Of a stretch of DNA of 64,000 nucleotides, positions 1-64,000 are shown piece after piece; within the stretch, counting starts at the first letter, position 1, and every line of letters starts with the position of its first letter. Source of the DNA: Cellulomonas humilata (lineage in GTDB: Bacteria; Actinomycetota; Actinomycetes; Actinomycetales; Cellulomonadaceae). The notes beneath the pieces were generated by a model. The model was not told the origin of the DNA. It saw only the letters and a program-made list of their open reading frames with translations, and did no database searches. The stretch covers positions 1 through 64,000 of the forward strand of contig NZ_JABMCI010000053.1 in NCBI RefSeq assembly GCF_013359775.1. Reading direction: 5' to 3'. The position numbers and the translations under genes were made by a program.

Positions 1-4
1 CATC

Positions 5-1018
5 GTGCACCTGGGCACCACCCAGGACGCGCCCACGTTCACCCGGTCCGTGCAGCGCCTCGTCGCCGAGCTCGACCCGGCCGCCCGGGACCGCGCGCAC
101 GAGAACCAGCGCGCCCGCCGGTTCCTGCACCTGTCCGACCAGGCCGACGGCACCCACCTGCGCGGCCTGCTCGACCGGGTCGCCGGACACCGGCTGCGCC
201 TGGCCCTGGAAGCCACCGGCGAACGCCCCGGCACCACCACCCACGCGGCCGACAGCCCAGGCGAGGCCAGCACTGGGAGCGACGGGATGGTGCTGGAGGA
301 GCGGACCGCCGACCAAGCCCGCGCGGACGCCCTGGACGTGATCGCCGGGCGCATCCTGGCCCTGCCCACCACCGCGTCCGGCGCCGCCGTGCCACCCCAG
401 ATCAGCCTGCTCATGACCGAAGACACCTTCGCCGCCCTGCGCTCCCACGCCGCACGGCGCCGACCCACATCCACGGACCCGGCCACCACCGACCCCGCCC
501 GCACCGTCGCGGACCCGACCTCCGCCCTGGCCGGGGTCCCCGCGGTCACCCTGGAGGACGGCACCCCGGTCACGGCCAGCGAGGTCGCCAAGATCCTGTG
601 CGACTGCGAGATCACCCGCATCGTGATGGACGCCGCCGACCAACCGATCAACCTCGGCCGCTCCGTGCGCCTCTACACCGGCGCCCACCGCCGCGCCATC
701 ATCGCCCGCGACCGACACTGCACCTTCCCCGGCTGCGACCGGCACGCCCGCTGGAGCCAGATCCACCACATCACCTGGTGGGACCGCGACAACGGAGACA
801 CCTCGATCGACAACGGTGTCCTGCTCTGCTCGTTCCACCACCACCAGGTCCACCAACACAACCTGACCATCCACCGACACCCCACCCTGCGAGCCCACGA
901 CCGGCACACGCTCGAACCACCGGGCACCCGCTACACCTTCCGCGACCCCACCGGACGGATCATCGCCACCAACGAACGGCCGCCGCCCCCACCAGCACCC
1001 GGGCTCCTCCGCGAGTGA
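5..1018 (+). CDS. DUF222/HNH endonuclease domain protein, 5'-truncated
   Basis: This is the C-terminal part of a DUF222-type protein with an HNH nuclease domain; the frame is open to the window edge, so the real start lies upstream and the GTG at 5 is only the first in-window codon option. The HNH core is visible near residues 235-285: a zinc-type Cys pair in CTFPGC, then QIHHITWWDRDNGDTSIDN and LCSFHHHQVH. Such proteins are abundant and multicopy in Actinobacteria; their biological role is mostly unknown and DNA cleavage is inferred from the fold. The sequence between the DUF222 part and the HNH part is Pro/Thr/Ala rich. It converges on the membrane protein gene at 1041 with only 22 bases between them. 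No recombinase or phage gene is near it. Confidence 0.85.
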   Translation: MHLGTTQDAPTFTRSVQRLVAELDPAARDRAHENQRARRFLHLSDQADGTHLRGLLDRVAGHRLRLALEATGERPGTTTHAADSPGEASTGSDGMVLEERTADQARADALDVIAGRILALPTTASGAAVPPQISLLMTEDTFAALRSHAARRRPTSTDPATTDPARTVADPTSALAGVPAVTLEDGTPVTASEVAKILCDCEITRIVMDAADQPINLGRSVRLYTGAHRRAIIARDRHCTFPGCDRHARWSQIHHITWWDRDNGDTSIDNGVLLCSFHHHQVHQHNLTIHRHPTLRAHDRHTLEPPGTRYTFRDPTGRIIATNERPPPPPAPGLLRE

Positions 1019-1040
1019 AGACGCAGTCGGGCTCCCGCGG

Positions 1041-1553
1041 CTAGTGCATGAACCAGTACTTCAGCACGATCACCAACAGACCGAACGCCGCCGCGAGCGC
1101 AACCTCACCGACCAGAGCACGCCCTCGGACGCCGGCGCGATGAGCCGCGAGTGCGGCGACCGCTGCGAGCATCGCCACCGTGAACCAGAGAGCGAGGAAC
1201 GCCGCCCGGTAGACGTCCATGCCGACGAGCCTGCCGATCGCGAAGACGACGAGCACCGGCAGGCTGCCCAGCAGAACCCCGGTGTTGTTGCGCAGGGCAT
1301 GCCTCAGACGGTGACCGGCGCTGTGGTCGACGTCGTCGAAGCGTCCACCGACCGCGTCGGCGTACACGTGCGCGAGCCAATAGGTGACGGACACCAGGGC
1401 GGTGGCGAGCAGGACGATGTCACCGGTCTCGGCGCCTGCGCTCGTCGCCGCCAGGACGACACTCGACACGAGCGCGCCGTAGAGGATCTCCGCCGGACCC
1501 TTGTTCCGCATGAATCGGTCAACACGGGTGAACCTCTGGTGCTCGACGTCCAT
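1041..1553 (-). CDS. small integral membrane protein, function unknown
   Basis: The product has 170 residues and about five hydrophobic segments: around residues 22-65 (probably two helices), 95-113, 117-138 and 147-168. The C-terminus ends KYWFMH. A polar, charged N-terminus (MDVEHQRFTRVDRF) precedes the first helix. I do not recognise a named family or catalytic motif. It is convergent with the HNH gene and stands alone: the upstream side is a non-coding stretch with repeats, so it probably has its own promoter. The ORF is convincing because hydrophobic residues are periodic and codon third positions are GC, but no role can be assigned. Confidence 0.7.
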   Translation of the reverse strand: MDVEHQRFTRVDRFMRNKGPAEILYGALVSSVVLAATSAGAETGDIVLLATALVSVTYWLAHVYADAVGGRFDDVDHSAGHRLRHALRNNTGVLLGSLPVLVVFAIGRLVGMDVYRAAFLALWFTVAMLAAVAALAAHRAGVRGRALVGEVALAAAFGLLVIVLKYWFMH

Positions 1554-1846
1554 GTGTCCTCCGCGACCCGACGTGGGCTCCTATCGTGGCGCAGAACCGT
1601 CGGCTGGTCGCCCCGACCGCCGAACAGCCTGGTCGCCACTACCGCCGAACAGCGGCGCCACGGCACGACACGCTCGCCGCGTCGACAGCCGAACCCGGCA
1701 ACGCCACGACGCCGCGACGCCGCGCTCGCCGCAACCAGACCCAGACCCGGACCCGGACCCGGCAACGCCACGGCGCACAGGCTCAGCGCGACGACACCGG
1801 GCCAGCGCCTCCGCGGCGACCGACGAGCCTCTCGGCGCGAGCGGGC
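1554..1846. other. intergenic stretch with short direct repeats
   Basis: No convincing gene was found in these 293 bases between two minus-strand genes. The stretch holds a perfect-register tandem duplication of a 25-base unit (listed separately), a run of GACCCG hexamers around 1743-1760, and two copies of CCCGGCAACGCCACG at 1694-1708 and 1758-1772. Reading frames exist on both strands but have no protein-like composition, being Arg/Pro/Gly/Ala only. The promoter of the membrane protein gene at 1553 should lie here. Confidence 0.6.
1604..1653. repeat. 25-base tandem duplication, two copies
   Basis: Two directly adjacent copies occupy 1604-1628 and 1629-1653. Both begin CTGGTCGCC and end ACCGCCGAACAGC, and they differ at only a few central bases. 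This looks like a local slippage duplication in non-coding DNA. No function can be claimed. Confidence 0.7.
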
Positions 1847-2578
1847 TCAGACGGACGTCGGCCAGGTCTGGAGCCGCCCGCACATGCCGTACCGGCGGGG
1901 CATCGGAGCTGCCTGGCTGGCGGAGACCGATCCCCGGGCGAGGTGCTGCCCGACGCCCCGGATCAGGCCTTCGAGCGCCCCCGCCGTGGTCTCGGTCTCG
2001 GCGTAGACGGTGCGCGTCCACACGTCCTGCCACCGCGGCACCAGGGTCCGGACGATCCGTGTCGAGGCGTCGTAGAGAGGCTTCAGGGCTGCGGCCGCGC
2101 CGACCCGATCGACTGCCTCGCCGAGCTGGGCGTACCCCTCGAGCGCCAGATCCCGTCGGCGACGGGCCGCCGCGGCGATGTCGTCGTCGGACGCTCCGGC
2201 GCCGGGCAGGGTGGCGGCTGCGCGGTAGGCCGCGGGGTCGGCCAGCACGGAGGCGGGGAAGGTCAGGACGGCGTCCCCGGCTTCGGGCAGCCCCGCGTTC
2301 GACATGAGGACGAGAACCTCGAGGTCGCCGTCGTTCACAGCGCGGTGCACGACGCCGGGCCCGAACGAGACGATCGCGCCGGGCTGGAGCGGGTGCACGG
2401 CGAACCCGGCGGGCCCGAGGGTGTGCACGGAGCCGGAGCCGCCGAGCACGACGTACGCCTCCGACGACACGACGTGCAGGTGCGGCGACCCGCTGCCGGC
2501 GAGGCCGACCCCGTCGGGCGCGGGCCAGTCGTAGACGCGCAGGTTGCTGACCGAGACGCCCCCGGGAAGTCCGCTCAT
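1847..2578 (-). CDS. cupin domain protein
   Basis: The 243-residue product has an N-terminal cupin barrel. The metal-site-like motif LHVVSSEAYVVLGGSG is near residues 34-50, and a second motif with HPLQPGAIVSFGPGVVHRAVND falls near residues 62-82. The C-terminal 120 residues are largely helical and not recognised. The ATG at 2578 overlaps the stop of the upstream DUF6807 gene (ATGA), so the Gfo/Idh, DUF6807 and cupin genes form one translationally coupled operon. The role is inferred as sugar or sugar-derivative handling, for example an isomerase or a binding protein. Cupins are too diverse for a substrate call. Confidence 0.8.
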   Translation of the reverse strand: MSGLPGGVSVSNLRVYDWPAPDGVGLAGSGSPHLHVVSSEAYVVLGGSGSVHTLGPAGFAVHPLQPGAIVSFGPGVVHRAVNDGDLEVLVLMSNAGLPEAGDAVLTFPASVLADPAAYRAAATLPGAGASDDDIAAAARRRRDLALEGYAQLGEAVDRVGAAAALKPLYDASTRIVRTLVPRWQDVWTRTVYAETETTAGALEGLIRGVGQHLARGSVSASQAAPMPRRYGMCGRLQTWPTSV

Positions 2579-3489
2579 AGGGCCAGGATCCCGCTGCCGA
2601 GCGTGGCGAGCGAGGCGGCGGACGCGGGGTCGGCTGAGCCGTCGGCGATGACGACCGCGTACTGGAACCGGAGGGTGTCGCCGGGCGCGAACGGGACCTC
2701 GGTCGAGAAGAACGGTGCCGGGTTGAGGCAGCCGAACTGCTCGGTGCGGGCGAACCACTGCGGCGGGTGCGAGGGGTTGCCCGCACCGTCGACGATGACG
2801 ACGGTCGATGCTCCCCCGGTCTCGTCGTGCTGGCCGACGAACCCCATCCACGGTCCGCGCGTTCCGCGGATCTCCTCGCCACCGGAGAAGTCGGGGGCGA
2901 GCAGGGTGCCGCCGGTGAACGACCGAGGGCCGCGCCAGAACAGCCCGCCGTAGCCGGCGTTCTCGCGTCCGCGGGTGGTCGGTGAGCCGATGGTCAGGTC
3001 GGCGGACGACACGTTGGTCATGGTGGTCGCGAACGTGAGCACCCAGGCGTCGTCGCGACCCGTCGGGACGACGAACCCGAGCGACCGCGTCTCGTCGATG
3101 ACGTGCTCGCCGGCCTGCGTGTGCCAGGCGAGGGTGTGCGCGAGGTCGACCCGGTCGGCGCCCACCGACAGCGACGTGAGCGCGACGTGGTCCATCGACC
3201 CGTCGTTCTCCAGCTGCACGTACCCCTGCCCGTGCACGTAGGTGGGTCCGCCCCAGAAGTTGTGCTCGCCGACCACGGGCAGCGACCAGGCGATGCCCTT
3301 GTGCCACACGTGGTCGTGCGGCCGGAACCCGGTGACCAGGTCGCCGCCGCGCGTCCGGACGGGGTGCAGGTACGGGCGCGGGCTCTCGAGCTGCACGTCG
3401 GTGGGGACGTAGACGTACTGGGCCAGGGTGATCCCGTCGGCGACGACGTCGACCGCGCGGCCGATGCCGTGCAGGGCGGAGAGCGTCAT
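2575..3489 (-). CDS. DUF6807 (PmoA-like fold) protein
   Basis: The 304-residue protein belongs to the DUF6807 family (formerly the PmoA Pfam family). Conserved elements seen: PRPYLHPV near residue 38, the His-rich PHDHVWHKGI near 57-66, PVVGEHNFWGG near 71-81, ENAGYGGLFWRGP near 176-188, RGPWMGFVGQHD near 211 and PPQWFAR near 252. The molecular function of the family is not established; it often lies beside Gfo/Idh/MocA oxidoreductases, as here. Start and stop both overlap neighbours by ATGA, so it is cotranscribed with the oxidoreductase and the cupin. The same domain reappears in this window fused to a LacI repressor (20843-22795), and the signature motifs align one to one. Confidence 0.88.
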   Translation of the reverse strand: MTLSALHGIGRAVDVVADGITLAQYVYVPTDVQLESPRPYLHPVRTRGGDLVTGFRPHDHVWHKGIAWSLPVVGEHNFWGGPTYVHGQGYVQLENDGSMDHVALTSLSVGADRVDLAHTLAWHTQAGEHVIDETRSLGFVVPTGRDDAWVLTFATTMTNVSSADLTIGSPTTRGRENAGYGGLFWRGPRSFTGGTLLAPDFSGGEEIRGTRGPWMGFVGQHDETGGASTVVIVDGAGNPSHPPQWFARTEQFGCLNPAPFFSTEVPFAPGDTLRFQYAVVIADGSADPASAASLATLGSGILAL

Positions 3490-4949
3490 CGGGCGTCCTC
3501 GAGCGAGACGCCCAGGTCGAGGTCCGCGATCGTCACGGGCAGCCCCGTGACCAGCGACTGGTTCGCCGCGATGCCGACCGCCACGGCGCGCAGCCCGTCG
3601 AGGTACCCCGCGGGGCGGCCCAGCTCGTCGGCGGAGACCCGCAGGTGGCGTCGGAACACGTCCTTGAGCAGGATCGCGTCCCCGCCGCCGTGGCCGCCGA
3701 TGCCGTCGGGGATCGCGACCTCGGTGGCCCGCTCCCAGTGCCTCTGCACGAGCAGCCGCTCCCCCTCGGGGCGCAGCGCGTCCCCGACGTAGGTGGGGGT
3801 GGCCGACGGGTCGAGCAGCGCGTTGCCGTCCTCGTCGAGCTCGATCGCACCGCGCTCGACCACCTCGAGCTCCGCGCGGCCGGCGGTGCCGTTGACCGTG
3901 ACGCGGTACCCCTCCCAGGGGCTGTGCGCGTTCAGCGAGTAGGTCAGGGTGGCGCCGCGCCGGTAGTCGACCAGCAGCGCCATGTTGTCCTCGATGGTGA
4001 TGCCCGGGCCGAAGACGTCCTGGTCGCGCAGGTAGCCGTCGTGCTGCTCCGCGTCGAGGTAGAGGGACTTCAGGCGGGGGTCGTCGTTGAGGTCGAGCGT
4101 GAAGGGGTCGCCGACGACCCCGGTGCCGCGGGCCGGCCGGGCACCGAGCCCGCGGTCGGCGGCGTTGCGGTCGCCGTAGAACCGGAGCGCGCCGCGCGCG
4201 TACACGCGGGACGGGACGTCGCCGAGCCACCAGTTGACCAGGTCGAAGTGGTGGCTCGACTTGTGCACCAGGAGGCCGCCGGAGTTCCTCTTGTCCCGGT
4301 GCCAGCGGCGGAAGTAGTCGGCGCCGTGCACGGTGTCCAGCGCCCACTCGAAGTGCACCGACGTGACCTCGCCGATCTGTCCGGACGCGATCACCTGGCG
4401 CAGCGAGGAGTTCCGCGGGGCGTACCGGTAGTTGAAGGTCATGACGACGTCGCGGCCGGTCTCGCGGACCGCGCCCGTGATCCGGCGGCAGCCGGGGCGG
4501 TCGATGGTCAGCGGCTTCTCGACGACGACGTCCGCCCCCGCGGCGAGCGCCCGCGCGACGAGCTCCGCGTGGGCGTGGTCCGGAGCGGTCACGACGACGA
4601 CGTCCACCGACTGCTCGGCGATCATCTTCTCGAGCCCGTCGGGCGCGTAGGTGGGCAGGGACGCGGGCCGACCGAGCTCCTCGGAGACCACCGACTCGTA
4701 GTGCGCCATGCGGCCCGGGTTGGTGTCGAGGAGGGCGACCAACGTGGCGACGTCGGCGTGCTCGCCCGTGATCGCGCCGATGTACATCCCGGCGCGGTGC
4801 CCGGTGCCGACGACCGCGTACCGCAGCTGCTCACCGCCGGGCGCAGGGGCGAACTCGGGGATCACGCCGGGGCCGGCGGCCGTGCTGCTGCTCGATGCGG
4901 GACGGGGAGCGGTCGGGTTCTGGTCGGTCACGGGAGTCCTCGGTGTCAT
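3486..4949 (-). CDS. Gfo/Idh/MocA-family NAD(P)-dependent oxidoreductase
   Basis: The 487-residue protein has an N-terminal Rossmann fold beginning YAVVGTGHRAGMYIGAI and the family EKP motif (VVEKPLTIDRPG) that carries the catalytic lysine. The C-terminal alpha/beta domain includes the conserved GGLLVHKSSHHFDLVNWWLGD. At about 490 residues it is longer than typical 330-390-residue members. The ATG at 4949 was chosen because GAGG lies just upstream and the preceding 39 in-frame residues look non-coding; the first 40 residues are Pro/Ser/Thr rich. It is the first gene of the Gfo/Idh-DUF6807-cupin operon and is divergent from the GH51 gene, with a LacI-type palindrome between them. It probably oxidises or reduces a sugar or glycoside; the substrate is unknown. 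Confidence 0.88.
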   Translation of the reverse strand: MTPRTPVTDQNPTAPRPASSSSTAAGPGVIPEFAPAPGGEQLRYAVVGTGHRAGMYIGAITGEHADVATLVALLDTNPGRMAHYESVVSEELGRPASLPTYAPDGLEKMIAEQSVDVVVVTAPDHAHAELVARALAAGADVVVEKPLTIDRPGCRRITGAVRETGRDVVMTFNYRYAPRNSSLRQVIASGQIGEVTSVHFEWALDTVHGADYFRRWHRDKRNSGGLLVHKSSHHFDLVNWWLGDVPSRVYARGALRFYGDRNAADRGLGARPARGTGVVGDPFTLDLNDDPRLKSLYLDAEQHDGYLRDQDVFGPGITIEDNMALLVDYRRGATLTYSLNAHSPWEGYRVTVNGTAGRAELEVVERGAIELDEDGNALLDPSATPTYVGDALRPEGERLLVQRHWERATEVAIPDGIGGHGGGDAILLKDVFRRHLRVSADELGRPAGYLDGLRAVAVGIAANQSLVTGLPVTIADLDLGVSLEDAR

Positions 4950-4963
4950 CGTCGCCTCGTTGC

Positions 4964-4977
4964 GGAAAGCGTTGTCC
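4964..4977. promoter_or_regulatory. LacI-type operator GGAAAGCGTTGTCC
   Basis: This is an imperfect palindrome centred on CG, with the symmetric positions GGA.A.CG.T.TCC. It lies 15 bases upstream of the Gfo/Idh start and 116 bases upstream of the GH51 start, so it could control both divergent genes. Read on the other strand (GGACAACGCTTTCC) it resembles the sites at 11652-11665 and 19137-19150. Confidence 0.5.
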
Positions 4978-5092
4978 GCCAGTAGGTAGCCTAAGCCGTG
5001 GAGCCCGTCTCGCACAGGCCCGAGGGCCGACGGATCATGAACGAGGGTCCTCGACCACCACAGCACCGCGGCCCGACCGTCAGGAGAGAACC

Positions 5093-6604
5093 ATGCGCGC
5101 CACCGTCCTGCTCCACCCCGACTTCCGCGTGGGCGAGGTCGACCGCCGCCTGTTCGCCTCGTTCGTCGAGCACCTCGGGCGCGCCGTCTACACGGGCATC
5201 TACGAGCCGGGCCACGACACCGCCGACGAGCACGGGTTCCGCCGCGACGTCGCCGACCTGACCCGCGAGCTCGGCGTGAGCATGGTGCGCTACCCCGGCG
5301 GCAACTTCGTCTCCAACTACGTGTGGGAGGACGCGGTCGGCCCGGTGGAGGACCGCCTGCCGTTCATCGACCTGGCGTGGCGGACCATCGAGCCCAACAC
5401 GGTCGGCACCGACGAGTTCCTGCAGTGGGCCGAGCGCGAGGGCATCGAGCCGATGATGGCCGTCAACCTGGGCACTCGCGGGGTCGCGGCGGCGGCGGCG
5501 CTGGTCGAGTACTGCAACGGTGAAGCCGGGTCGCGCTGGGCGGACCTGCGGATCGCGAACGGTCGCGAGAAGCCGTACGCGGTGAAGCTCTGGTGCCTCG
5601 GCAACGAGATGGACGGCCCGTGGCAGATCGGGCACAAGGACGCCGACGAGTACGGCAAGCTCGCCGCCGAGGCCGGCAAGGCGATGCGGCTGGTGGACCA
5701 GTCGATCGAGCTGGTCGTCTGCGGGTCGTCGTCGATGATGATGGACACCTTCGGCTCGTGGGAGCAGACCGTCCTCGAGCACACCTGGGACGTGGTCGAC
5801 CACCTCTCGATGCACGCGTACTACGAGGAGCTCGACGGCGACCGCGCCTCGTTCCTGGGGTCGGGCACCTCGATGGACCGGTTCATCCGCCGGGTCGTCG
5901 CGTCCGCCGACGCCGTCGCCGCGCGCCGCCGCTCCGACAAGGTCGTCACGATCTCGTTCGACGAGTGGAACGTCTGGTACCTGCAGTCGCGCTTCCCCGG
6001 CGAGAAGAACCTGCCGCTCCAGCGCGACGCCCCGCGCATCATCGAGGACGTCTACTCGGCGCTCGACGCCGTCGTCGTCGGCGACCTGCTGGTCACCCTG
6101 CTCAACCACGCCGACCGCGTGCCGGTCGCGTGCCTGGCCCAGCTGGTGAACGTGATCGCGCCGATCATGACCGAGCCCGGCGGACCGGCCTGGCGCCAGC
6201 CCACGTTCCACCCCTTCGCGACGACGGCCCGGCTCGCCCGCGGCACCGCCCTCGACCTGCGGGTGTCCGGCCCCTCGCTCGCGACGAGTGCCCACGGCGA
6301 CGTCCCGGTGGTCACCGCGGCGGCGACCCTCGACGGCGACGACGTCGCGGTGTTCCTGGTCAACCGGTCCGCCGAGCCCGTGGAGGTCGAGCTCTCGCAC
6401 CCCGGCGTCACGCTCGCGCTGGGTCGAGGCGTGCAGGTGACGGCCGACGAGGAGCCCGCGGTGGAGGGGCCCGAGCACGCGGCCGCCGTCGCCGAGCGTC
6501 ACGTGTCGGAGGTCGACGGCCCCGACGCCTCGACCGGCAGCACGCTCGTCACCCTCCCGCCCGAGTCCTGGACAGCCCTGCCGGGAGTCCTCACCCGCAC
6601 CTGA
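5093..6604 (+). CDS. abfA: GH51 alpha-L-arabinofuranosidase
   Basis: This 503-residue enzyme removes terminal alpha-L-arabinofuranosyl units from arabinan or arabinoxylan side chains. The GH51 layout is complete: a (beta/alpha)8 barrel with the acid/base glutamate at residue 172 (LGNEMDGPWQ) and the nucleophile glutamate at residue 291 (SFDEWNVWY), followed by a C-terminal beta-sandwich. No signal peptide is present, so it acts inside the cell on imported oligosaccharides, as is usual for GH51. The ATG at 5093 follows AGGAGAG at good spacing; the longer upstream frame lacks coding character. It is divergent from the Gfo/Idh operon and shares a LacI-type operator, linking arabinan side-chain removal to the pectin genes nearby. 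Confidence 0.95.
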   Translation: MRATVLLHPDFRVGEVDRRLFASFVEHLGRAVYTGIYEPGHDTADEHGFRRDVADLTRELGVSMVRYPGGNFVSNYVWEDAVGPVEDRLPFIDLAWRTIEPNTVGTDEFLQWAEREGIEPMMAVNLGTRGVAAAAALVEYCNGEAGSRWADLRIANGREKPYAVKLWCLGNEMDGPWQIGHKDADEYGKLAAEAGKAMRLVDQSIELVVCGSSSMMMDTFGSWEQTVLEHTWDVVDHLSMHAYYEELDGDRASFLGSGTSMDRFIRRVVASADAVAARRRSDKVVTISFDEWNVWYLQSRFPGEKNLPLQRDAPRIIEDVYSALDAVVVGDLLVTLLNHADRVPVACLAQLVNVIAPIMTEPGGPAWRQPTFHPFATTARLARGTALDLRVSGPSLATSAHGDVPVVTAAATLDGDDVAVFLVNRSAEPVEVELSHPGVTLALGRGVQVTADEEPAVEGPEHAAAVAERHVSEVDGPDASTGSTLVTLPPESWTALPGVLTRT

Positions 6605-6641
6605 GGGTCACCGATCGAGCAGCCGGTGGCACGATCGAGGG

Positions 6642-7640
6642 ATGAGGCGCATCGCGCTCGGGTTCGGATGGCTGCTCGGCGCGCTCGTCGCGGGCCTCGT
6701 CGGCGTCGGCATCGCCGCCACGATCAGCCCCCGGCCGGCGTCGGTGGTGCTGCGCCGGAACATGGACCGCCACGGTTCCGCGCGGTTCGTGGCGACCGCG
6801 CCCTTCGTCCCCGCGCACGTGGTGTCCGAGATCGACATCCCGTACCGCCCCGGCGACCGCGACGCCCGCCTCGACGTGCACCGGTCGACGGGGTCCGACG
6901 GCACGCTGCCGACGATCGTGTGGGTGCACGGCGGCGCGTGGCTGTCGGGGAGCAAGGACCTGATCGCCAACTACCTGCGGGTGGTCGCCGGCGAGGGGTG
7001 CACGGTGGTGGGCGTCGACTACTCGATCGCCCCGCGCGCCACCTACCCGACACCCGTGCTCCAGGTCCTCGACGCGCTCGCCTTCCTCACCGAGCACGCC
7101 GACGAGCTGGGAGTCGACGCGGACCGGCTGGTGCTCGCCGGCGACTCCGCGGGCGCGCAGATCGCGGCGCAGGTGATCGGCGTGGTGATCGACCCGGGGT
7201 ACGCGGCCTCGATCGGTGCCCACCCGCGCGTCACCCGGGACCAGATCGCGGGCGCCGTGCTGTTCTGCGGCGTCTTCGACATGTCCCTCGCGCGTGGGCT
7301 CCGAGGCCGCCCCCGGTGGTTCGTCGACTCCGTGATGCGCTCGTTCACCGGCAGCGCGGACTACCTCGACGACCCCCGCTTCGCGGGCATCTCGGTGGTC
7401 AACCACCTGACCGCCGCGTTCCCCCCGACGCTGGTGTCCTGCGGCAACGCCGACCCGCTGATCGGCCACTCCCAGTCGCTGCTCACCACGCTCGAGGCCC
7501 TCGGGGTGCCGCACGAGACCCTGCTCTTCGAGCCCGACCACGAGCCGCCGCTCGGGCACGAGTACCAGTTCCACGTCTACACCGACGCGGGCCAGCTGGC
7601 GCTGGCGACGATGCAGGAGTTCGTGGAAGGGCTGGACTGA
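6642..7640 (+). CDS. alpha/beta hydrolase (esterase, HSL/carboxylesterase type)
   Basis: The 332-residue protein starts with a membrane anchor or signal-like helix (residues about 3-27) followed by an alpha/beta hydrolase domain. The oxyanion motif WVHGGAW is near residue 91, the nucleophile elbow GDSAGAQ near residue 168, and the histidine is probably in the C-terminal PDHEPPLGHEYQF segment. It is an acyl or acetyl esterase of the hormone-sensitive-lipase type. It follows the GH51 gene by 37 bases on the same strand, and deacetylation of plant glycans or a lipid substrate are both possible. Its stop is only 3 bases from the convergent stop of the YesL-like gene. Confidence 0.82.
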   Translation: MRRIALGFGWLLGALVAGLVGVGIAATISPRPASVVLRRNMDRHGSARFVATAPFVPAHVVSEIDIPYRPGDRDARLDVHRSTGSDGTLPTIVWVHGGAWLSGSKDLIANYLRVVAGEGCTVVGVDYSIAPRATYPTPVLQVLDALAFLTEHADELGVDADRLVLAGDSAGAQIAAQVIGVVIDPGYAASIGAHPRVTRDQIAGAVLFCGVFDMSLARGLRGRPRWFVDSVMRSFTGSADYLDDPRFAGISVVNHLTAAFPPTLVSCGNADPLIGHSQSLLTTLEALGVPHETLLFEPDHEPPLGHEYQFHVYTDAGQLALATMQEFVEGLD

Positions 7641-7643
7641 GGC

Positions 7644-8282
7644 TCAGGCGCCCCGGACCGCCGCGCGGTGCTCCACCGCGACCACCGCGAGCGACAGCAG
7701 GCCCGGCACGATCACGGCCAGTGGCGCGAGCATCCACACCATCACCGCGCACAGCCCGATCGCCACGACGAGCAGGAACGTGCCGGCCAGGTCGTCGCCG
7801 GCGCGCTTGGCGGCGGTCTGCACGACGGTCCCCCACCGCGCGCCGGGTGACCAGCCGGCTGCCGCGCGCAGCACGACGACCAGCAGGATGGCGACCAGGA
7901 ACACGGTGGCGATCCGCACCCCCGCGCCGCCCGGCATCTCGCCCTGGCCGATGAGCTGGAGGTTGAACAGCAGGACCAGCAGCAGGACCGGCATGCCGAT
8001 CGACACCAGCCAGACCCCGCGGCAGGCCGCGCGGAAGTCCTCCCACAGGGCCGCGACGGTGTCGGGGCGGCCGTCGAGGTGGCGTCGGACGTGGGACACC
8101 CCGGCGGCGAGCGCGGGAACCGCGGTGACGATCGGGAGGCTGAGCACCGAGACGCCGAGACCGACCAGCAGCGCCTCGCTGAACAGCCCGAACCGGCCGC
8201 CGCCGAGGAGCGGCTTCTGGTCGGGGCCGGGGGTGGCGTCCGCGGGGCGGCCGGCGTCGTCGTCGGGAAGCGGGGTGCTCAT
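7644..8282 (-). CDS. YesL/DUF624-like membrane protein
   Basis: This 212-residue membrane protein has roughly five hydrophobic helices. Its overall plan matches DUF624 (YesL) proteins: a FSEALLVGLGVSVLSLPIVTAVPALAAG segment near the N-terminus and a conserved-type VWLVSIGMPVLLLVLLFNL helix. DUF624 genes are typically found next to oligosaccharide ABC importers, as in Bacillus yesL; their biochemical role is unsettled. The ATG at 8282 (MSTPLPDDD) is preferred over the longer frame. It is the last gene of the minus-strand importer operon, 44 bases after the second permease. Confidence 0.72.
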   Translation of the reverse strand: MSTPLPDDDAGRPADATPGPDQKPLLGGGRFGLFSEALLVGLGVSVLSLPIVTAVPALAAGVSHVRRHLDGRPDTVAALWEDFRAACRGVWLVSIGMPVLLLVLLFNLQLIGQGEMPGGAGVRIATVFLVAILLVVVLRAAAGWSPGARWGTVVQTAAKRAGDDLAGTFLLVVAIGLCAVMVWMLAPLAVIVPGLLSLAVVAVEHRAAVRGA

Positions 8283-8326
8283 GGCATCCAGCCTCACACG
8301 CTCGGCCCGCCCTGCGGAAACCCCCA

Positions 8327-9238
8327 TCAGCCCTTGAGGCCCTGCGTGGCGACGCCTTCGACCAGGTAGCGCTGGAAGATCAGGAAGAAGAGCATCACGG
8401 GGACGAGGGCGAGGACGGCCATGGCCATCTGCGCGCCGTAGTCGGAGGTCGTGGTCTGGTCGACGAAGAGTCGCAGCGCGATCGGCAGCGAGTACAGGTC
8501 GGGCTTCTTCAGGTAGAGCAGGGGCCCGAAGAAGTCGTTCCAGGACCAGATGAACGCGAAGATCGAGCTGGTGACCAGGGCGGGCTTCATCAGCGGCAGC
8601 ATGATCGAGCGGAAGATCCGCACGTGCCCGGCTCCGTCGATGCGCGCGGCCTCGTCGAGCTCACGCGGCAGGTTGCGCATGAACTGGACCATGAGGAAGA
8701 CGAAGAACGCCTCGGCGGCCAGGAACTTGCCGATCAGCAGCGGCACGAACGTGTCGACCAGGCCGAGCCGGTTGAACACGATGTACTGCGGGATGATCAC
8801 CACGTGGAACGGCAGCAGGAGCGTGCCGATCATGAGGGCGAAGAAGACGTTCCGGCCGGGGAACTCGATGCGCGCGAAGGCGTAGGCGCTGATCGAGCAC
8901 GAGATCGTGATCCCGATGACGGAGCCGACGGCCAGGATCACCGAGTTGGTGAAGAACGTCCAGAACGAGACCCCGCCGATGCCCTCGAGGGCCTTGGTGA
9001 AGTTGGCCAGGCTGGCGTCGGTGGGGATGAGGCTGACGTTGCCGACGATCTGGCTGGACGGCTTGAACGAGGACATCAGCATCCACACCGCGGGGTAGAG
9101 CACGATCGCGACCAGTGCCAGGGAGCACAGGTGGAAGACCAGGGCCCGGCCGCGCTTGCGGTTCTTGGTGGACTTGCGCAGCTCTGCGCTGTCGTGCGCG
9201 CTGACGAGGTGGTCGGCAGCGGAGGTGACGGTGCTCAT
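8327..9238 (-). CDS. sugar ABC transporter permease (MalG/YesQ type)
   Basis: The 303-residue inner-membrane permease has six predicted helices. The EAA cytoplasmic loop (ELDEAARIDGAGHVRIFRSIMLPLMKPAL) near residue 200 contacts the ATPase. The start region reads TGATG, so the ATG at 9238 overlaps the stop of the other permease; a GTG one codon earlier is an alternative. It pairs with the permease at 9238-10191 and the binding protein at 10277-11602. No ATPase gene is present in the operon, as in many Gram-positive CUT1 systems that share a common MsiK-like ATPase encoded elsewhere. Confidence 0.93.
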   Translation of the reverse strand: MSTVTSAADHLVSAHDSAELRKSTKNRKRGRALVFHLCSLALVAIVLYPAVWMLMSSFKPSSQIVGNVSLIPTDASLANFTKALEGIGGVSFWTFFTNSVILAVGSVIGITISCSISAYAFARIEFPGRNVFFALMIGTLLLPFHVVIIPQYIVFNRLGLVDTFVPLLIGKFLAAEAFFVFLMVQFMRNLPRELDEAARIDGAGHVRIFRSIMLPLMKPALVTSSIFAFIWSWNDFFGPLLYLKKPDLYSLPIALRLFVDQTTTSDYGAQMAMAVLALVPVMLFFLIFQRYLVEGVATQGLKG

Positions 9239-10191
9239 CACTTGCCCTCCCCCGAGTAGTGGACCCAGGACTTCGAGGTCTTGAAGAAGACGGCCGCGAG
9301 TGCGCCGACGACGATCACCAGGATCCAGGCCATCGCCGAGGCGTAGCCCATCTGGAAGTCCTGGAAGCCGCGGAAGTAGAGGTAGAGCGTGTAGAAGAGC
9401 GTCGACCGGGCGGGACCACCCGTGCCGTTGGAGATGATGAACGCCGAGGCGAAGATCTGGAACGCGTGGATCATCTCGAGCAGCAGGTTGAAGAAGATGA
9501 CCGGCGAGAGCATCGGCAGCGTGATCTTCACGAACTTGCGCCAGGGCCCGGCGCCGTCGACCGCGGCGGCCTCGTACAGCTCGGTCGGGACCTGCTTGAG
9601 CCCCGCCAGGAAGATGACCATCGGCGCACCGAACTGCCAGACGGTCAACAGGATGAGCATCGGCATGGTGCGCGACGGGTCACCGACCCAGCCGCCGGCC
9701 TCGAAGCCGAAGAACTGCTGGACCTGGTCCACGATGCCGTTGTCGATGAACATCGCCTTCCACACGATCGCGATGGAGACCGAGGCCCCGATCAGCGAGG
9801 GTGCGTAGAACGAGGACCGGTAGAAGCCCTTGCCGCTGAACGCGTTGTTCAGCAGCATCGCCACCGCCAGGGCGGCGAGCAGCTTGACCGGGGTGCCCAG
9901 CAGCACGTAGGTGAGCGTGACCTTCCAGGCCTGCAGGTAGTTCGGGTCCTGGGCCAGCCGCTGGAAGTTCTCCACCCCGATCCACTCGGGGGGCGCGAAC
10001 AGGTTGTAGTTCGTGAACGCCAGGTACAAGGAGGCCAGCATCGGGCCTGCGGTGAGCAGGACGAACCCGAGCAGCCACGGGCTCAGGAAGGCGTACCCGG
10101 CCAGGGACTCGGACCGCTTGCGGCGCTTCCGGGCTGCGGAGTGCGCGGCGGTCGAGGGGCCTGTCGTCGGAGCCTCGGCAGTGAGGGTCAC
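9238..10191 (-). CDS. sugar ABC transporter permease (MalF/YesP type)
   Basis: The 317-residue protein has six membrane helices, a basic N-terminal tail (RKRRKRSES), and the EAA loop ELYEAAAVDGAGPWRKFVKITLP near residue 210. It is the first permease of the CUT1 importer heterodimer. A strong hairpin (10237-10270) separates it from the upstream binding-protein gene, which would leave the permeases less expressed than the binding protein. Context (YesL-like protein, nearby PL11/CE12 enzyme) suggests the cargo is a rhamnogalacturonan-derived oligosaccharide; that is inference. Confidence 0.93.
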   Translation of the reverse strand: MTLTAEAPTTGPSTAAHSAARKRRKRSESLAGYAFLSPWLLGFVLLTAGPMLASLYLAFTNYNLFAPPEWIGVENFQRLAQDPNYLQAWKVTLTYVLLGTPVKLLAALAVAMLLNNAFSGKGFYRSSFYAPSLIGASVSIAIVWKAMFIDNGIVDQVQQFFGFEAGGWVGDPSRTMPMLILLTVWQFGAPMVIFLAGLKQVPTELYEAAAVDGAGPWRKFVKITLPMLSPVIFFNLLLEMIHAFQIFASAFIISNGTGGPARSTLFYTLYLYFRGFQDFQMGYASAMAWILVIVVGALAAVFFKTSKSWVHYSGEGK

Positions 10192-10236
10192 GAGCGTGAT
10201 CCGTTCGTCGGTTTCTAGGTGGTGCAGGTGCGGGTG

Positions 10237-10270
10237 GTGGGCCGCCCGGTGAGATCACCGGGCGGCCCAC
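10237..10270 (-). terminator. intercistronic hairpin, likely attenuator or mRNA stabiliser
   Basis: This is a perfect 16-base inverted repeat (GTGGGCCGCCCGGTGA and its complement) with a 2-base loop. It is located 6 bases after the binding-protein stop and 45 bases before the permease start. There is no strong U tract. Such a position is typical for setting binding-protein to permease expression ratios. Confidence 0.75.
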
Positions 10271-10276
10271 CCCGTG

Positions 10277-11602
10277 TCACTGGGTCGAGAACTCGGCCTC
10301 AGCGAACCACTGCTCGGCGAACTCGTCCGGCGAGAGCGTGCCGTAGGCGAGCTCCTCGGCGAGGGTCCGCCACTTGGCCTCGATCGTGCCGAAGCCCTTG
10401 ACGGGGATCGGCGTGGACTCGGTCACCTGCTCGGCGACCTTCTCCTCGTACGCGATCACCTGGGCGTCGACGCTGCCCTCGGTGGTGTCGACGGCGGCGC
10501 GCTGGTCGGCGTCGGCCGGCACACCCTTCGACGTCCCGAAGATCGTGCCGACCTCGGGGTCCGTGAGCAGGAAGTTGATCAGGGTGGCGGCCTGCTCCGG
10601 GTACTTCGTGTTGGCGCCCGAGGACAGGAGCATCGACGGCTTGAAGAACAGGGCCTTCTCGCCCGGTTCGATCGACGGGATCTGCGCCATGGACAGGTTC
10701 TGGGTGCCCGAGTCGGCGACGTAGGCGGCCAGGAAGTTGTCCCAGCTCATCTCCGACGCGGTCTCGTTGACCGTGAAGCCGCCCTTGGGTGCGAGCGCGA
10801 GGTTGCGGTCGACCGGGTAGACCTGCTTGTCCGCCCGCAGGTCGGCCGTGAGCTCGAGGAACTCGACCACGTCGGCCTCGTCGAAGCCGAACGTGCCGTC
10901 GTCCTCGAAGGGCGTGTTGCCCTTCTGGAGCAGCCACTGGATGAAGAACCAGAACGTGGCCGTGTAGTCGACGGCGCCGTAGAGGGCGTAGCCGTCGGCC
11001 GTCGTCGTGCCGGCGCTGGAGACGTCGGCGATGAACTCGTTGTAGTCCTCCCACGTGTACTCGGCCTCGTCGGGGAACGTGGCCCCGGTCGCCTCGATCA
11101 CGTTGGGGTTCTGGAACATCGCGAACGTGTTGGTCGACGTCGGGATGCCGATCATCTTGTCCTCGAGGACGCCCGCCGTGGTGAGCGTCTCGTCGAACCC
11201 GGCGAGGTCGATCGTGCCGTTGTCGACCCACTCCTGCAGGTCGAGCAGCTGACCGTTCTGGTTGAACTCACGCAGGTACGACAGGTCGAACTGCATGACG
11301 TCCGGCAGCGAGCGGCCGGCGGCCTCGGTGGACCGCGCCGTCCAGTAGTCCGGGAACCCGGCGAAGCTGGTCTGGACCGTGATGTAGGGGTACTTCTCCT
11401 TGAACAGCGCCAGTGCTTCGTTGTACCGGGCTGCTCGGTCGTCGTTGCCCCACCACGTGAAGTTGAGGGTGACGGGGGACGTGTCAGGGCCGGTGGTGCT
11501 GGCCGTGGGCTCGGCCTCGCCGGAGTCGCCAGAGGAGCAGGCGGTCAGGGCGAGGGCGGCGACGGCAACAACTGCAGCCGTCTTCCATAGGGTTCGCTTC
11601 AT
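10277..11602 (-). CDS. extracellular sugar-binding lipoprotein of ABC importer (YesO type)
   Basis: The 441-residue solute-binding protein has a lipoprotein signal: basic start MKRTLWKTAAVV and lipobox LTAC with the lipidated Cys at residue 22. The mature part has the family-1 solute-binding fold, with TLNFTWWGNDDRAARYNEALALF at the N-terminus and a Trp/Tyr-rich middle. It is the promoter-proximal gene of the importer operon. Upstream lie two CG-centred LacI-type palindromes (11652-11665 and 11685-11698), 50-96 bases before the start, consistent with substrate-inducible repression. The ligand is not readable from sequence; rhamnogalacturonan oligosaccharides are the best guess from context. 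Confidence 0.93.
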   Translation of the reverse strand: MKRTLWKTAAVVAVAALALTACSSGDSGEAEPTASTTGPDTSPVTLNFTWWGNDDRAARYNEALALFKEKYPYITVQTSFAGFPDYWTARSTEAAGRSLPDVMQFDLSYLREFNQNGQLLDLQEWVDNGTIDLAGFDETLTTAGVLEDKMIGIPTSTNTFAMFQNPNVIEATGATFPDEAEYTWEDYNEFIADVSSAGTTTADGYALYGAVDYTATFWFFIQWLLQKGNTPFEDDGTFGFDEADVVEFLELTADLRADKQVYPVDRNLALAPKGGFTVNETASEMSWDNFLAAYVADSGTQNLSMAQIPSIEPGEKALFFKPSMLLSSGANTKYPEQAATLINFLLTDPEVGTIFGTSKGVPADADQRAAVDTTEGSVDAQVIAYEEKVAEQVTESTPIPVKGFGTIEAKWRTLAEELAYGTLSPDEFAEQWFAEAEFSTQ

Positions 11603-11651
11603 CGTCGTTGAGCCTCCTTGCTCGGGGGGTGAAAGCGCATTCCGGACGTTA

Positions 11652-11665
11652 GGCGAGCGCTTGCC
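11652..11665. promoter_or_regulatory. LacI-type operator GGCGAGCGCTTGCC
   Basis: A near-perfect palindrome around AGCGCT, located 50 bases upstream of the binding-protein start. It differs at one of 14 bases from the reverse strand of the site before the CE12-PL11 gene (19137-19150), suggesting one repressor acts on both. Confidence 0.6.
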
Positions 11666-11684
11666 GGACTGTCAACGGCTGGCA

Positions 11685-11698
11685 CTGAATCGTTACAA
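11685..11698. promoter_or_regulatory. second LacI-type operator CTGAATCGTTACAA
   Basis: It fits a TTGnAnCGnTnCAA pattern also seen at 11844-11857 and, less well, at 19059-19072, 38451-38464 and 38471-38484. Its centre is 33 bases (about three helical turns) from the centre of the 11652-11665 site. Confidence 0.4.
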
Positions 11699-11843
11699 AC
11701 CCAGGTGGTCCTGCTTTACGGTGCCACCGTTCCGGTCGGCTCGCAGAGGCGGGCGCGCGTCCCGCGAAGGTGTCGAGCGCGGGCCGGGTCGGTACGGTCG
11801 GGGATACGGCGTCCCGCGCGGCCTAGAGCCCGAGGTCGCGGTG

Positions 11844-11857
11844 TTGTATCGTTTCAA
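11844..11857. promoter_or_regulatory. LacI-type operator TTGTATCGTTTCAA
   Basis: Matches TTGnAnCGnTnCAA at every fixed position. It ends 45 bases before the GTG start of the FMN-dependent oxidase gene, so it would cover the promoter of that gene. Confidence 0.45.
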
Positions 11858-11902
11858 TCTCCTGTGCTGCCCGACGACGCGCCACACACTTTGGAGCCCC
11901 CG

Positions 11903-13114
11903 GTGACCGACCGTCAGATCCCCTCGTGGTCCGAGCTCAAGCCGCTGCTGCGCCCCAAGCCTCTGGTCCTGAACGCCACCGAGCGACGCCTGTCCGACGC
12001 GCTGACGATCGCCGACCTGCGGACCGCCGCGCGCAGGCGCACCCCCCGCTCGGTGTTCGACTACACCGACGGCGCCGCCGAGGCGGAGATCAGCCTGCGC
12101 CGGGCACGCCACCTGTTCCGCGAGCTGGAGTTCCAGCCGTCGATCCTGCACGACGTCTCCCACGTCGACCCGACCACGGACATGATCGGCACCCCGTCGG
12201 CCCTGCCGTTCGCGTTCGCCCCCACCGGCTTCACGCGGATGATGAACCACGAGGGCGAGCGCGCCGTCGTCCGGGTGGCCCAGCGCCGCGGCATCCCGTA
12301 CGCCCTGTCCACGATGGGCACCACGTCGATCGAGGAGGTCGCCAAGGCCGGCCCCGACGCGCGCAAGTGGTTCCAGCTGTACGTGTGGAAGGACCGCTCC
12401 GCCGGCGAGGACCTCATGGCCCGCGCCAAGGCCGCCGGCTACGAGGCGCTCATGCTCACGGTCGACGTGCCGGTGGCCGGTGCCCGGCTGCGCGACGCCC
12501 GCAACGGCTTCTCGATCCCCCCAGCGCTGACCGTCAAGACCGTCCTGGACGCCGCGACGCACCCCGCCTGGTGGCTGAACCTGCTGACCACCGAGCCGCT
12601 GACCTTCGCGTCCCTGTCCACCTGGTCCGGCACCGTGGCGGACCTGCTGGACAAGCTGTTCGACCCGACCATGACGATCGCGGACCTCGAGTGGATCCGC
12701 GCCTCCTGGGACGGGCCCCTGATCATCAAGGGCATCCAGACCGTCGAGGACGCCCGACGGGTCACCGACGCCGGCGCCGACGCCGTCGTCCTGTCCAACC
12801 ACGGCGGCCGCCAGCTCGACCGCGCACCGGTGCCGCTGCGCCTGCTGCCGGACGTCGCGGAGGCCGTCGGCGACCGGACGCAGGTCTGGGTGGACACCGG
12901 GATCATGTCCGGCGCCGACGTGGTCGCCGCGCTCGCGCTGGGCGCCGACGCGACCCTCGTCGGGCGCGCGTACCTGTACGGGCTCATGGCCGGCGGCGAG
13001 CGGGGCGTCGAGCGGGCGGTCGACATCCTGGAGCGCGAGGTCCGCCGCACGATGGCCCTGCTGGGCGTCTCCACGGTCAAGGAGCTCGGCCCGCAGCACG
13101 TCCGCCTCCCCTGA
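11903..13114 (+). CDS. FMN-dependent alpha-hydroxy-acid oxidase/dehydrogenase (LldD-like)
   Basis: The 403-residue enzyme belongs to the FMN alpha-hydroxy-acid dehydrogenase family (lactate dehydrogenase/monooxygenase, glycolate oxidase). Seen: RSVFDYTDGAAEAEISLRRAR at the N-terminus, FAPTGFTRMM, the catalytic histidine at residue 300 in SNHGGRQLD, and the FMN-phosphate region GRAYLYGLMAGGERGV. The GTG at 11903 (TDRQIPSWSEL) is chosen because TTGGAG lies 8 bases upstream and the longer frame is Arg/Pro junk. It is divergent from the importer operon across 300 bases that carry three LacI-type sites. Rhamnose breakdown yields lactaldehyde and lactate in many bacteria, so lactate oxidation would fit a rhamnogalacturonan locus, but the substrate is inferred only. 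Confidence 0.9.
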   Translation: MTDRQIPSWSELKPLLRPKPLVLNATERRLSDALTIADLRTAARRRTPRSVFDYTDGAAEAEISLRRARHLFRELEFQPSILHDVSHVDPTTDMIGTPSALPFAFAPTGFTRMMNHEGERAVVRVAQRRGIPYALSTMGTTSIEEVAKAGPDARKWFQLYVWKDRSAGEDLMARAKAAGYEALMLTVDVPVAGARLRDARNGFSIPPALTVKTVLDAATHPAWWLNLLTTEPLTFASLSTWSGTVADLLDKLFDPTMTIADLEWIRASWDGPLIIKGIQTVEDARRVTDAGADAVVLSNHGGRQLDRAPVPLRLLPDVAEAVGDRTQVWVDTGIMSGADVVAALALGADATLVGRAYLYGLMAGGERGVERAVDILEREVRRTMALLGVSTVKELGPQHVRLP

Positions 13115-13122
13115 CCCACACG

Positions 13123-13231
13123 CACAGCGTCCGCACTGGATCGGCCAGGAAGCCGTTCGAGTGCGGACGTTGCGCTGTGCCCAGGCGGGACGTCCGCACT
13201 CGGGCAGCCTCCAACCCGCGGGAGTGCGGAC
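13123..13231. repeat. two GTCCGCACT-family hairpins in a convergent intergenic region
   Basis: Unit A (13123-13179) pairs CACAGCGTCCGCACT with AGTGCGGACGTTGCGCTGTG. Unit B (13191-13231) pairs GTCCGCACTC with GAGTGCGGAC. They lie between the convergent stops at 13114 and 13284. The same stem sequence recurs three times at 26221-26393, again between convergent genes. They may act as bidirectional terminators or belong to a dispersed REP-like family. Confidence 0.75.
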
Positions 13232-13283
13232 ACAGGCCGGCCCGGGCGAGAGGGGGCGCCCGGGCCGGCCTGATCGGTACTGA

Positions 13284-16200
13284 CTAGCGGGTGACCTTGA
13301 CCTTCACGTCCGGGCTGCTGGTCGACCCGAGCGCGTTCGACAGCTCCGCGCGGTAGACGTGCGTGCCGATCGCGCGGCCGTTCACCGTGGTGGTGGCCTT
13401 CTGCGCGTTCGTGCCGTTGGCGGTCAGGGACTGGGTGTCGATGAGCACCCCGTCCTCGTACAGCCGGTAGGTCGTCGCGTTGGTGCCCCACCACAGGTTG
13501 GTGGTGAGCGTGTACGACCCGTCGCCGTCCCAGTTGTCGTGGCTGAGCGCCGGGGTGCCCGGGTTGGCCGCGGTGACCTTGACGGTGAGCGGGGCGGTCG
13601 TCGTCGACCCGTGCTGGTTGGTCAGCACCGCGGTGTAGACGTACGTCCCGTTGGGCTTGCCGGCGAGCTGGAACGCCGCCGACTGCGCGGCCGGGGTGGC
13701 GTCGACGAGGTCGCGGGTGGCGATCGCCACGCCGTTCTCCAGCAGGGTCACGGTCTGGGCGTTCTGGCCCCACCACAGGGTCGAGGCGACCGTGAAGCTG
13801 CTGTCGTTGTCCCAGTTGTCGCTGGACAGGACGGCCTTGCCGGGCTTGGCGGTGGCCGGACCGGGCACCCGCTCACCGGGACCGGTGGACGGCCCGGTGT
13901 AGACGATGCTCGGCGCCGCCGGCATCGCCATGCCGTCACCGAGGAAGTACCCGGTGTGCGGCGGCTGGTTGTAGCCGGTGTTCTGCCACGCGACGCCCAG
14001 GCGGTACACCGGGTCGGACTGCAGGGTGCGCAGCCGGTGGTCGGTGAGGTCCACCGTGGTGGCGATCCGCAGGGCGGAGGAGTCGTCGAGACGCGTGACG
14101 ATCTCCTCGCGCCAGTCGCCGAACAGGTCGGCCTGCAGGGCGGGGGTGCCCTTGGTGCCGTTGTCGGAGAGAGTTCCGGTGGCCCGGTAGATCTCGTCCG
14201 ACGAGGCCGACGACGGATCCCACTTCGAGATCGTCGGGACCCCCGTGAGCGTCGTCGTGCTCCAGTCGTGGTCGGTGATCTCCCGCAGCAGGTCGCCGTC
14301 CCACCAGGTGAGGAAGTTCGCCGCGGGGATGGTGGTCCCCAGCAGCTCCCCGTCGGCCGCCCGCAGCTGACCCGCGCGCGAGTTCCACGTGCCGTCGGCC
14401 ACCACGGCCCACGACTCGGCGCCGGGGTGCGACGCGTCGATGTCGTCCGAGGCCCCGCGACCGGTGTCGGCCGTGGCCGGCATCGACCAGAGCACCTCCC
14501 CGGTGGCGGCGTCGCGGAACGTCGCGCCGATCCCCTTGCTGTGCGGTGCCTCCTCGTGCACCGCGAACACCTCGAGGCCGGGCCGGCCGGGGTCGAGGTC
14601 GCTGACGTGCAGCGCGTCCCCGTGCCCGAGCCCGGTGCCGTAGAGCACCGTGCCGTCGTCGTCGATGGTCATGGAGCCGAACACGATCTCGTCCTTCTGG
14701 TCCCCGTCGACGTCGGCCACCGACAGGTTGTGGTTGCCCTGGCCGGTGTACTGCGACCCGGCCTCGTTGGAGTCGAACGTCCAGCGCTTCGTCAGCGCCG
14801 AGCCGTCGAAGTCGTAGGCGACCAGGACGGTGCGCGTGTAGTAGCCGCGGCTGAAGATCACGCTCGGGTGCTCGCCGTCGAGGTAGGCGACTCCGGCGAG
14901 GAACCGGTCGACCCGGTTGCCGTAGGCGTCGCCCCAGGCGCCGACGTCCCCGCGCGGCGGGGTGTAGTCGATCGTGTCGACCGCCGCGCCCGTGGCACCG
15001 TGGAAGACCGTGAGGAACTCCGGCCCGGTGAGCACGTAGCCGCCACTGTTCCGGTAGTCCGCCCGCGCGTCACCGATCACGGCGCCGAGGCCGTCGACGG
15101 TCCCGTCCGCGGTCTTCAGGCTGACCTCGGCCTTCCCGTCCCCGTCCAGGTCGAACACCTGGAACTGCGTGTAGTGCGCGCCGGCCCGGATGTTGTGCCC
15201 CAGGTCGATCCGCCACAGCCGCGTGCCGTCCAGCTCGTAGGCGTCGACGTACACGTTGCCCGTGTACCCGGCCTGCGAGTTGTCCTTGCTGTTCGACGGG
15301 TCCCACTTCACGACGATCTCGTACTGGCCGTCGCCGTCGACGTCCCCGACCGAGGCGTCGTTGGCGTGGTACGTGTACGGCTGACCGTCCTTGGTGTACG
15401 CGTCCGCGGGCTTGTCCAGCGGCACGTCGAGGTGCTGGCTGTCCCACACGCGGAGCTCGGCGGTGGCCCAGCGCTCGATCCCGTCGACCACGGAGCTGAC
15501 CCGGTACACCGAGGTCGCCGTGCCGCCCGCGTCGAGCAGGTTGGTGCTGGCCTTCACCGGTCTGGTCGTGATGCGGGTGCCGTCCCGGTACACGTGGAAC
15601 GCGATCGAGTCGGGGTCCAGGCCCAGCTGACGCCAGCCGAGGTAGACGCCGCCGTCGGTCTGCACGGCCACCGGTGACCGGTCGAGCCGCTCGGCCTGCC
15701 GGGCCAGGGTGGTGACGGCCGGGGTGGTGAGCGTCTCCGAGGCAGCCGAGACGCCGCCCGCGTTCACCGAGGCCACGCGGTACGTGTACTCGATCGTGGT
15801 GAGCACGGTGGTGTCCGTGTAGGAGGGACCGGACGCGCGGCCGACGACGACGAACGAGCCGTCCCTGGCCTGCCGGTACACCTGGTAGAACAGCGCCCCG
15901 TCGACGGCGTCCCACGTGAACGTGACGTCGTTCTTGTGCACGGCGCCGAGCGTCAGGCCCGTCGGCACGGCGGCCGTCGGGACGTCCGGGTCGACCGTCG
16001 TCACGTCGAGCGTGTCCGTCGGCACCGACTCGAGCCCGCTCGGGTCGAGCGCCACCACGTGGTACTCGTACTCCAGGCCGACGTCGGGCGTGGTGTCGAC
16101 GAACGTCGTCGTGCTGACGTCACCGAGCGCGACCGGGGCGGACGCGCCCGCGGCCTTGCGGTAGACGCGGTAGCTGGCGGAGTCCGACGTGCCGGTCCAG

Positions 16201-19010
16201 CTGAGCGAGACGCTCACGCTCGACCCGTCGATGCTCAGGTCGTCGAGCGTGAGGGCGGACGGCGCCAGCAGCAGTGGCGTGATCTCGATGCCGTTCAGCC
16301 GGCTCGACGTCCCCGTCATGACCAGGTTCAGCTGGCCGTCGGTGACGAGCACCGGCTGGCTGACCTTCTCCGACACCGACCCCGCCCCCGCGTTCGAGGC
16401 GCCGAAGTCCTTGCCCTCGAGCTGCACGTTGGAGCGGCTGGTGCCGATCCAGTCGCCGTTGTACGTCTTCACGGCGTAGCTGCCGTCCGGCACGTCCACC
16501 GCGAACACGTGCTGGGTGCCCGGCAGCAGGAAGTCGCGCTGGAGGGCGTTCGGCGGGGGCGTGAAGTTGATGCCACGGTCTCGACCGCCCAGACCCGTCG
16601 GGTCCAGCCAGCCCCAGCCGATCTCGGGCGTGTACCGGGAGTTCTGGTTGACCTCGGTGTACCCCGGCATGAGCACGTTGCCGGCCAGCTGCACGTCGAA
16701 CTTGTACAGCGCGGCCTTCGTCGTGACGCGCACGGCGGCCGAGGGTGCCGACGGACCGCGACCGTTCACCGCGACCACCCGCAGGTCGTACGACGCGCCC
16801 TCCACGAGCCCGCCGACCGCGGCCTGCGGGAGCGTCGAGGTGGCGACGAGCGCGTAGGCGTCGTCCCCGTCCGCGGCGGCCTTGCGGTAGATGCGGTAGA
16901 TGTCCGCGCCCTCGCTCGCCGTCCAGGTGAGCTGCACGCCGGCGTTGGAGACGCTGCCGGCCGCGACCCCGGCCGGGGCGGCGGGCACCTCGGCGGGCGG
17001 CTCGACATCCACCACCTCGTCCGCGAGCGGGATCTGCAGGGACGCGACCTCCGTCGCGACCAGTCGCGCGAGCTGGATCGCCCCGTACTCCTGGAAGTGG
17101 GTGTCGTCGACCGTGCCCGTCGGCCGGTTCGGGTACACCCCGGCCGGGACGTGCAGGAACACGCTCGTCGACGCCTCGGGACCGATCTCGTCGAGGTACG
17201 CGCGGCTGGACGCCGACAGGTCGACCAGCGGCGTGCCGGTCTCGGTGGCCAGCGCCGTGGCCGCGGCGACGTACTCGGGGAACGAGACGTTGAACGTGCC
17301 CGTCGCCGCGTCGAAGCTGCGTCGCGACACCGGGGTGACGATCACCGGCTGCGCGCCGCGCTGGGTGGCGCCGTCGACGAACGTCCGCAGGTACTCCGCG
17401 TAGTCGGCGGGGGCGGCGAACCGGTCGTCGACCCCGTAGGTGGCGTCGTTGTGGCCGAACTGCACGAACAGGTAGTCGCCCGGCTTGACCTGGCGCAGCA
17501 CCTCGTCGAGCCGACCCTGGCTGATGAAGTTCTTCGACGAGCGCCCGCCGATCGCGCGGTTGTCCACCGCGACCCCGTCGGACAGGAACCGGCCGAGCAT
17601 CTGGCCCCAGCCGGCCTGCGGGACGTAGTCCGCGGTGTAGGTCTGCACGGTCGAGTCGCCCGTGAGCCAGACGGTCGGCTCGCTGCCGGGGGCCCGCGGG
17701 CTCTGCGCGGCGATCCGGAGCTGGTTGAGCTTGGGGGCGGTGCCGGAGAAGTCGAGGTTGAGCTGGCCGTCGACGACTGCGATGTCGAACGACATCTCGA
17801 GGAACTGGCCCGCGGCCTTGGCGGTCGCAGCCACCTTGGCCATCTGCTCGGCCGTGATCGCGACGTCGGTCGCCTCGGTGGCGTCGCCGGCGATCAGGCT
17901 GACCGTGTAGTCGCCGTCGGGCAGGTCGACGACGAGCTCGGTGTCGCCCACGCTCACGAAGTCGGAGCGCAGCGCGTCGGCTGTGCCACGGTCGGTGGCC
18001 GTGACCGCGCGGGTGTCGACGAAGCCGTACCTGGTGGTCGCGCTGTACGCGCTGGTGGCGTCGAGCCTCGTGGAACCGGGCGAGAGGGCTCCGCTGCCCA
18101 GGTCGAAGTCGAGGACGTCGGGGATGGTGGGCGCGGTCGGCAGGCTGCTCACCGCAGCGGCCGACGGCACGGACAGGCCGGCCGCGTCGATCGCCTGCAC
18201 GCGGTAGTAGCGCAGGGCCGAGGTGTCGACCGCGTCGGTGGCGAGCACCCCACGAGCGCCCGTCCGGGCGACCTCGGTGTACGCGCCGTCCACGGTGTCG
18301 GACCGCGACACCGCGTACCCGGTCGCACCGGCGACCTCGTTCCACCGGAGCGTCACGGCGGTCGGGGTCACGTGCGCCAGGCGCACCGACGTCGGGGCGG
18401 CGATCGTCGAGGTGCCGGGGTCCGGCTCCACGGGTGTGGTGCCGGTCTGCGCGACGACGATCGAGCTCACGTACCCGCCCGCGCCGCTGCCCGTGATGCC
18501 GACGGTGAGCTGGCCGTCGGCGACCGTGGCCGGCCACGTGCCGGAGACGGTCGCGGTCTTGGTGCTCAGCGAGCCGCCGCCCGCACCCTCGAGGGTCACC
18601 GTGGTCTTGGTGGAGCTGCTCCCCGCGAGCAGGTCGCCCGAGCGGACCGTCACGTCATAGGTGCCGTTGGGCACGTCGAGCACGAAGGTCCACGCCGTCG
18701 CGAGCACGAAGTCGCGGTCCGCCGGGTCCTCGGCGCCACGGTCCCGGGAGATCGGGGTGATGCCCTCGGCCGGCACGATGCCGAAGCCGGTCGCGACGGA
18801 GTATCGGGTCGCGTCGGTCACCTGCTGGTAGCCGTCGGCCACCGGGCTCGTCGCGGTGCCCATGTCGAACTTCCACGTGGTCACGGGATCGGCCGCCAGC
18901 GCGGGCAGGCCCCCCGTCGCGGTCAGCGCGAGAACGGCCGCGCCGGCCAGCATTGCCCGGGTCGTGCGTGGTGCCTGTCGTCCCTCGTCGTGCGCGCGCG
19001 TCGAGCGCAT
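13284..19010 (-). CDS. secreted multimodular rhamnogalacturonan acetylesterase (CE12) and rhamnogalacturonan lyase (PL11) fusion
   Basis: The 1908-residue protein deacetylates and cleaves rhamnogalacturonan I outside the cell. Modules in order: signal peptide 1-40; malectin-like 45-200; Fn3 205-290; malectin-like 300-435; CE12 GDSL esterase 440-650 with GDS near 450, GGRSSKNF, GHND near 518 and DDTH near 636; Fn3 673-760; malectin-like 765-915; two Fn3 917-1100; PL11 lyase 1102-1715, with repeated calcium-type DVDGDG motifs and QGNHNLS; two ChiA-N-like beta-sandwich repeats 1720-1908 (each LSxDNWDxDxSxT.....LWWG). The Bacillus homologues are separate YesT and YesW/X proteins. The ATG at 19010 follows AAAGGG; the preceding 62 frame residues lack coding character. 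Two LacI-type sites lie upstream. It is not coupled to a neighbour. Confidence 0.93.
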   Translation of the reverse strand: MRSTRAHDEGRQAPRTTRAMLAGAAVLALTATGGLPALAADPVTTWKFDMGTATSPVADGYQQVTDATRYSVATGFGIVPAEGITPISRDRGAEDPADRDFVLATAWTFVLDVPNGTYDVTVRSGDLLAGSSSTKTTVTLEGAGGGSLSTKTATVSGTWPATVADGQLTVGITGSGAGGYVSSIVVAQTGTTPVEPDPGTSTIAAPTSVRLAHVTPTAVTLRWNEVAGATGYAVSRSDTVDGAYTEVARTGARGVLATDAVDTSALRYYRVQAIDAAGLSVPSAAAVSSLPTAPTIPDVLDFDLGSGALSPGSTRLDATSAYSATTRYGFVDTRAVTATDRGTADALRSDFVSVGDTELVVDLPDGDYTVSLIAGDATEATDVAITAEQMAKVAATAKAAGQFLEMSFDIAVVDGQLNLDFSGTAPKLNQLRIAAQSPRAPGSEPTVWLTGDSTVQTYTADYVPQAGWGQMLGRFLSDGVAVDNRAIGGRSSKNFISQGRLDEVLRQVKPGDYLFVQFGHNDATYGVDDRFAAPADYAEYLRTFVDGATQRGAQPVIVTPVSRRSFDAATGTFNVSFPEYVAAATALATETGTPLVDLSASSRAYLDEIGPEASTSVFLHVPAGVYPNRPTGTVDDTHFQEYGAIQLARLVATEVASLQIPLADEVVDVEPPAEVPAAPAGVAAGSVSNAGVQLTWTASEGADIYRIYRKAAADGDDAYALVATSTLPQAAVGGLVEGASYDLRVVAVNGRGPSAPSAAVRVTTKAALYKFDVQLAGNVLMPGYTEVNQNSRYTPEIGWGWLDPTGLGGRDRGINFTPPPNALQRDFLLPGTQHVFAVDVPDGSYAVKTYNGDWIGTSRSNVQLEGKDFGASNAGAGSVSEKVSQPVLVTDGQLNLVMTGTSSRLNGIEITPLLLAPSALTLDDLSIDGSSVSVSLSWTGTSDSASYRVYRKAAGASAPVALGDVSTTTFVDTTPDVGLEYEYHVVALDPSGLESVPTDTLDVTTVDPDVPTAAVPTGLTLGAVHKNDVTFTWDAVDGALFYQVYRQARDGSFVVVGRASGPSYTDTTVLTTIEYTYRVASVNAGGVSAASETLTTPAVTTLARQAERLDRSPVAVQTDGGVYLGWRQLGLDPDSIAFHVYRDGTRITTRPVKASTNLLDAGGTATSVYRVSSVVDGIERWATAELRVWDSQHLDVPLDKPADAYTKDGQPYTYHANDASVGDVDGDGQYEIVVKWDPSNSKDNSQAGYTGNVYVDAYELDGTRLWRIDLGHNIRAGAHYTQFQVFDLDGDGKAEVSLKTADGTVDGLGAVIGDARADYRNSGGYVLTGPEFLTVFHGATGAAVDTIDYTPPRGDVGAWGDAYGNRVDRFLAGVAYLDGEHPSVIFSRGYYTRTVLVAYDFDGSALTKRWTFDSNEAGSQYTGQGNHNLSVADVDGDQKDEIVFGSMTIDDDGTVLYGTGLGHGDALHVSDLDPGRPGLEVFAVHEEAPHSKGIGATFRDAATGEVLWSMPATADTGRGASDDIDASHPGAESWAVVADGTWNSRAGQLRAADGELLGTTIPAANFLTWWDGDLLREITDHDWSTTTLTGVPTISKWDPSSASSDEIYRATGTLSDNGTKGTPALQADLFGDWREEIVTRLDDSSALRIATTVDLTDHRLRTLQSDPVYRLGVAWQNTGYNQPPHTGYFLGDGMAMPAAPSIVYTGPSTGPGERVPGPATAKPGKAVLSSDNWDNDSSFTVASTLWWGQNAQTVTLLENGVAIATRDLVDATPAAQSAAFQLAGKPNGTYVYTAVLTNQHGSTTTAPLTVKVTAANPGTPALSHDNWDGDGSYTLTTNLWWGTNATTYRLYEDGVLIDTQSLTANGTNAQKATTTVNGRAIGTHVYRAELSNALGSTSSPDVKVKVTR

Positions 19011-19058
19011 GGCATCACCCTTTGTCTCGTCGTTGAGAGCAGCGCCCGATCGGGCGTC

Positions 19059-19072
19059 TTGGAACGATTCAC
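19059..19072. promoter_or_regulatory. LacI-type operator TTGGAACGATTCAC
   Basis: It fits TTGnAnCGnTnCAA except at the last base. It lies 49 bases upstream of the CE12-PL11 start codon, in promoter-overlapping position. Confidence 0.4.
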
Positions 19073-19136
19073 CCGAGCAAGCAGGGACATTCCTACAGAC
19101 CGGTCCCCGGCGGCGCAAGAGTTTCGGGGAAACTGG

Positions 19137-19150
19137 GGAAAGCGCTCGCC
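19137..19150. promoter_or_regulatory. LacI-type operator GGAAAGCGCTCGCC
   Basis: An AGCGCT-centred palindrome whose reverse strand (GGCGAGCGCTTTCC) matches the 11652-11665 site at 13 of 14 positions. It lies 127 bases before the CE12-PL11 start and just downstream of the GNAT gene stop. Confidence 0.55.
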
Positions 19151-19176
19151 GTCGCGGTTTCCCGACGACTACGCAG

Positions 19177-19683
19177 TCATGCCGATCCGGTATCACCGCT
19201 GATCAGGGGCGATGCGCCTCCAGTGAGGTCGCGCCGCATCACGAAGTTCGTCAGCGCGACGCCGCGCAAGACGGGGTGCTGCTCCAGCACGACCTCGAAC
19301 CCCTGCCGCTCGAAGAACGGCCGCGCGGTCAGGCTCGCGTGCGTGGTGAGCTCGGTGGCGCCGAGCGCCCGCGCCGTCTCCAGCACCCACCCGAACAGGG
19401 CCGACGCCACCCCGGTCCGCCCGACGTCCGGGTCGACGAAGAGCATGTCGACGTACCCCTTCTCGTCCACGTCGGTGAACCCGACCACCCGCCCGTCGAC
19501 CTCCGCGAGCTGCGTCCGGAGGGCCGCCCGCCGCGCCGACCAGCCCGCCACGTCGATCTCGTCCGACGCCCAGGCGGCGACCTGCTCCGGCGAGTAGTCG
19601 CGGCTCGCCGTGGTGCGGATCGCCCGCAGGAAGACCTCGAGCGTCGCGGCAGCGTCGGACTCGCGGAAGGGACGCAGGATCAC
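19177..19683 (-). CDS. GNAT-family N-acetyltransferase
   Basis: The 168-residue protein carries a full GNAT fold: MILRPFRESDAAATLEVFLRAI (beta1-alpha1), a central DEKGYVDMLFVDPDVGRTGVASALFGWVLE segment that contains the acetyl-CoA pyrophosphate loop (DVGRTGVASAL), and FFERQGFEVV near the end. It transfers an acetyl group to an unknown acceptor. The start is either GTG 19683 (used) or GTG 19689; both follow the stop of the Gfo/Idh gene within a few bases, so it is the third gene of the LacI-DUF6807 operon. No sugar-specific motif is visible. Confidence 0.8.
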   Translation of the reverse strand: MILRPFRESDAAATLEVFLRAIRTTASRDYSPEQVAAWASDEIDVAGWSARRAALRTQLAEVDGRVVGFTDVDEKGYVDMLFVDPDVGRTGVASALFGWVLETARALGATELTTHASLTARPFFERQGFEVVLEQHPVLRGVALTNFVMRRDLTGGASPLISGDTGSA

Positions 19684-19694
19684 GACCACCGAGC

Positions 19695-20846
19695 CTAGGC
19701 GCCGAACGGCGCCCCGAGCTCCGTGAACGTCGCGCCCTCGTCCGCCACCCGCGCGCACCAGTGCTCCACGTTCGCGACCACCGGGTGCCGCTCGTCGCCC
19801 TCGCCGCGCCACTCGACGAGCGCCTCCGGCACGGGCGCCGGGTCCGGCGCGGTCCGCACGGCCTCGAGGACGCGGAGGAACGCGCCGGTGTCCGCGACCG
19901 AGCACCGCAGCGTGACCGCCGGGTGGGTGCGCGCGATGAGCAGCTGCGTGAGCAGGTCCACCCGTCCGCAGCGGATCCGGCGCGTGCCACGCGGCGAGGT
20001 CACCTCGATCTCGTCGGTCTCGTAGAACAGGGTCGCGGTGCCCTGCGTGCCGCGGACGGTGACGCGTGCGGGCGAGCGCACGGGGGCGCACAGGGTCAGC
20101 CCCGCCGACACCCGCACACCGCCGCGCGTCTCGACGATCACCGCCGAGGTGTCGTCGGCCTCGATCGGGTTCGCACGGTGCAGGTCCACGCGCACGTCGG
20201 TCACGTCGTCCACCGTGCGCGCGCCGGCCACCAGCAGCGCGGTCGCGACGGCGTGCGCGAGGGGGTTGGTGACCACGCCGTCCACCACCTCGACGCCGTC
20301 CAGGGTGCGCCGGCCGGCCCAGCGGGCGCGCGCGAAGTACCCCGCACCGCGCACCCACGTGCCCACCGCGCCGACCCCGGTGATCTCCCCCAGCTCGCCC
20401 GTCGCGACGATCCGCGCGACCTCGTCCACCGCCCCGGACCCGAACGTCTGGAACCCCACCTGGCACAGCCGCCCGGTCTCCTCGACCACGGCCAGCAGCT
20501 CCGTGTGCTCGGCCAGCGAGGCGGTGGTCGGCTTCTCCAGGAGCACGTCGCAGCCGGCGCGCAGCGCGGCGGACGCCAGCGGGAGATGGGTGTGGATCGG
20601 CGTGGCGATGACGACGACGGCCGGGGGGTCGGCGAGCAGGAGGGCGTCGAGGTCGGGGTACCAGGGGCCGTCGACCGGCCGCGGGTCGACCAGGGCGGAG
20701 AGCGTGGCCAGGCCGCGTTCCTGCAGGTCGGCGACCTTGCGGACGTGCGTGGCGCCGTGGCCGTGCACGCCCACCACCGCGATCGTCGGCAGGTCCGTCG
20801 CCGGGTCGCTCACAGGCGTCGCCCCGCGGGGCACCTGCGTGGTCAT
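19695..20846 (-). CDS. Gfo/Idh/MocA-family oxidoreductase (second copy)
   Basis: The 383-residue protein has a Rossmann domain starting IAVVGVHGHGATHVRKVADL and the EKP motif in VLLEKPTTASLAEH. The C-terminal domain (WVRGAGYFARARWAGRRTLDGVEVVDGVVTNPLAHAV) carries the expected family His/Asp region. The glycine motif GVHGHG is slightly unusual compared with GxGxxG. Its ATG overlaps the stop of the LacI-DUF6807 gene (ATGA), so both are made together. This repeats the DUF6807 plus Gfo/Idh pairing seen at 2575-4949, although here the DUF6807 domain is part of a repressor. The substrate is unknown. Confidence 0.88.
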   Translation of the reverse strand: MTTQVPRGATPVSDPATDLPTIAVVGVHGHGATHVRKVADLQERGLATLSALVDPRPVDGPWYPDLDALLLADPPAVVVIATPIHTHLPLASAALRAGCDVLLEKPTTASLAEHTELLAVVEETGRLCQVGFQTFGSGAVDEVARIVATGELGEITGVGAVGTWVRGAGYFARARWAGRRTLDGVEVVDGVVTNPLAHAVATALLVAGARTVDDVTDVRVDLHRANPIEADDTSAVIVETRGGVRVSAGLTLCAPVRSPARVTVRGTQGTATLFYETDEIEVTSPRGTRRIRCGRVDLLTQLLIARTHPAVTLRCSVADTGAFLRVLEAVRTAPDPAPVPEALVEWRGEGDERHPVVANVEHWCARVADEGATFTELGAPFGA

Positions 20847-22795
20847 CCCCACGCCTGCGCGGCGAGGAGTCCCGCCTCGTCGGCGCCGAGCGCGCGGTCC
20901 ACCACGACCGCGGCGAGCCCGATGTCGAGCCGGCCGCCGTCGGGCACGTCGACCACCCGGTCCCACGCCAGGGCCGGCCCGGCACCCACGTACTCGGCGA
21001 CACGTGCGAACCACGGCCGCAGCACCGCGGGGTGCTGGACCAGCAGGACGGTCGTCGTCGCCCCCTCGCGGCGCTGCACGAACGCGAGCCACGGCGACAG
21101 GCTGCCGTGCACGGCCTCCTCGCCGACGAGCCCCTCGCCGAGCACCGTGGTGACGTCGGCCGACGGGAGGCGCCAGAAGATGCCGCCGTACCCGGCGCTC
21201 GGCCGGCCGTTGGTGCCGGGGCTCTCGATCCGCAGCGCCCCGTGGGAGGCGTGCAGCACGCTGGACCAGCGCAGGGTCCACCCGCGACCGTCCGCCAGGG
21301 GTGCTGCGCTCAGCCGCCGGTCCTCCGTCAGCAGGGACCGGTCGCGCTCGTCGCGCCACTCGATGTCGTCGACCAGCGTCGCGCCCGCGTCGGCCAGCCG
21401 CGCCCCGCCGCTGACCTGCCGGCCGTGGTTGGGCAGCAGGGTCGGGCCCTCGTCGCGCAGGAACGTGCGGCCGCCCCAGTAGTTGGTGCCGTTGACCACC
21501 GGCACCGCCATGGAGACGCCGTAGTGGTGGCGGTGGTCGACCGGGCTGGTCTCGGTCAGCGCCGTGCCCGCCGCCGAGTGCACCGGGTGCAGGTACGGGC
21601 GCGGGGCGTGCACGCGGGGCACCCGCTCCCCCGACTCGTAGCGGGCGAGCGGGACCGTCGACGCGTCCGCGGCCGTGCCGCTGAGCAGGAACGAGCCGAG
21701 GTCGGCGGCCCAGCCGGCCGCGGTGAGGTCAGGCACCTGCGGACCCACCGGGTCCGTCGCCGCGCGTCGGCCGAGCCGCGCCGCCGGGGGCACCGGGCCG
21801 CTGCTCGCGCGGATCGCGAGCACGGGGGTGATCAGCGGGGGCGTCGGGTCCAGGGCGTCGCCGCCGACGAGCGAGCGCAGGTGCGCCCAGGCCTGCCGGC
21901 CCAGCTCGGCCTGCGGCACGGTCGCGGTGGTCAGGGAGGGCGTCGCGAACCGCGCGAGCTCGATGTCGTCGAACCCCGTGATCGACACGTCGCCGGGCAC
22001 CGCGACGCCGAGCTCGTTCAGGCGGGCGAGGAGGCCGAACGCGACGAGGTCGTTGTAGGCGACGACGGCCGTGGCCCGGGAGGCGAGCACGTCCTGCGCG
22101 GCCGCATACCCGGAATCGACCGACGAGCCCGCCGGACGCTCGCTCAGCCGGACGTCCTCGCGGCGGGCGGCCGCGGCGCGCAGGGCGTCGAGCCGCGCAC
22201 CGTGCGAGGCACTGTCCGGCGGGCCTGCCAGGTAGAGCAGGTGCCGGTGGCCCAGGCCCGTGAGGTGCTCGACGATCTGGTCGATGCCGGCCGCGTAGTC
22301 GATGGCCAGGGTGGGGGTGGTGCCGTCGGCGGCACGGTTGACGACGACCACCGGGCGGATCTCGGGCAGCAGCGCGCGCAGCGTCGCCTCGGACATGCGC
22401 GGGGAGACCAGCACGAGGGCGTCGCAGCGCAGCCGGGCGTCGAGCGCGATCCGCTCCTCGTCGTCGGCGTGCTCGGCCGTGTCGGCCACGAGCACCCGGT
22501 ACCCCTCCTCGGCGGCGGCCGACGCGACCCCCCGCAGGACCTGCTGGAACATCGGGTTGGCCAGGTCGGGGACGACGACGGCGACGGTGTTGGTGCGTCC
22601 GAGCGACAGGCTCCGCGCGGTGTTGCTGGGCCGGTAGTGCAGCTGCTCGGCCACGTCACGGACGCGTGCGGCGAGCTCCGGGTCCACCGTGGCGCGGCCG
22701 TTCATCACCCGGCTCACGGTCGCCCGGGAGACGCCCGCGGCATGCGCGACCTCGGCGATGGTCGACGCGCTGCGCGTCCACCCGTTCTGCGTCAC
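20843..22795 (-). CDS. LacI-family repressor fused to a DUF6807 domain
   Basis: The 650-residue protein joins a complete LacI repressor (residues 1 to about 345) to a complete DUF6807 domain (about 355-650). The helix-turn-helix and hinge are clear: STIAEVAHAAGVSRATVSRVMNG, then YRPSNTARSLSLGRTNTVAVVVPD. The periplasmic-binding-like domain follows, with VSITGFDDIELARFATPSLTT. The C-terminal part carries the DUF6807 signatures PRPYLHPV, VDHRHHYGV, PVVNGTNYWGG, SAGYGGIFWRLP, SPWLAFV and RPWFARV, matching the free-standing protein at 2575-3489. LacI proteins normally end near 340 residues. It is divergent from the ABC importer at 22965, with two CCGG-centred palindromes between, so autoregulation and importer control are likely. 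The fused domain may process or sense the same ligand. Confidence 0.92.
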   Translation of the reverse strand: MTQNGWTRSASTIAEVAHAAGVSRATVSRVMNGRATVDPELAARVRDVAEQLHYRPSNTARSLSLGRTNTVAVVVPDLANPMFQQVLRGVASAAAEEGYRVLVADTAEHADDEERIALDARLRCDALVLVSPRMSEATLRALLPEIRPVVVVNRAADGTTPTLAIDYAAGIDQIVEHLTGLGHRHLLYLAGPPDSASHGARLDALRAAAARREDVRLSERPAGSSVDSGYAAAQDVLASRATAVVAYNDLVAFGLLARLNELGVAVPGDVSITGFDDIELARFATPSLTTATVPQAELGRQAWAHLRSLVGGDALDPTPPLITPVLAIRASSGPVPPAARLGRRAATDPVGPQVPDLTAAGWAADLGSFLLSGTAADASTVPLARYESGERVPRVHAPRPYLHPVHSAAGTALTETSPVDHRHHYGVSMAVPVVNGTNYWGGRTFLRDEGPTLLPNHGRQVSGGARLADAGATLVDDIEWRDERDRSLLTEDRRLSAAPLADGRGWTLRWSSVLHASHGALRIESPGTNGRPSAGYGGIFWRLPSADVTTVLGEGLVGEEAVHGSLSPWLAFVQRREGATTTVLLVQHPAVLRPWFARVAEYVGAGPALAWDRVVDVPDGGRLDIGLAAVVVDRALGADEAGLLAAQAWG

Positions 22796-22861
22796 TGCAG
22801 CCTCCCGCGGTCACCCTCGAGCCACCGACGTGGGGGTGGCTCCGCGCCGAACATACACCAC

Positions 22862-22876
22862 GGGAAACCGGTTCCC
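22862..22876. promoter_or_regulatory. LacI-type operator GGGAAACCGGTTCCC
   Basis: A near-perfect palindrome around CCGG in the divergent promoter region, 67 bases from the start of the LacI-DUF6807 gene. Paired with the site at 22908-22923, centres about 46 bases apart, it could support looping. Confidence 0.65.
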
Positions 22877-22907
22877 AACCAACAGAAAGCGGTGCTACGG
22901 TACCGCC

Positions 22908-22923
22908 GAGGAACCGGTTTCTC
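22908..22923. promoter_or_regulatory. LacI-type operator GAGGAACCGGTTTCTC
   Basis: The second CCGG-centred palindrome, 42 bases upstream of the importer start at 22965. It shares GAAACCGGTT with the site at 22862-22876 on one strand or the other. Confidence 0.65.
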
Positions 22924-22964
22924 GTTCGGGTCCTCCACGGCGAACACAGTGAGGTGTCGACGAC

Positions 22965-23915
22965 ATGTCCGTAGTGACGGAGCTACGCCGGACCGCCAGG
23001 TCCGCCCGGGGCGAGAAGGGCACGCCCTCGCGGCGCAGCCTGCGCAACGGTGACGGGAAGGCGGCCGCGCTCTTCCTGCTGCCTTGGTTCCTCGGCCTCG
23101 GTCTGATCACCATCGGCCCGATGGTCGCGTCGGGCTACCTGTCCTTCACGGACTACGACCTGCTGCAGCCGCCGACCTGGATCGGGCTCGAGAACTACAC
23201 GCGGCTGTTCGAGGACCCCCGGCTCGCCAACTCGCTGCGCGTCACGTTCACGTACGTGTTCACCGCGGTGCCGCTGCAGCTCGCCGCGGCTCTGGGGCTC
23301 GCGCTGATGCTCGACCGGGGCCTGAAGGGTCTGCCGTTCTACCGGTCGGTCCTCTATCTGCCCTCGCTGCTCGGCGGTTCCGTCGCTGTCGCCATCCTGT
23401 GGCGGCAGGTGTTCGGCATCGACGGTCTGGTGAACCAGTTCCTGGCGCTGTTCGGCATCCAGGGCAAGGGCTGGGTGTCCGACCCGGAGACCGCGCTCTG
23501 GACCCTCGTCCTGCTGCACATCTGGACGTTCGGCGCTCCGATGATCATCTTCCTGGCCGGCCTGCGGCAGATCCCGGAGATGTACTACGAGGCCGCCGCG
23601 ATCGACGGGGCCGGCGCGGTGCGCAGGTTCCGCTCGATCACGCTGCCGCTGCTCACGCCGATCATCTTCTTCAACCTGGTGCTCCAGGTGATCGGGGCGT
23701 TCCAGAGCTTCACGCAGGCGTTCGTCGTCTCCGGCGGAACGGGCGGACCTGCCGACTCGACGATGTTCTACACGCTCTACCTCTACCAGAAGGGCTTCAC
23801 GGCCTTCGACATGGGGTACGCGTCCGCCATGGCGTGGTTGCTCGTCCTCATCGTCGCGGCGATGACCCTGATCAACTTCTTCGCCTCCAAGTTCTGGGTC
23901 TTCTACGATGACTGA
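22965..23915 (+). CDS. sugar ABC transporter permease (MalF type), second importer
   Basis: The 316-residue permease has six helices beginning ALFLLPWFLGLGLITIGPMVASGYL and the EAA loop MYYEAAAIDGAGAVRRFRSITLPLL near residue 205. Its 8-base overlap with the next permease (start 23908) shows coupling. It is the first gene of the second CUT1 importer, directly downstream of the two CCGG palindromes and divergent from the LacI-DUF6807 gene. No ATPase gene is present. The substrate is unknown; the regulator's DUF6807 domain and Gfo/Idh partner suggest a modified sugar. Confidence 0.93.
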   Translation: MSVVTELRRTARSARGEKGTPSRRSLRNGDGKAAALFLLPWFLGLGLITIGPMVASGYLSFTDYDLLQPPTWIGLENYTRLFEDPRLANSLRVTFTYVFTAVPLQLAAALGLALMLDRGLKGLPFYRSVLYLPSLLGGSVAVAILWRQVFGIDGLVNQFLALFGIQGKGWVSDPETALWTLVLLHIWTFGAPMIIFLAGLRQIPEMYYEAAAIDGAGAVRRFRSITLPLLTPIIFFNLVLQVIGAFQSFTQAFVVSGGTGGPADSTMFYTLYLYQKGFTAFDMGYASAMAWLLVLIVAAMTLINFFASKFWVFYDD

Positions 23916-24831
23916 GGTCCACGTGCGCCCCACGCCCACTGCCACCACGCTGTCGGCCCTCGCCGACGAGGTCCCCCCGGTGCAGCACCGCCGCTCCCCG
24001 TGGCCGGACCGCCGGCGCTCCGCGCTCAAGCACGCCGGGCTCATCGCGCTCTGCGTCCTGATGCTCTACCCGCTGATCTGGCTGCTGGTCAGCTCGTTCA
24101 AGCCGACCGAGCTGATCTTCCGGGACGTGTCGCTCATCCCGAGCGAGATCGACATGACCAACTACTCGGTGGGCTGGAACGCGCTGCAGTACCCCTTCGG
24201 GCGGTACCTGATGAACTCCGCGATCATCGTGCTCGGCTCACTGCTGGGGAACCTGGTGGCCTGCTCGATGGCGGCCTACGCGTTCGCCCGGCTGGAGTTC
24301 CGGGGACGCAAGCTGTGGTTCGCGGTGATGCTCATGTCGATCATGCTGCCGATCCACGTGATCATCGTCCCGCAGTACGTGCTGTTCTCGAAGCTCGACT
24401 GGATCAACACGTTCCTGCCGCTCATCGTGCCGAAGCTGCTGGCCACGGACGCCTTCTTCATCTTCCTCATGGTCCAGTTCTTCCGCGGGATCCCCAAGGA
24501 GCTCGACGAGGCCGCGCGTCTCGACGGCTGCGGGCACGGCCGCATCTACCTGCGGATCATGCTCCCGCTGTCGCTGCCCGCCCTGGCCACCACGGCGATC
24601 TTCACGTTCATCTGGACGTGGAACGACTTCTTCAGCCAGCTCATCTTCCTGATCCGGCCGGACATGTACACCGCTCCGGTAGCACTGCGCACCTTCATGG
24701 ACTCCACGGGCGCCAGCTCGTGGGGCCCGATGTTCGCCATGTCGATCGTCTCGCTCATCCCCGTCTTCCTCGCGTTCCTCTTCGGCCAGAAGTACCTGGT
24801 CAAGGGGATCGCGACGACGGGCATCAAGTAG
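23908..24831 (+). CDS. sugar ABC transporter permease (MalG type), second importer
   Basis: The 307-residue permease has six helices, MLYPLIWLLVSSFKP near the start, and the EAA loop ELDEAARLDGCGHGRIYLRIMLP near residue 200. The unusual cysteine in DGCGHG replaces the alanine seen in its paralogue at 8327. It overlaps the upstream permease by 8 bases and precedes the binding-protein gene by 61 bases. Gene order here is permease, permease, binding protein, the reverse of the first importer operon. Confidence 0.93.
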   Translation: MTEVHVRPTPTATTLSALADEVPPVQHRRSPWPDRRRSALKHAGLIALCVLMLYPLIWLLVSSFKPTELIFRDVSLIPSEIDMTNYSVGWNALQYPFGRYLMNSAIIVLGSLLGNLVACSMAAYAFARLEFRGRKLWFAVMLMSIMLPIHVIIVPQYVLFSKLDWINTFLPLIVPKLLATDAFFIFLMVQFFRGIPKELDEAARLDGCGHGRIYLRIMLPLSLPALATTAIFTFIWTWNDFFSQLIFLIRPDMYTAPVALRTFMDSTGASSWGPMFAMSIVSLIPVFLAFLFGQKYLVKGIATTGIK

Positions 24832-24892
24832 CAGTCCTAGTTCCGCCGGCCTTGAGACAGCACACCGTCGTCCTCGTCACCCAAGGAGAACC

Positions 24893-26203
24893 ATGCGACC
24901 CCGTCCGTCCTTCCGCGCAGCTGCCGTGCTTGCCGTCGCGGCCCTCGCGCTGACCGCCTGCGCGGGCTCGTCCGACGAGCCCGCCGCCACGCCCACCTCG
25001 TCCGGCCCGCCGGAGCCCGTCGAGATCCGCTTCTCCTGGTGGGGCTCCGACACCCGCCACGAGCTGACCCAGCAGGTGCTCGACAAGTTCACGGAGAAGT
25101 ACCCGCACATCACCGTGGTCCCGGACTACACCGACTGGAACAGCTACTTCGACAAGCTGGGCACCGCGGTCGCCGGCGGGGACGCACCCGACGTCATCAC
25201 GCAGGAGGAGCGGTTCCTCAACGAGTACGCCTCGCGCGGGGTGCTCGCCGACCTCAACGAGCTGGGCCTCGACACCTCGAAGATCGACGAGGGCGTCCTC
25301 CAGTCCGGCACCATCGACGACGCCCTCTACGGCGTGGCCACCGGCGTCAACGCGTACGCGATCGTCGCCGACCCGACCGCGTTCGAGGCGGCCGGCGTCG
25401 AGCTGCCCGACGACAAGACGTGGACCTGGGACGACTACGTCGAGATCGCCGACCAGATCTCCGCGGCGACCGGCAAGGCCGTGTACGGCGCGCAGGACTA
25501 CGGCTTCAACGAGCCCGGGTTCTCGATCTACGCCCGCCAGCGCGGTGAGTCGCTGTACACGGAGGACGGCAAGCTCGGGTACGACGACAAGACGATCGCC
25601 GAGTGGTGGCAGCACTCGCTCGACCTGCAGGAGGGTGGCGGCCAGCCCGACGCCGCCACCACGGTCGAGGTCGACGCCGGCGGACCGGAGCTGTCGCTCG
25701 TCGCCACCGGCAAGGGCGCCATGGCGTGGTTCTGGACCAACCAGCTGACCGCGATCACCAACGCGTCCGGCAAGGAGCTCAAGCTGCTCCGCGTCCCGGG
25801 CGAGTCGGAGGAGGACCGCACCGGCATGTACTTCAAGCCGGCCATGTTCTACTCCGTCTCCGCCAAGTCCGAGCACCCGGAGGAGTCCGCGCTGCTGATC
25901 GACTTCCTGCTCAACGACCCGATCGCCGGCGAGATCATCCTGTCCGACCGCGGTCTGCCGGCGAACACCGACGTCCGCGCCGCCGTGGAGGACAAGTTCT
26001 CCGCCACCGACAAGCAAGCCGCCGAGTTCCTCGCCGGTCTCGAGGGCGAGATCGTCGACGGCCCTGCGGTCCCGCCCGTCGGTGCCGGTCAGGTCGCCGA
26101 GATCACGCGCCGCATCAACCAGGAGGTCCTGTTCGGCCGGATGACCCCGGCCGACGCCGCCAAGCAGTACCGCCTCGAGGTCGAGTCGGCCATCGGCAGC
26201 TGA
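24893..26203 (+). CDS. extracellular sugar-binding lipoprotein, second importer
   Basis: The 436-residue solute-binding protein has a lipoprotein signal with lipobox LTAC (lipidated Cys at residue 23) followed by a Ser/Thr/Pro linker. The mature domain starts EIRFSWWGSDTRHELTQQVLDKF and has the bacterial family-1 solute-binding fold, including FNEPGFSIYARQRGESLY and MAWFWTNQLTAI. AAGGAGAACC immediately precedes the ATG. It lies last in its operon, 61 bases after the second permease, so it may also have its own expression signal. It shares the SWWG and FxExYP-type features with the other binding protein but the two are clearly divergent. Confidence 0.93.
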   Translation: MRPRPSFRAAAVLAVAALALTACAGSSDEPAATPTSSGPPEPVEIRFSWWGSDTRHELTQQVLDKFTEKYPHITVVPDYTDWNSYFDKLGTAVAGGDAPDVITQEERFLNEYASRGVLADLNELGLDTSKIDEGVLQSGTIDDALYGVATGVNAYAIVADPTAFEAAGVELPDDKTWTWDDYVEIADQISAATGKAVYGAQDYGFNEPGFSIYARQRGESLYTEDGKLGYDDKTIAEWWQHSLDLQEGGGQPDAATTVEVDAGGPELSLVATGKGAMAWFWTNQLTAITNASGKELKLLRVPGESEEDRTGMYFKPAMFYSVSAKSEHPEESALLIDFLLNDPIAGEIILSDRGLPANTDVRAAVEDKFSATDKQAAEFLAGLEGEIVDGPAVPPVGAGQVAEITRRINQEVLFGRMTPADAAKQYRLEVESAIGS

Positions 26204-26220
26204 CCCACCAGCACCACCGG

Positions 26221-26393
26221 CGACGTCCGCACTCCCGGGGCCCCCACCCCGCAGGAGTGCGGACGTCGCTGCATGCAGGGCGGTTGCGTCCGCACTCGTG
26301 CGGGTTCCCACCCGCAGAAGTGCGGACGTTGCTGCATGCAGAGCCGCTGCGTCCGCACTCGTGTGGGTTCCCACCCGCAGGAGTGCGGACGTT
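26221..26393. repeat. three-unit array of GTCCGCACTC hairpins
   Basis: Units at about 26221-26268, 26287-26330 and 26350-26393 each pair a CGTCCGCACT arm with an AGTGCGGACG arm. The loops of units 2 and 3 are almost identical (GTGCGGGTTCCCACCCGCAG type). Spacers between units carry the palindrome TGCATGCA (26270-26277 and 26333-26340), so the repeat period is about 62 bases. The array sits between convergent stops at 26203 and 26409, like the related pair at 13123-13231. It has no spacer diversity, so it is not CRISPR. Confidence 0.85.
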
Positions 26394-26408
26394 GCGGGGT
26401 GGCGGGGC

Positions 26409-27545
26409 TCAGGCGCTGGCGCGGATGCGGAGGGTCGGCTCGAAGATCGTCGACGTCACCCGGCGGCCCGGGTCCGCGATGGTGTCCAGCAGGATGCGGG
26501 CCATCTCCGCGGCCATCTCCTCGATCGGCTGCCGCACGGACGTGAGCGCGGGACGGGACAGGGCGCCGAGCGAGCTGTCGTCGAACCCGATGACGCGCAC
26601 GTCCTCGGGCACCCGGCGGCCGGCGGTCTGCAGTGCCTGGATCGCGCCGAGCGCCATGAGGTCGTTGGACGCGAACACCCCGTCGAGGTCCCCGTACCCG
26701 TCGAGCAGCGCGGTCATGGCAGCCACCCCGCTCTCGTACGTGAAGTTGCCCCCGGCGGTCGGCACGAACGCCTGACCGTGCCGGGCCATCGCGTCCTGGA
26801 ACCCGGACAGCCGGTCCTGGGCGGACGGCACGTCGAGCGGGCCGGAGATGGCCGCCACGTGCCGGCACCCCCGCGTCACCAGGTGCTCGGCGGCCAGCCG
26901 GGCTCCGTCACGGTTGGCGACATCCACGAAGCTCAGCGGGATCGGCCGGCCGGGCCGGGCGAACACGACTGCCGGCAGCCCGGCCTCGACGAGCAGCCCC
27001 GGCATGGGGTCGTCACCCCGGGTGGACACCACGAGCGCGCCGTCGGCGTTGCCGTTGCGCAGCGACGAGAGCACGCGCGACCGGTCGGCGTCCGTCTCCG
27101 CGAGCATGAGGATCGGGTCGACGGCGTGCGGTCGCAGGGCGCGCAGCATGCCGCCGACGACGCGTCCGAAGAACGGGTCGGCGAAGTCGATGGTCGACGG
27201 CTTCCCCTGCTCCTCCGCGCCGGACACCACGACGATCACCGCCCCGGTCCGCCGGGTGACCAGGGATCGGGCCGCGAGGTTGGGCACGTAGCCCGTGGTG
27301 GCGATGGCCTCCCGGACGACCGCCTGGATCTCGGCGGCGACCCGGCGCTGCCCGTTGACCACGCGGGAGACGGTGGCGCGTGAGACGCCGGCCACGCGGG
27401 CGACGTCCTCGAGGGTGGGTGCACCCGAGCCGGACGCGCGGGGGGCGCCGGCCACGGGGAGGCCCGTCGGCGGGGTCGCCTCGAGCGTCCCCGCGTGGAC
27501 GCGCGCGGCCGCAGCCGGTGGCGCGTCGGCGGGGTCGTCTGCCAT
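26409..27545 (-). CDS. LacI-family transcriptional repressor
   Basis: The 378-residue repressor has its helix-turn-helix near residues 43-65 (TLEDVARVAGVSRATVSRVVNGQ), then the hinge (GYVPNLAARSLVTRRTGAVIVVV) and a ligand-binding domain ending VRVIGFDDSSLGALSRPALTSVRQP. An Ala/Pro/Thr-rich extension of about 42 residues precedes the DNA-binding part; a later start is possible but no better start codon with a ribosome site was found. It is divergent from the secreted CBM32-type glycosidase gene at 27871. Two perfect AGAGCGCTCT palindromes lie between them, the first 22 bases from its own start, so it probably represses itself and the secreted enzymes. Confidence 0.92.
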   Translation of the reverse strand: MADDPADAPPAAAARVHAGTLEATPPTGLPVAGAPRASGSGAPTLEDVARVAGVSRATVSRVVNGQRRVAAEIQAVVREAIATTGYVPNLAARSLVTRRTGAVIVVVSGAEEQGKPSTIDFADPFFGRVVGGMLRALRPHAVDPILMLAETDADRSRVLSSLRNGNADGALVVSTRGDDPMPGLLVEAGLPAVVFARPGRPIPLSFVDVANRDGARLAAEHLVTRGCRHVAAISGPLDVPSAQDRLSGFQDAMARHGQAFVPTAGGNFTYESGVAAMTALLDGYGDLDGVFASNDLMALGAIQALQTAGRRVPEDVRVIGFDDSSLGALSRPALTSVRQPIEEMAAEMARILLDTIADPGRRVTSTIFEPTLRIRASA

Positions 27546-27566
27546 GCCCGCAGGCTACCAGTGCCG

Positions 27567-27578
27567 GAGAGCGCTCTC
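27567..27578. promoter_or_regulatory. LacI-type operator GAGAGCGCTCTC
   Basis: A perfect 12-base palindrome 22 bases upstream of the LacI gene start. Its core is shared with the site at 27741-27750. Confidence 0.7.
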
Positions 27579-27740
27579 GCGAATTCGAGGACTCGTCGAG
27601 GCGTTTCCGCAAGGAGTTCTCCCATCGCCTGGGCTATGCGAGCGGGTGAGAAGGGGTATACCGTCCGTCCGGGAGTCAAAGCGGGCACAACCCACCCCCA
27701 CCACGTGCGATATCGCCGCCCCAGACTCGGTCTCGGCGAT

Positions 27741-27750
27741 AGAGCGCTCT
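27741..27750. promoter_or_regulatory. LacI-type operator AGAGCGCTCT
   Basis: A perfect palindrome (flanked T...C) 121 bases upstream of the GTG start at 27871, in promoter range for the secreted glycosidase gene. Its centre is 173 bases from the 27567-27578 site, allowing looping. The rest of the 325-base gap between the LacI gene and the glycosidase shows no gene. Confidence 0.65.
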
Positions 27751-27870
27751 CCCAGCACCACCGGCATCAGCTCAACGACGAACTGCACGCCCGGCACACG
27801 GACCGACGACGAGATCGACTGCGGAGCGACCTCCCGTCCCCCGGCCAGGCAGGCCCCGGAGGAGACACCT

Positions 27871-30504
27871 GTGTTCACGACCACCACCCCTCGCCCCACC
27901 AGGACCGCACCCCCACCCGGCCGCAGTCGGCGACTGCTGGGTGTCCTGGCCGCCGCCGCGCTCGTCGCCGCCGGCATCGGCATCCCCGTCGCCGCCGCGC
28001 AGGCAGCGCCCGTGCTGCTCTCGCAGGGCCGCACCGTGACGGCCTCGTCCACGGAGAGCGCCGACTACACGCCGGCCTCCGCCGCAGTGGACGGCAACGC
28101 CGGCACCCGCTGGGCCAGCCTGGCGTCCGACGCCCAGTGGCTGACCATCGACCTGGGGGCGACCGCGCAGGTCGAGCAGGTCGTCCTGACCTGGGAGGCG
28201 GCCTACGGGTCGGGCTACCAGCTCCGGACCTCGGACAACGGCACGTCCTGGACGAGCATCTACACGACGACCACCGGAAAGGGCGGCAAGGAGACGCTGA
28301 ACGTGACCGGCAGCGGCCGGTACGTGCAGCTGCTGGGCACCAAGCGCGCCACCGGCTACGGCTACTCGCTGTGGGAGGTGCAGGTCTACGGCACCCCCGG
28401 CGGGACGCAGCCCCCGACCGGCACCTGCGGGACGGCCAACGTGGCGCAGGGCAAGACCGCGACCGCGTCGTCGTCCGAGCAGGGCGCCGGCACCGCGGCC
28501 GGCCTCGCGGTCGACGGCAACGCCGGCACGCGCTGGGCGAGCACGTTCGCCGACAACCAGTGGTGGCAGGTGGACCTCGGCGCCAGCCAGGCGGTCTGCA
28601 ACGTCACGCTCAGCTGGGAGGGCGCGTACGGCAAGGCGTTCCGGGTCCAGGGGTCGGCGGACGGGACCACGTGGACGACGCTGTCGACGATCACCAACGG
28701 CACGGGCGGCACGCAGTCGATCGCGGTCAGCGGCACGGCCCGGTACCTGCGGCTCGACCTGCAGACCCGCGCCACGGGCTACGGCTTCTCGCTCTGGGAG
28801 GTCGCCGTCCGCACGACCGGCACGACGACGCCTACCCCCGACCCGACCGGCCCCACCGGTCCGGCGGACGGCAAGGTCCGCGTCGCGGGCAGCCAGGGGA
28901 ACTGGGCGCTGCTGGTCAACGGCCAGCCGTGGGTGACCAAGGGCATGACGTGGGGGCCGGCCCCGGCCGACTTCCCGCAGCACGCCGCCAACCTCAAGGC
29001 GATGGGCGTCAACACCATCCGCACGTGGGGCACCGACGCGGGATCGAAGGTGCTGCTCGACGCGGCCGCGGCCGCGGGCATGCGCACGGTGGCCGGCTTC
29101 TGGCTCGCCCCCGGTGGCGGCCCCGGCTCGGGCGGCTGCCCGAACTACGTCACCGACACGGCGTACAAGACGGCCTCGATGAACGACATCGTCACCTGGG
29201 TCACCGCCTACAAGGACAACCCCGGCGTGCTCATGTGGAACGTCGGCAACGAGTCCCTGCTCGGCCTCGGCAACTGCTACTCCGGTGCCGAGCTCGAGGC
29301 CCAGCGCACCGCCTACGCGACGTTCGTCAACGACGCGGCCAAGCGGATCCACCAGATCGACCCCACCCACCCGGTGACGTCGACCGACGCCTGGAGCGGC
29401 GCGTGGCCGTACTACAAGGCGAGCGCTCCCGACCTGGACCTCTACGGCCTGAACGCCTACAACGCGGTGTGCGACGCCAAGGCGACATGGATCGCCAGCG
29501 GCTACACCAAGCCGTACCTCATCACCGAGGGCGGTCCGGCCGGCGAGTGGGAGGTCCCGAACGACGCCAACGGCGTGCCCGACCAGGGGACCGACGTGCA
29601 GAACGCGGCCGGCTACACGCGGGCGTGGGACTGCATCAAGGCGCACCCCGGGGTCGCCCTGGGCGCCACCCTGTTCCACTACGGCAACGAGGGCGACTTC
29701 GGCGGCATCTGGTTCAACGTGAAGCCGGGCAACAACAAGCGCCTCTCGTACTACGCGATCGCCAAGGCGTACGGCGGCTCGGCCGGAGCGGCGGGGACCA
29801 ACACTCCCCCGACGTTCAGCGCGATGACCGTGCCCAACAGCGGCAACGTGGTGGCCGGCTCGACGTTCACGGTCAACGCGGCCGCGACCGACCCCAACGG
29901 TGACCCGATCACCTACAACGTGCTGCTGAACAGCAAGTACGTGAACGACTCCGGCGGCCTGGCCCCGGCGACGTTCACGCGCAGCGGTACGACGTTCTCG
30001 GTGACGGCCCCGCAGACGCTGGGCGTCTGGAAGGTCTACGTGTTCGCCGAGGACGGCAAGGGCAACGTGGGCGTCGAGACGAAGTCGTTCCGCGTCGTCC
30101 CGCCGGCCGTGGGCGGCACCAACATCGCCCAGGGCCGCACCACCACCGCGTCGTCGTTCGACCCGTACAACGGCAACTTCACGCCGGGTCAGGCGACGGA
30201 CGGCAGCTACTCGACGCGATGGGCCAGCAGCTGGGCCGACGACGAGTGGATCCAGGTCGACCTGGGCTCGGTCCGGTCGTTCTCCTCGGTGCAGCTGGTG
30301 TGGGAGTCCGCGTTCGGCAAGGGCTACCGCATCGAGACGTCGAACGACGGGAACACGTGGTCGACCCTGACCACGGTAACCGCGGGCGACGGGAACGTCG
30401 ACACCCTGAACACCGCCGGCTCGGCCCGCTACGTGCGGGTGCACGGGACAGCCCGCGGTACCGCGTACGGCTACTCGCTGTACGAGCTGGGGATCTACGC
30501 GTAG
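27871..30504 (+). CDS. secreted glycoside hydrolase (clan GH-A fold) with three F5/8 type C domains
   Basis: The 877-residue secreted enzyme has, in order, a signal peptide (1-45, ending AQAAP), two discoidin/CBM32-like domains (46-173, 186-310), a TIM-barrel hydrolase (about 325-650), a linker beta-sandwich (about 655-745) and a third discoidin domain (749-877). Catalytic candidates are Glu461 in WNVGNESLLG (acid/base) and Glu553 in LITEGGPAGEWE (nucleophile), the spacing expected in clan GH-A. The exact family (GH2-, GH5- or GH72-like) cannot be fixed by eye. The GTG at 27871 follows GGAGGAG; the longer frame upstream is not coding. It begins a run of three tandem genes with related discoidin domains and lies under a LacI operator. 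Confidence 0.88.
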   Translation: MFTTTTPRPTRTAPPPGRSRRLLGVLAAAALVAAGIGIPVAAAQAAPVLLSQGRTVTASSTESADYTPASAAVDGNAGTRWASLASDAQWLTIDLGATAQVEQVVLTWEAAYGSGYQLRTSDNGTSWTSIYTTTTGKGGKETLNVTGSGRYVQLLGTKRATGYGYSLWEVQVYGTPGGTQPPTGTCGTANVAQGKTATASSSEQGAGTAAGLAVDGNAGTRWASTFADNQWWQVDLGASQAVCNVTLSWEGAYGKAFRVQGSADGTTWTTLSTITNGTGGTQSIAVSGTARYLRLDLQTRATGYGFSLWEVAVRTTGTTTPTPDPTGPTGPADGKVRVAGSQGNWALLVNGQPWVTKGMTWGPAPADFPQHAANLKAMGVNTIRTWGTDAGSKVLLDAAAAAGMRTVAGFWLAPGGGPGSGGCPNYVTDTAYKTASMNDIVTWVTAYKDNPGVLMWNVGNESLLGLGNCYSGAELEAQRTAYATFVNDAAKRIHQIDPTHPVTSTDAWSGAWPYYKASAPDLDLYGLNAYNAVCDAKATWIASGYTKPYLITEGGPAGEWEVPNDANGVPDQGTDVQNAAGYTRAWDCIKAHPGVALGATLFHYGNEGDFGGIWFNVKPGNNKRLSYYAIAKAYGGSAGAAGTNTPPTFSAMTVPNSGNVVAGSTFTVNAAATDPNGDPITYNVLLNSKYVNDSGGLAPATFTRSGTTFSVTAPQTLGVWKVYVFAEDGKGNVGVETKSFRVVPPAVGGTNIAQGRTTTASSFDPYNGNFTPGQATDGSYSTRWASSWADDEWIQVDLGSVRSFSSVQLVWESAFGKGYRIETSNDGNTWSTLTTVTAGDGNVDTLNTAGSARYVRVHGTARGTAYGYSLYELGIYA

Positions 30505-30524
30505 CCACGCGTAGCCACTAGAGC

Positions 30525-30558
30525 GTGCCCGGGGCGGGCGGCCACCCGCCCCGGGCAC
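30525..30558 (+). terminator. GC-rich hairpin terminator
   Basis: A perfect 14-base inverted repeat (GTGCCCGGGGCGGG and complement) with a 6-base loop, 20 bases after the stop at 30504. It separates this gene from the next, so the tandem CBM32-type genes are probably separately terminated. Confidence 0.75.
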
Positions 30559-30657
30559 CACCCCTCGGCCAACCCCTCACAGAGCCGATACGCCGAAGGT
30601 TCGTGTGCATCGTCGCACCTCCTTCGGGTCTGTCCGATCCCTCCTGAAGGAGACCTC

Positions 30658-32046
30658 ATGCCCACCCATCTCCACGCACCACGCTCCCGGAAGGCCCGGG
30701 CCTGGCTGGCTGGGACGCTGTCCGCGGTGCTCGTCGCGACCGGTCTCGGCGTCGCGATCGCCACGGCCGCGAGCGCCGCACCCGTCAACATCTCGCAGGG
30801 CAAGCTCGCCACGTCCTCGTCGGCGGAGGGCCCGGACTTCACCGCGTCCAAGGCGGTCGACGGCAACAACGGCACCCGCTGGGCCAGCCAGTTCTCCGAC
30901 GCGCAGTGGATCCAGGTCGATCTGGGCGCCACCGCCACGGTCGACCGCGTCGAGCTGCGCTGGGAGGCGGCCTACGCCAAGGCGTTCCAGGTGCAGCTCT
31001 CCCCGAACGGCACCACGTGGACGACGGTCGCCACGGTCACCAACGGCACCGGCGGCAACCAGACGGTCGCAGCGCCGGGCACCGGCCGCTACCTGCGCCT
31101 CAATCTCACCGCCCGTGGCACCGGCTACGGCTACTCGCTGTGGGACCTCGCGGTGCTCGGCACGGGGGGCGCGACGACGGCCCCGCACACGCCGAAGCCG
31201 CTGCCTCCGGCCCCGCCGGGCGCCGACACGTCGGTGACGCACCACGAGTTCCAGGCCAACTGCACCCCGACGCACACGCTCAACGACGACCCGATCGTCT
31301 ACCCGGGCCAGGCGGGCGCGTCGCACAGCCACACGTTCCTGGGCAACCGCTCGACCAACGCGAACACCACGACTGCGTCGCTCCTGGCCGCCAACAGCAC
31401 CAGCTGCACGGTCCCGCAGGACGAGTCGGCGTACTGGTTCCCGACGCTCATGCGCGGCGAGAACAAGGTCGTCGCCAGCAACGAGCAGACCATCTACTAC
31501 AAGGCCGGGATCATCGACTACAAGAAGGTCGTCCCGTTCCCGCAGGGTCTGCGGTACCTCGTCGGCAGCATGACGGCCACGCAGGAGGAGTTCCGGACGG
31601 CCCCCGGCACGGTCGAGGGCTTCGAGTGCGGGAACAGCTCGTTCAACTGGGACATCCCTGCGACCTGCCCCATCGGTTCGCAGCTGAACGTCCGCTACCA
31701 GGCACCCAGCTGCTGGGACGGCGTCAACCTGGACTCCGCCAACCACAGGAGCCACATGGCGTACCCGGTCAACGGTGAGTGCACCGCGAGCCACCCGGTC
31801 GCGGTGCCGATGATCGAGTTCAAGCTCTCCTGGCCGGCCGACGGGAACATGTCGGACGTCCGGTTCTCCAGCGGTCGTGGGTTCTCGTTCCACTACGACT
31901 TCTTCAACGCGTGGGACCCGGCCGTGCTCCAGGCCCTGACCGAGCACTGCATCAACGGCGGTCTGCAGTGCAACCCGCGCGGCTACGACCTGTACAAGCC
32001 GTGGGCCGGAGCGGTCCTGGACGCCAGCTACAACCTCATCCCGTAG
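30658..32046 (+). CDS. secreted F5/8 type C plus DUF1996 protein
   Basis: The 462-residue secreted protein has a signal peptide (1-40, ASAAP cut), one discoidin/CBM32-like domain (41-168, ending GTGYGYSLWDLAVLG), a Pro-rich linker, and a DUF1996 domain (about 195-461). DUF1996 features seen: HEFQANCTPTHTLNDDPIVYPGQ, SHSHTFLG, YWFPTLM and SHMAYPVNGECTASHPV. DUF1996 is known from fungi and actinobacteria and its activity is undetermined; the conserved His, Asp and Cys residues suggest a metal or catalytic site. AAGGAG precedes the ATG. Its discoidin domain is very close to those of the flanking genes, so the three likely bind the same glycan. Confidence 0.9.
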   Translation: MPTHLHAPRSRKARAWLAGTLSAVLVATGLGVAIATAASAAPVNISQGKLATSSSAEGPDFTASKAVDGNNGTRWASQFSDAQWIQVDLGATATVDRVELRWEAAYAKAFQVQLSPNGTTWTTVATVTNGTGGNQTVAAPGTGRYLRLNLTARGTGYGYSLWDLAVLGTGGATTAPHTPKPLPPAPPGADTSVTHHEFQANCTPTHTLNDDPIVYPGQAGASHSHTFLGNRSTNANTTTASLLAANSTSCTVPQDESAYWFPTLMRGENKVVASNEQTIYYKAGIIDYKKVVPFPQGLRYLVGSMTATQEEFRTAPGTVEGFECGNSSFNWDIPATCPIGSQLNVRYQAPSCWDGVNLDSANHRSHMAYPVNGECTASHPVAVPMIEFKLSWPADGNMSDVRFSSGRGFSFHYDFFNAWDPAVLQALTEHCINGGLQCNPRGYDLYKPWAGAVLDASYNLIP

Positions 32047-32063
32047 TCCGACACCCCTCGACG

Positions 32064-32104
32064 CACGGCCCGGCCGTCCCCGCATCAGGCCCGGCCGGGC
32101 CGTG
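32064..32104 (+). terminator. hairpin terminator
   Basis: Arms CACGGCCCGGCC (32064-32075) and GGCCGGGCCGTG (32093-32104) enclose a 17-base loop, 17 bases after the stop at 32046. Confidence 0.6.
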
Positions 32105-32155
32105 CTCCCACCGGTGTCCGGCAACGAGGCCGGCACCCGATCCGTGAGGAACCCC

Positions 32156-34735
32156 ATGCACACCCCTGTCCACTCCCGGGCCCGCGCCTGGGTCGCCGCG
32201 GTGCTCGCGGCCGGCGTCGTCGCCGTCGGAGCACTGACCGCGGCCACCGCCGCGAACGCCGCACCCGTCAACCTGTCGCAAGGCAAGACCGCCACGGCGT
32301 CCTCCACGGAGAACGCCGACTACACCCCCGCGCGCTATGCGGTCGACGGCAACGCCGGCACCCGGTGGGCCAGCCTCCCCGCCGACCCGCAGACCCTGTC
32401 CGTCGATCTCGGCCAGACCGCCACGCTCGACCACGTCACCCTCGTGTGGGAGGCCGCGTACGGCAAGGCGTTCACCGTCCAGACGTCCACCAACGGCACG
32501 GCCTGGACCACGGCCGCCACGGTCACCAACGGCACCGGCGGCACGCGGGACGTCGCCGTCGCCGGAACGGCCCGGTACGTGCGGCTCAACCTGACCGCCC
32601 GCGGCACCGGCTACGGCTACTCCCTGTGGGAGTTCCAGGTGTTCGGCACCGCCGGGACGGTCACGCCGCCCGCGTGCGGCACCGCCAACGTCGCGCAGGG
32701 CAAGACGGCCACCGCGTCGACCACCGAGAACGGCGGCACGCCTGCGAGCGCGGCGGTCGACGGCAACCTCGGGACCCGTTGGTCCAGCACGTTCGCGGAC
32801 GCGCAGTGGTGGCAGGTCGACCTCGGCTCGTCGCAGAGCGTCTGCAAGGTCACGCTGCGGTGGGAGGGCGCGTACGGCAAGGCGTTCGGCGTCCAGACGT
32901 CGACCAACGGCACCACCTGGACGACGGCGGCTACGGTCACCAACGGCACCGGCGGAGTCCAGACGCTCGACGTCGCCGCGACCGCGCGCTACGTCCGGCT
33001 CGACCTGACGGCCCGTGGCACCGGCTACGGCTACTCGCTCTGGGAGGTCCAGATCAGCACCGGCACGACCACCACCCCCACCGACCCGATCCCGGGCGGC
33101 GGCGACCTCGGCCCGAACGTCCACGTGTTCACGCCGACCACCGGGCAGGCCGCGATCCAGGCGAAGCTCGACGAGACGTTCACCGCGCAGGAGGAGGCAC
33201 AGTTCGGCACCCGCCGCGACCAGTTCCTCTTCGCCCCCGGCACCTACGACGTGCAGGCGCACATCGGGTTCAACACGTCCATCAACGGCCTCGGCCGCAA
33301 CCCCGACGACGTCAACATCACCGGCGGCGTGTGGGCCGACGCGCAGTGGTTCGACGGCAACGCGACGCAGAACTTCTGGCGCTCGATGGAGAACCTCAAG
33401 ATCACGCCGTTCACCGGGGAGAACCGCTGGGCGGTCTCGCAGGCGGCGCCCATGCGGCGCATCCACGTCGCGGGCGACCTCGCGGTGTTCCCGTCCTCGT
33501 ACGGCTGGGCGTCGGGCGGCTTCACGGCCGACTCCAAGGTCGACGGCGCGATGAAGTCGGCCTCGCAGCAGCAGTGGTACACCCGCGACTCGGCGCTGGG
33601 CCGCTGGGAGGGCTCGGTCTGGAACATGGTGTTCTCGGGCGTGACCGGGTCACCGGCGCCGAGCTTCCCGAACCCGTCGCACACCGTGCTCGACACGACG
33701 CCGATCAGCCGGGAGAAGCCGTACCTGTACCTCGACGGCTCCAGCTACGCGGTGTTCGTCCCGTCGGCCCGGACCAACGCCCGCGGCGTCTCGTGGCCGA
33801 ACACTCCGGGCCCGTCGATCCCGCTGAGCCAGTTCTACGTCGCCAAGCCCGGTGACAGCGCGGACCGCATCAACGCCGCGCTGGCGCAGGGCCTGCACCT
33901 GCTGCTCACCCCCGGGATCTACACGCTCGACAAGACGATCGACGTCAACCGAGCGGACACCGTGGTGCTCGGCCTCGGCTACGCGACGATCGTCCCGACG
34001 GCCGGCCAGACGGCCATGAAGGTCGGCGACGTCAACGGCGTCCGGATCGCCGGCGTCCTGTTCGACGCGGGCGTCACCAACTCCCCGGCGATGCTCGAGG
34101 TCGGGTCGGCCGGCAACCACACCGACCGCGCCGCCAACCCGGTCTCGCTGCACGACGTGTTCGTCCGCGTCGGCGGCCGGATCCCCGGCAAGGTGACGTC
34201 GGCCATCGTCGTCAACTCCGACGACACGCTCATCGACCACATCTGGTCCTGGCGGGGCGACCACGGGGCCGGGGTGGGCTGGAACGAGAACCCGTCCGCG
34301 TACGGCCTGGTGGTCAACGGCAACGACGTGCTCGGGCTGGGCCTGTTCGTGGAGCACTACCAGAAGGAGAACACCCTCTGGAACGGCGACCGCGGGCGGA
34401 CGATCTTCTACCAGAACGAGCTGCCGTACGACGTGCCCAACCAGGCGGCGTGGCAGAACGGCACCCGCCGCGGCTACGCGGGCTACCGCGTGGCCGACGC
34501 CGTGACCACCCACGAGCTGTGGGGCGGCGGCGTGTACAGCTTCTTCAACGTCGACCCCAGCATCGTCGTCGACAGCGGGTTCCAGGTGCCGGTCAAGCCG
34601 GGGGTGCGGTTCCACAACATCCTCACGGTGTCGCTCGGCGGCAACGGCGTGATCGCGCACGTCATCAACGACACCGGCGGCGTGGCGCAGGGCACGGCCA
34701 CCATCCCGGCGTACCTGGTCAGCTACGGCGGCTGA
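32156..34735 (+). CDS. secreted beta-helix (candidate glycosidase) with two F5/8 type C domains
   Basis: The 859-residue secreted protein has a signal peptide (1-35, ANAAP), discoidin/CBM32-like domains at about 36-165 and 175-300, and a C-terminal right-handed beta-helix domain (about 320-859). The helix domain resembles proteins often labelled adenylyl cyclase or coagulation factor 5/8-type in databases, and pectate-lyase-superfamily hydrolases such as GH55 or GH87 in overall style. A conserved-looking acidic cluster lies at residues 685-704 (NSDDTLIDHIWSWRGDHG), followed by GLFVEHYQKENTLWNGDRGR; these aspartates are candidate catalytic residues. No substrate can be assigned. GTGAGGA precedes the ATG. 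It is the third of the tandem discoidin-domain genes. Confidence 0.85.
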   Translation: MHTPVHSRARAWVAAVLAAGVVAVGALTAATAANAAPVNLSQGKTATASSTENADYTPARYAVDGNAGTRWASLPADPQTLSVDLGQTATLDHVTLVWEAAYGKAFTVQTSTNGTAWTTAATVTNGTGGTRDVAVAGTARYVRLNLTARGTGYGYSLWEFQVFGTAGTVTPPACGTANVAQGKTATASTTENGGTPASAAVDGNLGTRWSSTFADAQWWQVDLGSSQSVCKVTLRWEGAYGKAFGVQTSTNGTTWTTAATVTNGTGGVQTLDVAATARYVRLDLTARGTGYGYSLWEVQISTGTTTTPTDPIPGGGDLGPNVHVFTPTTGQAAIQAKLDETFTAQEEAQFGTRRDQFLFAPGTYDVQAHIGFNTSINGLGRNPDDVNITGGVWADAQWFDGNATQNFWRSMENLKITPFTGENRWAVSQAAPMRRIHVAGDLAVFPSSYGWASGGFTADSKVDGAMKSASQQQWYTRDSALGRWEGSVWNMVFSGVTGSPAPSFPNPSHTVLDTTPISREKPYLYLDGSSYAVFVPSARTNARGVSWPNTPGPSIPLSQFYVAKPGDSADRINAALAQGLHLLLTPGIYTLDKTIDVNRADTVVLGLGYATIVPTAGQTAMKVGDVNGVRIAGVLFDAGVTNSPAMLEVGSAGNHTDRAANPVSLHDVFVRVGGRIPGKVTSAIVVNSDDTLIDHIWSWRGDHGAGVGWNENPSAYGLVVNGNDVLGLGLFVEHYQKENTLWNGDRGRTIFYQNELPYDVPNQAAWQNGTRRGYAGYRVADAVTTHELWGGGVYSFFNVDPSIVVDSGFQVPVKPGVRFHNILTVSLGGNGVIAHVINDTGGVAQGTATIPAYLVSYGG

Positions 34736-34742
34736 CCCCGAG

Positions 34743-34783
34743 CGACGACGGCCCCGGCTCCCGACGAGCCGGGGCCGTCGTCG
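34743..34783 (+). terminator. strong hairpin terminator
   Basis: A perfect 18-base inverted repeat (CGACGACGGCCCCGGCTC and complement) with a 5-base loop, 7 bases after the stop at 34735. Confidence 0.85.
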
Positions 34784-34872
34784 TATCTCACCCCGCCCCG
34801 CGCGCTCCTTCGTGGCACCCTCGATCACACGGGGGTGCCGCTGGTCGGGTGCGGCTCACGGGGACGAGAGGG

Positions 34873-36087
34873 ATGTCGATGCCGGAGCAGGTCCTCCTCC
34901 GCGGGGCGGTCGCGTTCGACCCCGCCACCCACGGGTTCGCGTTCGCCAACGCCTTCGTCAACGAGGTGCTCACGCTGCCCAACGGCGCCAAGATCACCAC
35001 GGCCGGGCGGTGCGGCGGGATGGCCTACGCGTCGCTCGACTACTTCCTCGCCGGGCAGCCCGTACCGGCCTGGCGCGCCGACCTGTGGGCCCCCAGCCGA
35101 GTCCCGCCCGACGGGCACTGGCTCGCGCAGCTGTTCACCCAGCGCCTGCGGGACTCGTTCTTCACCGGGTCGGCCGCCAAGTTCGTCACCTGGTCCATGC
35201 ACTCCGACGACGAGACCTGGGTGTTCAAGGGCGTCACGCGCTGGACCAAGGAGGAGGAGCTCCCCCGGCTGATGCGGTCCATCGACGCCGGCCGGCCGGT
35301 CGTCCTCGGGCTCGTCGTCGCGCGCACCCTCGCCGCGATCGGGGAGAACCACCAGGTCATCGCGTACGGCTACGAGCAGGACCGCGCCTCGGGCCGGACC
35401 ACCCTCCAGGTCTACGACAACAACTCCGTGGGCAAGGTCGTCACGCTCACGTCCGACCGCGACCAGCCCGACTGGACCGCGTCCAACGGTCACACCTGGC
35501 GCGGGTTCTTCCTCCAGGACTACACGCCCCGGCGCCCCCGCGTCCTGACCAAGCGCCCACCCGGCGTCAAGGACCAGGTGTCCACCGGGGACACCGTCAA
35601 GCTCTCGCACGTGTGGACCGGTCTGACCCTGCACTCCCACGACCACCCGTACACCCATCGCGACACCGACGGCCTCCAGCAGGTCACGTGCTTCGGGGGG
35701 TCCGACGACAACGACCGGTGGCTGCTCGTCGGCACCGCGGGCACGCCCGCCGGCACCCCGCTGCGCGACGGGTCCGTGCTCCGGCTGAGGCACGTGTCGA
35801 CGGGCCGATGGCTCCGCAGCGCACGCGGCGTCCCGTCCCCGCTGACGCGCCAGCAGGAGGTCAGCGCCGTCGACACCGCCGACGCCTCCACCGACTGGCG
35901 CGTCGAGGTCATCGACGACCGGCCCTGGACCGCGGGCGCCCGCGTCCGCCTCGTGCACGTAGCCACCGGCGCCGCGCTGCACTCCCACCGCGCCTCGGAC
36001 CCCCGGCTGACCGCCGGCCAGCAGGAGGTCACCGGCTATCCGGAGCGCGACGTCAACGACTGGTGGACGGTCCTCGAGCTCAGCTGA
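34873..36087 (+). CDS. papain-like (C39-like) cysteine-protease-fold domain fused to a MIR domain
   Basis: The 404-residue protein has no signal peptide. The N-terminal domain (about 10-215) shows a papain-fold triad: Cys in TTAGRCGGMAYASLDYF near residue 41, His in GENHQVIAYGYE near 160 and Asp/Asn in VYDNNSVGK near 180. The C-terminal part (about 230-404) has three repeats of the MIR beta-trefoil type: VKLSHVWTGLTLHSHDHPY..QQVTCFGGSDDNDRW, RLRHVSTGRWLRS and RLVHVATGAALHSH..QQEVTGYPERDVNDWW. MIR domains are best known in eukaryotic O-mannosyltransferases and SDF2, so this pairing is unusual. ATG 34873 is used; ATG 34879 has a better-spaced GAGAGGG. Its stop overlaps the convergent PL1-CE8 stop by 8 bases. 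Confidence 0.8.
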   Translation: MSMPEQVLLRGAVAFDPATHGFAFANAFVNEVLTLPNGAKITTAGRCGGMAYASLDYFLAGQPVPAWRADLWAPSRVPPDGHWLAQLFTQRLRDSFFTGSAAKFVTWSMHSDDETWVFKGVTRWTKEEELPRLMRSIDAGRPVVLGLVVARTLAAIGENHQVIAYGYEQDRASGRTTLQVYDNNSVGKVVTLTSDRDQPDWTASNGHTWRGFFLQDYTPRRPRVLTKRPPGVKDQVSTGDTVKLSHVWTGLTLHSHDHPYTHRDTDGLQQVTCFGGSDDNDRWLLVGTAGTPAGTPLRDGSVLRLRHVSTGRWLRSARGVPSPLTRQQEVSAVDTADASTDWRVEVIDDRPWTAGARVRLVHVATGAALHSHRASDPRLTAGQQEVTGYPERDVNDWWTVLELS

Positions 36088-38419
36088 GGGGATTCCAGCC
36101 GTCCGTGCCCGCCAGGTACTTCTGCGGCGTGTAGCTCGGCGCCTGGGCGTCGCTGAGCTGCGGCCGGTTGGTGCCCGTCCCGGCGCCGGCCCCGGTGTTC
36201 TTGTACTCGGAGAACCGTGCGGCGCTCCACACGTTCGAGGACATGTTCGTCCACGGCTGCCCGGTGGCGATGGTGTTGCTCAGCGAGCTCTCGCGGTAGA
36301 GCACCTGCGCGGCGGCGCCCCAGGGACGACCCAGCTGCGTCGTGGCCGCCGTCCTGCCGGTGATCGTGCTCTTGTAGAAGAGGAACCCGTACGGCTTGGC
36401 GGGGTCCGTGCGGGCGGCCGTGATCGGTCCGCCCGTGGTGCGTCGCTGGTAGATCGAGGCTCGGTCGAACACGGCGGTCCCGCCGCCGAAGATGAAGTCG
36501 ACCGTGCCGTCCACGTAGCTGTCGACGACGTAGGCCCGTGCGGCGTCGTTCACCAGCAGCGTGTCCTGGTTGCCGGTGAACCGCACGTTGCGGAACACGA
36601 GCCGGTCGGCGTTCAGGTTGGCGGCGACCGCCTGGCTGCCCTCGCCGTAGTCGTTGGCGATCGTCAGGTTGGTGGCGACCAGGTCGGCGCCGTTGGCGAA
36701 GAAGGTCGCGCTCCCGGAGGTCCCGTACCCACCGGCGCTGCTGCGGTTGTTGACGAGCACGGTGTCCGCCGCCGACCCACCCAGCCCCTGGAGCGTGACG
36801 AACGGCTTGTTCGACGGGACCGTGACGATCTCGCGGTACGTCCCGGGCTTGATCGTGATGGTCCGCCGCGTGGTGTTGTTCGCGGGCACGGCGTCGATCG
36901 CCGCCTGGATGGTGCGGTACGTGCCGGTCCCGTCGGCTGCGACGACAGGGGTCGCGGCCGGCGGCGTCGATCCTCCGATGCTCGCCTGTGGTCCGGTCGC
37001 TGTCTTCAGCAGGGCCGGGAGCGCCGACGCCTGGTCGAGCGTGTACGAGTAGAAGCTCTTCGGGTCGAACGCGGAGCCGCGCGTGGTCTGACTGCCCGTG
37101 GAGCTCACCACGACGCTGCCGGACTGCTTCAGCTCCGCGGTGTCCTGGGGCGCGTACGGGTTCTTCACGTTGTCGAAGTAGCCGTTCTCCAGCACCATCT
37201 TCGTCGCGCCGCGGGAGAGGTTCCCGTACGAGGTGATGTTCTGCAGGTAGTTGTTGTACAGGTGCGCGTACGCCACGTTGTCGGTGCTCGGGTTGCGCTG
37301 GTTGGTGTCGTGGATCCAGTTGTGGTGGATGGTCATCCGGGCCGTGACGTTCTCCGTCCACCCGATCCCGAACGACTTGTTGCTGCCGCCCATCTCGTTC
37401 CAGGACACCGTGAGGTTGGTGGTGTCCTTGCGGCTGTCGATCAGGCCGTCGTTCATCCGCAGGATGCGGTTGTGGTCGATCCACACGTTCGACGCGGTGT
37501 CCATCTGGATGCCGTCGTAGTCGTAGACCTTGTCGTCGGGGTCGTCGTCGGCCATCTTCGTGTCGCGGATGGTCAGGTTCCGGATGATCACGTTGGTGGT
37601 GCCGGCGTTGAGGCGCAAGCCACCGTTGACGATCTGGCCGCTGGTGCCGACGCCCACGATCGTCTTGTCGGAGGCCACCGGGATCTCGTCGCCGTAGGGC
37701 GTCACGGTGATCGCCGCCGCCACCCGCACCACGTACTTGCCGCTCGCCGCGGCGTACTTGCGCAGGTCCGCGAGGGTCGTGACGGTCACGGTCGTGCCGC
37801 CGGTGCCGCCGGTCGTGCCCTGCGCGAAGCCGTCGGGGACGTCCGACCACGGACCGGTGGAGGTGCCCCCCGAGCTGGGCAGCGACCACTGCACCTTCGA
37901 CGCGTCGTCGCACGTGTCCTGCACGGCGGGTGCACCCGAGGCGGTGGACCCGCCCTCGACGGAGACGCAGAGCGCGCTGGCGAGCGAGGCGACCATCGCC
38001 TTGCCCGACCCGGCTGACGCCTTGGCGGTCCAGGTCTGGTTGGTCTGGTTGGCGCAGCCCCACTGCTGCAGCCGGGCGCCGGCAGTCGTCGAGGCACCGG
38101 GCACGTCGAGGCACCGCGCCGAGGCGACGTTGGCCAGCCGGAACCCGGCGCCCTGCGCGGTGACGGTCCACTGCTGGCGCGTCGCGCCCGTCACGCAGGT
38201 GGCGACCGTCAGCAGCGTGCCGTTGGTCGTCGACCCACCAGGCACCTCCAGGCACTTGCCCGACGCCCCGGAGCGCAGGACGTAGGTGCCGGCCTGGACG
38301 GTGACGGGATCGCCGGGCGCGGCGGTCGCGGGGCCAGCGGCGGCGACGCCGACCGAGAGCGCGAGGGCGACGGCGGCGACGAGTGAGGCCGCCCAGGTCA
38401 GGGTGCGGGGGGTGCGCAT
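36080..38419 (-). CDS. secreted CBM13 - pectate lyase (PL1) - pectin methylesterase (CE8)
   Basis: The 779-residue secreted enzyme de-esterifies and cleaves homogalacturonan. Modules: signal peptide 1-34; ricin-type CBM13 trefoil about 40-175 (LRSGASGKCLEVPGGST, QQWTV, QQWGCANQTNQTW); PL1 lyase about 185-475, with DYDGIQMDTASNVWIDHNRI (near 305-320), DGLIDSRKDTTNLTVSWNEM and the Arg-type NQRNP; CE8 esterase about 490-775, with GNQDTLL near 620, GTVDFIFGGG near 640 and LGRPWG near 695, which contain the expected Gln, two Asp and Arg/Trp catalytic residues. The ATG at 38419 begins a clear signal peptide. Two CG-centred LacI-type sites lie within 66 bases upstream. The fusion pairs esterase and lyase, since PL1 enzymes act best on de-esterified pectin. 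Confidence 0.95.
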   Translation of the reverse strand: MRTPRTLTWAASLVAAVALALSVGVAAAGPATAAPGDPVTVQAGTYVLRSGASGKCLEVPGGSTTNGTLLTVATCVTGATRQQWTVTAQGAGFRLANVASARCLDVPGASTTAGARLQQWGCANQTNQTWTAKASAGSGKAMVASLASALCVSVEGGSTASGAPAVQDTCDDASKVQWSLPSSGGTSTGPWSDVPDGFAQGTTGGTGGTTVTVTTLADLRKYAAASGKYVVRVAAAITVTPYGDEIPVASDKTIVGVGTSGQIVNGGLRLNAGTTNVIIRNLTIRDTKMADDDPDDKVYDYDGIQMDTASNVWIDHNRILRMNDGLIDSRKDTTNLTVSWNEMGGSNKSFGIGWTENVTARMTIHHNWIHDTNQRNPSTDNVAYAHLYNNYLQNITSYGNLSRGATKMVLENGYFDNVKNPYAPQDTAELKQSGSVVVSSTGSQTTRGSAFDPKSFYSYTLDQASALPALLKTATGPQASIGGSTPPAATPVVAADGTGTYRTIQAAIDAVPANNTTRRTITIKPGTYREIVTVPSNKPFVTLQGLGGSAADTVLVNNRSSAGGYGTSGSATFFANGADLVATNLTIANDYGEGSQAVAANLNADRLVFRNVRFTGNQDTLLVNDAARAYVVDSYVDGTVDFIFGGGTAVFDRASIYQRRTTGGPITAARTDPAKPYGFLFYKSTITGRTAATTQLGRPWGAAAQVLYRESSLSNTIATGQPWTNMSSNVWSAARFSEYKNTGAGAGTGTNRPQLSDAQAPSYTPQKYLAGTDGWNPLS

Positions 38420-38450
38420 GGGGACGGACGCTAGGACCGACAGCTGTCGG

Positions 38451-38464
38451 TTACAACGGTTCAG
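38451..38464. promoter_or_regulatory. LacI-type operator TTACAACGGTTCAG
   Basis: Partial match to TTGnAnCGnTnCAA, 32 bases upstream of the PL1-CE8 start. Its centre is 20 bases (two helical turns) from that of the next site. Confidence 0.35.
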
Positions 38465-38470
38465 AGCCAG

Positions 38471-38484
38471 GTGAAACGCTTCGA
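38471..38484. promoter_or_regulatory. LacI-type operator GTGAAACGCTTCGA
   Basis: A CG-centred imperfect palindrome (GAAACGCTTC core) 52 bases upstream of the PL1-CE8 start, next to the site at 38451-38464 and just before the end of the serine-hydrolase gene. Confidence 0.45.
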
Positions 38485-38487
38485 CGC

Positions 38488-39942
38488 TCAGCCGACCCAC
38501 ACGTCGTCGACCGCCTGCACGAAGGTGCCGACCAGGGGCGGGGCCGTCGTCGGACCGAAGGCCGCGTTCATCTGGCACCTCACCACCACGTCGTCGCCCG
38601 AGACGGTCATGGTCACGGTGGCCACGAACGGGGCCTCGACGAACCGCAGGGTCAGCACGTACGTGTCCACCGACGTCCACGTGCCGCTGACCAGCACGTC
38701 CTCCGGCTCACGTCGCCGCAGCGTGGTGCGGGTCAGCGCCGGCTGCGCGTGCCCGACCGTGACGATCACCGTGTCCTCGCCGTGGTCCACCGTGAGGCGG
38801 TCCTGCTCTCGGCCCACCTCGAGGACCGCGTTGCGGATCTGGAGCGGGTGCGGTTCGAACGTGATCGTCCGGCCGCTCAGCCGCGCGGCGGTCGGCGAGG
38901 TCGGAGCACCGGTGGGCGGGTCGAGGCGCAGGCTCCCGAGGCGGTCCGCCAGGAGCGCGCGCCCCTCGTCGTCCGCGGGCAGGGGTGCGTCCGACAGCCC
39001 CGGCAGCAGGTGCTCCCAGACCAGCTCGAGCTGGTGGTGCATGTCGGCGACGCCCGACGTGGTCACCACGACGACGTCCTGCTCGGGGAGCACCACGCAG
39101 AACTGCCCGAACGCGCCGTCCCCGCGGTAGCTGCCGTGGCGGCCGCGCCAGAACTGGTAGCCGTAGCCCTGCGTCCAGTCGGGGTCCGGTCCCCCGTCGT
39201 TGGGCACCTGGGCGTGCGTCGCCTCGGCGACCCAGTCCGCCGGCACCACCTGGCTCCCCTGCCAGACCCCGCCCTGGAGGTACACCTGGCCGAACACCGC
39301 GACGTCCTCCGTGGTCGCGGACAGGCCCGAGCCGCCGGTGTCGATCCCGTCCGGCGACTGCTGCCACGTCGCCCCCTCGATCCCCAGCGGCTCGAGCAGG
39401 CGCGGGCCGAGGTAGTCGAGCAGGCGCTGGCCGGTGAGCCTCTGCACGATGGCCGAGAGCATGAAGGTGGCCGCGGTGTTGTACGCGAAGAACGTGCCGG
39501 GCTCGTGCTCCACCGGCTGCGCCAGGAACGACGCCACCCAGTCGGCCGTCGGGAAGACCCGGTCGGTCGGGTCCTGCGCGTGCCCGGTCGTCATGGTCAG
39601 CAGGTGCCGGACCCGCATCCGCCGCAGGTTCGCGTCGGGCGTGGCCGGGGCCTGATCAGGGAAGTGGTCCAGCACCAGGTCGTCGACCGTCAGCAACCCG
39701 TCCGCCACGGCGAACCCCACCGCGGTCGACGTGACACTCTTGCTCAGCGAGTACAGCTCGTGCAGGCGGTCGGACGCGTACGGCGCCGCCCAGCCCTCCG
39801 CGACCACCGCGCCGTGGCGCAGCACCATGAGCGAGTGGAGCTCGGGCCACGCGACCAGCGCATCGACCAGCCGCGACAGCGCCCGCGGGTCGACCCCCTG
39901 CTCCTCGGGCGTGGATCGGGGCAGGCGTCGGCGTCCGGGCAT
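38488..39942 (-). CDS. serine hydrolase of the beta-lactamase/penicillin-binding-protein family (class C like)
   Basis: The 484-residue protein carries the SxxK motif in YSLSKSVTSTAVGFAVADGLL near residue 68 and the Tyr-x-Asn motif in FAYNTAATFMLSAIV near 153, with RHLLTMTTGH between. The C-terminal 130 residues form an extra beta-rich domain often seen in esterase-type members. No signal peptide is visible, so a cytoplasmic esterase or amidase is more likely than an antibiotic-inactivating enzyme. It lies 69 bases upstream of the PL1-CE8 gene on the same strand, but the operators in that gap argue for separate control of the latter. Confidence 0.85.
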   Translation of the reverse strand: MPGRRRLPRSTPEEQGVDPRALSRLVDALVAWPELHSLMVLRHGAVVAEGWAAPYASDRLHELYSLSKSVTSTAVGFAVADGLLTVDDLVLDHFPDQAPATPDANLRRMRVRHLLTMTTGHAQDPTDRVFPTADWVASFLAQPVEHEPGTFFAYNTAATFMLSAIVQRLTGQRLLDYLGPRLLEPLGIEGATWQQSPDGIDTGGSGLSATTEDVAVFGQVYLQGGVWQGSQVVPADWVAEATHAQVPNDGGPDPDWTQGYGYQFWRGRHGSYRGDGAFGQFCVVLPEQDVVVVTTSGVADMHHQLELVWEHLLPGLSDAPLPADDEGRALLADRLGSLRLDPPTGAPTSPTAARLSGRTITFEPHPLQIRNAVLEVGREQDRLTVDHGEDTVIVTVGHAQPALTRTTLRRREPEDVLVSGTWTSVDTYVLTLRFVEAPFVATVTMTVSGDDVVVRCQMNAAFGPTTAPPLVGTFVQAVDDVWVG

Positions 39943-39975
39943 GCCCCCACCCTGTCACCGCCTACCCACACGCGA

Positions 39976-40010
39976 CGAACGCCCCGGTCCGCGAGGGACC
40001 GGGGCGTTCG
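39976..40010 (-). terminator. strong hairpin terminator after clpC
   Basis: A perfect 15-base inverted repeat (CGAACGCCCCGGTCC and complement) with a 5-base loop, 23 bases downstream of the clpC stop. Confidence 0.85.
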
Positions 40011-40032
40011 CCGTGCGTGCGTGCGGTGCGGG

Positions 40033-42612
40033 TCAGCCCACCTGGGGCAGGGTGCCCGTGCCGCCGTCGCTGATGACCGGGCCCGCCGCGGGCAGGTCGG
40101 TGCCCGACCCCGGCGTGCCGTAGGAGGCGCCGACCGGGACCGGCTCCGACGTGAACGCGCCGCGCGGGACGCCACGGAACGTGAACTCCCCGAGCAGACC
40201 CTCGCCCTCGGCGTCCACGATCACCAGCTGACCGGCCTTGAGCTCGCCGAACAGGATCTTCTCGGACAGTGCGTCCTCGATGTCCCGCTGGATGGCGCGG
40301 CGCAGCGGCCGAGCACCCAGGACCGGGTCGTAGCCCTTCTCCGACAGCAGCGTCTTGGCCGCAGGCGTGATCTCGATGTCCATGTCCTTGTCCCGCAGGC
40401 GCTTGGCCAGCTTGGCGATCATCAGGTCGACGATCGCGAAGATCTCCGGCTGGGACAGCTGCGGGAACACGACCACGTCGTCGACGCGGTTGAGGAACTC
40501 AGGCCGGAAGTGCTGCTTGAGCTCGTCGTTGACCTTGGACTTCATGCGCTCGTACGACGTCGACAGGTCCCCGCCGGCCTGGAAGCCGGTCATGAGGCCC
40601 TTGGCGATGTCCCGGGTGCCGAGGTTCGTGGTCATGATGATGACGGTGTTCTTGAAGTCGACCACCCGGCCCTGCGAGTCGGTCAGGCGACCGTCCTCGA
40701 GGATCTGGAGGAGCGAGTTGAAGATGTCCGCGTGCGCCTTCTCGACCTCGTCGAAGAGGACCACCGAGAACGGCTTGCGACGGACCTTCTCCGTGAGCTG
40801 ACCGCCCTCGTCGTACCCGACGTAGCCGGGGGGCGAGCCGAACAGCCGCGAGACCGTGTGCTTCTCCGAGAACTCGGACATGTCGAGCTGGATCAGCGCG
40901 TCCTCGTCACCGAACAGGAACTCCGCGAGCGCCTTGGCCAGCTCGGTCTTCCCGACGCCCGTGGGCCCGGCGAAGATGAACGACCCACCGGGACGCTTCG
41001 GGTCCTTGAGCCCGGCACGCGTCCGACGGATGGCCTGCGAGAGCGCCTTGATGGCGGCGTCCTGGCCGACGACCCGCTTGTGCAGGTTCTCCTCCATGTG
41101 GAGCAGACGGCTGGACTCCTCCTCGGTGAGCTTGAACACCGGGATGCCCGTGGCGATCGCCAGCACCTCGGCGATGAGCTCCTCGTCCACCTCGGCCACC
41201 GCGTCGAGGTCGCCGGACTTCCAGGCCTTCTCCTTCTCCACGCGCTTGAGACCGAGCTGCTTCTCGGCGTCGCGGAGACGGGCTGCCTTCTCGAAGTCCT
41301 GCTCGTCGATCGCCGACTCCTTGTCGCGGCGCGTCTCGGCGATCTGCTCGTCGAGCTCGCGCAGCTCCGGGGGAGCCGTCATGCGGCGGATGCGCAGGCG
41401 GGCGCCGGCCTCGTCGACCAGGTCGATCGCCTTGTCCGGCAGGTAGCGGTCGTTGACGTACCGGTCCGCCAGGGTGGCTGCGGCGACCAGCGCGGCGTCC
41501 GTGATGGACACGCGGTGGTGCGCCTCGTACCGGTCGCGCAGACCCTTGAGGATCTCGATCGCGTGCGCCAGGTTGGGCTCGGCCACCTGGATCGGCTGGA
41601 AGCGACGCTCCAGGGCCGGGTCCTTCTCGACGTACTTGCGGTACTCGTCGAGCGTGGTGGCTCCGATGGTCTGGAGCTCGCCGCGCGCCAGCATCGGCTT
41701 GAGGATGCTCGCGGCGTCGATGGCGCCCTCGGCGGCACCCGCCCCGACGAGGGTGTGGATCTCGTCGATGAACAGGATGATGTCGCCGCGCGTTCGGATC
41801 TCCTTGAGCACCTTCTTCAGGCGCTCCTCGAAGTCACCGCGGTAACGGGAACCCGCCACGAGCGCGCCCAGGTCCAGCGTGTAGAGCTGCTTGTCCTTGA
41901 GCGTCTCGGGCACGTCGCCGCGCACGATGTCCTGCGCGAGGCCCTCGACGACGGCGGTCTTGCCGACGCCGGGCTCCCCGATGAGGACCGGGTTGTTCTT
42001 GGTGCGGCGGGACAGCACCTGCATGACCCGCTCGATCTCCTTCTCGCGACCGATGACCGGGTCGAGCTTGCCGTCGCGCGCAGCCTGCGTGAGGTTGCGG
42101 CCGAACTGGTCGAGGACGGCGCTGCCCGAGGGCTGCCCCTCCTGCGGACCGCCGGCGGCGACGGGCTCCTTGCCCTGGTAGCCGGAGACGAGCTGGATGA
42201 CCTGCTGACGCACGCGGTTCAGGTCCGCACCCAGCTTGTTGAGGACCTGGGCGGCGACGCCCTCGCCCTCGCGGATGAGGCCGAGCAGGATGTGCTCGGT
42301 CCCGATGTAGTTGTGGCCCAGCTGGAGCGCCTCGCGCAGCGAGAGCTCGAGCACCTTCTTGGCGCGCGGGGTGAAGGGGATGTGCCCCGACGGAGCCTGC
42401 TGGCCCTCGCCGATGATCTCCTGCACCTGGGCGCGGACGGCCTCGAGCGAGATGCCGAGCGACTCCAGAGCCTTGGCCGCGACACCCTCACCCTCGTGGA
42501 TCAGGCCCAGGAGGATGTGCTCCGTCCCGATGTAGTTGTGGTTGAGCATCCGTGCCTCTTCTTGGGCAAGGACGACCACGCGGCGGGCTCGGTCCGTGAA
42601 TCTCTCGAACAT
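40033..42612 (-). CDS. clpC: ClpC AAA+ unfoldase, ATPase subunit of Clp protease
   Basis: The 859-residue ATPase unfolds substrates and feeds them to ClpP in the cytoplasm. Domains: two Clp N-terminal repeats (about 1-145, each with [14 protein letters not shown]), AAA1 with Walker A GEPGVGKT at 212-219, the ClpC-specific UVR/middle domain (about 425-465, [19 protein letters not shown]), AAA2 with Walker [24 protein letters not shown], and a C-terminal D2-small domain ending in a short Gly/Pro/Ser tail. Length is normal for actinobacterial ClpC (about 840-860). The ATG at 42612 follows GAGGAG at 5 bases; the in-frame GTG at 42618 is inside that spacing. It appears monocistronic, with a terminator downstream, and is a core gene next to an accessory region. 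Confidence 0.97.
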
Positions 42613-42890
42613 GTGCACTCCTCACGAGCTGCGTGCCGGCTCCCCTGGCTGGCGCACCGGGGGACGACGGGCGGCGGCGTTGTTCGATGCTAACGGCGGG
42701 GTGCGGCCGGAACTGCCTCTGTTCGCCGCAGGCGTGACGACGGCCCCCGGTTGCCCGGGGTCATGGATCGCCGACGAGGTCCGGGTCTAGCGTCGATGTG
42801 CCCGAAGGGCGTCTCGGGCGAGCAGGGGCGACGACGCCTCGGCCACCCGAACCCGCACGTCTCCTGGTTGTCCTCGAGGGGAGGGGTCCT

Positions 42891-43880
42891 ATGGGTCCCC
42901 GACGACTGTTGCTCGCTCTGTCCTCCGCTGCGCTGCTCGTCCTGGCGCCGTCCACCGCCTCCGCGCACCACCCGACGCCGTCGCCCGAGCCGCAGCTGCT
43001 CACGACCGGCCTCTCCGGCGCGTGGGGAAGCACCGTCGGTCCCGACGGCGCCCTGTACGTGGCGGAGTCCGTGTCCGGGGAGGTCTCCCGGATCGACCCG
43101 CGCACCGGCGCGACGACGACGTTCGCCTCCGGCCTCCCGACCGCCCCGAACGGCGGCCCCCACGACATCGCGTTCGTGCGGGGGACCGCCTACGTGCTCG
43201 TCGGCTTCATCACGCCGGAGGCAGGCGGCGCGCCGGGCAACGTGGACGGCATCTACCGGATGGACGGCCCGAGCACGTTCACGCTGGTCGCGGACATCGG
43301 GACGTTCGCCAAGGAGAACCCGCCGACCACCGACTACTTCATCGCGACGGGGGTGCCGTACGCCCTCCAGCCGTACGCGGGCGGCTTCCTCGTCACCGAC
43401 GGGCACCACAACCGCGTCTACCAGGTGGCCCTCGACGGCTCGGTGTCCGTCCGGATCGCGTTCGACAACATCGTGCCCACGGGCATCGACGCCGTCGGGT
43501 CCCGGGTCTACATGGCCCAGGCCGGTGCTCTTCCGCACCTCGCCGCGGACGGGAAGATCGTCACCTTCGGCAAGCGCTCGACCACCGCGACCGAGGTCGC
43601 CGCGGGCGGACCGCTCATGGTGGACGTCACGGTGGACCGCGGACGCCAGCTGTACGGGCTCGCCCAGGGGATCTGGCCGCTCGGCGGCCCGGAGGGCTCG
43701 CCGGCGTCTCCGGACACCGGGCAGCTGCTCAAGGTCGGGCGGCACGGCTCGCTCCAGGTCGTCGCCGACGGTCTGGACCAGCCGGTCTCGTTCCAGATCA
43801 TCCGCGGCACGGCCTACGTGGTCACGCTCGGCGGCGAGGTCTGGACGGTCGACCTCTCCTCGAGGCACGGCCACCACTGA
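42891..43880 (+). CDS. secreted ScyD/ScyE-like beta-propeller protein
   Basis: The 329-residue exported protein has a signal peptide (MGPRRLLLALSSAALLVLAPSTASAHH) and then NHL-like propeller blades: GAWGSTVGPDGALYVAESVSGEVSRIDPRTG, GFLVTDGHHNRVYQVALDGS and LLKVGRHGSLQVVADGL. Proteins of this type are labelled ScyD/ScyE after cyanobacterial scytonemin genes, but actinobacterial members have no known function. The ATG at 42891 is chosen because GAGGGGAGGGG lies just upstream and the signal peptide starts there. It is divergent from clpC and followed by a hairpin. Confidence 0.85.
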   Translation: MGPRRLLLALSSAALLVLAPSTASAHHPTPSPEPQLLTTGLSGAWGSTVGPDGALYVAESVSGEVSRIDPRTGATTTFASGLPTAPNGGPHDIAFVRGTAYVLVGFITPEAGGAPGNVDGIYRMDGPSTFTLVADIGTFAKENPPTTDYFIATGVPYALQPYAGGFLVTDGHHNRVYQVALDGSVSVRIAFDNIVPTGIDAVGSRVYMAQAGALPHLAADGKIVTFGKRSTTATEVAAGGPLMVDVTVDRGRQLYGLAQGIWPLGGPEGSPASPDTGQLLKVGRHGSLQVVADGLDQPVSFQIIRGTAYVVTLGGEVWTVDLSSRHGHH

Positions 43881-44195
43881 TCGCGCGGGCGAGGGGCCGG
43901 GCGGAGCTGCCCGGCCCTTCGTCGCGCGCGGACGACGCCCCCCGCCGCCCGCCGCCGAGCGGGGCGACCAGCCGCACCACGATCACACCGGCGGCGGCCA
44001 GGAAGGGTGGTGCCGCGACGAGGGTGACCAGGCGGTCGTCGGAGACCTGACCGGACGCCGCCGACCGGACCGCGTCCTGCACCTCCATCACGCGGGCTCG
44101 CGCGTCGGCGCGGGCGTCCGTCGCGACATCGGGCCTCCTTCGTCGGAGGCACGGTAGCGGTCGGCGCACCGGGTCCGCGGCGGATCGCGGGCTCG
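43881..44195. other. 315-base region with a hairpin and one doubtful small reading frame
   Basis: Apart from the hairpin at 43894-43917 there is no convincing gene. A minus-strand frame (43822-44088 if started at ATG 44088) would encode 88 residues with one hydrophobic helix (LVTLVAAPPFLAAAGVIVVRLVAPLG). It lacks a good ribosome site and runs into the end of the propeller gene, so I do not call it a gene. Confidence 0.4.
43894..43917 (+). terminator. hairpin terminator
   Basis: Arms GGGCCGGGC and GCCCGGCCC with a 6-base loop, 13 bases after the propeller-gene stop. Flanking GCGC and CGA bases can extend the stem. Confidence 0.65.
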
Positions 44196-44810
44196 TCAAC
44201 CCACCGGGTGCACGATCACCCACGTGGCCACCGTGACGCCGGCGGACTGGTTGCTCAGCCGGTGGGGTGTGCCGCACGCGTAGGAGATCGTGTCGCCGGT
44301 GCGGACCACCACGCGCTCGTCGGGGAAGTCGATGGTCAGCTCCCCCTGCGTCACGGTGCCGATCTCGTAGCCCACGTGGGTGAGCAGCTCGTTCTGCTCG
44401 GCGCCCGTGGAGCCGGGTGGGTAGGTGGACTCGAAGAAGTCGACGTCCCGCGACGGCCCGGGCGACAGGCGTCGGAAGACCACGCCCCCGGCCAGGCGGA
44501 CCACGTCGGCCTCGACCGCGCGGCGCACCACGTAGCCGTCGAGCACCGGCTGGGGAGCGCTCGGCGACGGGCCGCCGAACACGTCGACCAGGCTGGCGTC
44601 GAGTGCCGTGACGAGCGCGAAGAGGCGGTTCACCGACGGGCGCAACACACCGCGCTCGATCTGGGACACGGCACTGGTGGAGATGCCCACGCGTCGGCCC
44701 ACCTCGCGCAGGGTCAGCCCGCGGTCCTCGCGCAGCTGGCGCAGGCGCGCGCCCAGCTGCTCGGAGTCGAAGGCATCGAGGAGCCGGCCGGCCTCGTCGA
44801 CTGCGGTCAC
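44196..44810 (-). CDS. XRE-family regulator with C-terminal cupin sensor
   Basis: The 204-residue regulator has an XRE helix-turn-helix (about residues 18-75: LGARLRQLREDRGLTLREVGRRVGISTSAVSQIERG) and a cupin ligand domain (about 125-200: THVGYEIGTVTQGELTIDFPDERVVVRTGDTISYACGTPHRLSN). This layout is common for regulators of small nitrogenous substrates. The GTG at 44810 is chosen for the AGGAG 4 bases upstream; an ATG at 44846 is in frame. It is divergent from the NCS1 permease gene and is the probable regulator of the ureide cluster, acting on the TTCACA-type repeats between them. Confidence 0.88.
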   Translation of the reverse strand: MTAVDEAGRLLDAFDSEQLGARLRQLREDRGLTLREVGRRVGISTSAVSQIERGVLRPSVNRLFALVTALDASLVDVFGGPSPSAPQPVLDGYVVRRAVEADVVRLAGGVVFRRLSPGPSRDVDFFESTYPPGSTGAEQNELLTHVGYEIGTVTQGELTIDFPDERVVVRTGDTISYACGTPHRLSNQSAGVTVATWVIVHPVG

Positions 44811-44848
44811 AGCACTCCTCTGTCCGGACTCACGACTGAACCCCAAAG

Positions 44849-44895
44849 TTCACAAACCGGTAACCGATCGCGGGTTGTGAAGTCATAGATTCACA
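44849..44895. promoter_or_regulatory. TTCACA/TGTGAA repeat cluster, likely operator of the XRE-cupin regulator
   Basis: TTCACAAACC (44849-44858) and GGGTTGTGAA (44872-44881) form an inverted repeat with a 13-base gap. TGTGAA (44876-44881) also pairs with TTCACA (44890-44895). Three half-sites therefore lie between the regulator start (44810) and the permease start (44977), in the usual place for a shared divergent operator. Confidence 0.6.
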
Positions 44896-44976
44896 CGCGT
44901 TCAGCGATCGCTTCACCGTACGGGATGACGGACACGCACGGACAGACCCCCACCACGACCCCGCGTGAGGACCACC

Positions 44977-46572
44977 ATGAACCCCGAGACCACCGCGCTC
45001 AACGAGCTCCCGAACGACGTCGTCGAGGCCGCCGGCCTGCCCCCCGGCGCCGGCACGATCAAGCCCGGCTACGACCCGCGGCTCACCAACGAGGACCTGG
45101 CGCCGCTGAAGAACCAGACCTGGTCGTCGTACAACATCTTCGCGTTCTGGATGTCCGACGTGCACAGCGTCGGCGGCTACGTCACGGCCGGCAGCCTGTT
45201 CGCGCTCGGCATCGCCAGCTGGCAGGTGCTCGTCGCGCTCATCGTCGGCATCGTCATCGTGCAGCTGTTCTGCAACCTCGTCGCCAAGCCGAGCCAGAAG
45301 ACCGGCGTGCCGTACCCGGTGATCAACCGCGCGGTGTTCGGCGTGCTCGGCGCCAACATCCCCGCGATCATCCGCGGCCTGATCGCGGTGGCCTGGTACG
45401 GGGTGCAGACGTTCCTCGCCGCCGAGGCGCTGAACATCATCTTCCTGAAGTTCATCCCGAGCTCCGCGGAGCTCCTGGAGACCAGCTTCCTCGGGCTGTC
45501 GACGCTCGGCTGGATCTCCTACGCGATCCTCTGGGTGGCCCAGGCGGCGCTGTTCTGGACCGGCATGGAGACCATCCGCAAGTTCATCGACTGGGCCGGC
45601 CCCGCGGTCTACGTGGTGATGATCGCGCTGGCGATCTACCTGGTCTCCGAGGCCGGGTGGAGCAACATCTCGCTCAACCTGTCGTCCGGCCCGCCCATGG
45701 GCTTCTGGGCGTCGATCCCGGTGATGCTCGGGGCGATCGCGCTGGTCGTCTCCTACTTCTCGGGGCCGATGCTGAACTTCGGCGACTTCGCCCGGTACGG
45801 CAAGAGCTTCACGGCCGTGAAGAAGGGCAACTTCCTCGGGCTGCCGCTGAACTTCCTGTTCTTCTCGCTGCTCACCGTCATCTGCGCGTCCGCCACGGTC
45901 CCGGTGTTCGGCGAGCTGATCACCGACCCGATCCACACGGTCCAGCAGATCGACACGCCGTTCGCCATCCTGCTCGGCGGCCTCACGTTCGTCACCGCGA
46001 CCGTCGGCATCAACATCGTCGCGAACTTCATCTCCCCCGCGTTCGACTTCTCCAACGTGTCCCCGCAGAAGATCAGCTGGCGCATGGGCGGCATGATCGC
46101 GGCCGTCGGGTCGGTGCTGCTGACCCCGTGGAACTGGTACTCCAACGCGAACGCCATCCACTACACGCTCGGCGTGCTGGGCGCCCTCATCGGCCCGCTG
46201 TTCGGCATCCTCATCGCCGGCTACTACGTGATCGGCAAGCAGCGGGTGCACGTGGACGACATGTTCACCATGTCCACCACCGGCAAGTACTGGTACTCCG
46301 GCGGCTACAACCGCAACGCGGTGGCCACGGTCATCTCCGCCGGGCTGGTCTCCGTGGCGGCCGCCGTGCTGCCCAAGGCGTTCGCGGACATGGGCGCGTT
46401 CGACGTCACCTGGATCGCCAGCTACAGCTGGTTCATCGGCTGCGGGCTCGGGTACGCGATCTTCGTGTTCCTCGAGCGGCGCAACCCGCAGATCCCGGTG
46501 CTGGACGCGTCCGACGAGCACGTGTCGGACGGAACCGTCAGCGAGCGCACCGGCGCGGGCGTCACGGTCTGA
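44977..46572 (+). CDS. NCS1-family permease (allantoin/hydantoin/nucleobase type)
   Basis: The 531-residue inner-membrane transporter has about 12 helices and NCS1 signatures: the N-terminal LTNEDLAPLKNQTWSSYNIFAFWMSDVHSVGGY, SQKTGVPYPVINRAVFGVLGANIPAIIRG in helices 2-3, and GDFARYGKSFTAVKKGNFLGLPLNF. The family imports allantoin, hydantoins, uracil or cytosine with sodium or protons. Racemase and allantoinase downstream make allantoin or a related ureide the likely cargo. The ATG at 44977 has TGAGGA 6 bases upstream; a GTG at 44965 is the alternative. Two bases separate its stop from the racemase start. Confidence 0.93.
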   Translation: MNPETTALNELPNDVVEAAGLPPGAGTIKPGYDPRLTNEDLAPLKNQTWSSYNIFAFWMSDVHSVGGYVTAGSLFALGIASWQVLVALIVGIVIVQLFCNLVAKPSQKTGVPYPVINRAVFGVLGANIPAIIRGLIAVAWYGVQTFLAAEALNIIFLKFIPSSAELLETSFLGLSTLGWISYAILWVAQAALFWTGMETIRKFIDWAGPAVYVVMIALAIYLVSEAGWSNISLNLSSGPPMGFWASIPVMLGAIALVVSYFSGPMLNFGDFARYGKSFTAVKKGNFLGLPLNFLFFSLLTVICASATVPVFGELITDPIHTVQQIDTPFAILLGGLTFVTATVGINIVANFISPAFDFSNVSPQKISWRMGGMIAAVGSVLLTPWNWYSNANAIHYTLGVLGALIGPLFGILIAGYYVIGKQRVHVDDMFTMSTTGKYWYSGGYNRNAVATVISAGLVSVAAAVLPKAFADMGAFDVTWIASYSWFIGCGLGYAIFVFLERRNPQIPVLDASDEHVSDGTVSERTGAGVTV

Positions 46573-46574
46573 GC

Positions 46575-47333
46575 ATGCACATCCGGGTCATCAACCCCAA
46601 CACCACCCGGGCGATGACCGACCTCATCGGTCGGTCCGCCCGGGTGGTGGCGGCACCGGGGACCGTCGTCGACGCCGTCCAGCCGACCATGGGGCCGGCG
46701 TCGATCGAGAGCCACTACGAGGAGGCGCTGGCCGTCCCCGGGCTGCTCGAGCAGATCGCGCTCGGGGAGGCCGACGGGGTCGACGCCTACGTGGTCGCGT
46801 GCTTCGGGGACCCCGGTCTCGACGCCGCCCGCGAGCTGGCGCACGGTCCGGTGGTCGGTATCGCGGAGGCGGCCATGCACGCCGCCGCGCTGCTCGGCCG
46901 GCGGTTCAGCGTGGTCACCACGCTCGGCCGGACGCGGGCCCGTGCGCGGGAGCTGGCCGACCGGTACGGGTTCCGGGAGGCGTGCGTCGCGGTGCGCGCG
47001 TGCGAGGTCCCCGTGCTCGCGCTGGAGGACCCCGGCGCCCTGGCCCGGCTCACCGCGGAGTGCCGCCGTGCCGTCGAGCAGGACGAGGTCGACGCCGTCG
47101 TGCTGGGCTGCGCCGGCATGGCCGCGTGGTGCGCCGCGATCGCCGACGAGATCGGCGTGCCCGTGGTCGACGGCGTCGCGGCGGGGACGGTGCTCGCGCA
47201 GTCCCTCGTCGCGCTGGGGCTCCGGCCGAGCACGCGCGGGGAGTACGCGCGGCCGCCGGACAAGCCGATGGCGGGGCTGCTGGCGGGTTTCGAGATCCGC
47301 GCGGACGCGGTGCTGCCCGTGGCCGTAGCCTGA
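46575..47333 (+). CDS. allantoin/hydantoin racemase (Asp/Glu racemase superfamily)
   Basis: The 252-residue enzyme starts MHIRVINPNTTRAMTDLIG, typical of hydantoin and allantoin racemases. The two catalytic cysteines are at residue 76 (VACFGDPGLD) and residue 179 (LGCAGMA). It interconverts the stereoisomers of allantoin (or 5-substituted hydantoins) so that a stereospecific allantoinase can use both. It lies between the NCS1 permease (2 bases upstream) and the allantoinase (28 bases downstream), matching the expected pathway order. Confidence 0.9.
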   Translation: MHIRVINPNTTRAMTDLIGRSARVVAAPGTVVDAVQPTMGPASIESHYEEALAVPGLLEQIALGEADGVDAYVVACFGDPGLDAARELAHGPVVGIAEAAMHAAALLGRRFSVVTTLGRTRARARELADRYGFREACVAVRACEVPVLALEDPGALARLTAECRRAVEQDEVDAVVLGCAGMAAWCAAIADEIGVPVVDGVAAGTVLAQSLVALGLRPSTRGEYARPPDKPMAGLLAGFEIRADAVLPVAVA

Positions 47334-47361
47334 CGCAGCAGACGACCACCTGGGAGCCGCC

Positions 47362-48699
47362 ATGACCGTGCCCGACCTTGTCGTCCGTGCCGCGCGCGCG
47401 TGGGTGGACGGTGCGTTCCGTCCGGCTGTCGTGCAGGTGACCGACGGCCGGATCAGCGCGCTCGACGGGCCGGTGGCCGACGGCGCCGGCATTCTCGACC
47501 TCGCCGAGGACGAGGTCCTGCTGCCCGGCCTGGTCGACAGCCACGTGCACGTCAACGAGCCGGGCCGCACGCACTGGGAGGGTTTCGCGTCGGCGACGCG
47601 CGCCGCGGCGGCGGGCGGGGTGACGACGCTGGTCGACATGCCGCTCAACTCCGTCCCGCCGACCACGACGGTCCGGGCGCTGGACGCCAAACGAGCCGCG
47701 ACCGCCTACAAGCTCACGGTGGACGTCGCGTTCTGGGGCGGGGCCGTGCCCGACAACCTGGGATCGCTCGCGCCGCTGCACGCCGCCGGGGTCCGGGGGT
47801 TCAAGGCGTTCCTCACGCCGTCGGGCGTCGACGAGTTCGGGCACCTCGACGCCGCCCAGCTGGAGGCCGCGCTGGCCGAGGTGGCCACCCTCGGCAGCGT
47901 CCTGATCGTGCACGCGGAGGACCCCGCGGACCTGCGCGGCGACGGCGCGCTGGGAGAGCGGTACGCCGACTTCCTGGCCAGCCGGCCCGCCGTGAGCGAG
48001 CGGCACGCGATCGGCCGGGTGATCGACGCGATGCGCCGCACCGGCGCCCGCGCCCACGTCCTGCACCTGTCCGACGCCGGCTCGCTCGACCTGGTGCGCG
48101 CCGCCAAGGCCGAGGGCCTGCCGCTGACCGTCGAGACCTGCCCGCACTACCTGGCGCTGCGGGCCGAGGACGTGCCGGCCGCCGCCACGCAGTTCAAGTG
48201 CTGCCCGCCCATCCGCGACGCCGGCAACCAGGACCTGCTGTGGGAGGCCGTGCTCGACGGCACGATCGACGCGATCGTCTCCGACCACTCCCCGTCCACC
48301 GCCGACCTGAAGAACACCGACTTCGGGCTGTCCTGGGGCGGCATCGCCGGCCTCCAGCTGGGGCTGTCGGTGGTGTGGACCGAGGCGCGCAGGCGCGGGA
48401 TCGCGCTCGAGGCCCTGCTTCCGCTGGTCACCACCGGGCCGGCGCGCGTCGCCGGGCTGGACCTGGGCCGGCTGTCCGTCGGTGCGCCAGCGCACCTGGT
48501 CGCGTTCGCGCCCGACCAGGAGCGCGTCGTCGACGTGCATGCCCTGGAGCACCGGAACCCGATCTCGCCCTACGACGGCGCCACGCTCGCCGGTGCCGTG
48601 CGGACCGTGTGGCTGCACGGGTCACCGATCGTGCAGGGCGGAGCGGTGACCGCTCCGGGCACCGGCCGCGTGCTCCTGCCGGAGGTCGCCCGTGCGTGA
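47362..48699 (+). CDS. allB: allantoinase (cyclic amidohydrolase)
   Basis: The 445-residue metal-dependent amidohydrolase opens the hydantoin ring of allantoin to give allantoate. Seen: metal ligands in LPGLVDSHVHVNEPGRTHWEG near residue 60, the carboxylated lysine in GVRGFKAFLTPSGVDEF near 148, HAEDP near 185, ETCPHYL near 250 and the catalytic Asp in DAIVSDHSPS near 310. The NEPGRTHWEGF and CPPIRD segments favour allantoinase over dihydropyrimidinase or dihydroorotase. It follows the racemase in the same direction; the reversed DUF1275 gene then interrupts the run. Confidence 0.94.
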   Translation: MTVPDLVVRAARAWVDGAFRPAVVQVTDGRISALDGPVADGAGILDLAEDEVLLPGLVDSHVHVNEPGRTHWEGFASATRAAAAGGVTTLVDMPLNSVPPTTTVRALDAKRAATAYKLTVDVAFWGGAVPDNLGSLAPLHAAGVRGFKAFLTPSGVDEFGHLDAAQLEAALAEVATLGSVLIVHAEDPADLRGDGALGERYADFLASRPAVSERHAIGRVIDAMRRTGARAHVLHLSDAGSLDLVRAAKAEGLPLTVETCPHYLALRAEDVPAAATQFKCCPPIRDAGNQDLLWEAVLDGTIDAIVSDHSPSTADLKNTDFGLSWGGIAGLQLGLSVVWTEARRRGIALEALLPLVTTGPARVAGLDLGRLSVGAPAHLVAFAPDQERVVDVHALEHRNPISPYDGATLAGAVRTVWLHGSPIVQGGAVTAPGTGRVLLPEVARA

Positions 48700-48703
48700 G
48701 CCG

Positions 48704-49384
48704 TCAGGCCTCGCGGTGCCGGTGCCCGAGCGCGGCCGCCACCAGCGCCAGCACCCCCGCGAACAGCATCCCCACGCCCACGCCCTGCTCGCCCCCGACC
48801 TTCAGCAGCAGCGCTCCGACGCCGGCGCCGAGCAGGATCAGCAGCACCGCCAGCGAGCGCCGCGCCCACCCGTCGCCCGCGCCGCCGGCCAGCCGGCTGT
48901 CCGCCGCGAGCCCGGTGAGCGTGGACGTCACGACCACCGTGGTCACGTCCTTGACGGCGAGTCGGCGGGCGCTCGCGGCCTGGAGCCCCATCGCGACGGC
49001 CAGCAGGGCGGTGACGACGAACGCCCACCACGTCCCCTCGACCGGGGTCGCCACGAGCGCGCCCACACCGAGGACGACCGCGAGCACCCCGGTGGCCGCG
49101 AAGGTGCCGCTCGTGCGGTGCGACCAGCCGGCCGGGGCGGTCCGCAGCACGCGTCCGCCGACCGCGGCACCAGCCAGGAAGCCGACCAGCGCGAGCGCCG
49201 GGCCGAGGACGGGCAGGTCGTCGGCACCCGCGAGACCCATGCCGAGGATGACCACGTTGCCGGTCATGTTCGCGGTGAACACCCGGTCCAGGCCCAGGTA
49301 GCCGACGGCATCGACGATGCCCGTCGTGAACGTCAGAGCCAGCATGAGCACCAGGTGTCGGCGCGCGTCGTCCCAGGTCCTCAC
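48704..49384 (-). CDS. DUF1275 (YoaK-like) membrane protein
   Basis: The 226-residue protein has six to seven hydrophobic helices and the DUF1275 start LALTFTTGIVDAVGYLGLDRVFTANMTGNVVILGMGLAG. Its function is unknown. The GTG at 49384 (RTWDDARRHLVLML) is chosen as the start nearest the conserved region. It is the only minus-strand gene inside the ureide cluster: its stop is 4 bases from the allantoinase stop and its start is 26 bases from the divergent formamidase start. The second half of the cluster must therefore have its own promoter within or before those 26 bases, or read through from allB. Confidence 0.85.
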   Translation of the reverse strand: MRTWDDARRHLVLMLALTFTTGIVDAVGYLGLDRVFTANMTGNVVILGMGLAGADDLPVLGPALALVGFLAGAAVGGRVLRTAPAGWSHRTSGTFAATGVLAVVLGVGALVATPVEGTWWAFVVTALLAVAMGLQAASARRLAVKDVTTVVVTSTLTGLAADSRLAGGAGDGWARRSLAVLLILLGAGVGALLLKVGGEQGVGVGMLFAGVLALVAAALGHRHREA

Positions 49385-49410
49385 CGCGTCATCGTGGGGG
49401 TGCAGGACCG

Positions 49411-50481
49411 ATGAGTGCAACGTTGCAGCCGGGCACGGGCCCGATCCGGGCGGCGGCGTACCTGCCGTCGACCCCGCAGACCGTCCTGTGGGGACGCCTG
49501 CCCTGTGGCGCCGACGAGCCGGTGCTGCGCGTCGCACCCGGCACCGAGGTCACCATCGACACGGTCAGCCACGAGGGCCTGCTGGACGACCAGGGCAGCG
49601 ACCCGCTGGCGTGGTTCACCGGCCACGGGGTGGCGCCGGGCGACGTGCTGACCGACGCGATCGAGATCGTCGGGACCCTGACCCGCAAGGCCACCGACGG
49701 CCCGCACGTGGTGACCGGACCGATCCACGTCGAGGGCGCGCAATCGGGCGACCTGCTGGCGATCACGGTGCTCGAGACCACCCCGCGGGTGCCGTACGGG
49801 GTCATCTCGAACCGGCACGGCCGCGGCGCGCTGGCCGGTGAGCTGCCACGGGGGCCGGAGAACGTCAGCGTGTTCGCCACGGTCCGCGGAGACGTCGGGT
49901 ACCTGCCCGCGGTCGAGGGCGGCGAGCGCCTGATCGAGTTCCCGCTGGCCCCCTTCCTCGGGATCATGGGTGTCGCGGTGGCCGGCGACGAGCGACCGCA
50001 CTCCGTGCCGCCCGGTGCGCACGGGGGGAACATCGACATCAACCTGCTCCAGGTGGGCTCCACGCTCTACCTGCCGGTGCAGGTGCCGGGCGCGCTGGCC
50101 TACGTGGGCGACCCGCACTTCGCGCAGGGCGACGGCGAGGTGGCGCTCACCGCGTTGGAGGCCTCCCTGCGGGTCACGCTGCGCTTCGACGTGGTGCCCG
50201 CCGTGGAGGCGCTCGCCCGGTTCGGTCCCTTCGAGGGGCCTCTGGTCGAGACCCCCGAGTACCTGGTGCCTACCGGCATGGATCCCGATCTGAACGAAGC
50301 GGTGCGCAGGTGCGTCCGGGCCGCGCTCGCCCTGCTGCAGGCCCGGTGGGGGCTCGACGAGCACCTCGCCTACGCGTACCTGTCGGCGGCCACCGACATC
50401 AACATCTCGCAGGTGGTCGACCAGGTCTGCGGGGCCCACGCCCGGATCCGCGTCGCCGACTTCGACGGGCTCGCCCGATGA
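49411..50481 (+). CDS. acetamidase/formamidase family protein
   Basis: The 356-residue enzyme belongs to the FmdA/AmdA acetamidase-formamidase family: SHEGLLDDQGSDP near residue 53, TGPIHVEGAQSGDLLAITVLE near 102, HGGNIDINLLQVGSTLYLPVQVPGAL near 206 and GDPHFAQGDGEV near 233. It hydrolyses a small amide to ammonia and an acid; in this cluster it may release nitrogen from a breakdown product such as formamide or oxamate, which is inferred. Its stop overlaps the next gene's ATG (ATGA), starting a four-gene coupled run. Confidence 0.9.
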   Translation: MSATLQPGTGPIRAAAYLPSTPQTVLWGRLPCGADEPVLRVAPGTEVTIDTVSHEGLLDDQGSDPLAWFTGHGVAPGDVLTDAIEIVGTLTRKATDGPHVVTGPIHVEGAQSGDLLAITVLETTPRVPYGVISNRHGRGALAGELPRGPENVSVFATVRGDVGYLPAVEGGERLIEFPLAPFLGIMGVAVAGDERPHSVPPGAHGGNIDINLLQVGSTLYLPVQVPGALAYVGDPHFAQGDGEVALTALEASLRVTLRFDVVPAVEALARFGPFEGPLVETPEYLVPTGMDPDLNEAVRRCVRAALALLQARWGLDEHLAYAYLSAATDINISQVVDQVCGAHARIRVADFDGLAR

Positions 50482-51965
50482 GCCTGCCCGCGGACCTCCA
50501 GGAGGCGTTCGACGCGTACGAGCGCGCGCTGGCGACCGACGACGTCGCGGCCCTGGACGACGCCTTCGCGGCCGGCCCCCGGACGTTGCGCGGCGACGGC
50601 GACGGCCTGCTGGTGGGGCACGACGCCATCAGCGCGTTCCGCAGCACGCGCGGCGGGATCGCCCCCCGGGTGCTGGACCGGGTGGAGTCCCGGCAGCTCG
50701 CGGACGACTGCTGGCTGATCGTCGCGACCTCCCGCTACGAGGGCGGCGGCTCCGGGTTGCAGACGCAGGTGTGGCAGCTCTCCGAGGGCCGCTGGCGGAT
50801 CACCGCCGCGCACGTCACCGGCCGGACCCGGAGCTTCGACACCTCGGTGTGGCGCACGGTCGGCGACCCGCTGTACCAGGGCGCGTTCGACGGTCCGCTG
50901 CTCGGTCTGCGCGTGGCGGTCAAGGACGTGTTCGCGGTCCGCGGCTACCGGATCGGTGCGGGCAACCCGACGTGGCTGCGGGAGGCGGCCCGCGAGCGCG
51001 AGCACGCCCCGGCGGTGCTCGACCTGCTCAAGGGCGGGGCGTCCGTCCGTGGCCTGGCCCGCACCGACGAGCTCGCCTACTCGATCGCGGGCGCCAACCC
51101 GCACTACGGCACCCCCGCCAACGGCGCGGTCCCGGGGGCACTCCCGGGCGGCTCGTCCAGCGGGCCCGCGACCGCGGTCGCCACCGGGCAGGCGGACGTG
51201 GGCCTGGCCAGCGACACGGCCGGCTCGGTCCGCGTGCCCGCGAGCTACCAGGGCCTGTGGGGGCTGCGGACCACGCACGGGCTGGTGCCGCGGCAGGGCA
51301 TGCTCCCGCTGGCGCCGTCGTTCGACACGGTCGGCTGGCTGACCCGGACGGGTGCGACGCTGGAGCTCGTCGCCGCCTGGTGCCTCGACGACGACGCCCC
51401 GCCGCTGCCGTCGCGCCTGGTCGTGCCCTCGGAGGTCCTGCGTCTGGTCGACCCCGCCACCCGTGAGGCGTTCGAGTCGTGGGCGCCCGGAACAGTCGAG
51501 GAGGTCGAGGTCGGCCCGCTCGACGCGTGGTTCGAGGCGTTCCGCGTGGTGCAGGCCGCCGAGGCGTGGCGCGCGCACGGCGCCTGGATCGACGCGCACC
51601 CGGACGCCGTCGGACCCGGCGTGCGCGAGCGGTTCGCGATCGCGCGGGACGTGACCGCGTCGGACGAGGCCTCCGCCCGGGCCGAGGTCGACCGGCTCTC
51701 CGGGGTGATCCGCGCGATCGTCGACGACGCCGTCCTCGTCCTGCCGACCACCCCAGGTCCGGCCCCCGCCCGGACGGACGACCTCGAGCACGTCCGCGCG
51801 GCCACCCTGCGGATGACCGCGCTGGCGGGCATCGGCGGCCTGCCGGCGCTCTCCGTCCCCGCGTTGCGCGTGGGACCGGCGCCCGTCGGCGTCTGCTTCG
51901 TCGGCCCCCGCGGCAGCGACCTCTCGCTGATCCGCCTCGCCCGCTCCCTCGGAGGACCCGCATGA
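50478..51965 (+). CDS. AtzH-like domain fused to an amidase-signature enzyme
   Basis: The 495-residue protein begins with an AtzH/DUF3225 SnoaL-like domain (about 1-120: LQEAFDAYERALATDDVAALDDAFAAG, VWQLSEGRWRITAAHVT). It continues as an amidase-signature domain (about 130-495) with Lys149 (VAVKDVF), the cis-Ser in PGGSSSGPATA near 227 and the nucleophile Ser250 (SDTAGSVRVPA). In Klebsiella hpx and in cyanuric-acid clusters the AtzH/HpxZ and AtzE/HpxY proteins are separate; here they are one chain. A role in hydrolysing oxalurate or another carboxylated urea derivative is likely by context. The ATGA overlaps at both ends place it in the coupled operon with the aminotransferase. Confidence 0.88.
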   Translation: MSLPADLQEAFDAYERALATDDVAALDDAFAAGPRTLRGDGDGLLVGHDAISAFRSTRGGIAPRVLDRVESRQLADDCWLIVATSRYEGGGSGLQTQVWQLSEGRWRITAAHVTGRTRSFDTSVWRTVGDPLYQGAFDGPLLGLRVAVKDVFAVRGYRIGAGNPTWLREAAREREHAPAVLDLLKGGASVRGLARTDELAYSIAGANPHYGTPANGAVPGALPGGSSSGPATAVATGQADVGLASDTAGSVRVPASYQGLWGLRTTHGLVPRQGMLPLAPSFDTVGWLTRTGATLELVAAWCLDDDAPPLPSRLVVPSEVLRLVDPATREAFESWAPGTVEEVEVGPLDAWFEAFRVVQAAEAWRAHGAWIDAHPDAVGPGVRERFAIARDVTASDEASARAEVDRLSGVIRAIVDDAVLVLPTTPGPAPARTDDLEHVRAATLRMTALAGIGGLPALSVPALRVGPAPVGVCFVGPRGSDLSLIRLARSLGGPA

Positions 51966-53170
51966 CCACCCCGGTGAACCCGCCCGCCCGCCTGCTCATG
52001 GGCCCGGGCCCGGTCAACGCCGACCCGCGCGTGCTGCGCGCGCTGTCCACCCCGCTGGTCGGCCAGTACGACCCGGTGATGACGGGGTACATGAACGAGA
52101 CGATGGCCCTGTACCGCGAGGTCTTCGCGACGACCAACGACGCGACCCTGCTGGTCGACGGGACCTCGCGCGCGGGGATCGAGGCGGCGATCGTGTCTCT
52201 GGTGCGTCCGGGCGAGCGCGTCCTGGTCCCGGTGTTCGGGCGGTTCGGGCACCTGCTCGCCGAGATCGCGCTGCGCGCGCAGGCCGAGGTGCACACCATC
52301 GAGGTGCCGTGGGGGCAGGTGTTCCCGGCGTCCGTCATCGAGGAGGCGATCGTGCGGGTGCGCCCGCACCTGCTGGCGGTCGTGCAGGGCGACACGTCGA
52401 CGACCATGCTCCAGCCGCTCGACGAGCTCGGGGCGATCTGCCAGAAGCACGGCGTGCTGTTCTACACCGACGCCACCGCGTCGCTGGGCGGCAACGCGTT
52501 CGAGATGGACGCGTGGGGCCTGGACGCCGCCACGGCCGGCCTGCAGAAGTGCCTGTCCGGCCCCTCAGGGAGCGCGCCGATCAGCCTGTCGGACAAGGCG
52601 GTCGACGTGATCCGGGGACGGCGCCGCATCGAGGCGGGGATCCGTGAGGAGTCCGACGAGGACACCGGCGAACCCGTGCACTCCAACTACTTCGACCTCG
52701 GCATGATCCTCGACTATTGGGGGCCACGGCGGTTGAACCACCACACCGAGGCGACGAGCATGCTGTACGCCGCCCGCGAGTGCGCCCGGATCATCCTCGA
52801 GGAGGGCCGGCAGGCCGTCATCGACCGGCATGAGCGGGCCGGTCGCGCGATGCTCGCGGGGGTCCGGGGGCTGGGGCTGGGGGTGTTCGGGGACGTGGCG
52901 CACAAGATGCACAACGTGGTCGCGGTCGAGATCCCGGACGGTGTGGACGGGGACGCCGTCCGCGGGGCGCTGCTCCAGGACTTCGGCATCGAGATCGGCA
53001 CGTCGTTCGGCCCGCTGCACGGTCGCGTCTGGCGGATCGGCACCATGGGTCTGAACGCACGGCACGACGCGGTCCTGACCACGCTGGCCGCGCTGGAGCA
53101 GGTGCTGCGCCGCGCGGGAGCCCAGGTCCCGCCGGGCGGCGGCGTCGACGCAGCGTACGCAGAGCTCTGA
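51962..53170 (+). CDS. pucG: class V aminotransferase, ureidoglycine-glyoxylate type
   Basis: The 402-residue PLP enzyme has the alanine-glyoxylate/ureidoglycine-glyoxylate aminotransferase layout: LLMGPGPVNADPRVLRALSTPLVGQYDP at the N-terminus, YTDATASLGG, and the PLP lysine at residue 196 in AGLQKCLSGPSGSAPISLS. The C-terminal GVFGDVAHKMHNVVAVEIPDGVDGDAVRGALLQDFGIEIG fits PucG/UGXT members, which move the amino group of ureidoglycine onto glyoxylate to give oxalurate and glycine. The presence of allantoinase and an AllC-type enzyme supports this over serine-glyoxylate activity. It overlaps the genes on both sides. Confidence 0.88.
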   Translation: MTTPVNPPARLLMGPGPVNADPRVLRALSTPLVGQYDPVMTGYMNETMALYREVFATTNDATLLVDGTSRAGIEAAIVSLVRPGERVLVPVFGRFGHLLAEIALRAQAEVHTIEVPWGQVFPASVIEEAIVRVRPHLLAVVQGDTSTTMLQPLDELGAICQKHGVLFYTDATASLGGNAFEMDAWGLDAATAGLQKCLSGPSGSAPISLSDKAVDVIRGRRRIEAGIREESDEDTGEPVHSNYFDLGMILDYWGPRRLNHHTEATSMLYAARECARIILEEGRQAVIDRHERAGRAMLAGVRGLGLGVFGDVAHKMHNVVAVEIPDGVDGDAVRGALLQDFGIEIGTSFGPLHGRVWRIGTMGLNARHDAVLTTLAALEQVLRRAGAQVPPGGGVDAAYAEL

Positions 53171-54414
53171 TGCTCGACGCCCCCACCGCCGCCCGTCGCA
53201 TCATGGCCCGCTGCGACGAGCTCGCCGCATACACGTCGATGACCGGCGGGATCGAGCGCGTCTACCTGTCCCCCGAGCACGCGCGCGTGAACCGGGTGGC
53301 GGCCCGCTGGATGCGCGAGGTGGGCCTCGACACGTGGCAGGACGCGGCCGGCAACCAGTGCGGTCACCTGGCCGGTCGGGACCCCGAGGCACCCTCGCTC
53401 CTGCTCGGCTCGCACCTGGACACCGTGCGCGACGCCGGCCGGTACGACGGGATCCTCGGCGTGCTCATGGCGATCGAGGTGGTCCGGGCGCTGCGACCCC
53501 AGGCCGCGTCGCTGCGCTTCGGGCTCGACGTCGTGGCGTTCTGGGACGAGGAGGGCGCCCGGTTCGGCACCGCCCTGCTCGGGTCCTCCGCGATTGCCGG
53601 TCGCTGGAACGAGGCGTGGTGGGACCTGACCGACGAGCACGGCACCACGCTGCGCACGGCGTTCGGGGAGTTCGGCCTGGACCCGGGGCGCATCGGTGCG
53701 GCCGCGCGGACCCCCGACTCGCTGGCGGGGTACCTCGAGGCGCACATCGAGCAGGGACCGGAGCTCGACGACGGCGGCGCTCCCCTCGGCGTCGTCACCT
53801 CGATCGCGAGCGCCCGGCGGTTCGCCGTGCAGATCGACGGCGAGGCCCGGCACGCCGGAGGCGCGCGGTACGAGAAGCGCCACGACGCCCTGCTGGGCGC
53901 CAGCGAGGTCGCGCTGGCGGTCGAGCGCCTCTGCCGCGCCGAGCACCACATCATCGGGACCGTCGGCCGGCTGGAGACGTTCCCGGGCGCGGTCAACGTG
54001 GTGCCCGGCGAGGCCCGGCTCACGGTGGACCTGCGTGGCGAGCACGACGACGACCGCGACCGCGTGTGGCGCGGCATCACGTCGGCCATGGACGAGATCG
54101 CCGGTCGGCGCGGGCTGACCTGGTCCGCGCGGGAGCTGCACGAGGCGCCCGCGGTCCGGTGCGACACCCTCCTCCAGGACGTCGTCCGCGCGGGGATCGA
54201 GGACACCGGCCGCCGTCACGTCCCGGCCCTGTTCAGCCGTGCGGGGCACGACGCCATGGCCATGGGAGCGGTGACCGGCGTCGGCATGCTGTTCCTGCGC
54301 AACCCCGACGGCATCAGCCACCACCCCGACGAGGACGTCAGCCTGGCCGACGTGGAGACGGGCCTGCGCGCGCTGACTGCGACGGTCGAGCACCTGGCCC
54401 GCGAGGCCTCCTGA
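53170..54414 (+). CDS. allantoate amidohydrolase-type M20 hydrolase
   Basis: The 414-residue binuclear metallohydrolase belongs to the M20 amidase branch (allantoate amidohydrolase, N-carbamoyl amino-acid hydrolase, ureidoglycolate hydrolase). Metal ligands: GSHLDTVRDAGRYDGILG near residue 80-97, WDEEGARFGT near 125, HIEQGPELDD near 194 and the final His in GISHHPDEDVSL near 380. The dimerisation domain carries the RHAGG motif (GEARHAGGARYEKRHDAL). It most likely removes a carbamoyl group of allantoate to yield ureidoglycine for the adjacent aminotransferase. The start overlaps the PucG stop by one base (TGATG). Confidence 0.9.
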   Translation: MLDAPTAARRIMARCDELAAYTSMTGGIERVYLSPEHARVNRVAARWMREVGLDTWQDAAGNQCGHLAGRDPEAPSLLLGSHLDTVRDAGRYDGILGVLMAIEVVRALRPQAASLRFGLDVVAFWDEEGARFGTALLGSSAIAGRWNEAWWDLTDEHGTTLRTAFGEFGLDPGRIGAAARTPDSLAGYLEAHIEQGPELDDGGAPLGVVTSIASARRFAVQIDGEARHAGGARYEKRHDALLGASEVALAVERLCRAEHHIIGTVGRLETFPGAVNVVPGEARLTVDLRGEHDDDRDRVWRGITSAMDEIAGRRGLTWSARELHEAPAVRCDTLLQDVVRAGIEDTGRRHVPALFSRAGHDAMAMGAVTGVGMLFLRNPDGISHHPDEDVSLADVETGLRALTATVEHLAREAS

Positions 54415-54426
54415 GAGAATCGTCCC

Positions 54427-55233
54427 GTGGAACCCCTCGTCTTCGACCCCGTCCCCGACATCCGGCTCATCGCGGTGGACCTGGACGGGTCCCTGCTCGA
54501 CGACGAGAAGCGGATCCACGACGACTTCTGGCCGCTGCTCGACCAGCTGGACCGCCGCGGCATCCGCCTGAGCCCGGCGAGCGGTCGGCAGTACGCCACC
54601 CTGCGCCGGCAGTTCGGTCGCGACGAGCTGGTCTACATCGCGGAGAACGGCGCCTACGTGGTGCAGCACGACGAGGAGATCAGCTCCGACGGCCTCGACC
54701 TGGGCACCGCGCGCAAGGCCGTCGAGGTCGTCCGCGCCGCCCGTCACCTCGACCTGGGCGTCGTCCTGTGCGGCAAGCGCTCGGCCTACGTCGAGCGCAC
54801 CGACGACGCGTTCCTCGACCATGCGACGCCCTACTACGCGAAGCTCGAGCGGGTCGGCGACCTGACGGAGGTCGACGACGAGGTGCTGAAGGTCGCGGTC
54901 TACGACTTCGGCTCGGCGGCGTCCGGCGCCGGCCCGCTGCTGTCGTCGTTCGATCCGCTGGTCTCGGGCGAGCACTGGGTGGACGTGATGAGCCCGACCG
55001 CCGACAAGGGCCACGCGCTGCGGGCTGTCCAGGCCGCGCTCGGGGTGACCGCCGAGCAGACCATGGTGTTCGGCGACTACTTCAACGACATCGGCATGCT
55101 CGACGCGGCGTACTGGTCGTTCGCCATGGACAACGCACACCCCGACGTCCGCGCGCACGCCCGGTTCGTCGCACCCGCCAACACCGCCAACGGCGTGGTC
55201 CGGACGATCACCTCGGTGCTGGGGCTGCGATGA
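54427..55233 (+). CDS. Cof-type HAD-superfamily phosphatase
   Basis: The 268-residue protein has all HAD motifs: the nucleophile region IAVDLDGSLLDDE near residue 20, SPASGRQY near 55, the lysine in DKGHALRAVQ near 197 and VFGDYFNDIGML near 217. The large type C2 cap places it in the Cof/YbjI-like group, which dephosphorylates sugar phosphates or flavin-related metabolites. It starts at GTG 54427, 12 bases after the M20 gene, and overlaps the next gene (ATGA). A specific link to ureide catabolism is not evident. Confidence 0.88.
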   Translation: MEPLVFDPVPDIRLIAVDLDGSLLDDEKRIHDDFWPLLDQLDRRGIRLSPASGRQYATLRRQFGRDELVYIAENGAYVVQHDEEISSDGLDLGTARKAVEVVRAARHLDLGVVLCGKRSAYVERTDDAFLDHATPYYAKLERVGDLTEVDDEVLKVAVYDFGSAASGAGPLLSSFDPLVSGEHWVDVMSPTADKGHALRAVQAALGVTAEQTMVFGDYFNDIGMLDAAYWSFAMDNAHPDVRAHARFVAPANTANGVVRTITSVLGLR

Positions 55234-55760
55234 CCGTCGCCGGCCTGCTGCTCACCCCCGGCTTCGGCGGGAACCGCGACAGCCCGGCGCTCGTCGCGGT
55301 CGAGGCGGCCGTCGCACCGCTGCCCGTGCTGCGGCTCGACCTCCCGAAGACCGCGGCTCCGGCGATCGCGGCGGTCCGGGCGCAGGCCGAGGCGTTCGCG
55401 TCGTCGCTCGGCGTCGGCACCGAGGCCCTGGTGCTCGGCGGCCGCTCGTTCGGCGGCCGCATGTGCTCGATGGCCGTCGCGCAGGGACTGCCCGCCGCCG
55501 GCCTGGTCCTGCTGTCCTACCCGCTGCACCCGCCGGGACGCCCGGACCAGCTCCGCACCGCGCACCTGCCCGACCTCCGCGTCCCGGTCCTGGCGGTCTC
55601 GGGCACCACCGACCCGTTCGGCTCCCCCGACGAGCTCGCCGCCCACCTGTCCGTCATCCCGGGCCCGGTCAGCACGGTCTTCCTGCCCGGACCCCACCAG
55701 CCGACGAGCCACACCGCCGTGGCCGCCGCGGTCCGCGACTGGCTCAGCACGCTCGCGTGA
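55230..55760 (+). CDS. small alpha/beta hydrolase (KANL3/TEX30-type)
   Basis: The 176-residue protein begins LLLTPGFGGNRDSPALVAVE, has the nucleophile elbow LGGRSFGGRMCSM near residue 73, an acidic residue in AVSGTTDPFGSPDEL near 126 and a histidine in PGPHQPTSH near 153. This minimal alpha/beta hydrolase fold matches the KANL3/TEX30 (dienelactone-hydrolase-like) group of unknown activity. It overlaps the HAD gene stop, and a hairpin that contains its own stop codon closes the transcription unit. Confidence 0.8.
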   Translation: MTVAGLLLTPGFGGNRDSPALVAVEAAVAPLPVLRLDLPKTAAPAIAAVRAQAEAFASSLGVGTEALVLGGRSFGGRMCSMAVAQGLPAAGLVLLSYPLHPPGRPDQLRTAHLPDLRVPVLAVSGTTDPFGSPDELAAHLSVIPGPVSTVFLPGPHQPTSHTAVAAAVRDWLSTLA

Positions 55761-55795
55761 AGACTTCGTCGCGTTCAGAGCGACGAAGTCTTCAC
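55757..55795 (+). terminator. perfect hairpin overlapping the stop codon
   Basis: A perfect 16-base inverted repeat (GTGAAGACTTCGTCGC and complement) with a 7-base loop. The TGA stop of the alpha/beta hydrolase (55758-55760) lies inside the left arm. The next gene is convergent (stop at 55815), so it may terminate both. Confidence 0.75.
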
Positions 55796-55814
55796 TCGAC
55801 GCTCGCCTGACCTG

Positions 55815-56114
55815 TCAGAGCTCGCTCGACCGGTCGGCGTCGGCGCCCTGGACCACCTCGGGGACCACGCCGCGCTCCTCCAGGACGCGCACGACGAACG
55901 AGGCAGCGACCATCGACGCCCCCACCCACGCCGCGATCGAGATGACGGCCTCGAGCCAGCCGTAGACGTCGACCACCCCGAAGCCGTAGACGTCGACAGC
56001 GAACGGAACCGCGTTCACGAGGGCGTAGAACGCCGGAAGGACGACGAGCCTGGCGCCGAGCGCCACGACCACACCGGTCCAGAGGATGCGGCGCGCGGTC
56101 CAGTACGGCGGCAT
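55815..56114 (-). CDS. small membrane protein, function unknown
   Basis: The 99-residue protein has two or three hydrophobic helices (about residues 8-35 and 50-75) and an acidic tail (QGADADRSSEL). The central segment NAVPFAVDVYGFGVVDVYGWLEAVISIAAWVGASM repeats VDVYG. The ATG at 56114 is used because GAGGAG lies upstream at fitting distance; a longer frame starts at 56153. I do not recognise a family. It is convergent with the alpha/beta hydrolase gene and divergent from the class V aminotransferase. Confidence 0.65.
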   Translation of the reverse strand: MPPYWTARRILWTGVVVALGARLVVLPAFYALVNAVPFAVDVYGFGVVDVYGWLEAVISIAAWVGASMVAASFVVRVLEERGVVPEVVQGADADRSSEL

Positions 56115-56218
56115 GGGGGTGACTCCTCGGTCGGCGGCGGTGCCAGACGTCACGCTAGCGAGCGGAGCGCAGACGCGGGCGCCATTCGGCGCGACCTCGG
56201 GCTGAGATGATCGGCGCC

Positions 56219-57262
56219 ATGGACGCCCTGACCCACCTGCGCTCCGCGTTCGCCCCCGTGCCCGGCTACCTCGACGCGGCCACGTGCGGGTTGCCGGCCC
56301 GGGCGACCGTGGACGCGATGCGCGACGCCCTGGACACCTGGCAGGCCGGCGACGCCGACCTCGCGGTGTACGACGAGGCGGTCGCGGCCTCGCGCGCCGC
56401 CTTCGCCCGGCTGGTCGGGGTCGACCCCTCGTGGGTGGCGATCGGATCGCAGACGTCCGCGCTGGTCGGCCTGGTCGCGTCGAGCGTGCCGGACGGCGCC
56501 GAGGTGCTCGTGGTCGACGGCGACTTCGCCTCGGTGGTCTTCCCGTTCCTCGCGCACGCCGACCGCGGCGTCACCGTCCGGCAGGTGCCGCTGGCCGACG
56601 AGGTCCGGACGTCGACCCACACCGTCGCGTTCTCGCTGGTGCAGTCGCGCGACGGGCGGATCGCCGACGTCGACGCCATCCGCACGGCTGCCGCCGCAGC
56701 CGGTGCCGTGACCGTCTGCGACGTGACGCAGGCCGCCGGCTGGCTGCCCGTGGACGCGACCGCCTTCGACGTCACCGTCTGCGCGTCGTACAAGTGGCTG
56801 TCCGCCCCGCGCGGCACCGCGTTCCTCACGGTCCGCCCGGACGTGCTCGACCGGCTCCGCCCGACCAGCGCGGGCTGGTACGCGGGCGAGGATATCTGGT
56901 CGTCGGTCTACGGCCCGCACATGGTGCTCGCCACCGATGCCCGTCGGCTCGACGTGTCCCCCGCCTGGCTCTGCTGGGTGGGCGCGGTCCCCGCACTGGA
57001 GCTCTTCGCCGACGCACCCGCGGACGACGTCCATCGCTACGCGGTCGGCCTCGCGGACGCCTTCCGTGCCGGGCTCAGGCTGGAGCCCGGGGGCAGCGCG
57101 ATCGTCGCGCTGCCCGACGACGCGGCGGGTTCCCGGCGGGCCCGGCTCGCCGCGCAGGGAGTCCGTGCGGCCGGCCGCGGCGGCGGGGTCCGGCTCGCGT
57201 TCCACGTCTGGAACGACGCCGACGACGTGGCGCGCGCCGTGGCTGCCCTGAGCAACTCCTGA
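56219..57262 (+). CDS. class V aminotransferase-like PLP enzyme
   Basis: The 347-residue protein has the cysteine desulfurase/kynureninase-type fold: YLDAATCGLPARATVDAM at the N-terminus (normally YLNxA), VAIGSQTSALVGLVASSV, VCDVTQAAGWLPVD (the Asp that contacts PLP) and the PLP lysine at residue 192 in CASYKWLSAPRG. It may act as a desulfurase-like, epimerase or transaminase enzyme; the substrate is not readable. Starts at ATG 56219 or ATG 56207. It has no coupled partner, so it gives no pathway clue. Confidence 0.85.
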   Translation: MDALTHLRSAFAPVPGYLDAATCGLPARATVDAMRDALDTWQAGDADLAVYDEAVAASRAAFARLVGVDPSWVAIGSQTSALVGLVASSVPDGAEVLVVDGDFASVVFPFLAHADRGVTVRQVPLADEVRTSTHTVAFSLVQSRDGRIADVDAIRTAAAAAGAVTVCDVTQAAGWLPVDATAFDVTVCASYKWLSAPRGTAFLTVRPDVLDRLRPTSAGWYAGEDIWSSVYGPHMVLATDARRLDVSPAWLCWVGAVPALELFADAPADDVHRYAVGLADAFRAGLRLEPGGSAIVALPDDAAGSRRARLAAQGVRAAGRGGGVRLAFHVWNDADDVARAVAALSNS

Positions 57263-57278
57263 GGGGAACCTGAGGGTC

Positions 57279-57325
57279 GATTCGGGGGTCTCCCTGATAT
57301 CGCTGGGCCTGCCGACCCCGAAATC
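57279..57325 (+). terminator. possible weak hairpin
   Basis: GATTCGGGGGTC (57279-57290) and GACCCCGAAATC (57314-57325) can pair imperfectly across a 23-base loop, 16 bases after the aminotransferase stop. The long loop makes it doubtful. Confidence 0.35.
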
Positions 57326-57431
57326 CTAGGATCGCTGTCAGCACCGAGACCGGACCCCGACGTGGTATCTCCCGTCGGGCGGACCGCACCTTTCGAGTCG
57401 TCGTCGACCCCCCTTCTGCAGAGGAACACCC

Positions 57432-59534
57432 ATGTCTCAGGTCGCCGGATGGATCACCCATCGCTACCTCAAGTTCGCCGTCATCGTCTTCTGGCTCGTC
57501 GTGGTCGCGCTCCTAGGGCCCCTCGCGGGCAAGCTCACGGGTGCGCAGGACAACGACGCCAAGTCTTGGCTGCCCGCCAACGCCGAGTCGACCGAGGTGC
57601 TCGACGCCGCCGGCAGCTTCGTGTCCGCCAACACCATCCCCGCGGTCATGGTCTACGAGCGCTCGTCCGGTCTCACGCCCGACGACCTCGCTGCGATCGC
57701 GGCCGACGCAGCGGAGTTCGGCACGCTCGACACGCTGGACGGCGAGGTCGTCGGCCCGATCCCGTCCGAGGACGGCCAGGCCGCGCAGATCATCGTCCCG
57801 CTCGATCTCGGCTCCGACGGCTGGAACCTCGCCGCCGACGCCGTCGTCGACCTGCGGGCCACCGCGGAGGACGGGCCAGACGGTCTCGACGTCTACGTGA
57901 CCGGACCGGCCGGCTCCGCCGCGGACTCGTCCGAGGCGTTCGAGGGCATCGACGGCACGCTGCTGTACGCGGCCGTCGCCGTCGTCATCGTCATCCTGCT
58001 CATCACCTACCGCAGCCCGATCCTGTGGATCCTGCCGGTCATCTCCGCGGGCGTCGCGCTCACGGTCTCCCAGGCCCTGATCTACCTGCTCGCGGACAAC
58101 TACGACCTGACCGTCAACGCGCAGAGCGCCGGCATCCTCACGGTCCTCGTGTTCGGCGCGGGGACGGACTACGCCCTGCTCCTGGTCGCCCGCTACCGCG
58201 AGGAGCTGCGCAAGCACGGCGACCGGCACGAGGCGATGGCGCTGGCCCTGCACCGGGCCAGCCCGGCGATCATCGCCAGCGGCGCCACGGTGGCCATCGG
58301 CATGCTCGCCCTGCTGTTCGCGACGATGAACTCCACGGCCGGACTCGGCCCGGTCGCCGCCATCGGCATCGGCGTGGCCCTGCTCGTCATGCTCACCCTC
58401 CTGCCGGCGCTCCTGGTCACCTGCGGCCGGTGGATCTTCTGGCCGCGCACCCCCAAGCTGGGTGACAGCGAGCCGTCCGAGCACGGCTTCTGGGCACGCG
58501 TCGGCGGTCGGATCGAGCGTCGGCCCCGGGCGACGTGGATCGGCACGTCCGCGGCCCTCCTGGTCGCGTGCGTCGGCATCGTGGCGCTCAACGCGACCGG
58601 GCTGACCACCGAGGAGTCGTTCCGCGGCGAGCAGCCGTCGATCGTGGGCGAGAAGGTGCTCTCCGCGCACTTCCCCGGCGGCGCCGGCTCCCCCGTCGTC
58701 GTCATCGCGAACGCCGGCCAGGCCGACGACGTCGCCGCTGTCCTCGCGGACGTCGAGGGCATCGACCCGGCGAGCGTCGCCGAGCCCGTCGTGCTGGGCG
58801 ACCTCGCCTACATCGAGGGCACCCTGACGTCCGCGCCCGACGCCGACGAGGCCTACGACACGGTCGACCGGGTGCGCGAGGCGGTGCACGCGGTGCCCGA
58901 CGCCGAGGCGCTGGTCGGTGGCACGACGGCGGTCAACCTCGACGTGCAGCGGGCCTCGGCCGACGACAACCGGCTGATCATCCCGATCATCCTGCTCGTC
59001 GTGTTCGTCATCCTCATGGTCCTGCTGCGGGCGATCGTGGCCCCGCTGGTGCTCATCGGCACCGTCGTGCTCTCGTTCGGCGCGGCCATCGGCATCAGCG
59101 CGCTCGTGTTCAAGTACGTCTTCGGCTACGCCGGGGCGGACACGTCGTTCCCGCTGTTCGTGTTCGTGTTCCTGGTGGCCCTGGGGATCGACTACAACAT
59201 CTTCCTCATGACCCGGGTGCGCGAGGAGGCGCTGCGGATCGGGCACCACCGCGGCTCGCTGGTCGGCCTGGCGGCCACCGGCGGGGTGATCACGTCGGCC
59301 GGACTGGTCCTGGCGGGGACGTTCGCGGTGCTCGGCACGCTGCCGCTGGTGGCGTTCGCGGAGATCGGGTTCGCCGTGGCGTTCGGCGTGCTGCTGGACA
59401 CCCTCATCGTCCGGTCGGTGCTGGTCACGGCCCTGAACCTCGACATCGGGAAGGCCATGTGGTGGCCGAGCGCGCTCAGCAAGCAGAAGGAGCCCGAGCC
59501 CGCGGAGCAGCCCGTCGCGGTCCCCGTCTCCTGA
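57432..59534 (+). CDS. MMPL-family RND transporter
   Basis: The 700-residue membrane protein has the MMPL plan of two halves: a helix after MSQVAGWITHRYLKFAVIVFWLVVVALLGPLAG, an outer domain (DNDAKSWLPANAESTEVL), then five helices with VLVFGAGTDYALLLVARYREEL. The same layout is repeated in the second half, with VALGIDYNIFLMTRVREEAL. The GTDYALLL and GIDYNIFL Asp-Tyr pairs are the proton-relay residues of the family. It exports lipids or hydrophobic drugs using the proton gradient. GAGGAAC precedes the ATG, and a strong hairpin follows the stop. Confidence 0.94.
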   Translation: MSQVAGWITHRYLKFAVIVFWLVVVALLGPLAGKLTGAQDNDAKSWLPANAESTEVLDAAGSFVSANTIPAVMVYERSSGLTPDDLAAIAADAAEFGTLDTLDGEVVGPIPSEDGQAAQIIVPLDLGSDGWNLAADAVVDLRATAEDGPDGLDVYVTGPAGSAADSSEAFEGIDGTLLYAAVAVVIVILLITYRSPILWILPVISAGVALTVSQALIYLLADNYDLTVNAQSAGILTVLVFGAGTDYALLLVARYREELRKHGDRHEAMALALHRASPAIIASGATVAIGMLALLFATMNSTAGLGPVAAIGIGVALLVMLTLLPALLVTCGRWIFWPRTPKLGDSEPSEHGFWARVGGRIERRPRATWIGTSAALLVACVGIVALNATGLTTEESFRGEQPSIVGEKVLSAHFPGGAGSPVVVIANAGQADDVAAVLADVEGIDPASVAEPVVLGDLAYIEGTLTSAPDADEAYDTVDRVREAVHAVPDAEALVGGTTAVNLDVQRASADDNRLIIPIILLVVFVILMVLLRAIVAPLVLIGTVVLSFGAAIGISALVFKYVFGYAGADTSFPLFVFVFLVALGIDYNIFLMTRVREEALRIGHHRGSLVGLAATGGVITSAGLVLAGTFAVLGTLPLVAFAEIGFAVAFGVLLDTLIVRSVLVTALNLDIGKAMWWPSALSKQKEPEPAEQPVAVPVS

Positions 59535-59544
59535 CCCGCTGACC

Positions 59545-59580
59545 CGAGATGCCCGGATCCTCCGCGATCCGGGCATCTCG
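59545..59580 (+). terminator. strong hairpin terminator
   Basis: A perfect 15-base inverted repeat (CGAGATGCCCGGATC and complement) with a 6-base loop, 10 bases after the MMPL stop. It separates the MMPL gene from the P-type ATPase gene. Confidence 0.85.
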
Positions 59581-59634
59581 CGCTAGCGTGGCCGCACGAG
59601 CGTGCACCACTCGTCGCGGCCTAGGGAGCCTTCG

Positions 59635-62391
59635 GTGACCGACACTCTCAGCAGCACCGCAGCCCCCACCCGCTGGTGGGCGCTCGACCCCGAGGCCGCG
59701 AGCGCGCAGCTCAGCACGGACCTCGCGGCCGGCCTGACCACGGCGGAGGTGACTGCCCGCCGGGAGCGCTACGGACCGAACACGCTCACCGCGCAGGCCG
59801 CACCGTCGGTGTGGTCGGTGGTGCTCGCGCAGCTGCGCGACCCGATGAACATCATGCTCGTCGCCGTCGCGGCGGTGAGCGCGGCGATCGGGCAGGGCTC
59901 GACCGCGCTCATCGTCGGGTTCCTCGTCGTGGTGAACGTGGTCATCGGCGCCCGGCAGGAGATGCTCGCCCGCAAGAGCGTCGACGCGCTCGCCACCATG
60001 CAGGAGCCGCAGTCGCGCGTGCGGCGGGACGGCGCCCTGGTGCAGATCCCCGCCAACGAGCTGGTGCCCGGCGACATCGTCGAGCTCGAGGCCGGCGACA
60101 TCGTGCCCGCCGACGGCCGGCTGCTGCGGACCGCGACCATGGAGACGCAGGAAGCGGCGCTGACCGGCGAGAGCACCCCGATCGGCAAGGACGTGATCAC
60201 GCTCGCCGACGAGGACGTCCCGCTCGGTGACCGCGCCAACATGGCGTTCCAGAACACCTCGGTCACCCGCGGCACCGGCACGATGCTCGTCACCGCGACC
60301 GGCATGACGACGCAGATCGGCAACATCGCCACCCTGCTCTCGTCCGTGGAGAAGACGAAGTCGCCGCTGCAGCGCGAGCTCGACAAGCTGACCAAGGTGC
60401 TCGGGGTCATCGCGTGGAGCGCGGTCGCGGTGATCGTGCTCATCGGGGTCCTGCGCGGCCAGTCGCCGAGCGACCTGCTGTTCCTCGCGACCGCGGTCGC
60501 CATCTCGGCCATCCCGACGGGTCTGCCCACCTTCGTGCAGGCCATGCTCGCGTACGGAGCCCGCCAGCTGGCCGACGCCAAGGCCGTCGTCGCCAACCTC
60601 AACGACGTCGAGACGCTCGGGGCGACCAGCTCGATCAACTCCGACAAGACGGGGACGCTCACCCTCAACGAGATGACGGTGACCGCGCTCTACACCGTGG
60701 GCCAGCACTTCACGGTCGAGGGCAACGGGTACGCCAAGACCGGCCAGATCCTGCAGGCAGCCGGTGCGGAGGTCCCCGACCTGACCCCGCTGGCCTACGG
60801 CCTCTGCCTGGCCAGCGACGCGACCGTGTCCGACTCCGGCGGCGTCATCGGCGACCCGACCGAGGCGGCACTCGTGGTGCTCGCCGCCAAGCTGGGCATC
60901 GACGCGGAGGAGAGCCGCCGCACGTACCCCCGCGTCGCGGAGGTGCCGTTCGACTCGGCGTACAAGTTCATGGCGACCGCCCACTGGCTGCCCTGGCGGG
61001 GCGAGCGGTCGCTCGTCGAGGTGGTCAAGGGCGGGCCGGACGTCGTGCTGCAGCGCTGCACGCACGCCCTCGCCGGTCCCGGCCAGACCGTCCCGCTGGA
61101 GGCCATGCGCGCCGACATCGAGGCGGAGATGGAGCGGCTCGCCGAGCAGGGTCTGCGCACGCTCGCCTTCGCGACGCGGTTCCTCACGCCGGCCGACGAG
61201 GCCGCCCTGGTCGCGGACCCGATGTCCTACGTCGAGGAGCTCGTGTTCGTCGGGCTGGTCGGCATCGTCGACCCGTTGCGCCCGACCGCCAAGGTGGCCG
61301 TCGACATCGCCCTGAAGGCCGGCATCGAGGTCCGCATGATCACCGGCGACCACGCGGTGACCGCGAGCGCGATCGGCAAGCAGCTCGGACTCGGCCCGGG
61401 AGCGATCAGCGGACCCGAGCTGGCTGCCCTCACCGACGAGGAGCTGCTCGAGCGGCTGCCGAACCTGCACGTGTTCGGCCGCGTCACCCCCGAGGACAAG
61501 CTCCGGCTGGTCCAGCTCATGCAGAAGCAGGGCCTGGTGGTCGCCATGACGGGCGACGCGGTCAACGACGCCGCCGCGATCAAGCAGGCCGACATCGGCG
61601 TCGCGATGGGCTCCGGCAGCGAGGTCACCAAGCAGGCGGCTCGCCTGGTGCTCACCGACGACAACTTCAGCACCCTGGTGCACGCCGTCGAGCTGGGCCG
61701 CAGCATCTACCAGAAGATCACCGCGTACATCCGCTTCCAGATGAGCCAGCTCATCGGTCTGGTGGTCCTGTTCCTGGCGGCCAGCGTCTTCGACATCGCC
61801 GACGGTGTCGCGATGACCCCGATGATGGTGCTGTTCCTCAACTTCTTCGTCTGCGTGTTCCCCGTGATCGCCATCATGCTCGACCCGGTGGGACCCGGGA
61901 TCATGGACCGGGCGCCGCGCGACCCGGACGTCGGGATCACCAACGGCCCCGCCGTGCGCCGCTGGATCATCAACGGCGCGATCCTGTGCATCGCCTCGGC
62001 GATCCCGCTGGTGCTCGGTCCCGACACCCCGGCCGCCGACCACCCGACGGCGTCGATGACGATGGCGTTCGTCGTCATGGGGCTCGGCTCGGTCCTCTCC
62101 GGCCTGGTCCTGCGCCGCGAACCCGAGTCCGGGCTGGCCGCTCCGCTGCTGACCGCGATCAAGGTGCTCTCGGTGCCGGTGATCCTCGTGGTGCTGGCCA
62201 CCGAGCTGGACTTCCTGCAGCGCTGGCTCACCACGCAGCCGCTCACCGGGTCCCAGTGGCTCGCCTGCCTGGGGCTCGCCCTGCTGCTGCCCGTCGTCGC
62301 GGAGGTCGACAAGGTGCTCATGCGCCGCAGGGCCACCCAGCCCGTGCTCGCTCCCCCGGAGGCGGTGAGCCCGGCGCGCGCCCGGGTGTGA
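59635..62391 (+). CDS. P2-like cation P-type ATPase with non-canonical ion site
   Basis: The 918-residue ATPase has the full P2 core: actuator TGES (AALTGESTPIGKD), the phosphorylated Asp337 in NSDKTGTLTLNEM, the nucleotide-binding KGGPDVVLQRC, MITGDH and MTGDAVNDAAAIKQADIGVAMG. The membrane ion site departs from SERCA-type pumps: helix 4 reads IPTGLPT (Thr295 where PEGLP has Glu), helix 5 reads MSQLIGLVV (no NxxE) and helix 6 reads LNFFVCVFP (Asn736, then Val and Cys where NxxTD occurs). Calcium transport is therefore unlikely. The GTG at 59635 follows GGGAG. The MFS gene starts 3 bases after its stop. Confidence 0.92.
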   Translation: MTDTLSSTAAPTRWWALDPEAASAQLSTDLAAGLTTAEVTARRERYGPNTLTAQAAPSVWSVVLAQLRDPMNIMLVAVAAVSAAIGQGSTALIVGFLVVVNVVIGARQEMLARKSVDALATMQEPQSRVRRDGALVQIPANELVPGDIVELEAGDIVPADGRLLRTATMETQEAALTGESTPIGKDVITLADEDVPLGDRANMAFQNTSVTRGTGTMLVTATGMTTQIGNIATLLSSVEKTKSPLQRELDKLTKVLGVIAWSAVAVIVLIGVLRGQSPSDLLFLATAVAISAIPTGLPTFVQAMLAYGARQLADAKAVVANLNDVETLGATSSINSDKTGTLTLNEMTVTALYTVGQHFTVEGNGYAKTGQILQAAGAEVPDLTPLAYGLCLASDATVSDSGGVIGDPTEAALVVLAAKLGIDAEESRRTYPRVAEVPFDSAYKFMATAHWLPWRGERSLVEVVKGGPDVVLQRCTHALAGPGQTVPLEAMRADIEAEMERLAEQGLRTLAFATRFLTPADEAALVADPMSYVEELVFVGLVGIVDPLRPTAKVAVDIALKAGIEVRMITGDHAVTASAIGKQLGLGPGAISGPELAALTDEELLERLPNLHVFGRVTPEDKLRLVQLMQKQGLVVAMTGDAVNDAAAIKQADIGVAMGSGSEVTKQAARLVLTDDNFSTLVHAVELGRSIYQKITAYIRFQMSQLIGLVVLFLAASVFDIADGVAMTPMMVLFLNFFVCVFPVIAIMLDPVGPGIMDRAPRDPDVGITNGPAVRRWIINGAILCIASAIPLVLGPDTPAADHPTASMTMAFVVMGLGSVLSGLVLRREPESGLAAPLLTAIKVLSVPVILVVLATELDFLQRWLTTQPLTGSQWLACLGLALLLPVVAEVDKVLMRRRATQPVLAPPEAVSPARARV

Positions 62392-62394
62392 GCC

Positions 62395-63990
62395 ATGAGC
62401 GCCACGCCGGGGGACGACGCCACACCGTCCGCGGGGAACCCGCGTCTCGCCATCCTGCTGGCGATGGCGATGTTCGTCCTCGTGGTGGACACGTCGCTGA
62501 TGAACGTCTCGATCTCGGCCGTGGTCCGCGACCTCGACACGACCGTCAGCGGGGTGCAGTCCGCGATCGCCCTCGAGGCGCTGGTCTCGGCCGCGTTCAT
62601 CCTCATCGGCAGCAAGATCGGCGACCTGTTCGGCCGCAAGCGGGCGTACGTGGTCGGCCTGCTGGCCTACGCCGTCGGCGCCCTGGCGATGACCCTCGCG
62701 CAGAGCCTGACGGCCATCATCGTGTTCTGGGCGATCATCGGCGGGCTCGGCGCCTCCCTGCTCCTGCCGGCGATGCAGTCGCTCATCCACGGGAACTTCG
62801 CCGGCGCCGCCCAACGCAAGGCGTTCGCCCTGGTCGGCGCGGCCGCGGCGATCGCTGCGGCGGTCGGCCCCCTGCTCGGCGGGTTCATCACCACGTACCT
62901 GTCGTGGCGGCTCGCGTTCCTGCTCGAGGTCGTGATCATCGCCGTCGTGCTCTCGGGGATCCGCCTGGTCAAGGACGTCCCGTACACCGGATCCCGCCAC
63001 ATCGACGGGGTCGGGGCCGTGCTCTCGGTGCTCGGCATGGGCGGTGTCGTCCTCGGCATCCTCGTCTGGCAGGAGGGTGGCGAGTCGGTGGTCGCGATCC
63101 TGGCCGTCGGCGTGGTGGCGCTCGGCTCGCTGGTCGTCTGGCTCCGCCGGCGCAGACGGCTGGCGCAGCCGACGCTGATCGACCCCGACCTGTTCGCCTC
63201 CAAGGTGTTCCGGTTCGGGATCACCGAGCAGTCGCTCCAGCAGATCGCCCTCGGCGGGACCATGATCGCGCTGCCGATCTACCTCCAGGTGGTGCTGGAG
63301 TACAGCGCGATGGGGGCCGGCCTGTCCATCGCACCGCTGTCGCTGAGCATGTTCGCGGTCGCGCTCGTCGCCGGCAAGAAGGCCGGCACCCGCAACCCGA
63401 GCGGCATCATCCGGTGGGGGTTCGCGCTCCTGCTCGTCGGCATCGCGACCGTGATCCTCGTCGTGCCGCGGGCGGACTCGGGGTGGTGGCTGGTGGTCCC
63501 GCTGCTCGTCGCCGGCTCCGGGCTGGGCCTGCTGGTCTCGCAGCTGAACAACTACACGCTCGCACCGATCTCCGAGGAGCGCGTGAGCGAGGCAGCCGGG
63601 ATCAACTCCGCGGCCGGCTCGTTCGGGCTCTCGTTCGGTCTCGCGTTCGCCGGCGCGATCCTGCTGGCCGCGCTCTCGACGATCTTCACGTCGATGGCGT
63701 CCGACAGCACCGTGCTGGACGCCGCGGAGCAGACGCAGGTGGCGGAGGTGCTGGAGCACGACGCGCAGGTGGTGAGCACCACCGAGCTCGAGGAGCTCCT
63801 CGCCGGCCAGCCGCAGGACACGCAGGACGAGATCATCCGGATCAACACCGAGGCCCGGCCGCTCGCCCTGCAGATCGCCATGCTCGTCCCGCTGGTCGCC
63901 GCGCTCGGCGGCCTGCTGGTCTCGTTCCGCACGGGCAGGCTCCCCTACGCGCCCCCGGCCGCACCCGTCGAGGCCGCGGTCTGGGGATGA
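62395..63990 (+). CDS. MFS transporter, DHA2-like (14-helix) drug exporter
   Basis: The 531-residue membrane protein fits the 14-TM DHA2 group: LVVDTSLMNVSISAVVRDLDTT in helix 1, GSKIGDLFGRKRAYVVGLLAYAVGALAM (motif A) in helices 2-3, and a motif C-like segment FALVGAAAAIAAAVGPLLGGFITTYLSWR in helix 5. A periplasmic or loop domain of about 70 residues (MASDSTVLDAAEQTQVAEVLEHDAQVVSTTELEELL) lies before the last helix. It exports small molecules by proton antiport. Its ATG is 3 bases after the P-type ATPase stop, so the two are cotranscribed. It ends 10 bases before the window edge, complete. Confidence 0.92.
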   Translation: MSATPGDDATPSAGNPRLAILLAMAMFVLVVDTSLMNVSISAVVRDLDTTVSGVQSAIALEALVSAAFILIGSKIGDLFGRKRAYVVGLLAYAVGALAMTLAQSLTAIIVFWAIIGGLGASLLLPAMQSLIHGNFAGAAQRKAFALVGAAAAIAAAVGPLLGGFITTYLSWRLAFLLEVVIIAVVLSGIRLVKDVPYTGSRHIDGVGAVLSVLGMGGVVLGILVWQEGGESVVAILAVGVVALGSLVVWLRRRRRLAQPTLIDPDLFASKVFRFGITEQSLQQIALGGTMIALPIYLQVVLEYSAMGAGLSIAPLSLSMFAVALVAGKKAGTRNPSGIIRWGFALLLVGIATVILVVPRADSGWWLVVPLLVAGSGLGLLVSQLNNYTLAPISEERVSEAAGINSAAGSFGLSFGLAFAGAILLAALSTIFTSMASDSTVLDAAEQTQVAEVLEHDAQVVSTTELEELLAGQPQDTQDEIIRINTEARPLALQIAMLVPLVAALGGLLVSFRTGRLPYAPPAAPVEAAVWG

Positions 63991-64000
63991 CACAGCTCGC

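Follow-up and report, generated by a model that had tools for sequence, protein, structure and literature searches.

The LacI-family repressors described for uronate and pectin use, the KdgR, UxaR and ExuR groups, combine a helix-turn-helix (HTH) with a periplasmic-binding-protein-like domain; the family is defined by an effector domain of PF00532, PF13377 or PF13407, and a third domain is neither required nor mentioned (PMC4052901). Enzyme folds do occur in transcription factors of another DNA-binding family: MocR/GabR regulators join a GntR DNA-binding domain to an aminotransferase-like sensor (PMC5320631). On the metabolic side, pathways through 3-keto-glycosides are initiated by Gfo/Idh/MocA oxidoreductases (GFO) and have been described for levoglucosan (PMC10066097) and for O- and C-glycosides (PMC10628242); the second enzymes named in these papers are of the sugar phosphate isomerase/epimerase type (PF01261) or are C-glycoside eliminases. 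For DUF6807 (PF14100), we found no function in the papers searched, and the sole report of its context found there concerns the PF14100 protein Lac161_ORF9, whose gene probably shares an operon with those of two new beta-galactosidases (PMC5342196).

We analyzed a 64,000-nucleotide stretch of Cellulomonas humilata DNA ('the window'; GCF_013359775.1, contig NZ_JABMCI010000053.1, positions 1 to 64,000, forward strand), in which a LacI repressor and a DUF6807 domain are encoded as one chain. The relevant features are as follows.

1850..2578, minus strand: cupin protein beside the free-standing DUF6807 gene (PF07883)
2575..3489, minus strand: free-standing DUF6807 paralogue, outside the fusion operon (PF14100 at 3.1e-79; tree)
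3486..5066, minus strand: Gfo/Idh/MocA oxidoreductase beside the free-standing DUF6807 gene, start uncertain
19177..19689, minus strand: GNAT acetyltransferase, the gene after GFO
19695..20846, minus strand: GFO, 383 amino acids, its ATG overlapping the stop codon of the fusion (ATGA)
20843..22795 (stop codon within the range), minus strand: LacI-DUF6807 fusion gene, a single open reading frame of 650 amino acids with a GTG start
20873..21655, minus strand: DUF6807 domain, residues 381-641, a predicted galactose-mutarotase-like beta-sandwich (PF14100, AF2, structural matches)
21524..21538, minus strand: DHxxH motif, residues 420-424 (row comparison)
21680..21793, minus strand: linker, residues ~335-372, the least conserved part
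21800..22591, minus strand: LacI effector-binding (periplasmic-binding-protein-like) domain, residues ~69-332 (PF00532 / PF13377 and PDB relatives)
22625..22762, minus strand: LacI helix-turn-helix, residues 12-57 (PF00356)
22864..22875, no strand: candidate operator 1, GAAACCGGTTCC, one mismatch to the palindrome GAAACCGGTTTC
22910..22921, no strand: candidate operator 2, GGAACCGGTTTC, 46 bases from operator 1
22965..23915, plus strand: ABC sugar permease A, divergent (PF00528)
23908..24831, plus strand: ABC sugar permease B (PF00528)
24893..26203, plus strand: ABC solute-binding protein (PF13416 / PF01547)

The original prediction held that 20843..22795 encodes a LacI regulator with an extra C-terminal DUF6807 domain. 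Its coordinates are right, and Pfam recovers all three parts on the minus strand: the HTH (4e-14, 52.6 bits against a cut-off of 27), Peripla_BP_3 (PF13377) at residues 175-332 (1.3e-30), and DUF6807 with a significant match (E 2.1e-59, 201.8 bits against a cut-off of 27) that spans model positions 9-265 of 270. The effector domain also has PDB relatives, for example 3dbi at 1.1e-38. By its HTH and effector domain, the predicted product is thus a LacI-family transcription factor with a third domain beyond the family definition, and profile score and conserved residues assign its C-terminal part to DUF6807. The fusion shares its HTH, its periplasmic-binding-protein-like domain and its apparent pectin/uronate targets with KdgR, UxaR and ExuR; those groups are described as having two domains (PMC4052901), whereas the fusion carries a third, enzyme-family domain of ~270 residues.

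AF2 modelling predicts a galactose-mutarotase-like beta-sandwich for the DUF6807 part (pLDDT 97), as in the superfamily of that name, and a disordered linker (pLDDT <50 at residues 336-350). Foldseek TM-scores are at most 0.48, the structural matches sharing a fold rather than a proven function, and these matches differ little in Z, which leaves room for families beyond those named here. By sequence, no PDB relative of DUF6807 was found at E up to 10. Aldose 1-epimerase uses a catalytic His/His/Glu set. Members of DUF6807 are found in several bacterial phyla as well as in archaea, and those on plasmids are annotated as 'PmoA family protein' or 'DUF6807 family protein'; we rejected an identity with PmoA or methane monooxygenase, as PF14100 is the sole match over this part and a beta-sandwich is predicted.

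That the fused domain aligns motif by motif with the free-standing copy at 2575..3489 was largely borne out: the listed motifs align, with QWFAR in place of PWFAR in the free copy, and the two share 32% identity over 267 columns (E 4e-35). Because the free copy falls in a different DUF6807 clade of the tree, it is a paralogue and not the nearest free relative of the fusion.

From a scan of public genomes we took 79 fusion loci, which come from seven actinobacterial families; 76 of them are in one unbroken frame; two of the others are cut by contig ends (L014 and L075), and one runs out of frame near the C-terminus (L072). These loci are the best-scoring of that one scan (best 80 of 422 candidates kept); they establish the existence of the fusion and say nothing about its frequency or about a restriction to actinobacteria. 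In a tree of 63 DUF6807 rows, the fused label appears as a single change; its fused rows were reduced to 29 chosen by hand, with L134 and L135 in addition, and L116 (not passed by the row filter) and L165/L166 (duplicates of L077/L078) were omitted. Both results contradict a frameshift, sequencing or assembly error that joins two genes; we found nothing in favor of such an artefact and treat its probability as negligible. Within the genus, 12 of 36 genomes carry the fusion (the copy described here and 11 others checked), and a plasmid search found none at E up to 1e-60.

The fused domain keeps 18 of the 20 positions conserved in free DUF6807 copies. D420, H421 and H424 are identical across all fused and free rows compared; together with W440, W480 and W569 they are invariant in 49 rows, with E491, Y536, R542 and R598 conserved at 90% or more (row set A1, 49 of 50 chosen domains with the short L104 left out; set A3 omits four more rows, L114-L117). 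Among twelve residues checked in the fused rows, ten are identical in 79/79 (the window and 78 loci) and two in 78/79. Across 10 Cellulomonas pairs, dN/dS is 0.10-0.33 for the DUF6807 part, 0.04-0.25 for the LacI core and 0.12-0.70 for the linker; as judged from these ratios, the fused domain is under purifying selection. We consider it very improbable that the domain is a decaying, functionless remnant. In its favor, dN/dS is somewhat higher in the domain than in the LacI core, and a free DUF6807 is present in five of the six Kribbella genomes examined; against it, the ratio is well below 1, the conserved residues are intact, and mean identity across fusions is 0.61 for the domain, near the 0.63 of the LacI core (800 random pairs, with L014, L072 and L075 left out). 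Purifying selection and the intact residues disfavor a simple remnant, and the fused part is probably an active sugar-binding domain.

LacI-family operators are typically even palindromes with a central CG, like the two GAAACCGGTTTC-type sites in the divergent promoter between the fusion and the ABC sugar transporter. A consensus scan of 400-base upstream regions at up to two mismatches (L014 left out) found at least one such site in 70 of 79 regions and at least two in 59, against a background of 0.021 per 400 bases across the remainder of these loci; nine regions, including those of the three Agromyces loci, have none. The spacing of 52 two-site regions is 34-35 bases in 33 and 45-46 bases in 17, two classes about one helical turn apart. 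Such doublets would suit a DUF6807 domain that takes the place of the LacI tetramerisation helix and aids the bridging of both operators, but a mere scaffold would have no need of the DHxxH motif or of the E, R and W residues, which all or nearly all fused rows retain and free copies share, and we regard a purely structural or oligomerising role as improbable.

At up to one mismatch, the C. humilata genome contains four sites: two at the fusion and one upstream of each of two pectate lyases, out of four PF00544 genes in the genome. Because the only other sites lie upstream of pectate lyases, the fusion is probably a pectin/galacturonan repressor, which narrows the 'plant sugars' first proposed as ligands to this class, with uptake and pectin genes as the apparent targets. 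Nine further genomes with the fusion contain 29 distal sites, of which 19 face a gene of pectin type and five face no fitting gene. The GAAACCGGTTTC-type operator may also serve other LacI proteins of these genomes.

The gene neighborhood identifies DUF6807 as a partner of GFO. GFO lies directly downstream of the fusion in 57 of 76 loci (L004 was scored as lacking it despite a match to an out-of-frame GFO query there), and in the 36-genome genus sample it occurs (E up to 1e-40) in exactly the 12 genomes with the fusion. Free DUF6807 genes in Paenarthrobacter, Granulicella and a haloarchaeon have GFO just upstream, and in genome G310 DUF6807 forms a single chain with a GFO homologue. Free-standing members share with the fusion a near-full-length domain, the conserved residues and a GFO neighbor; the fusion differs in having a DNA-binding part. 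A further chain, in G466, joins DUF6807 to a GH43 glycosidase, with an operator 22 bases upstream. In the order sample, one genome (G045) contains a GFO relative but lacks DUF6807. The transporter is divergent from the fusion in 53 of 77 loci when a wider gap is allowed and permease B is accepted, criteria that we widened because called gene starts vary; a strict test for a divergent permease gives 38 of 77.

Like the 3-keto-glycoside pathways, the locus pairs a GFO with a sugar ABC transporter, and here a second enzyme acting on the oxidized sugar is suggested by DUF6807. Next to the fusion, the 64-kb window showed neither a PF01261-type gene nor one for a C-glycoside eliminase; DUF6807 stands in that place. 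We considered a 3-keto-type elimination by the GFO and DUF6807 pair. Matches of GFO to glycoside- and levoglucosan-dehydrogenase models fall far below the cut-offs, and its match to a PDB glucuronide-3-dehydrogenase (2.2e-6) ranks behind unnamed oxidoreductases.

These observations point to a LacI repressor that controls a pectin/galacturonan regulon and has a second domain for handling a ligand, a reading to which we give an even chance. The transporter would import pectin fragments, GFO would oxidize or reduce a uronide, and the DUF6807 domain would bind, and probably convert, the sugar from the GFO step. A ligand in this domain, either along with one in the classical LacI pocket or in its place, would loosen the repressor's hold on the operator doublet, and the switch would thereby read the flux through its own pathway. 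In these soil actinobacteria, the repressor may thus sense or process a breakdown product that induces pectin-digestion and sugar-uptake genes. In MocR/GabR (PMC5320631), the enzyme-fold domain is the sensor, as we propose here, but the DNA-binding family and the enzyme fold differ, and the fusion also retains its LacI effector domain and would have two possible ligand inputs.

A sensing role rather than simple enzyme tethering is suggested because a separate DUF6807 already adjoins the oxidoreductase in some genomes. Sanguibacter encodes the fusion, a free DUF6807 and GFO in one operon, the five Kribbella genomes keep the fusion with the free DUF6807 beside GFO elsewhere, and G047 retains the fused domain with another DUF6807 at GFO; in Sanguibacter and Kribbella the fused domain is intact. 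This retention speaks against a plain Rosetta-stone fusion, in which DUF6807 has no role beyond that of enzyme partner to GFO, its joining to a neighboring LacI gene serves co-expression or dosage, and the LacI effector domain does all the sensing; a low-abundance repressor would also be an odd carrier for a metabolic enzyme. We rate that alternative as doubtful but serious, given the frequency of GFO as the next gene, the unfused LacI and DUF6807 genes that adjoin each other at L137, and two features that an enzyme tether predicts: 8 of 29 genomes (L013 left out of the count) have no DUF6807 besides the fusion, and fusions of DUF6807 to two enzymes exist as well. The same two features weaken the two-input repressor, as do its full LacI effector domain, which could do all the sensing, the siteless upstream regions, the unfitting distal sites and the DUF6807-less G045. 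In lineages without any further DUF6807, the fusion probably provides the enzyme activity as well; most likely the domain both acts and reports, a split between catalysis and sensing that we infer. The proposal that the regulator binds or converts the ligand of its operon is therefore supported in part: conserved residues, the adjoining partner enzyme and the apparent targets fit it.

Trigger enzymes such as PutA and BirA unite catalysis and regulation in one chain, and the fusion, which keeps the conserved residues, may do both. It is conceivable, though unlikely, that the fusion is itself a LacI trigger enzyme whose own DUF6807 domain is the working partner of GFO, perhaps bound to it, and which leaves DNA as substrate passes through the enzyme pair; transcription would then be set by catalytic flux through pectin breakdown in addition to any ligand of the classical pocket. 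In the two-input repressor, one of the inputs would be derived from an enzyme of its own pathway.

No study of a LacI-DUF6807 protein was found in the literature searched, which covers a minority of subscription papers and no bioRxiv preprints; the architecture may already be recorded in domain databases such as InterPro. Through its fusions, its GFO partner and the regulon that the operators define, DUF6807 is placed in pectin/galacturonan use, and its function becomes testable: the purified repressor could report the sugar that the domain recognizes, and natural states before and after the gene fusion exist for comparison. The GNAT family that follows GFO occurs in six loci only and is therefore probably outside the core system.

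The fusion is a real, conserved variant of LacI repressors that carries DUF6807 (PF14100) as a third domain. Pfam places the LacI HTH at residues 12-57, Peripla_BP_3 at residues 175-332 and DUF6807 at residues 381-641 (2.1e-59) of the same chain, bearing out the original prediction of a LacI regulator with a C-terminal DUF6807. The likeness drawn between this domain and a free DUF6807 protein encoded elsewhere in the window also holds, as both match the Pfam family and are 32% identical.

Features of the window
20843-22795, minus strand: LacI-DUF6807 fusion ORF, 650 codons, GTG start
19695-20846, minus strand, same as the fusion: next gene, Gfo/Idh/MocA oxidoreductase (GFO)
22965-26203, divergent, upstream of the fusion: two ABC sugar permeases and a solute-binding protein
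22864-22875, between the divergent genes: palindrome 1, match to GAAACCGGTTTC
22910-22921, between the divergent genes: palindrome 2, match to GAAACCGGTTTC
2575-3489, minus strand: free DUF6807 gene (Pfam DUF6807, 3.1e-79)

The LacI regulon survey PMC4052901 defines the family by two domains, whereas the fusion adds a third; the words ‘fused’ and ‘fusion’ are absent from that text, and the literature searched yielded no report of a LacI-DUF6807 fusion. In that literature one paper names DUF6807, in passing (PMC10971088), and two mention PF14100: PMC5342196, which reports a member that probably shares an operon with two new beta-galactosidases, and PMC10291797.

Scanning one genome per species, we obtained 79 distinct loci from the best 80 of 422 candidates, spanning Cellulomonas, Sediminihabitans, Promicromonosporaceae, Demequina, Sanguibacter, Kribbella, Actinophytocola and Agromyces. 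The chain is unbroken in 76 of the 79; two others end at contig ends, and L072 runs out of frame near the C-terminus. This survey rejects a sequencing or assembly artefact, including the frameshift or assembly join that had been named as a possible refutation. Over 800 random pairs of fusions, identity averages 0.72 in the HTH, 0.63 in the LacI core, 0.61 in DUF6807 and 0.30 in the linker, and dN/dS of the fused DUF6807 is 0.10-0.33 in ten Cellulomonas pairs. The fused DUF6807 is probably a live domain of an enzyme family.

The GFO start codon overlaps the fusion’s stop codon as ATGA. Counting the window, GFO lies directly 3' of the fusion in 57 of 76 loci with enough sequence, and the transporter is divergent from it in 53/77. 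Twelve of 36 genomes sampled from the genus contain GFO orthologues, and the same 12 contain the fusion (the window’s own copy, and 11 others inspected individually); one further genome, ~89% complete, has a free DUF6807 only. Across the order, co-occurrence of GFO and DUF6807 is imperfect: G045 carries a GFO relative but lacks DUF6807, and G048 carries DUF6807 but lacks this GFO. GFO immediately precedes a free DUF6807 in Paenarthrobacter, Granulicella (Acidobacteriota) and the haloarchaeon Halomontanus. An ordinary second LacI repressor lies near the transporter (26412-27545, minus strand).

Between the divergent genes lie the only two window matches, at up to two mismatches, to GAAACCGGTTTC, the predicted operator. 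Chance predicts 0.71 sites, and 13 of 100 shuffled sequences reach two, so this count by itself is not significant. Rather, the predicted sites are significant by conservation across the upstream regions of fusion loci: at least one site occurs in 70/79 and at least two in 59/79 of these 400-b regions (from related, not independent, loci), against 68 sites in the remaining 1.27 Mb of these loci, or 0.021 per 400 b. In the 52 regions with exactly two sites, spacing is 34-35 b (33 regions), 45-46 b (17) or 57 b (2). The two main classes differ by about one DNA turn, which suggests that binding is cooperative and along a single face of the DNA.

The predicted regulon ties the fusion repressor to pectin use. 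At up to one mismatch, the whole genome holds four sites: two by the fusion, and two 30 and 149 b upstream of PF00544 pectate lyases (2.3e-42 and 2e-40), of which the genome has four. In nine other fusion genomes (one, G476, very near to our own), distal sites define 29 promoters after merging of close doublets. Nineteen face pectin-type targets: PF00544 pectate lyases by Pfam (11), GH43 genes (2; one by Pfam, one by blast), a GDSL esterase (1) and a beta-helix protein of 1236-1253 residues (5); in two (L199, L201) the gene starts at least 303 b away. At five others the facing gene encodes a permease, solute-binding protein, GFO or hydrolase, with one site falling slightly within the gene as called; the last five have no fitting gene. 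A rhamnogalacturonan lyase, a pectinesterase/pectate lyase and an arabinofuranosidase are also encoded in the window. Some related loci have uronate genes in their vicinity, for galactarate/altronate dehydratase, mannonate dehydratase and, at L138, KdgD.

A perfect operator lies 19-53 b before the beta-helix gene (L198:4054-7788; similar in L192, L200, L212 and L214). The beta-helix profile match is above cut-off in three of the five proteins and slightly below in two, and two have a Pel9A-like match under cut-off; they are perhaps an unrecognised type of pectin lyase. A separate 1889-aa protein in the window (13287-18953, minus strand) joins a GDSL esterase, a fibronectin domain and a family-11 rhamnogalacturonan lyase.

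In a tree of 63 DUF6807 domains, built by a quick method, the 31 LacI-fused rows represent a single label change (support 73) and join the free domains of G310 and G369, one from each, at support 97; the window’s free DUF6807 belongs to a different clade. In G310 (L137) LacI is a gene of its own that runs into the start of the free DUF6807, and in G369 (L138) LacI adjoins GFO, with DUF6807 nearby. These LacI genes are also the nearest unfused kin of the fusion’s LacI part (49-50%, next 43%) among 33 candidates below 430 aa from called genes of fetched loci, the top-ranked row, L075, being a truncated fusion. In L132, L133 and L218, GFO, DUF6807 and another LacI are three consecutive genes, and a related transporter is encoded divergently from them.

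Of 29 fusion genomes, 8 have no DUF6807 besides the fused copy, which there must fill whatever role DUF6807 plays for GFO. Six Kribbella genomes were examined. In five of them the fusion lies apart from a second locus that carries transporter, GFO (54-56% identical) and free DUF6807; the remaining one has GFO but no free DUF6807. Upstream of GFO, all six have an operator-like site, with at most one mismatch in three and two mismatches, which can arise by chance, in three. G047 resembles this arrangement, its GFO locus lacking an operator site. In Sanguibacter (G469, L217:5640-9875, minus strand), fusion, free DUF6807 and GFO follow one another in one operon, downstream of a GH43-like gene. Because the fused domain stays intact in the Sanguibacter and Kribbella loci despite a free DUF6807 beside GFO, we infer that it is retained for the regulator’s own sake, hence for sensing, a mechanism that is testable, and that it probably keeps enzyme activity as well.

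DUF6807 has further fusion partners. G310 joins a GFO homologue and DUF6807 in a single chain (L131:6138-8036, plus strand), an independent fusion that supports the GFO/DUF6807 pairing. The third partner, after LacI and the GFO homologue, is a GH43 glycosidase, in an 801-aa chain of G466 (L203:1576-3978, minus strand) with a one-mismatch operator site 22 b upstream. Elsewhere in the window (44965-54411, plus strand) is what looks like a cluster for the breakdown of purines or ureides, which encodes a purine/allantoin-type permease, hydantoin racemase, amidohydrolase, amidases, class-V aminotransferase and M20 peptidase.
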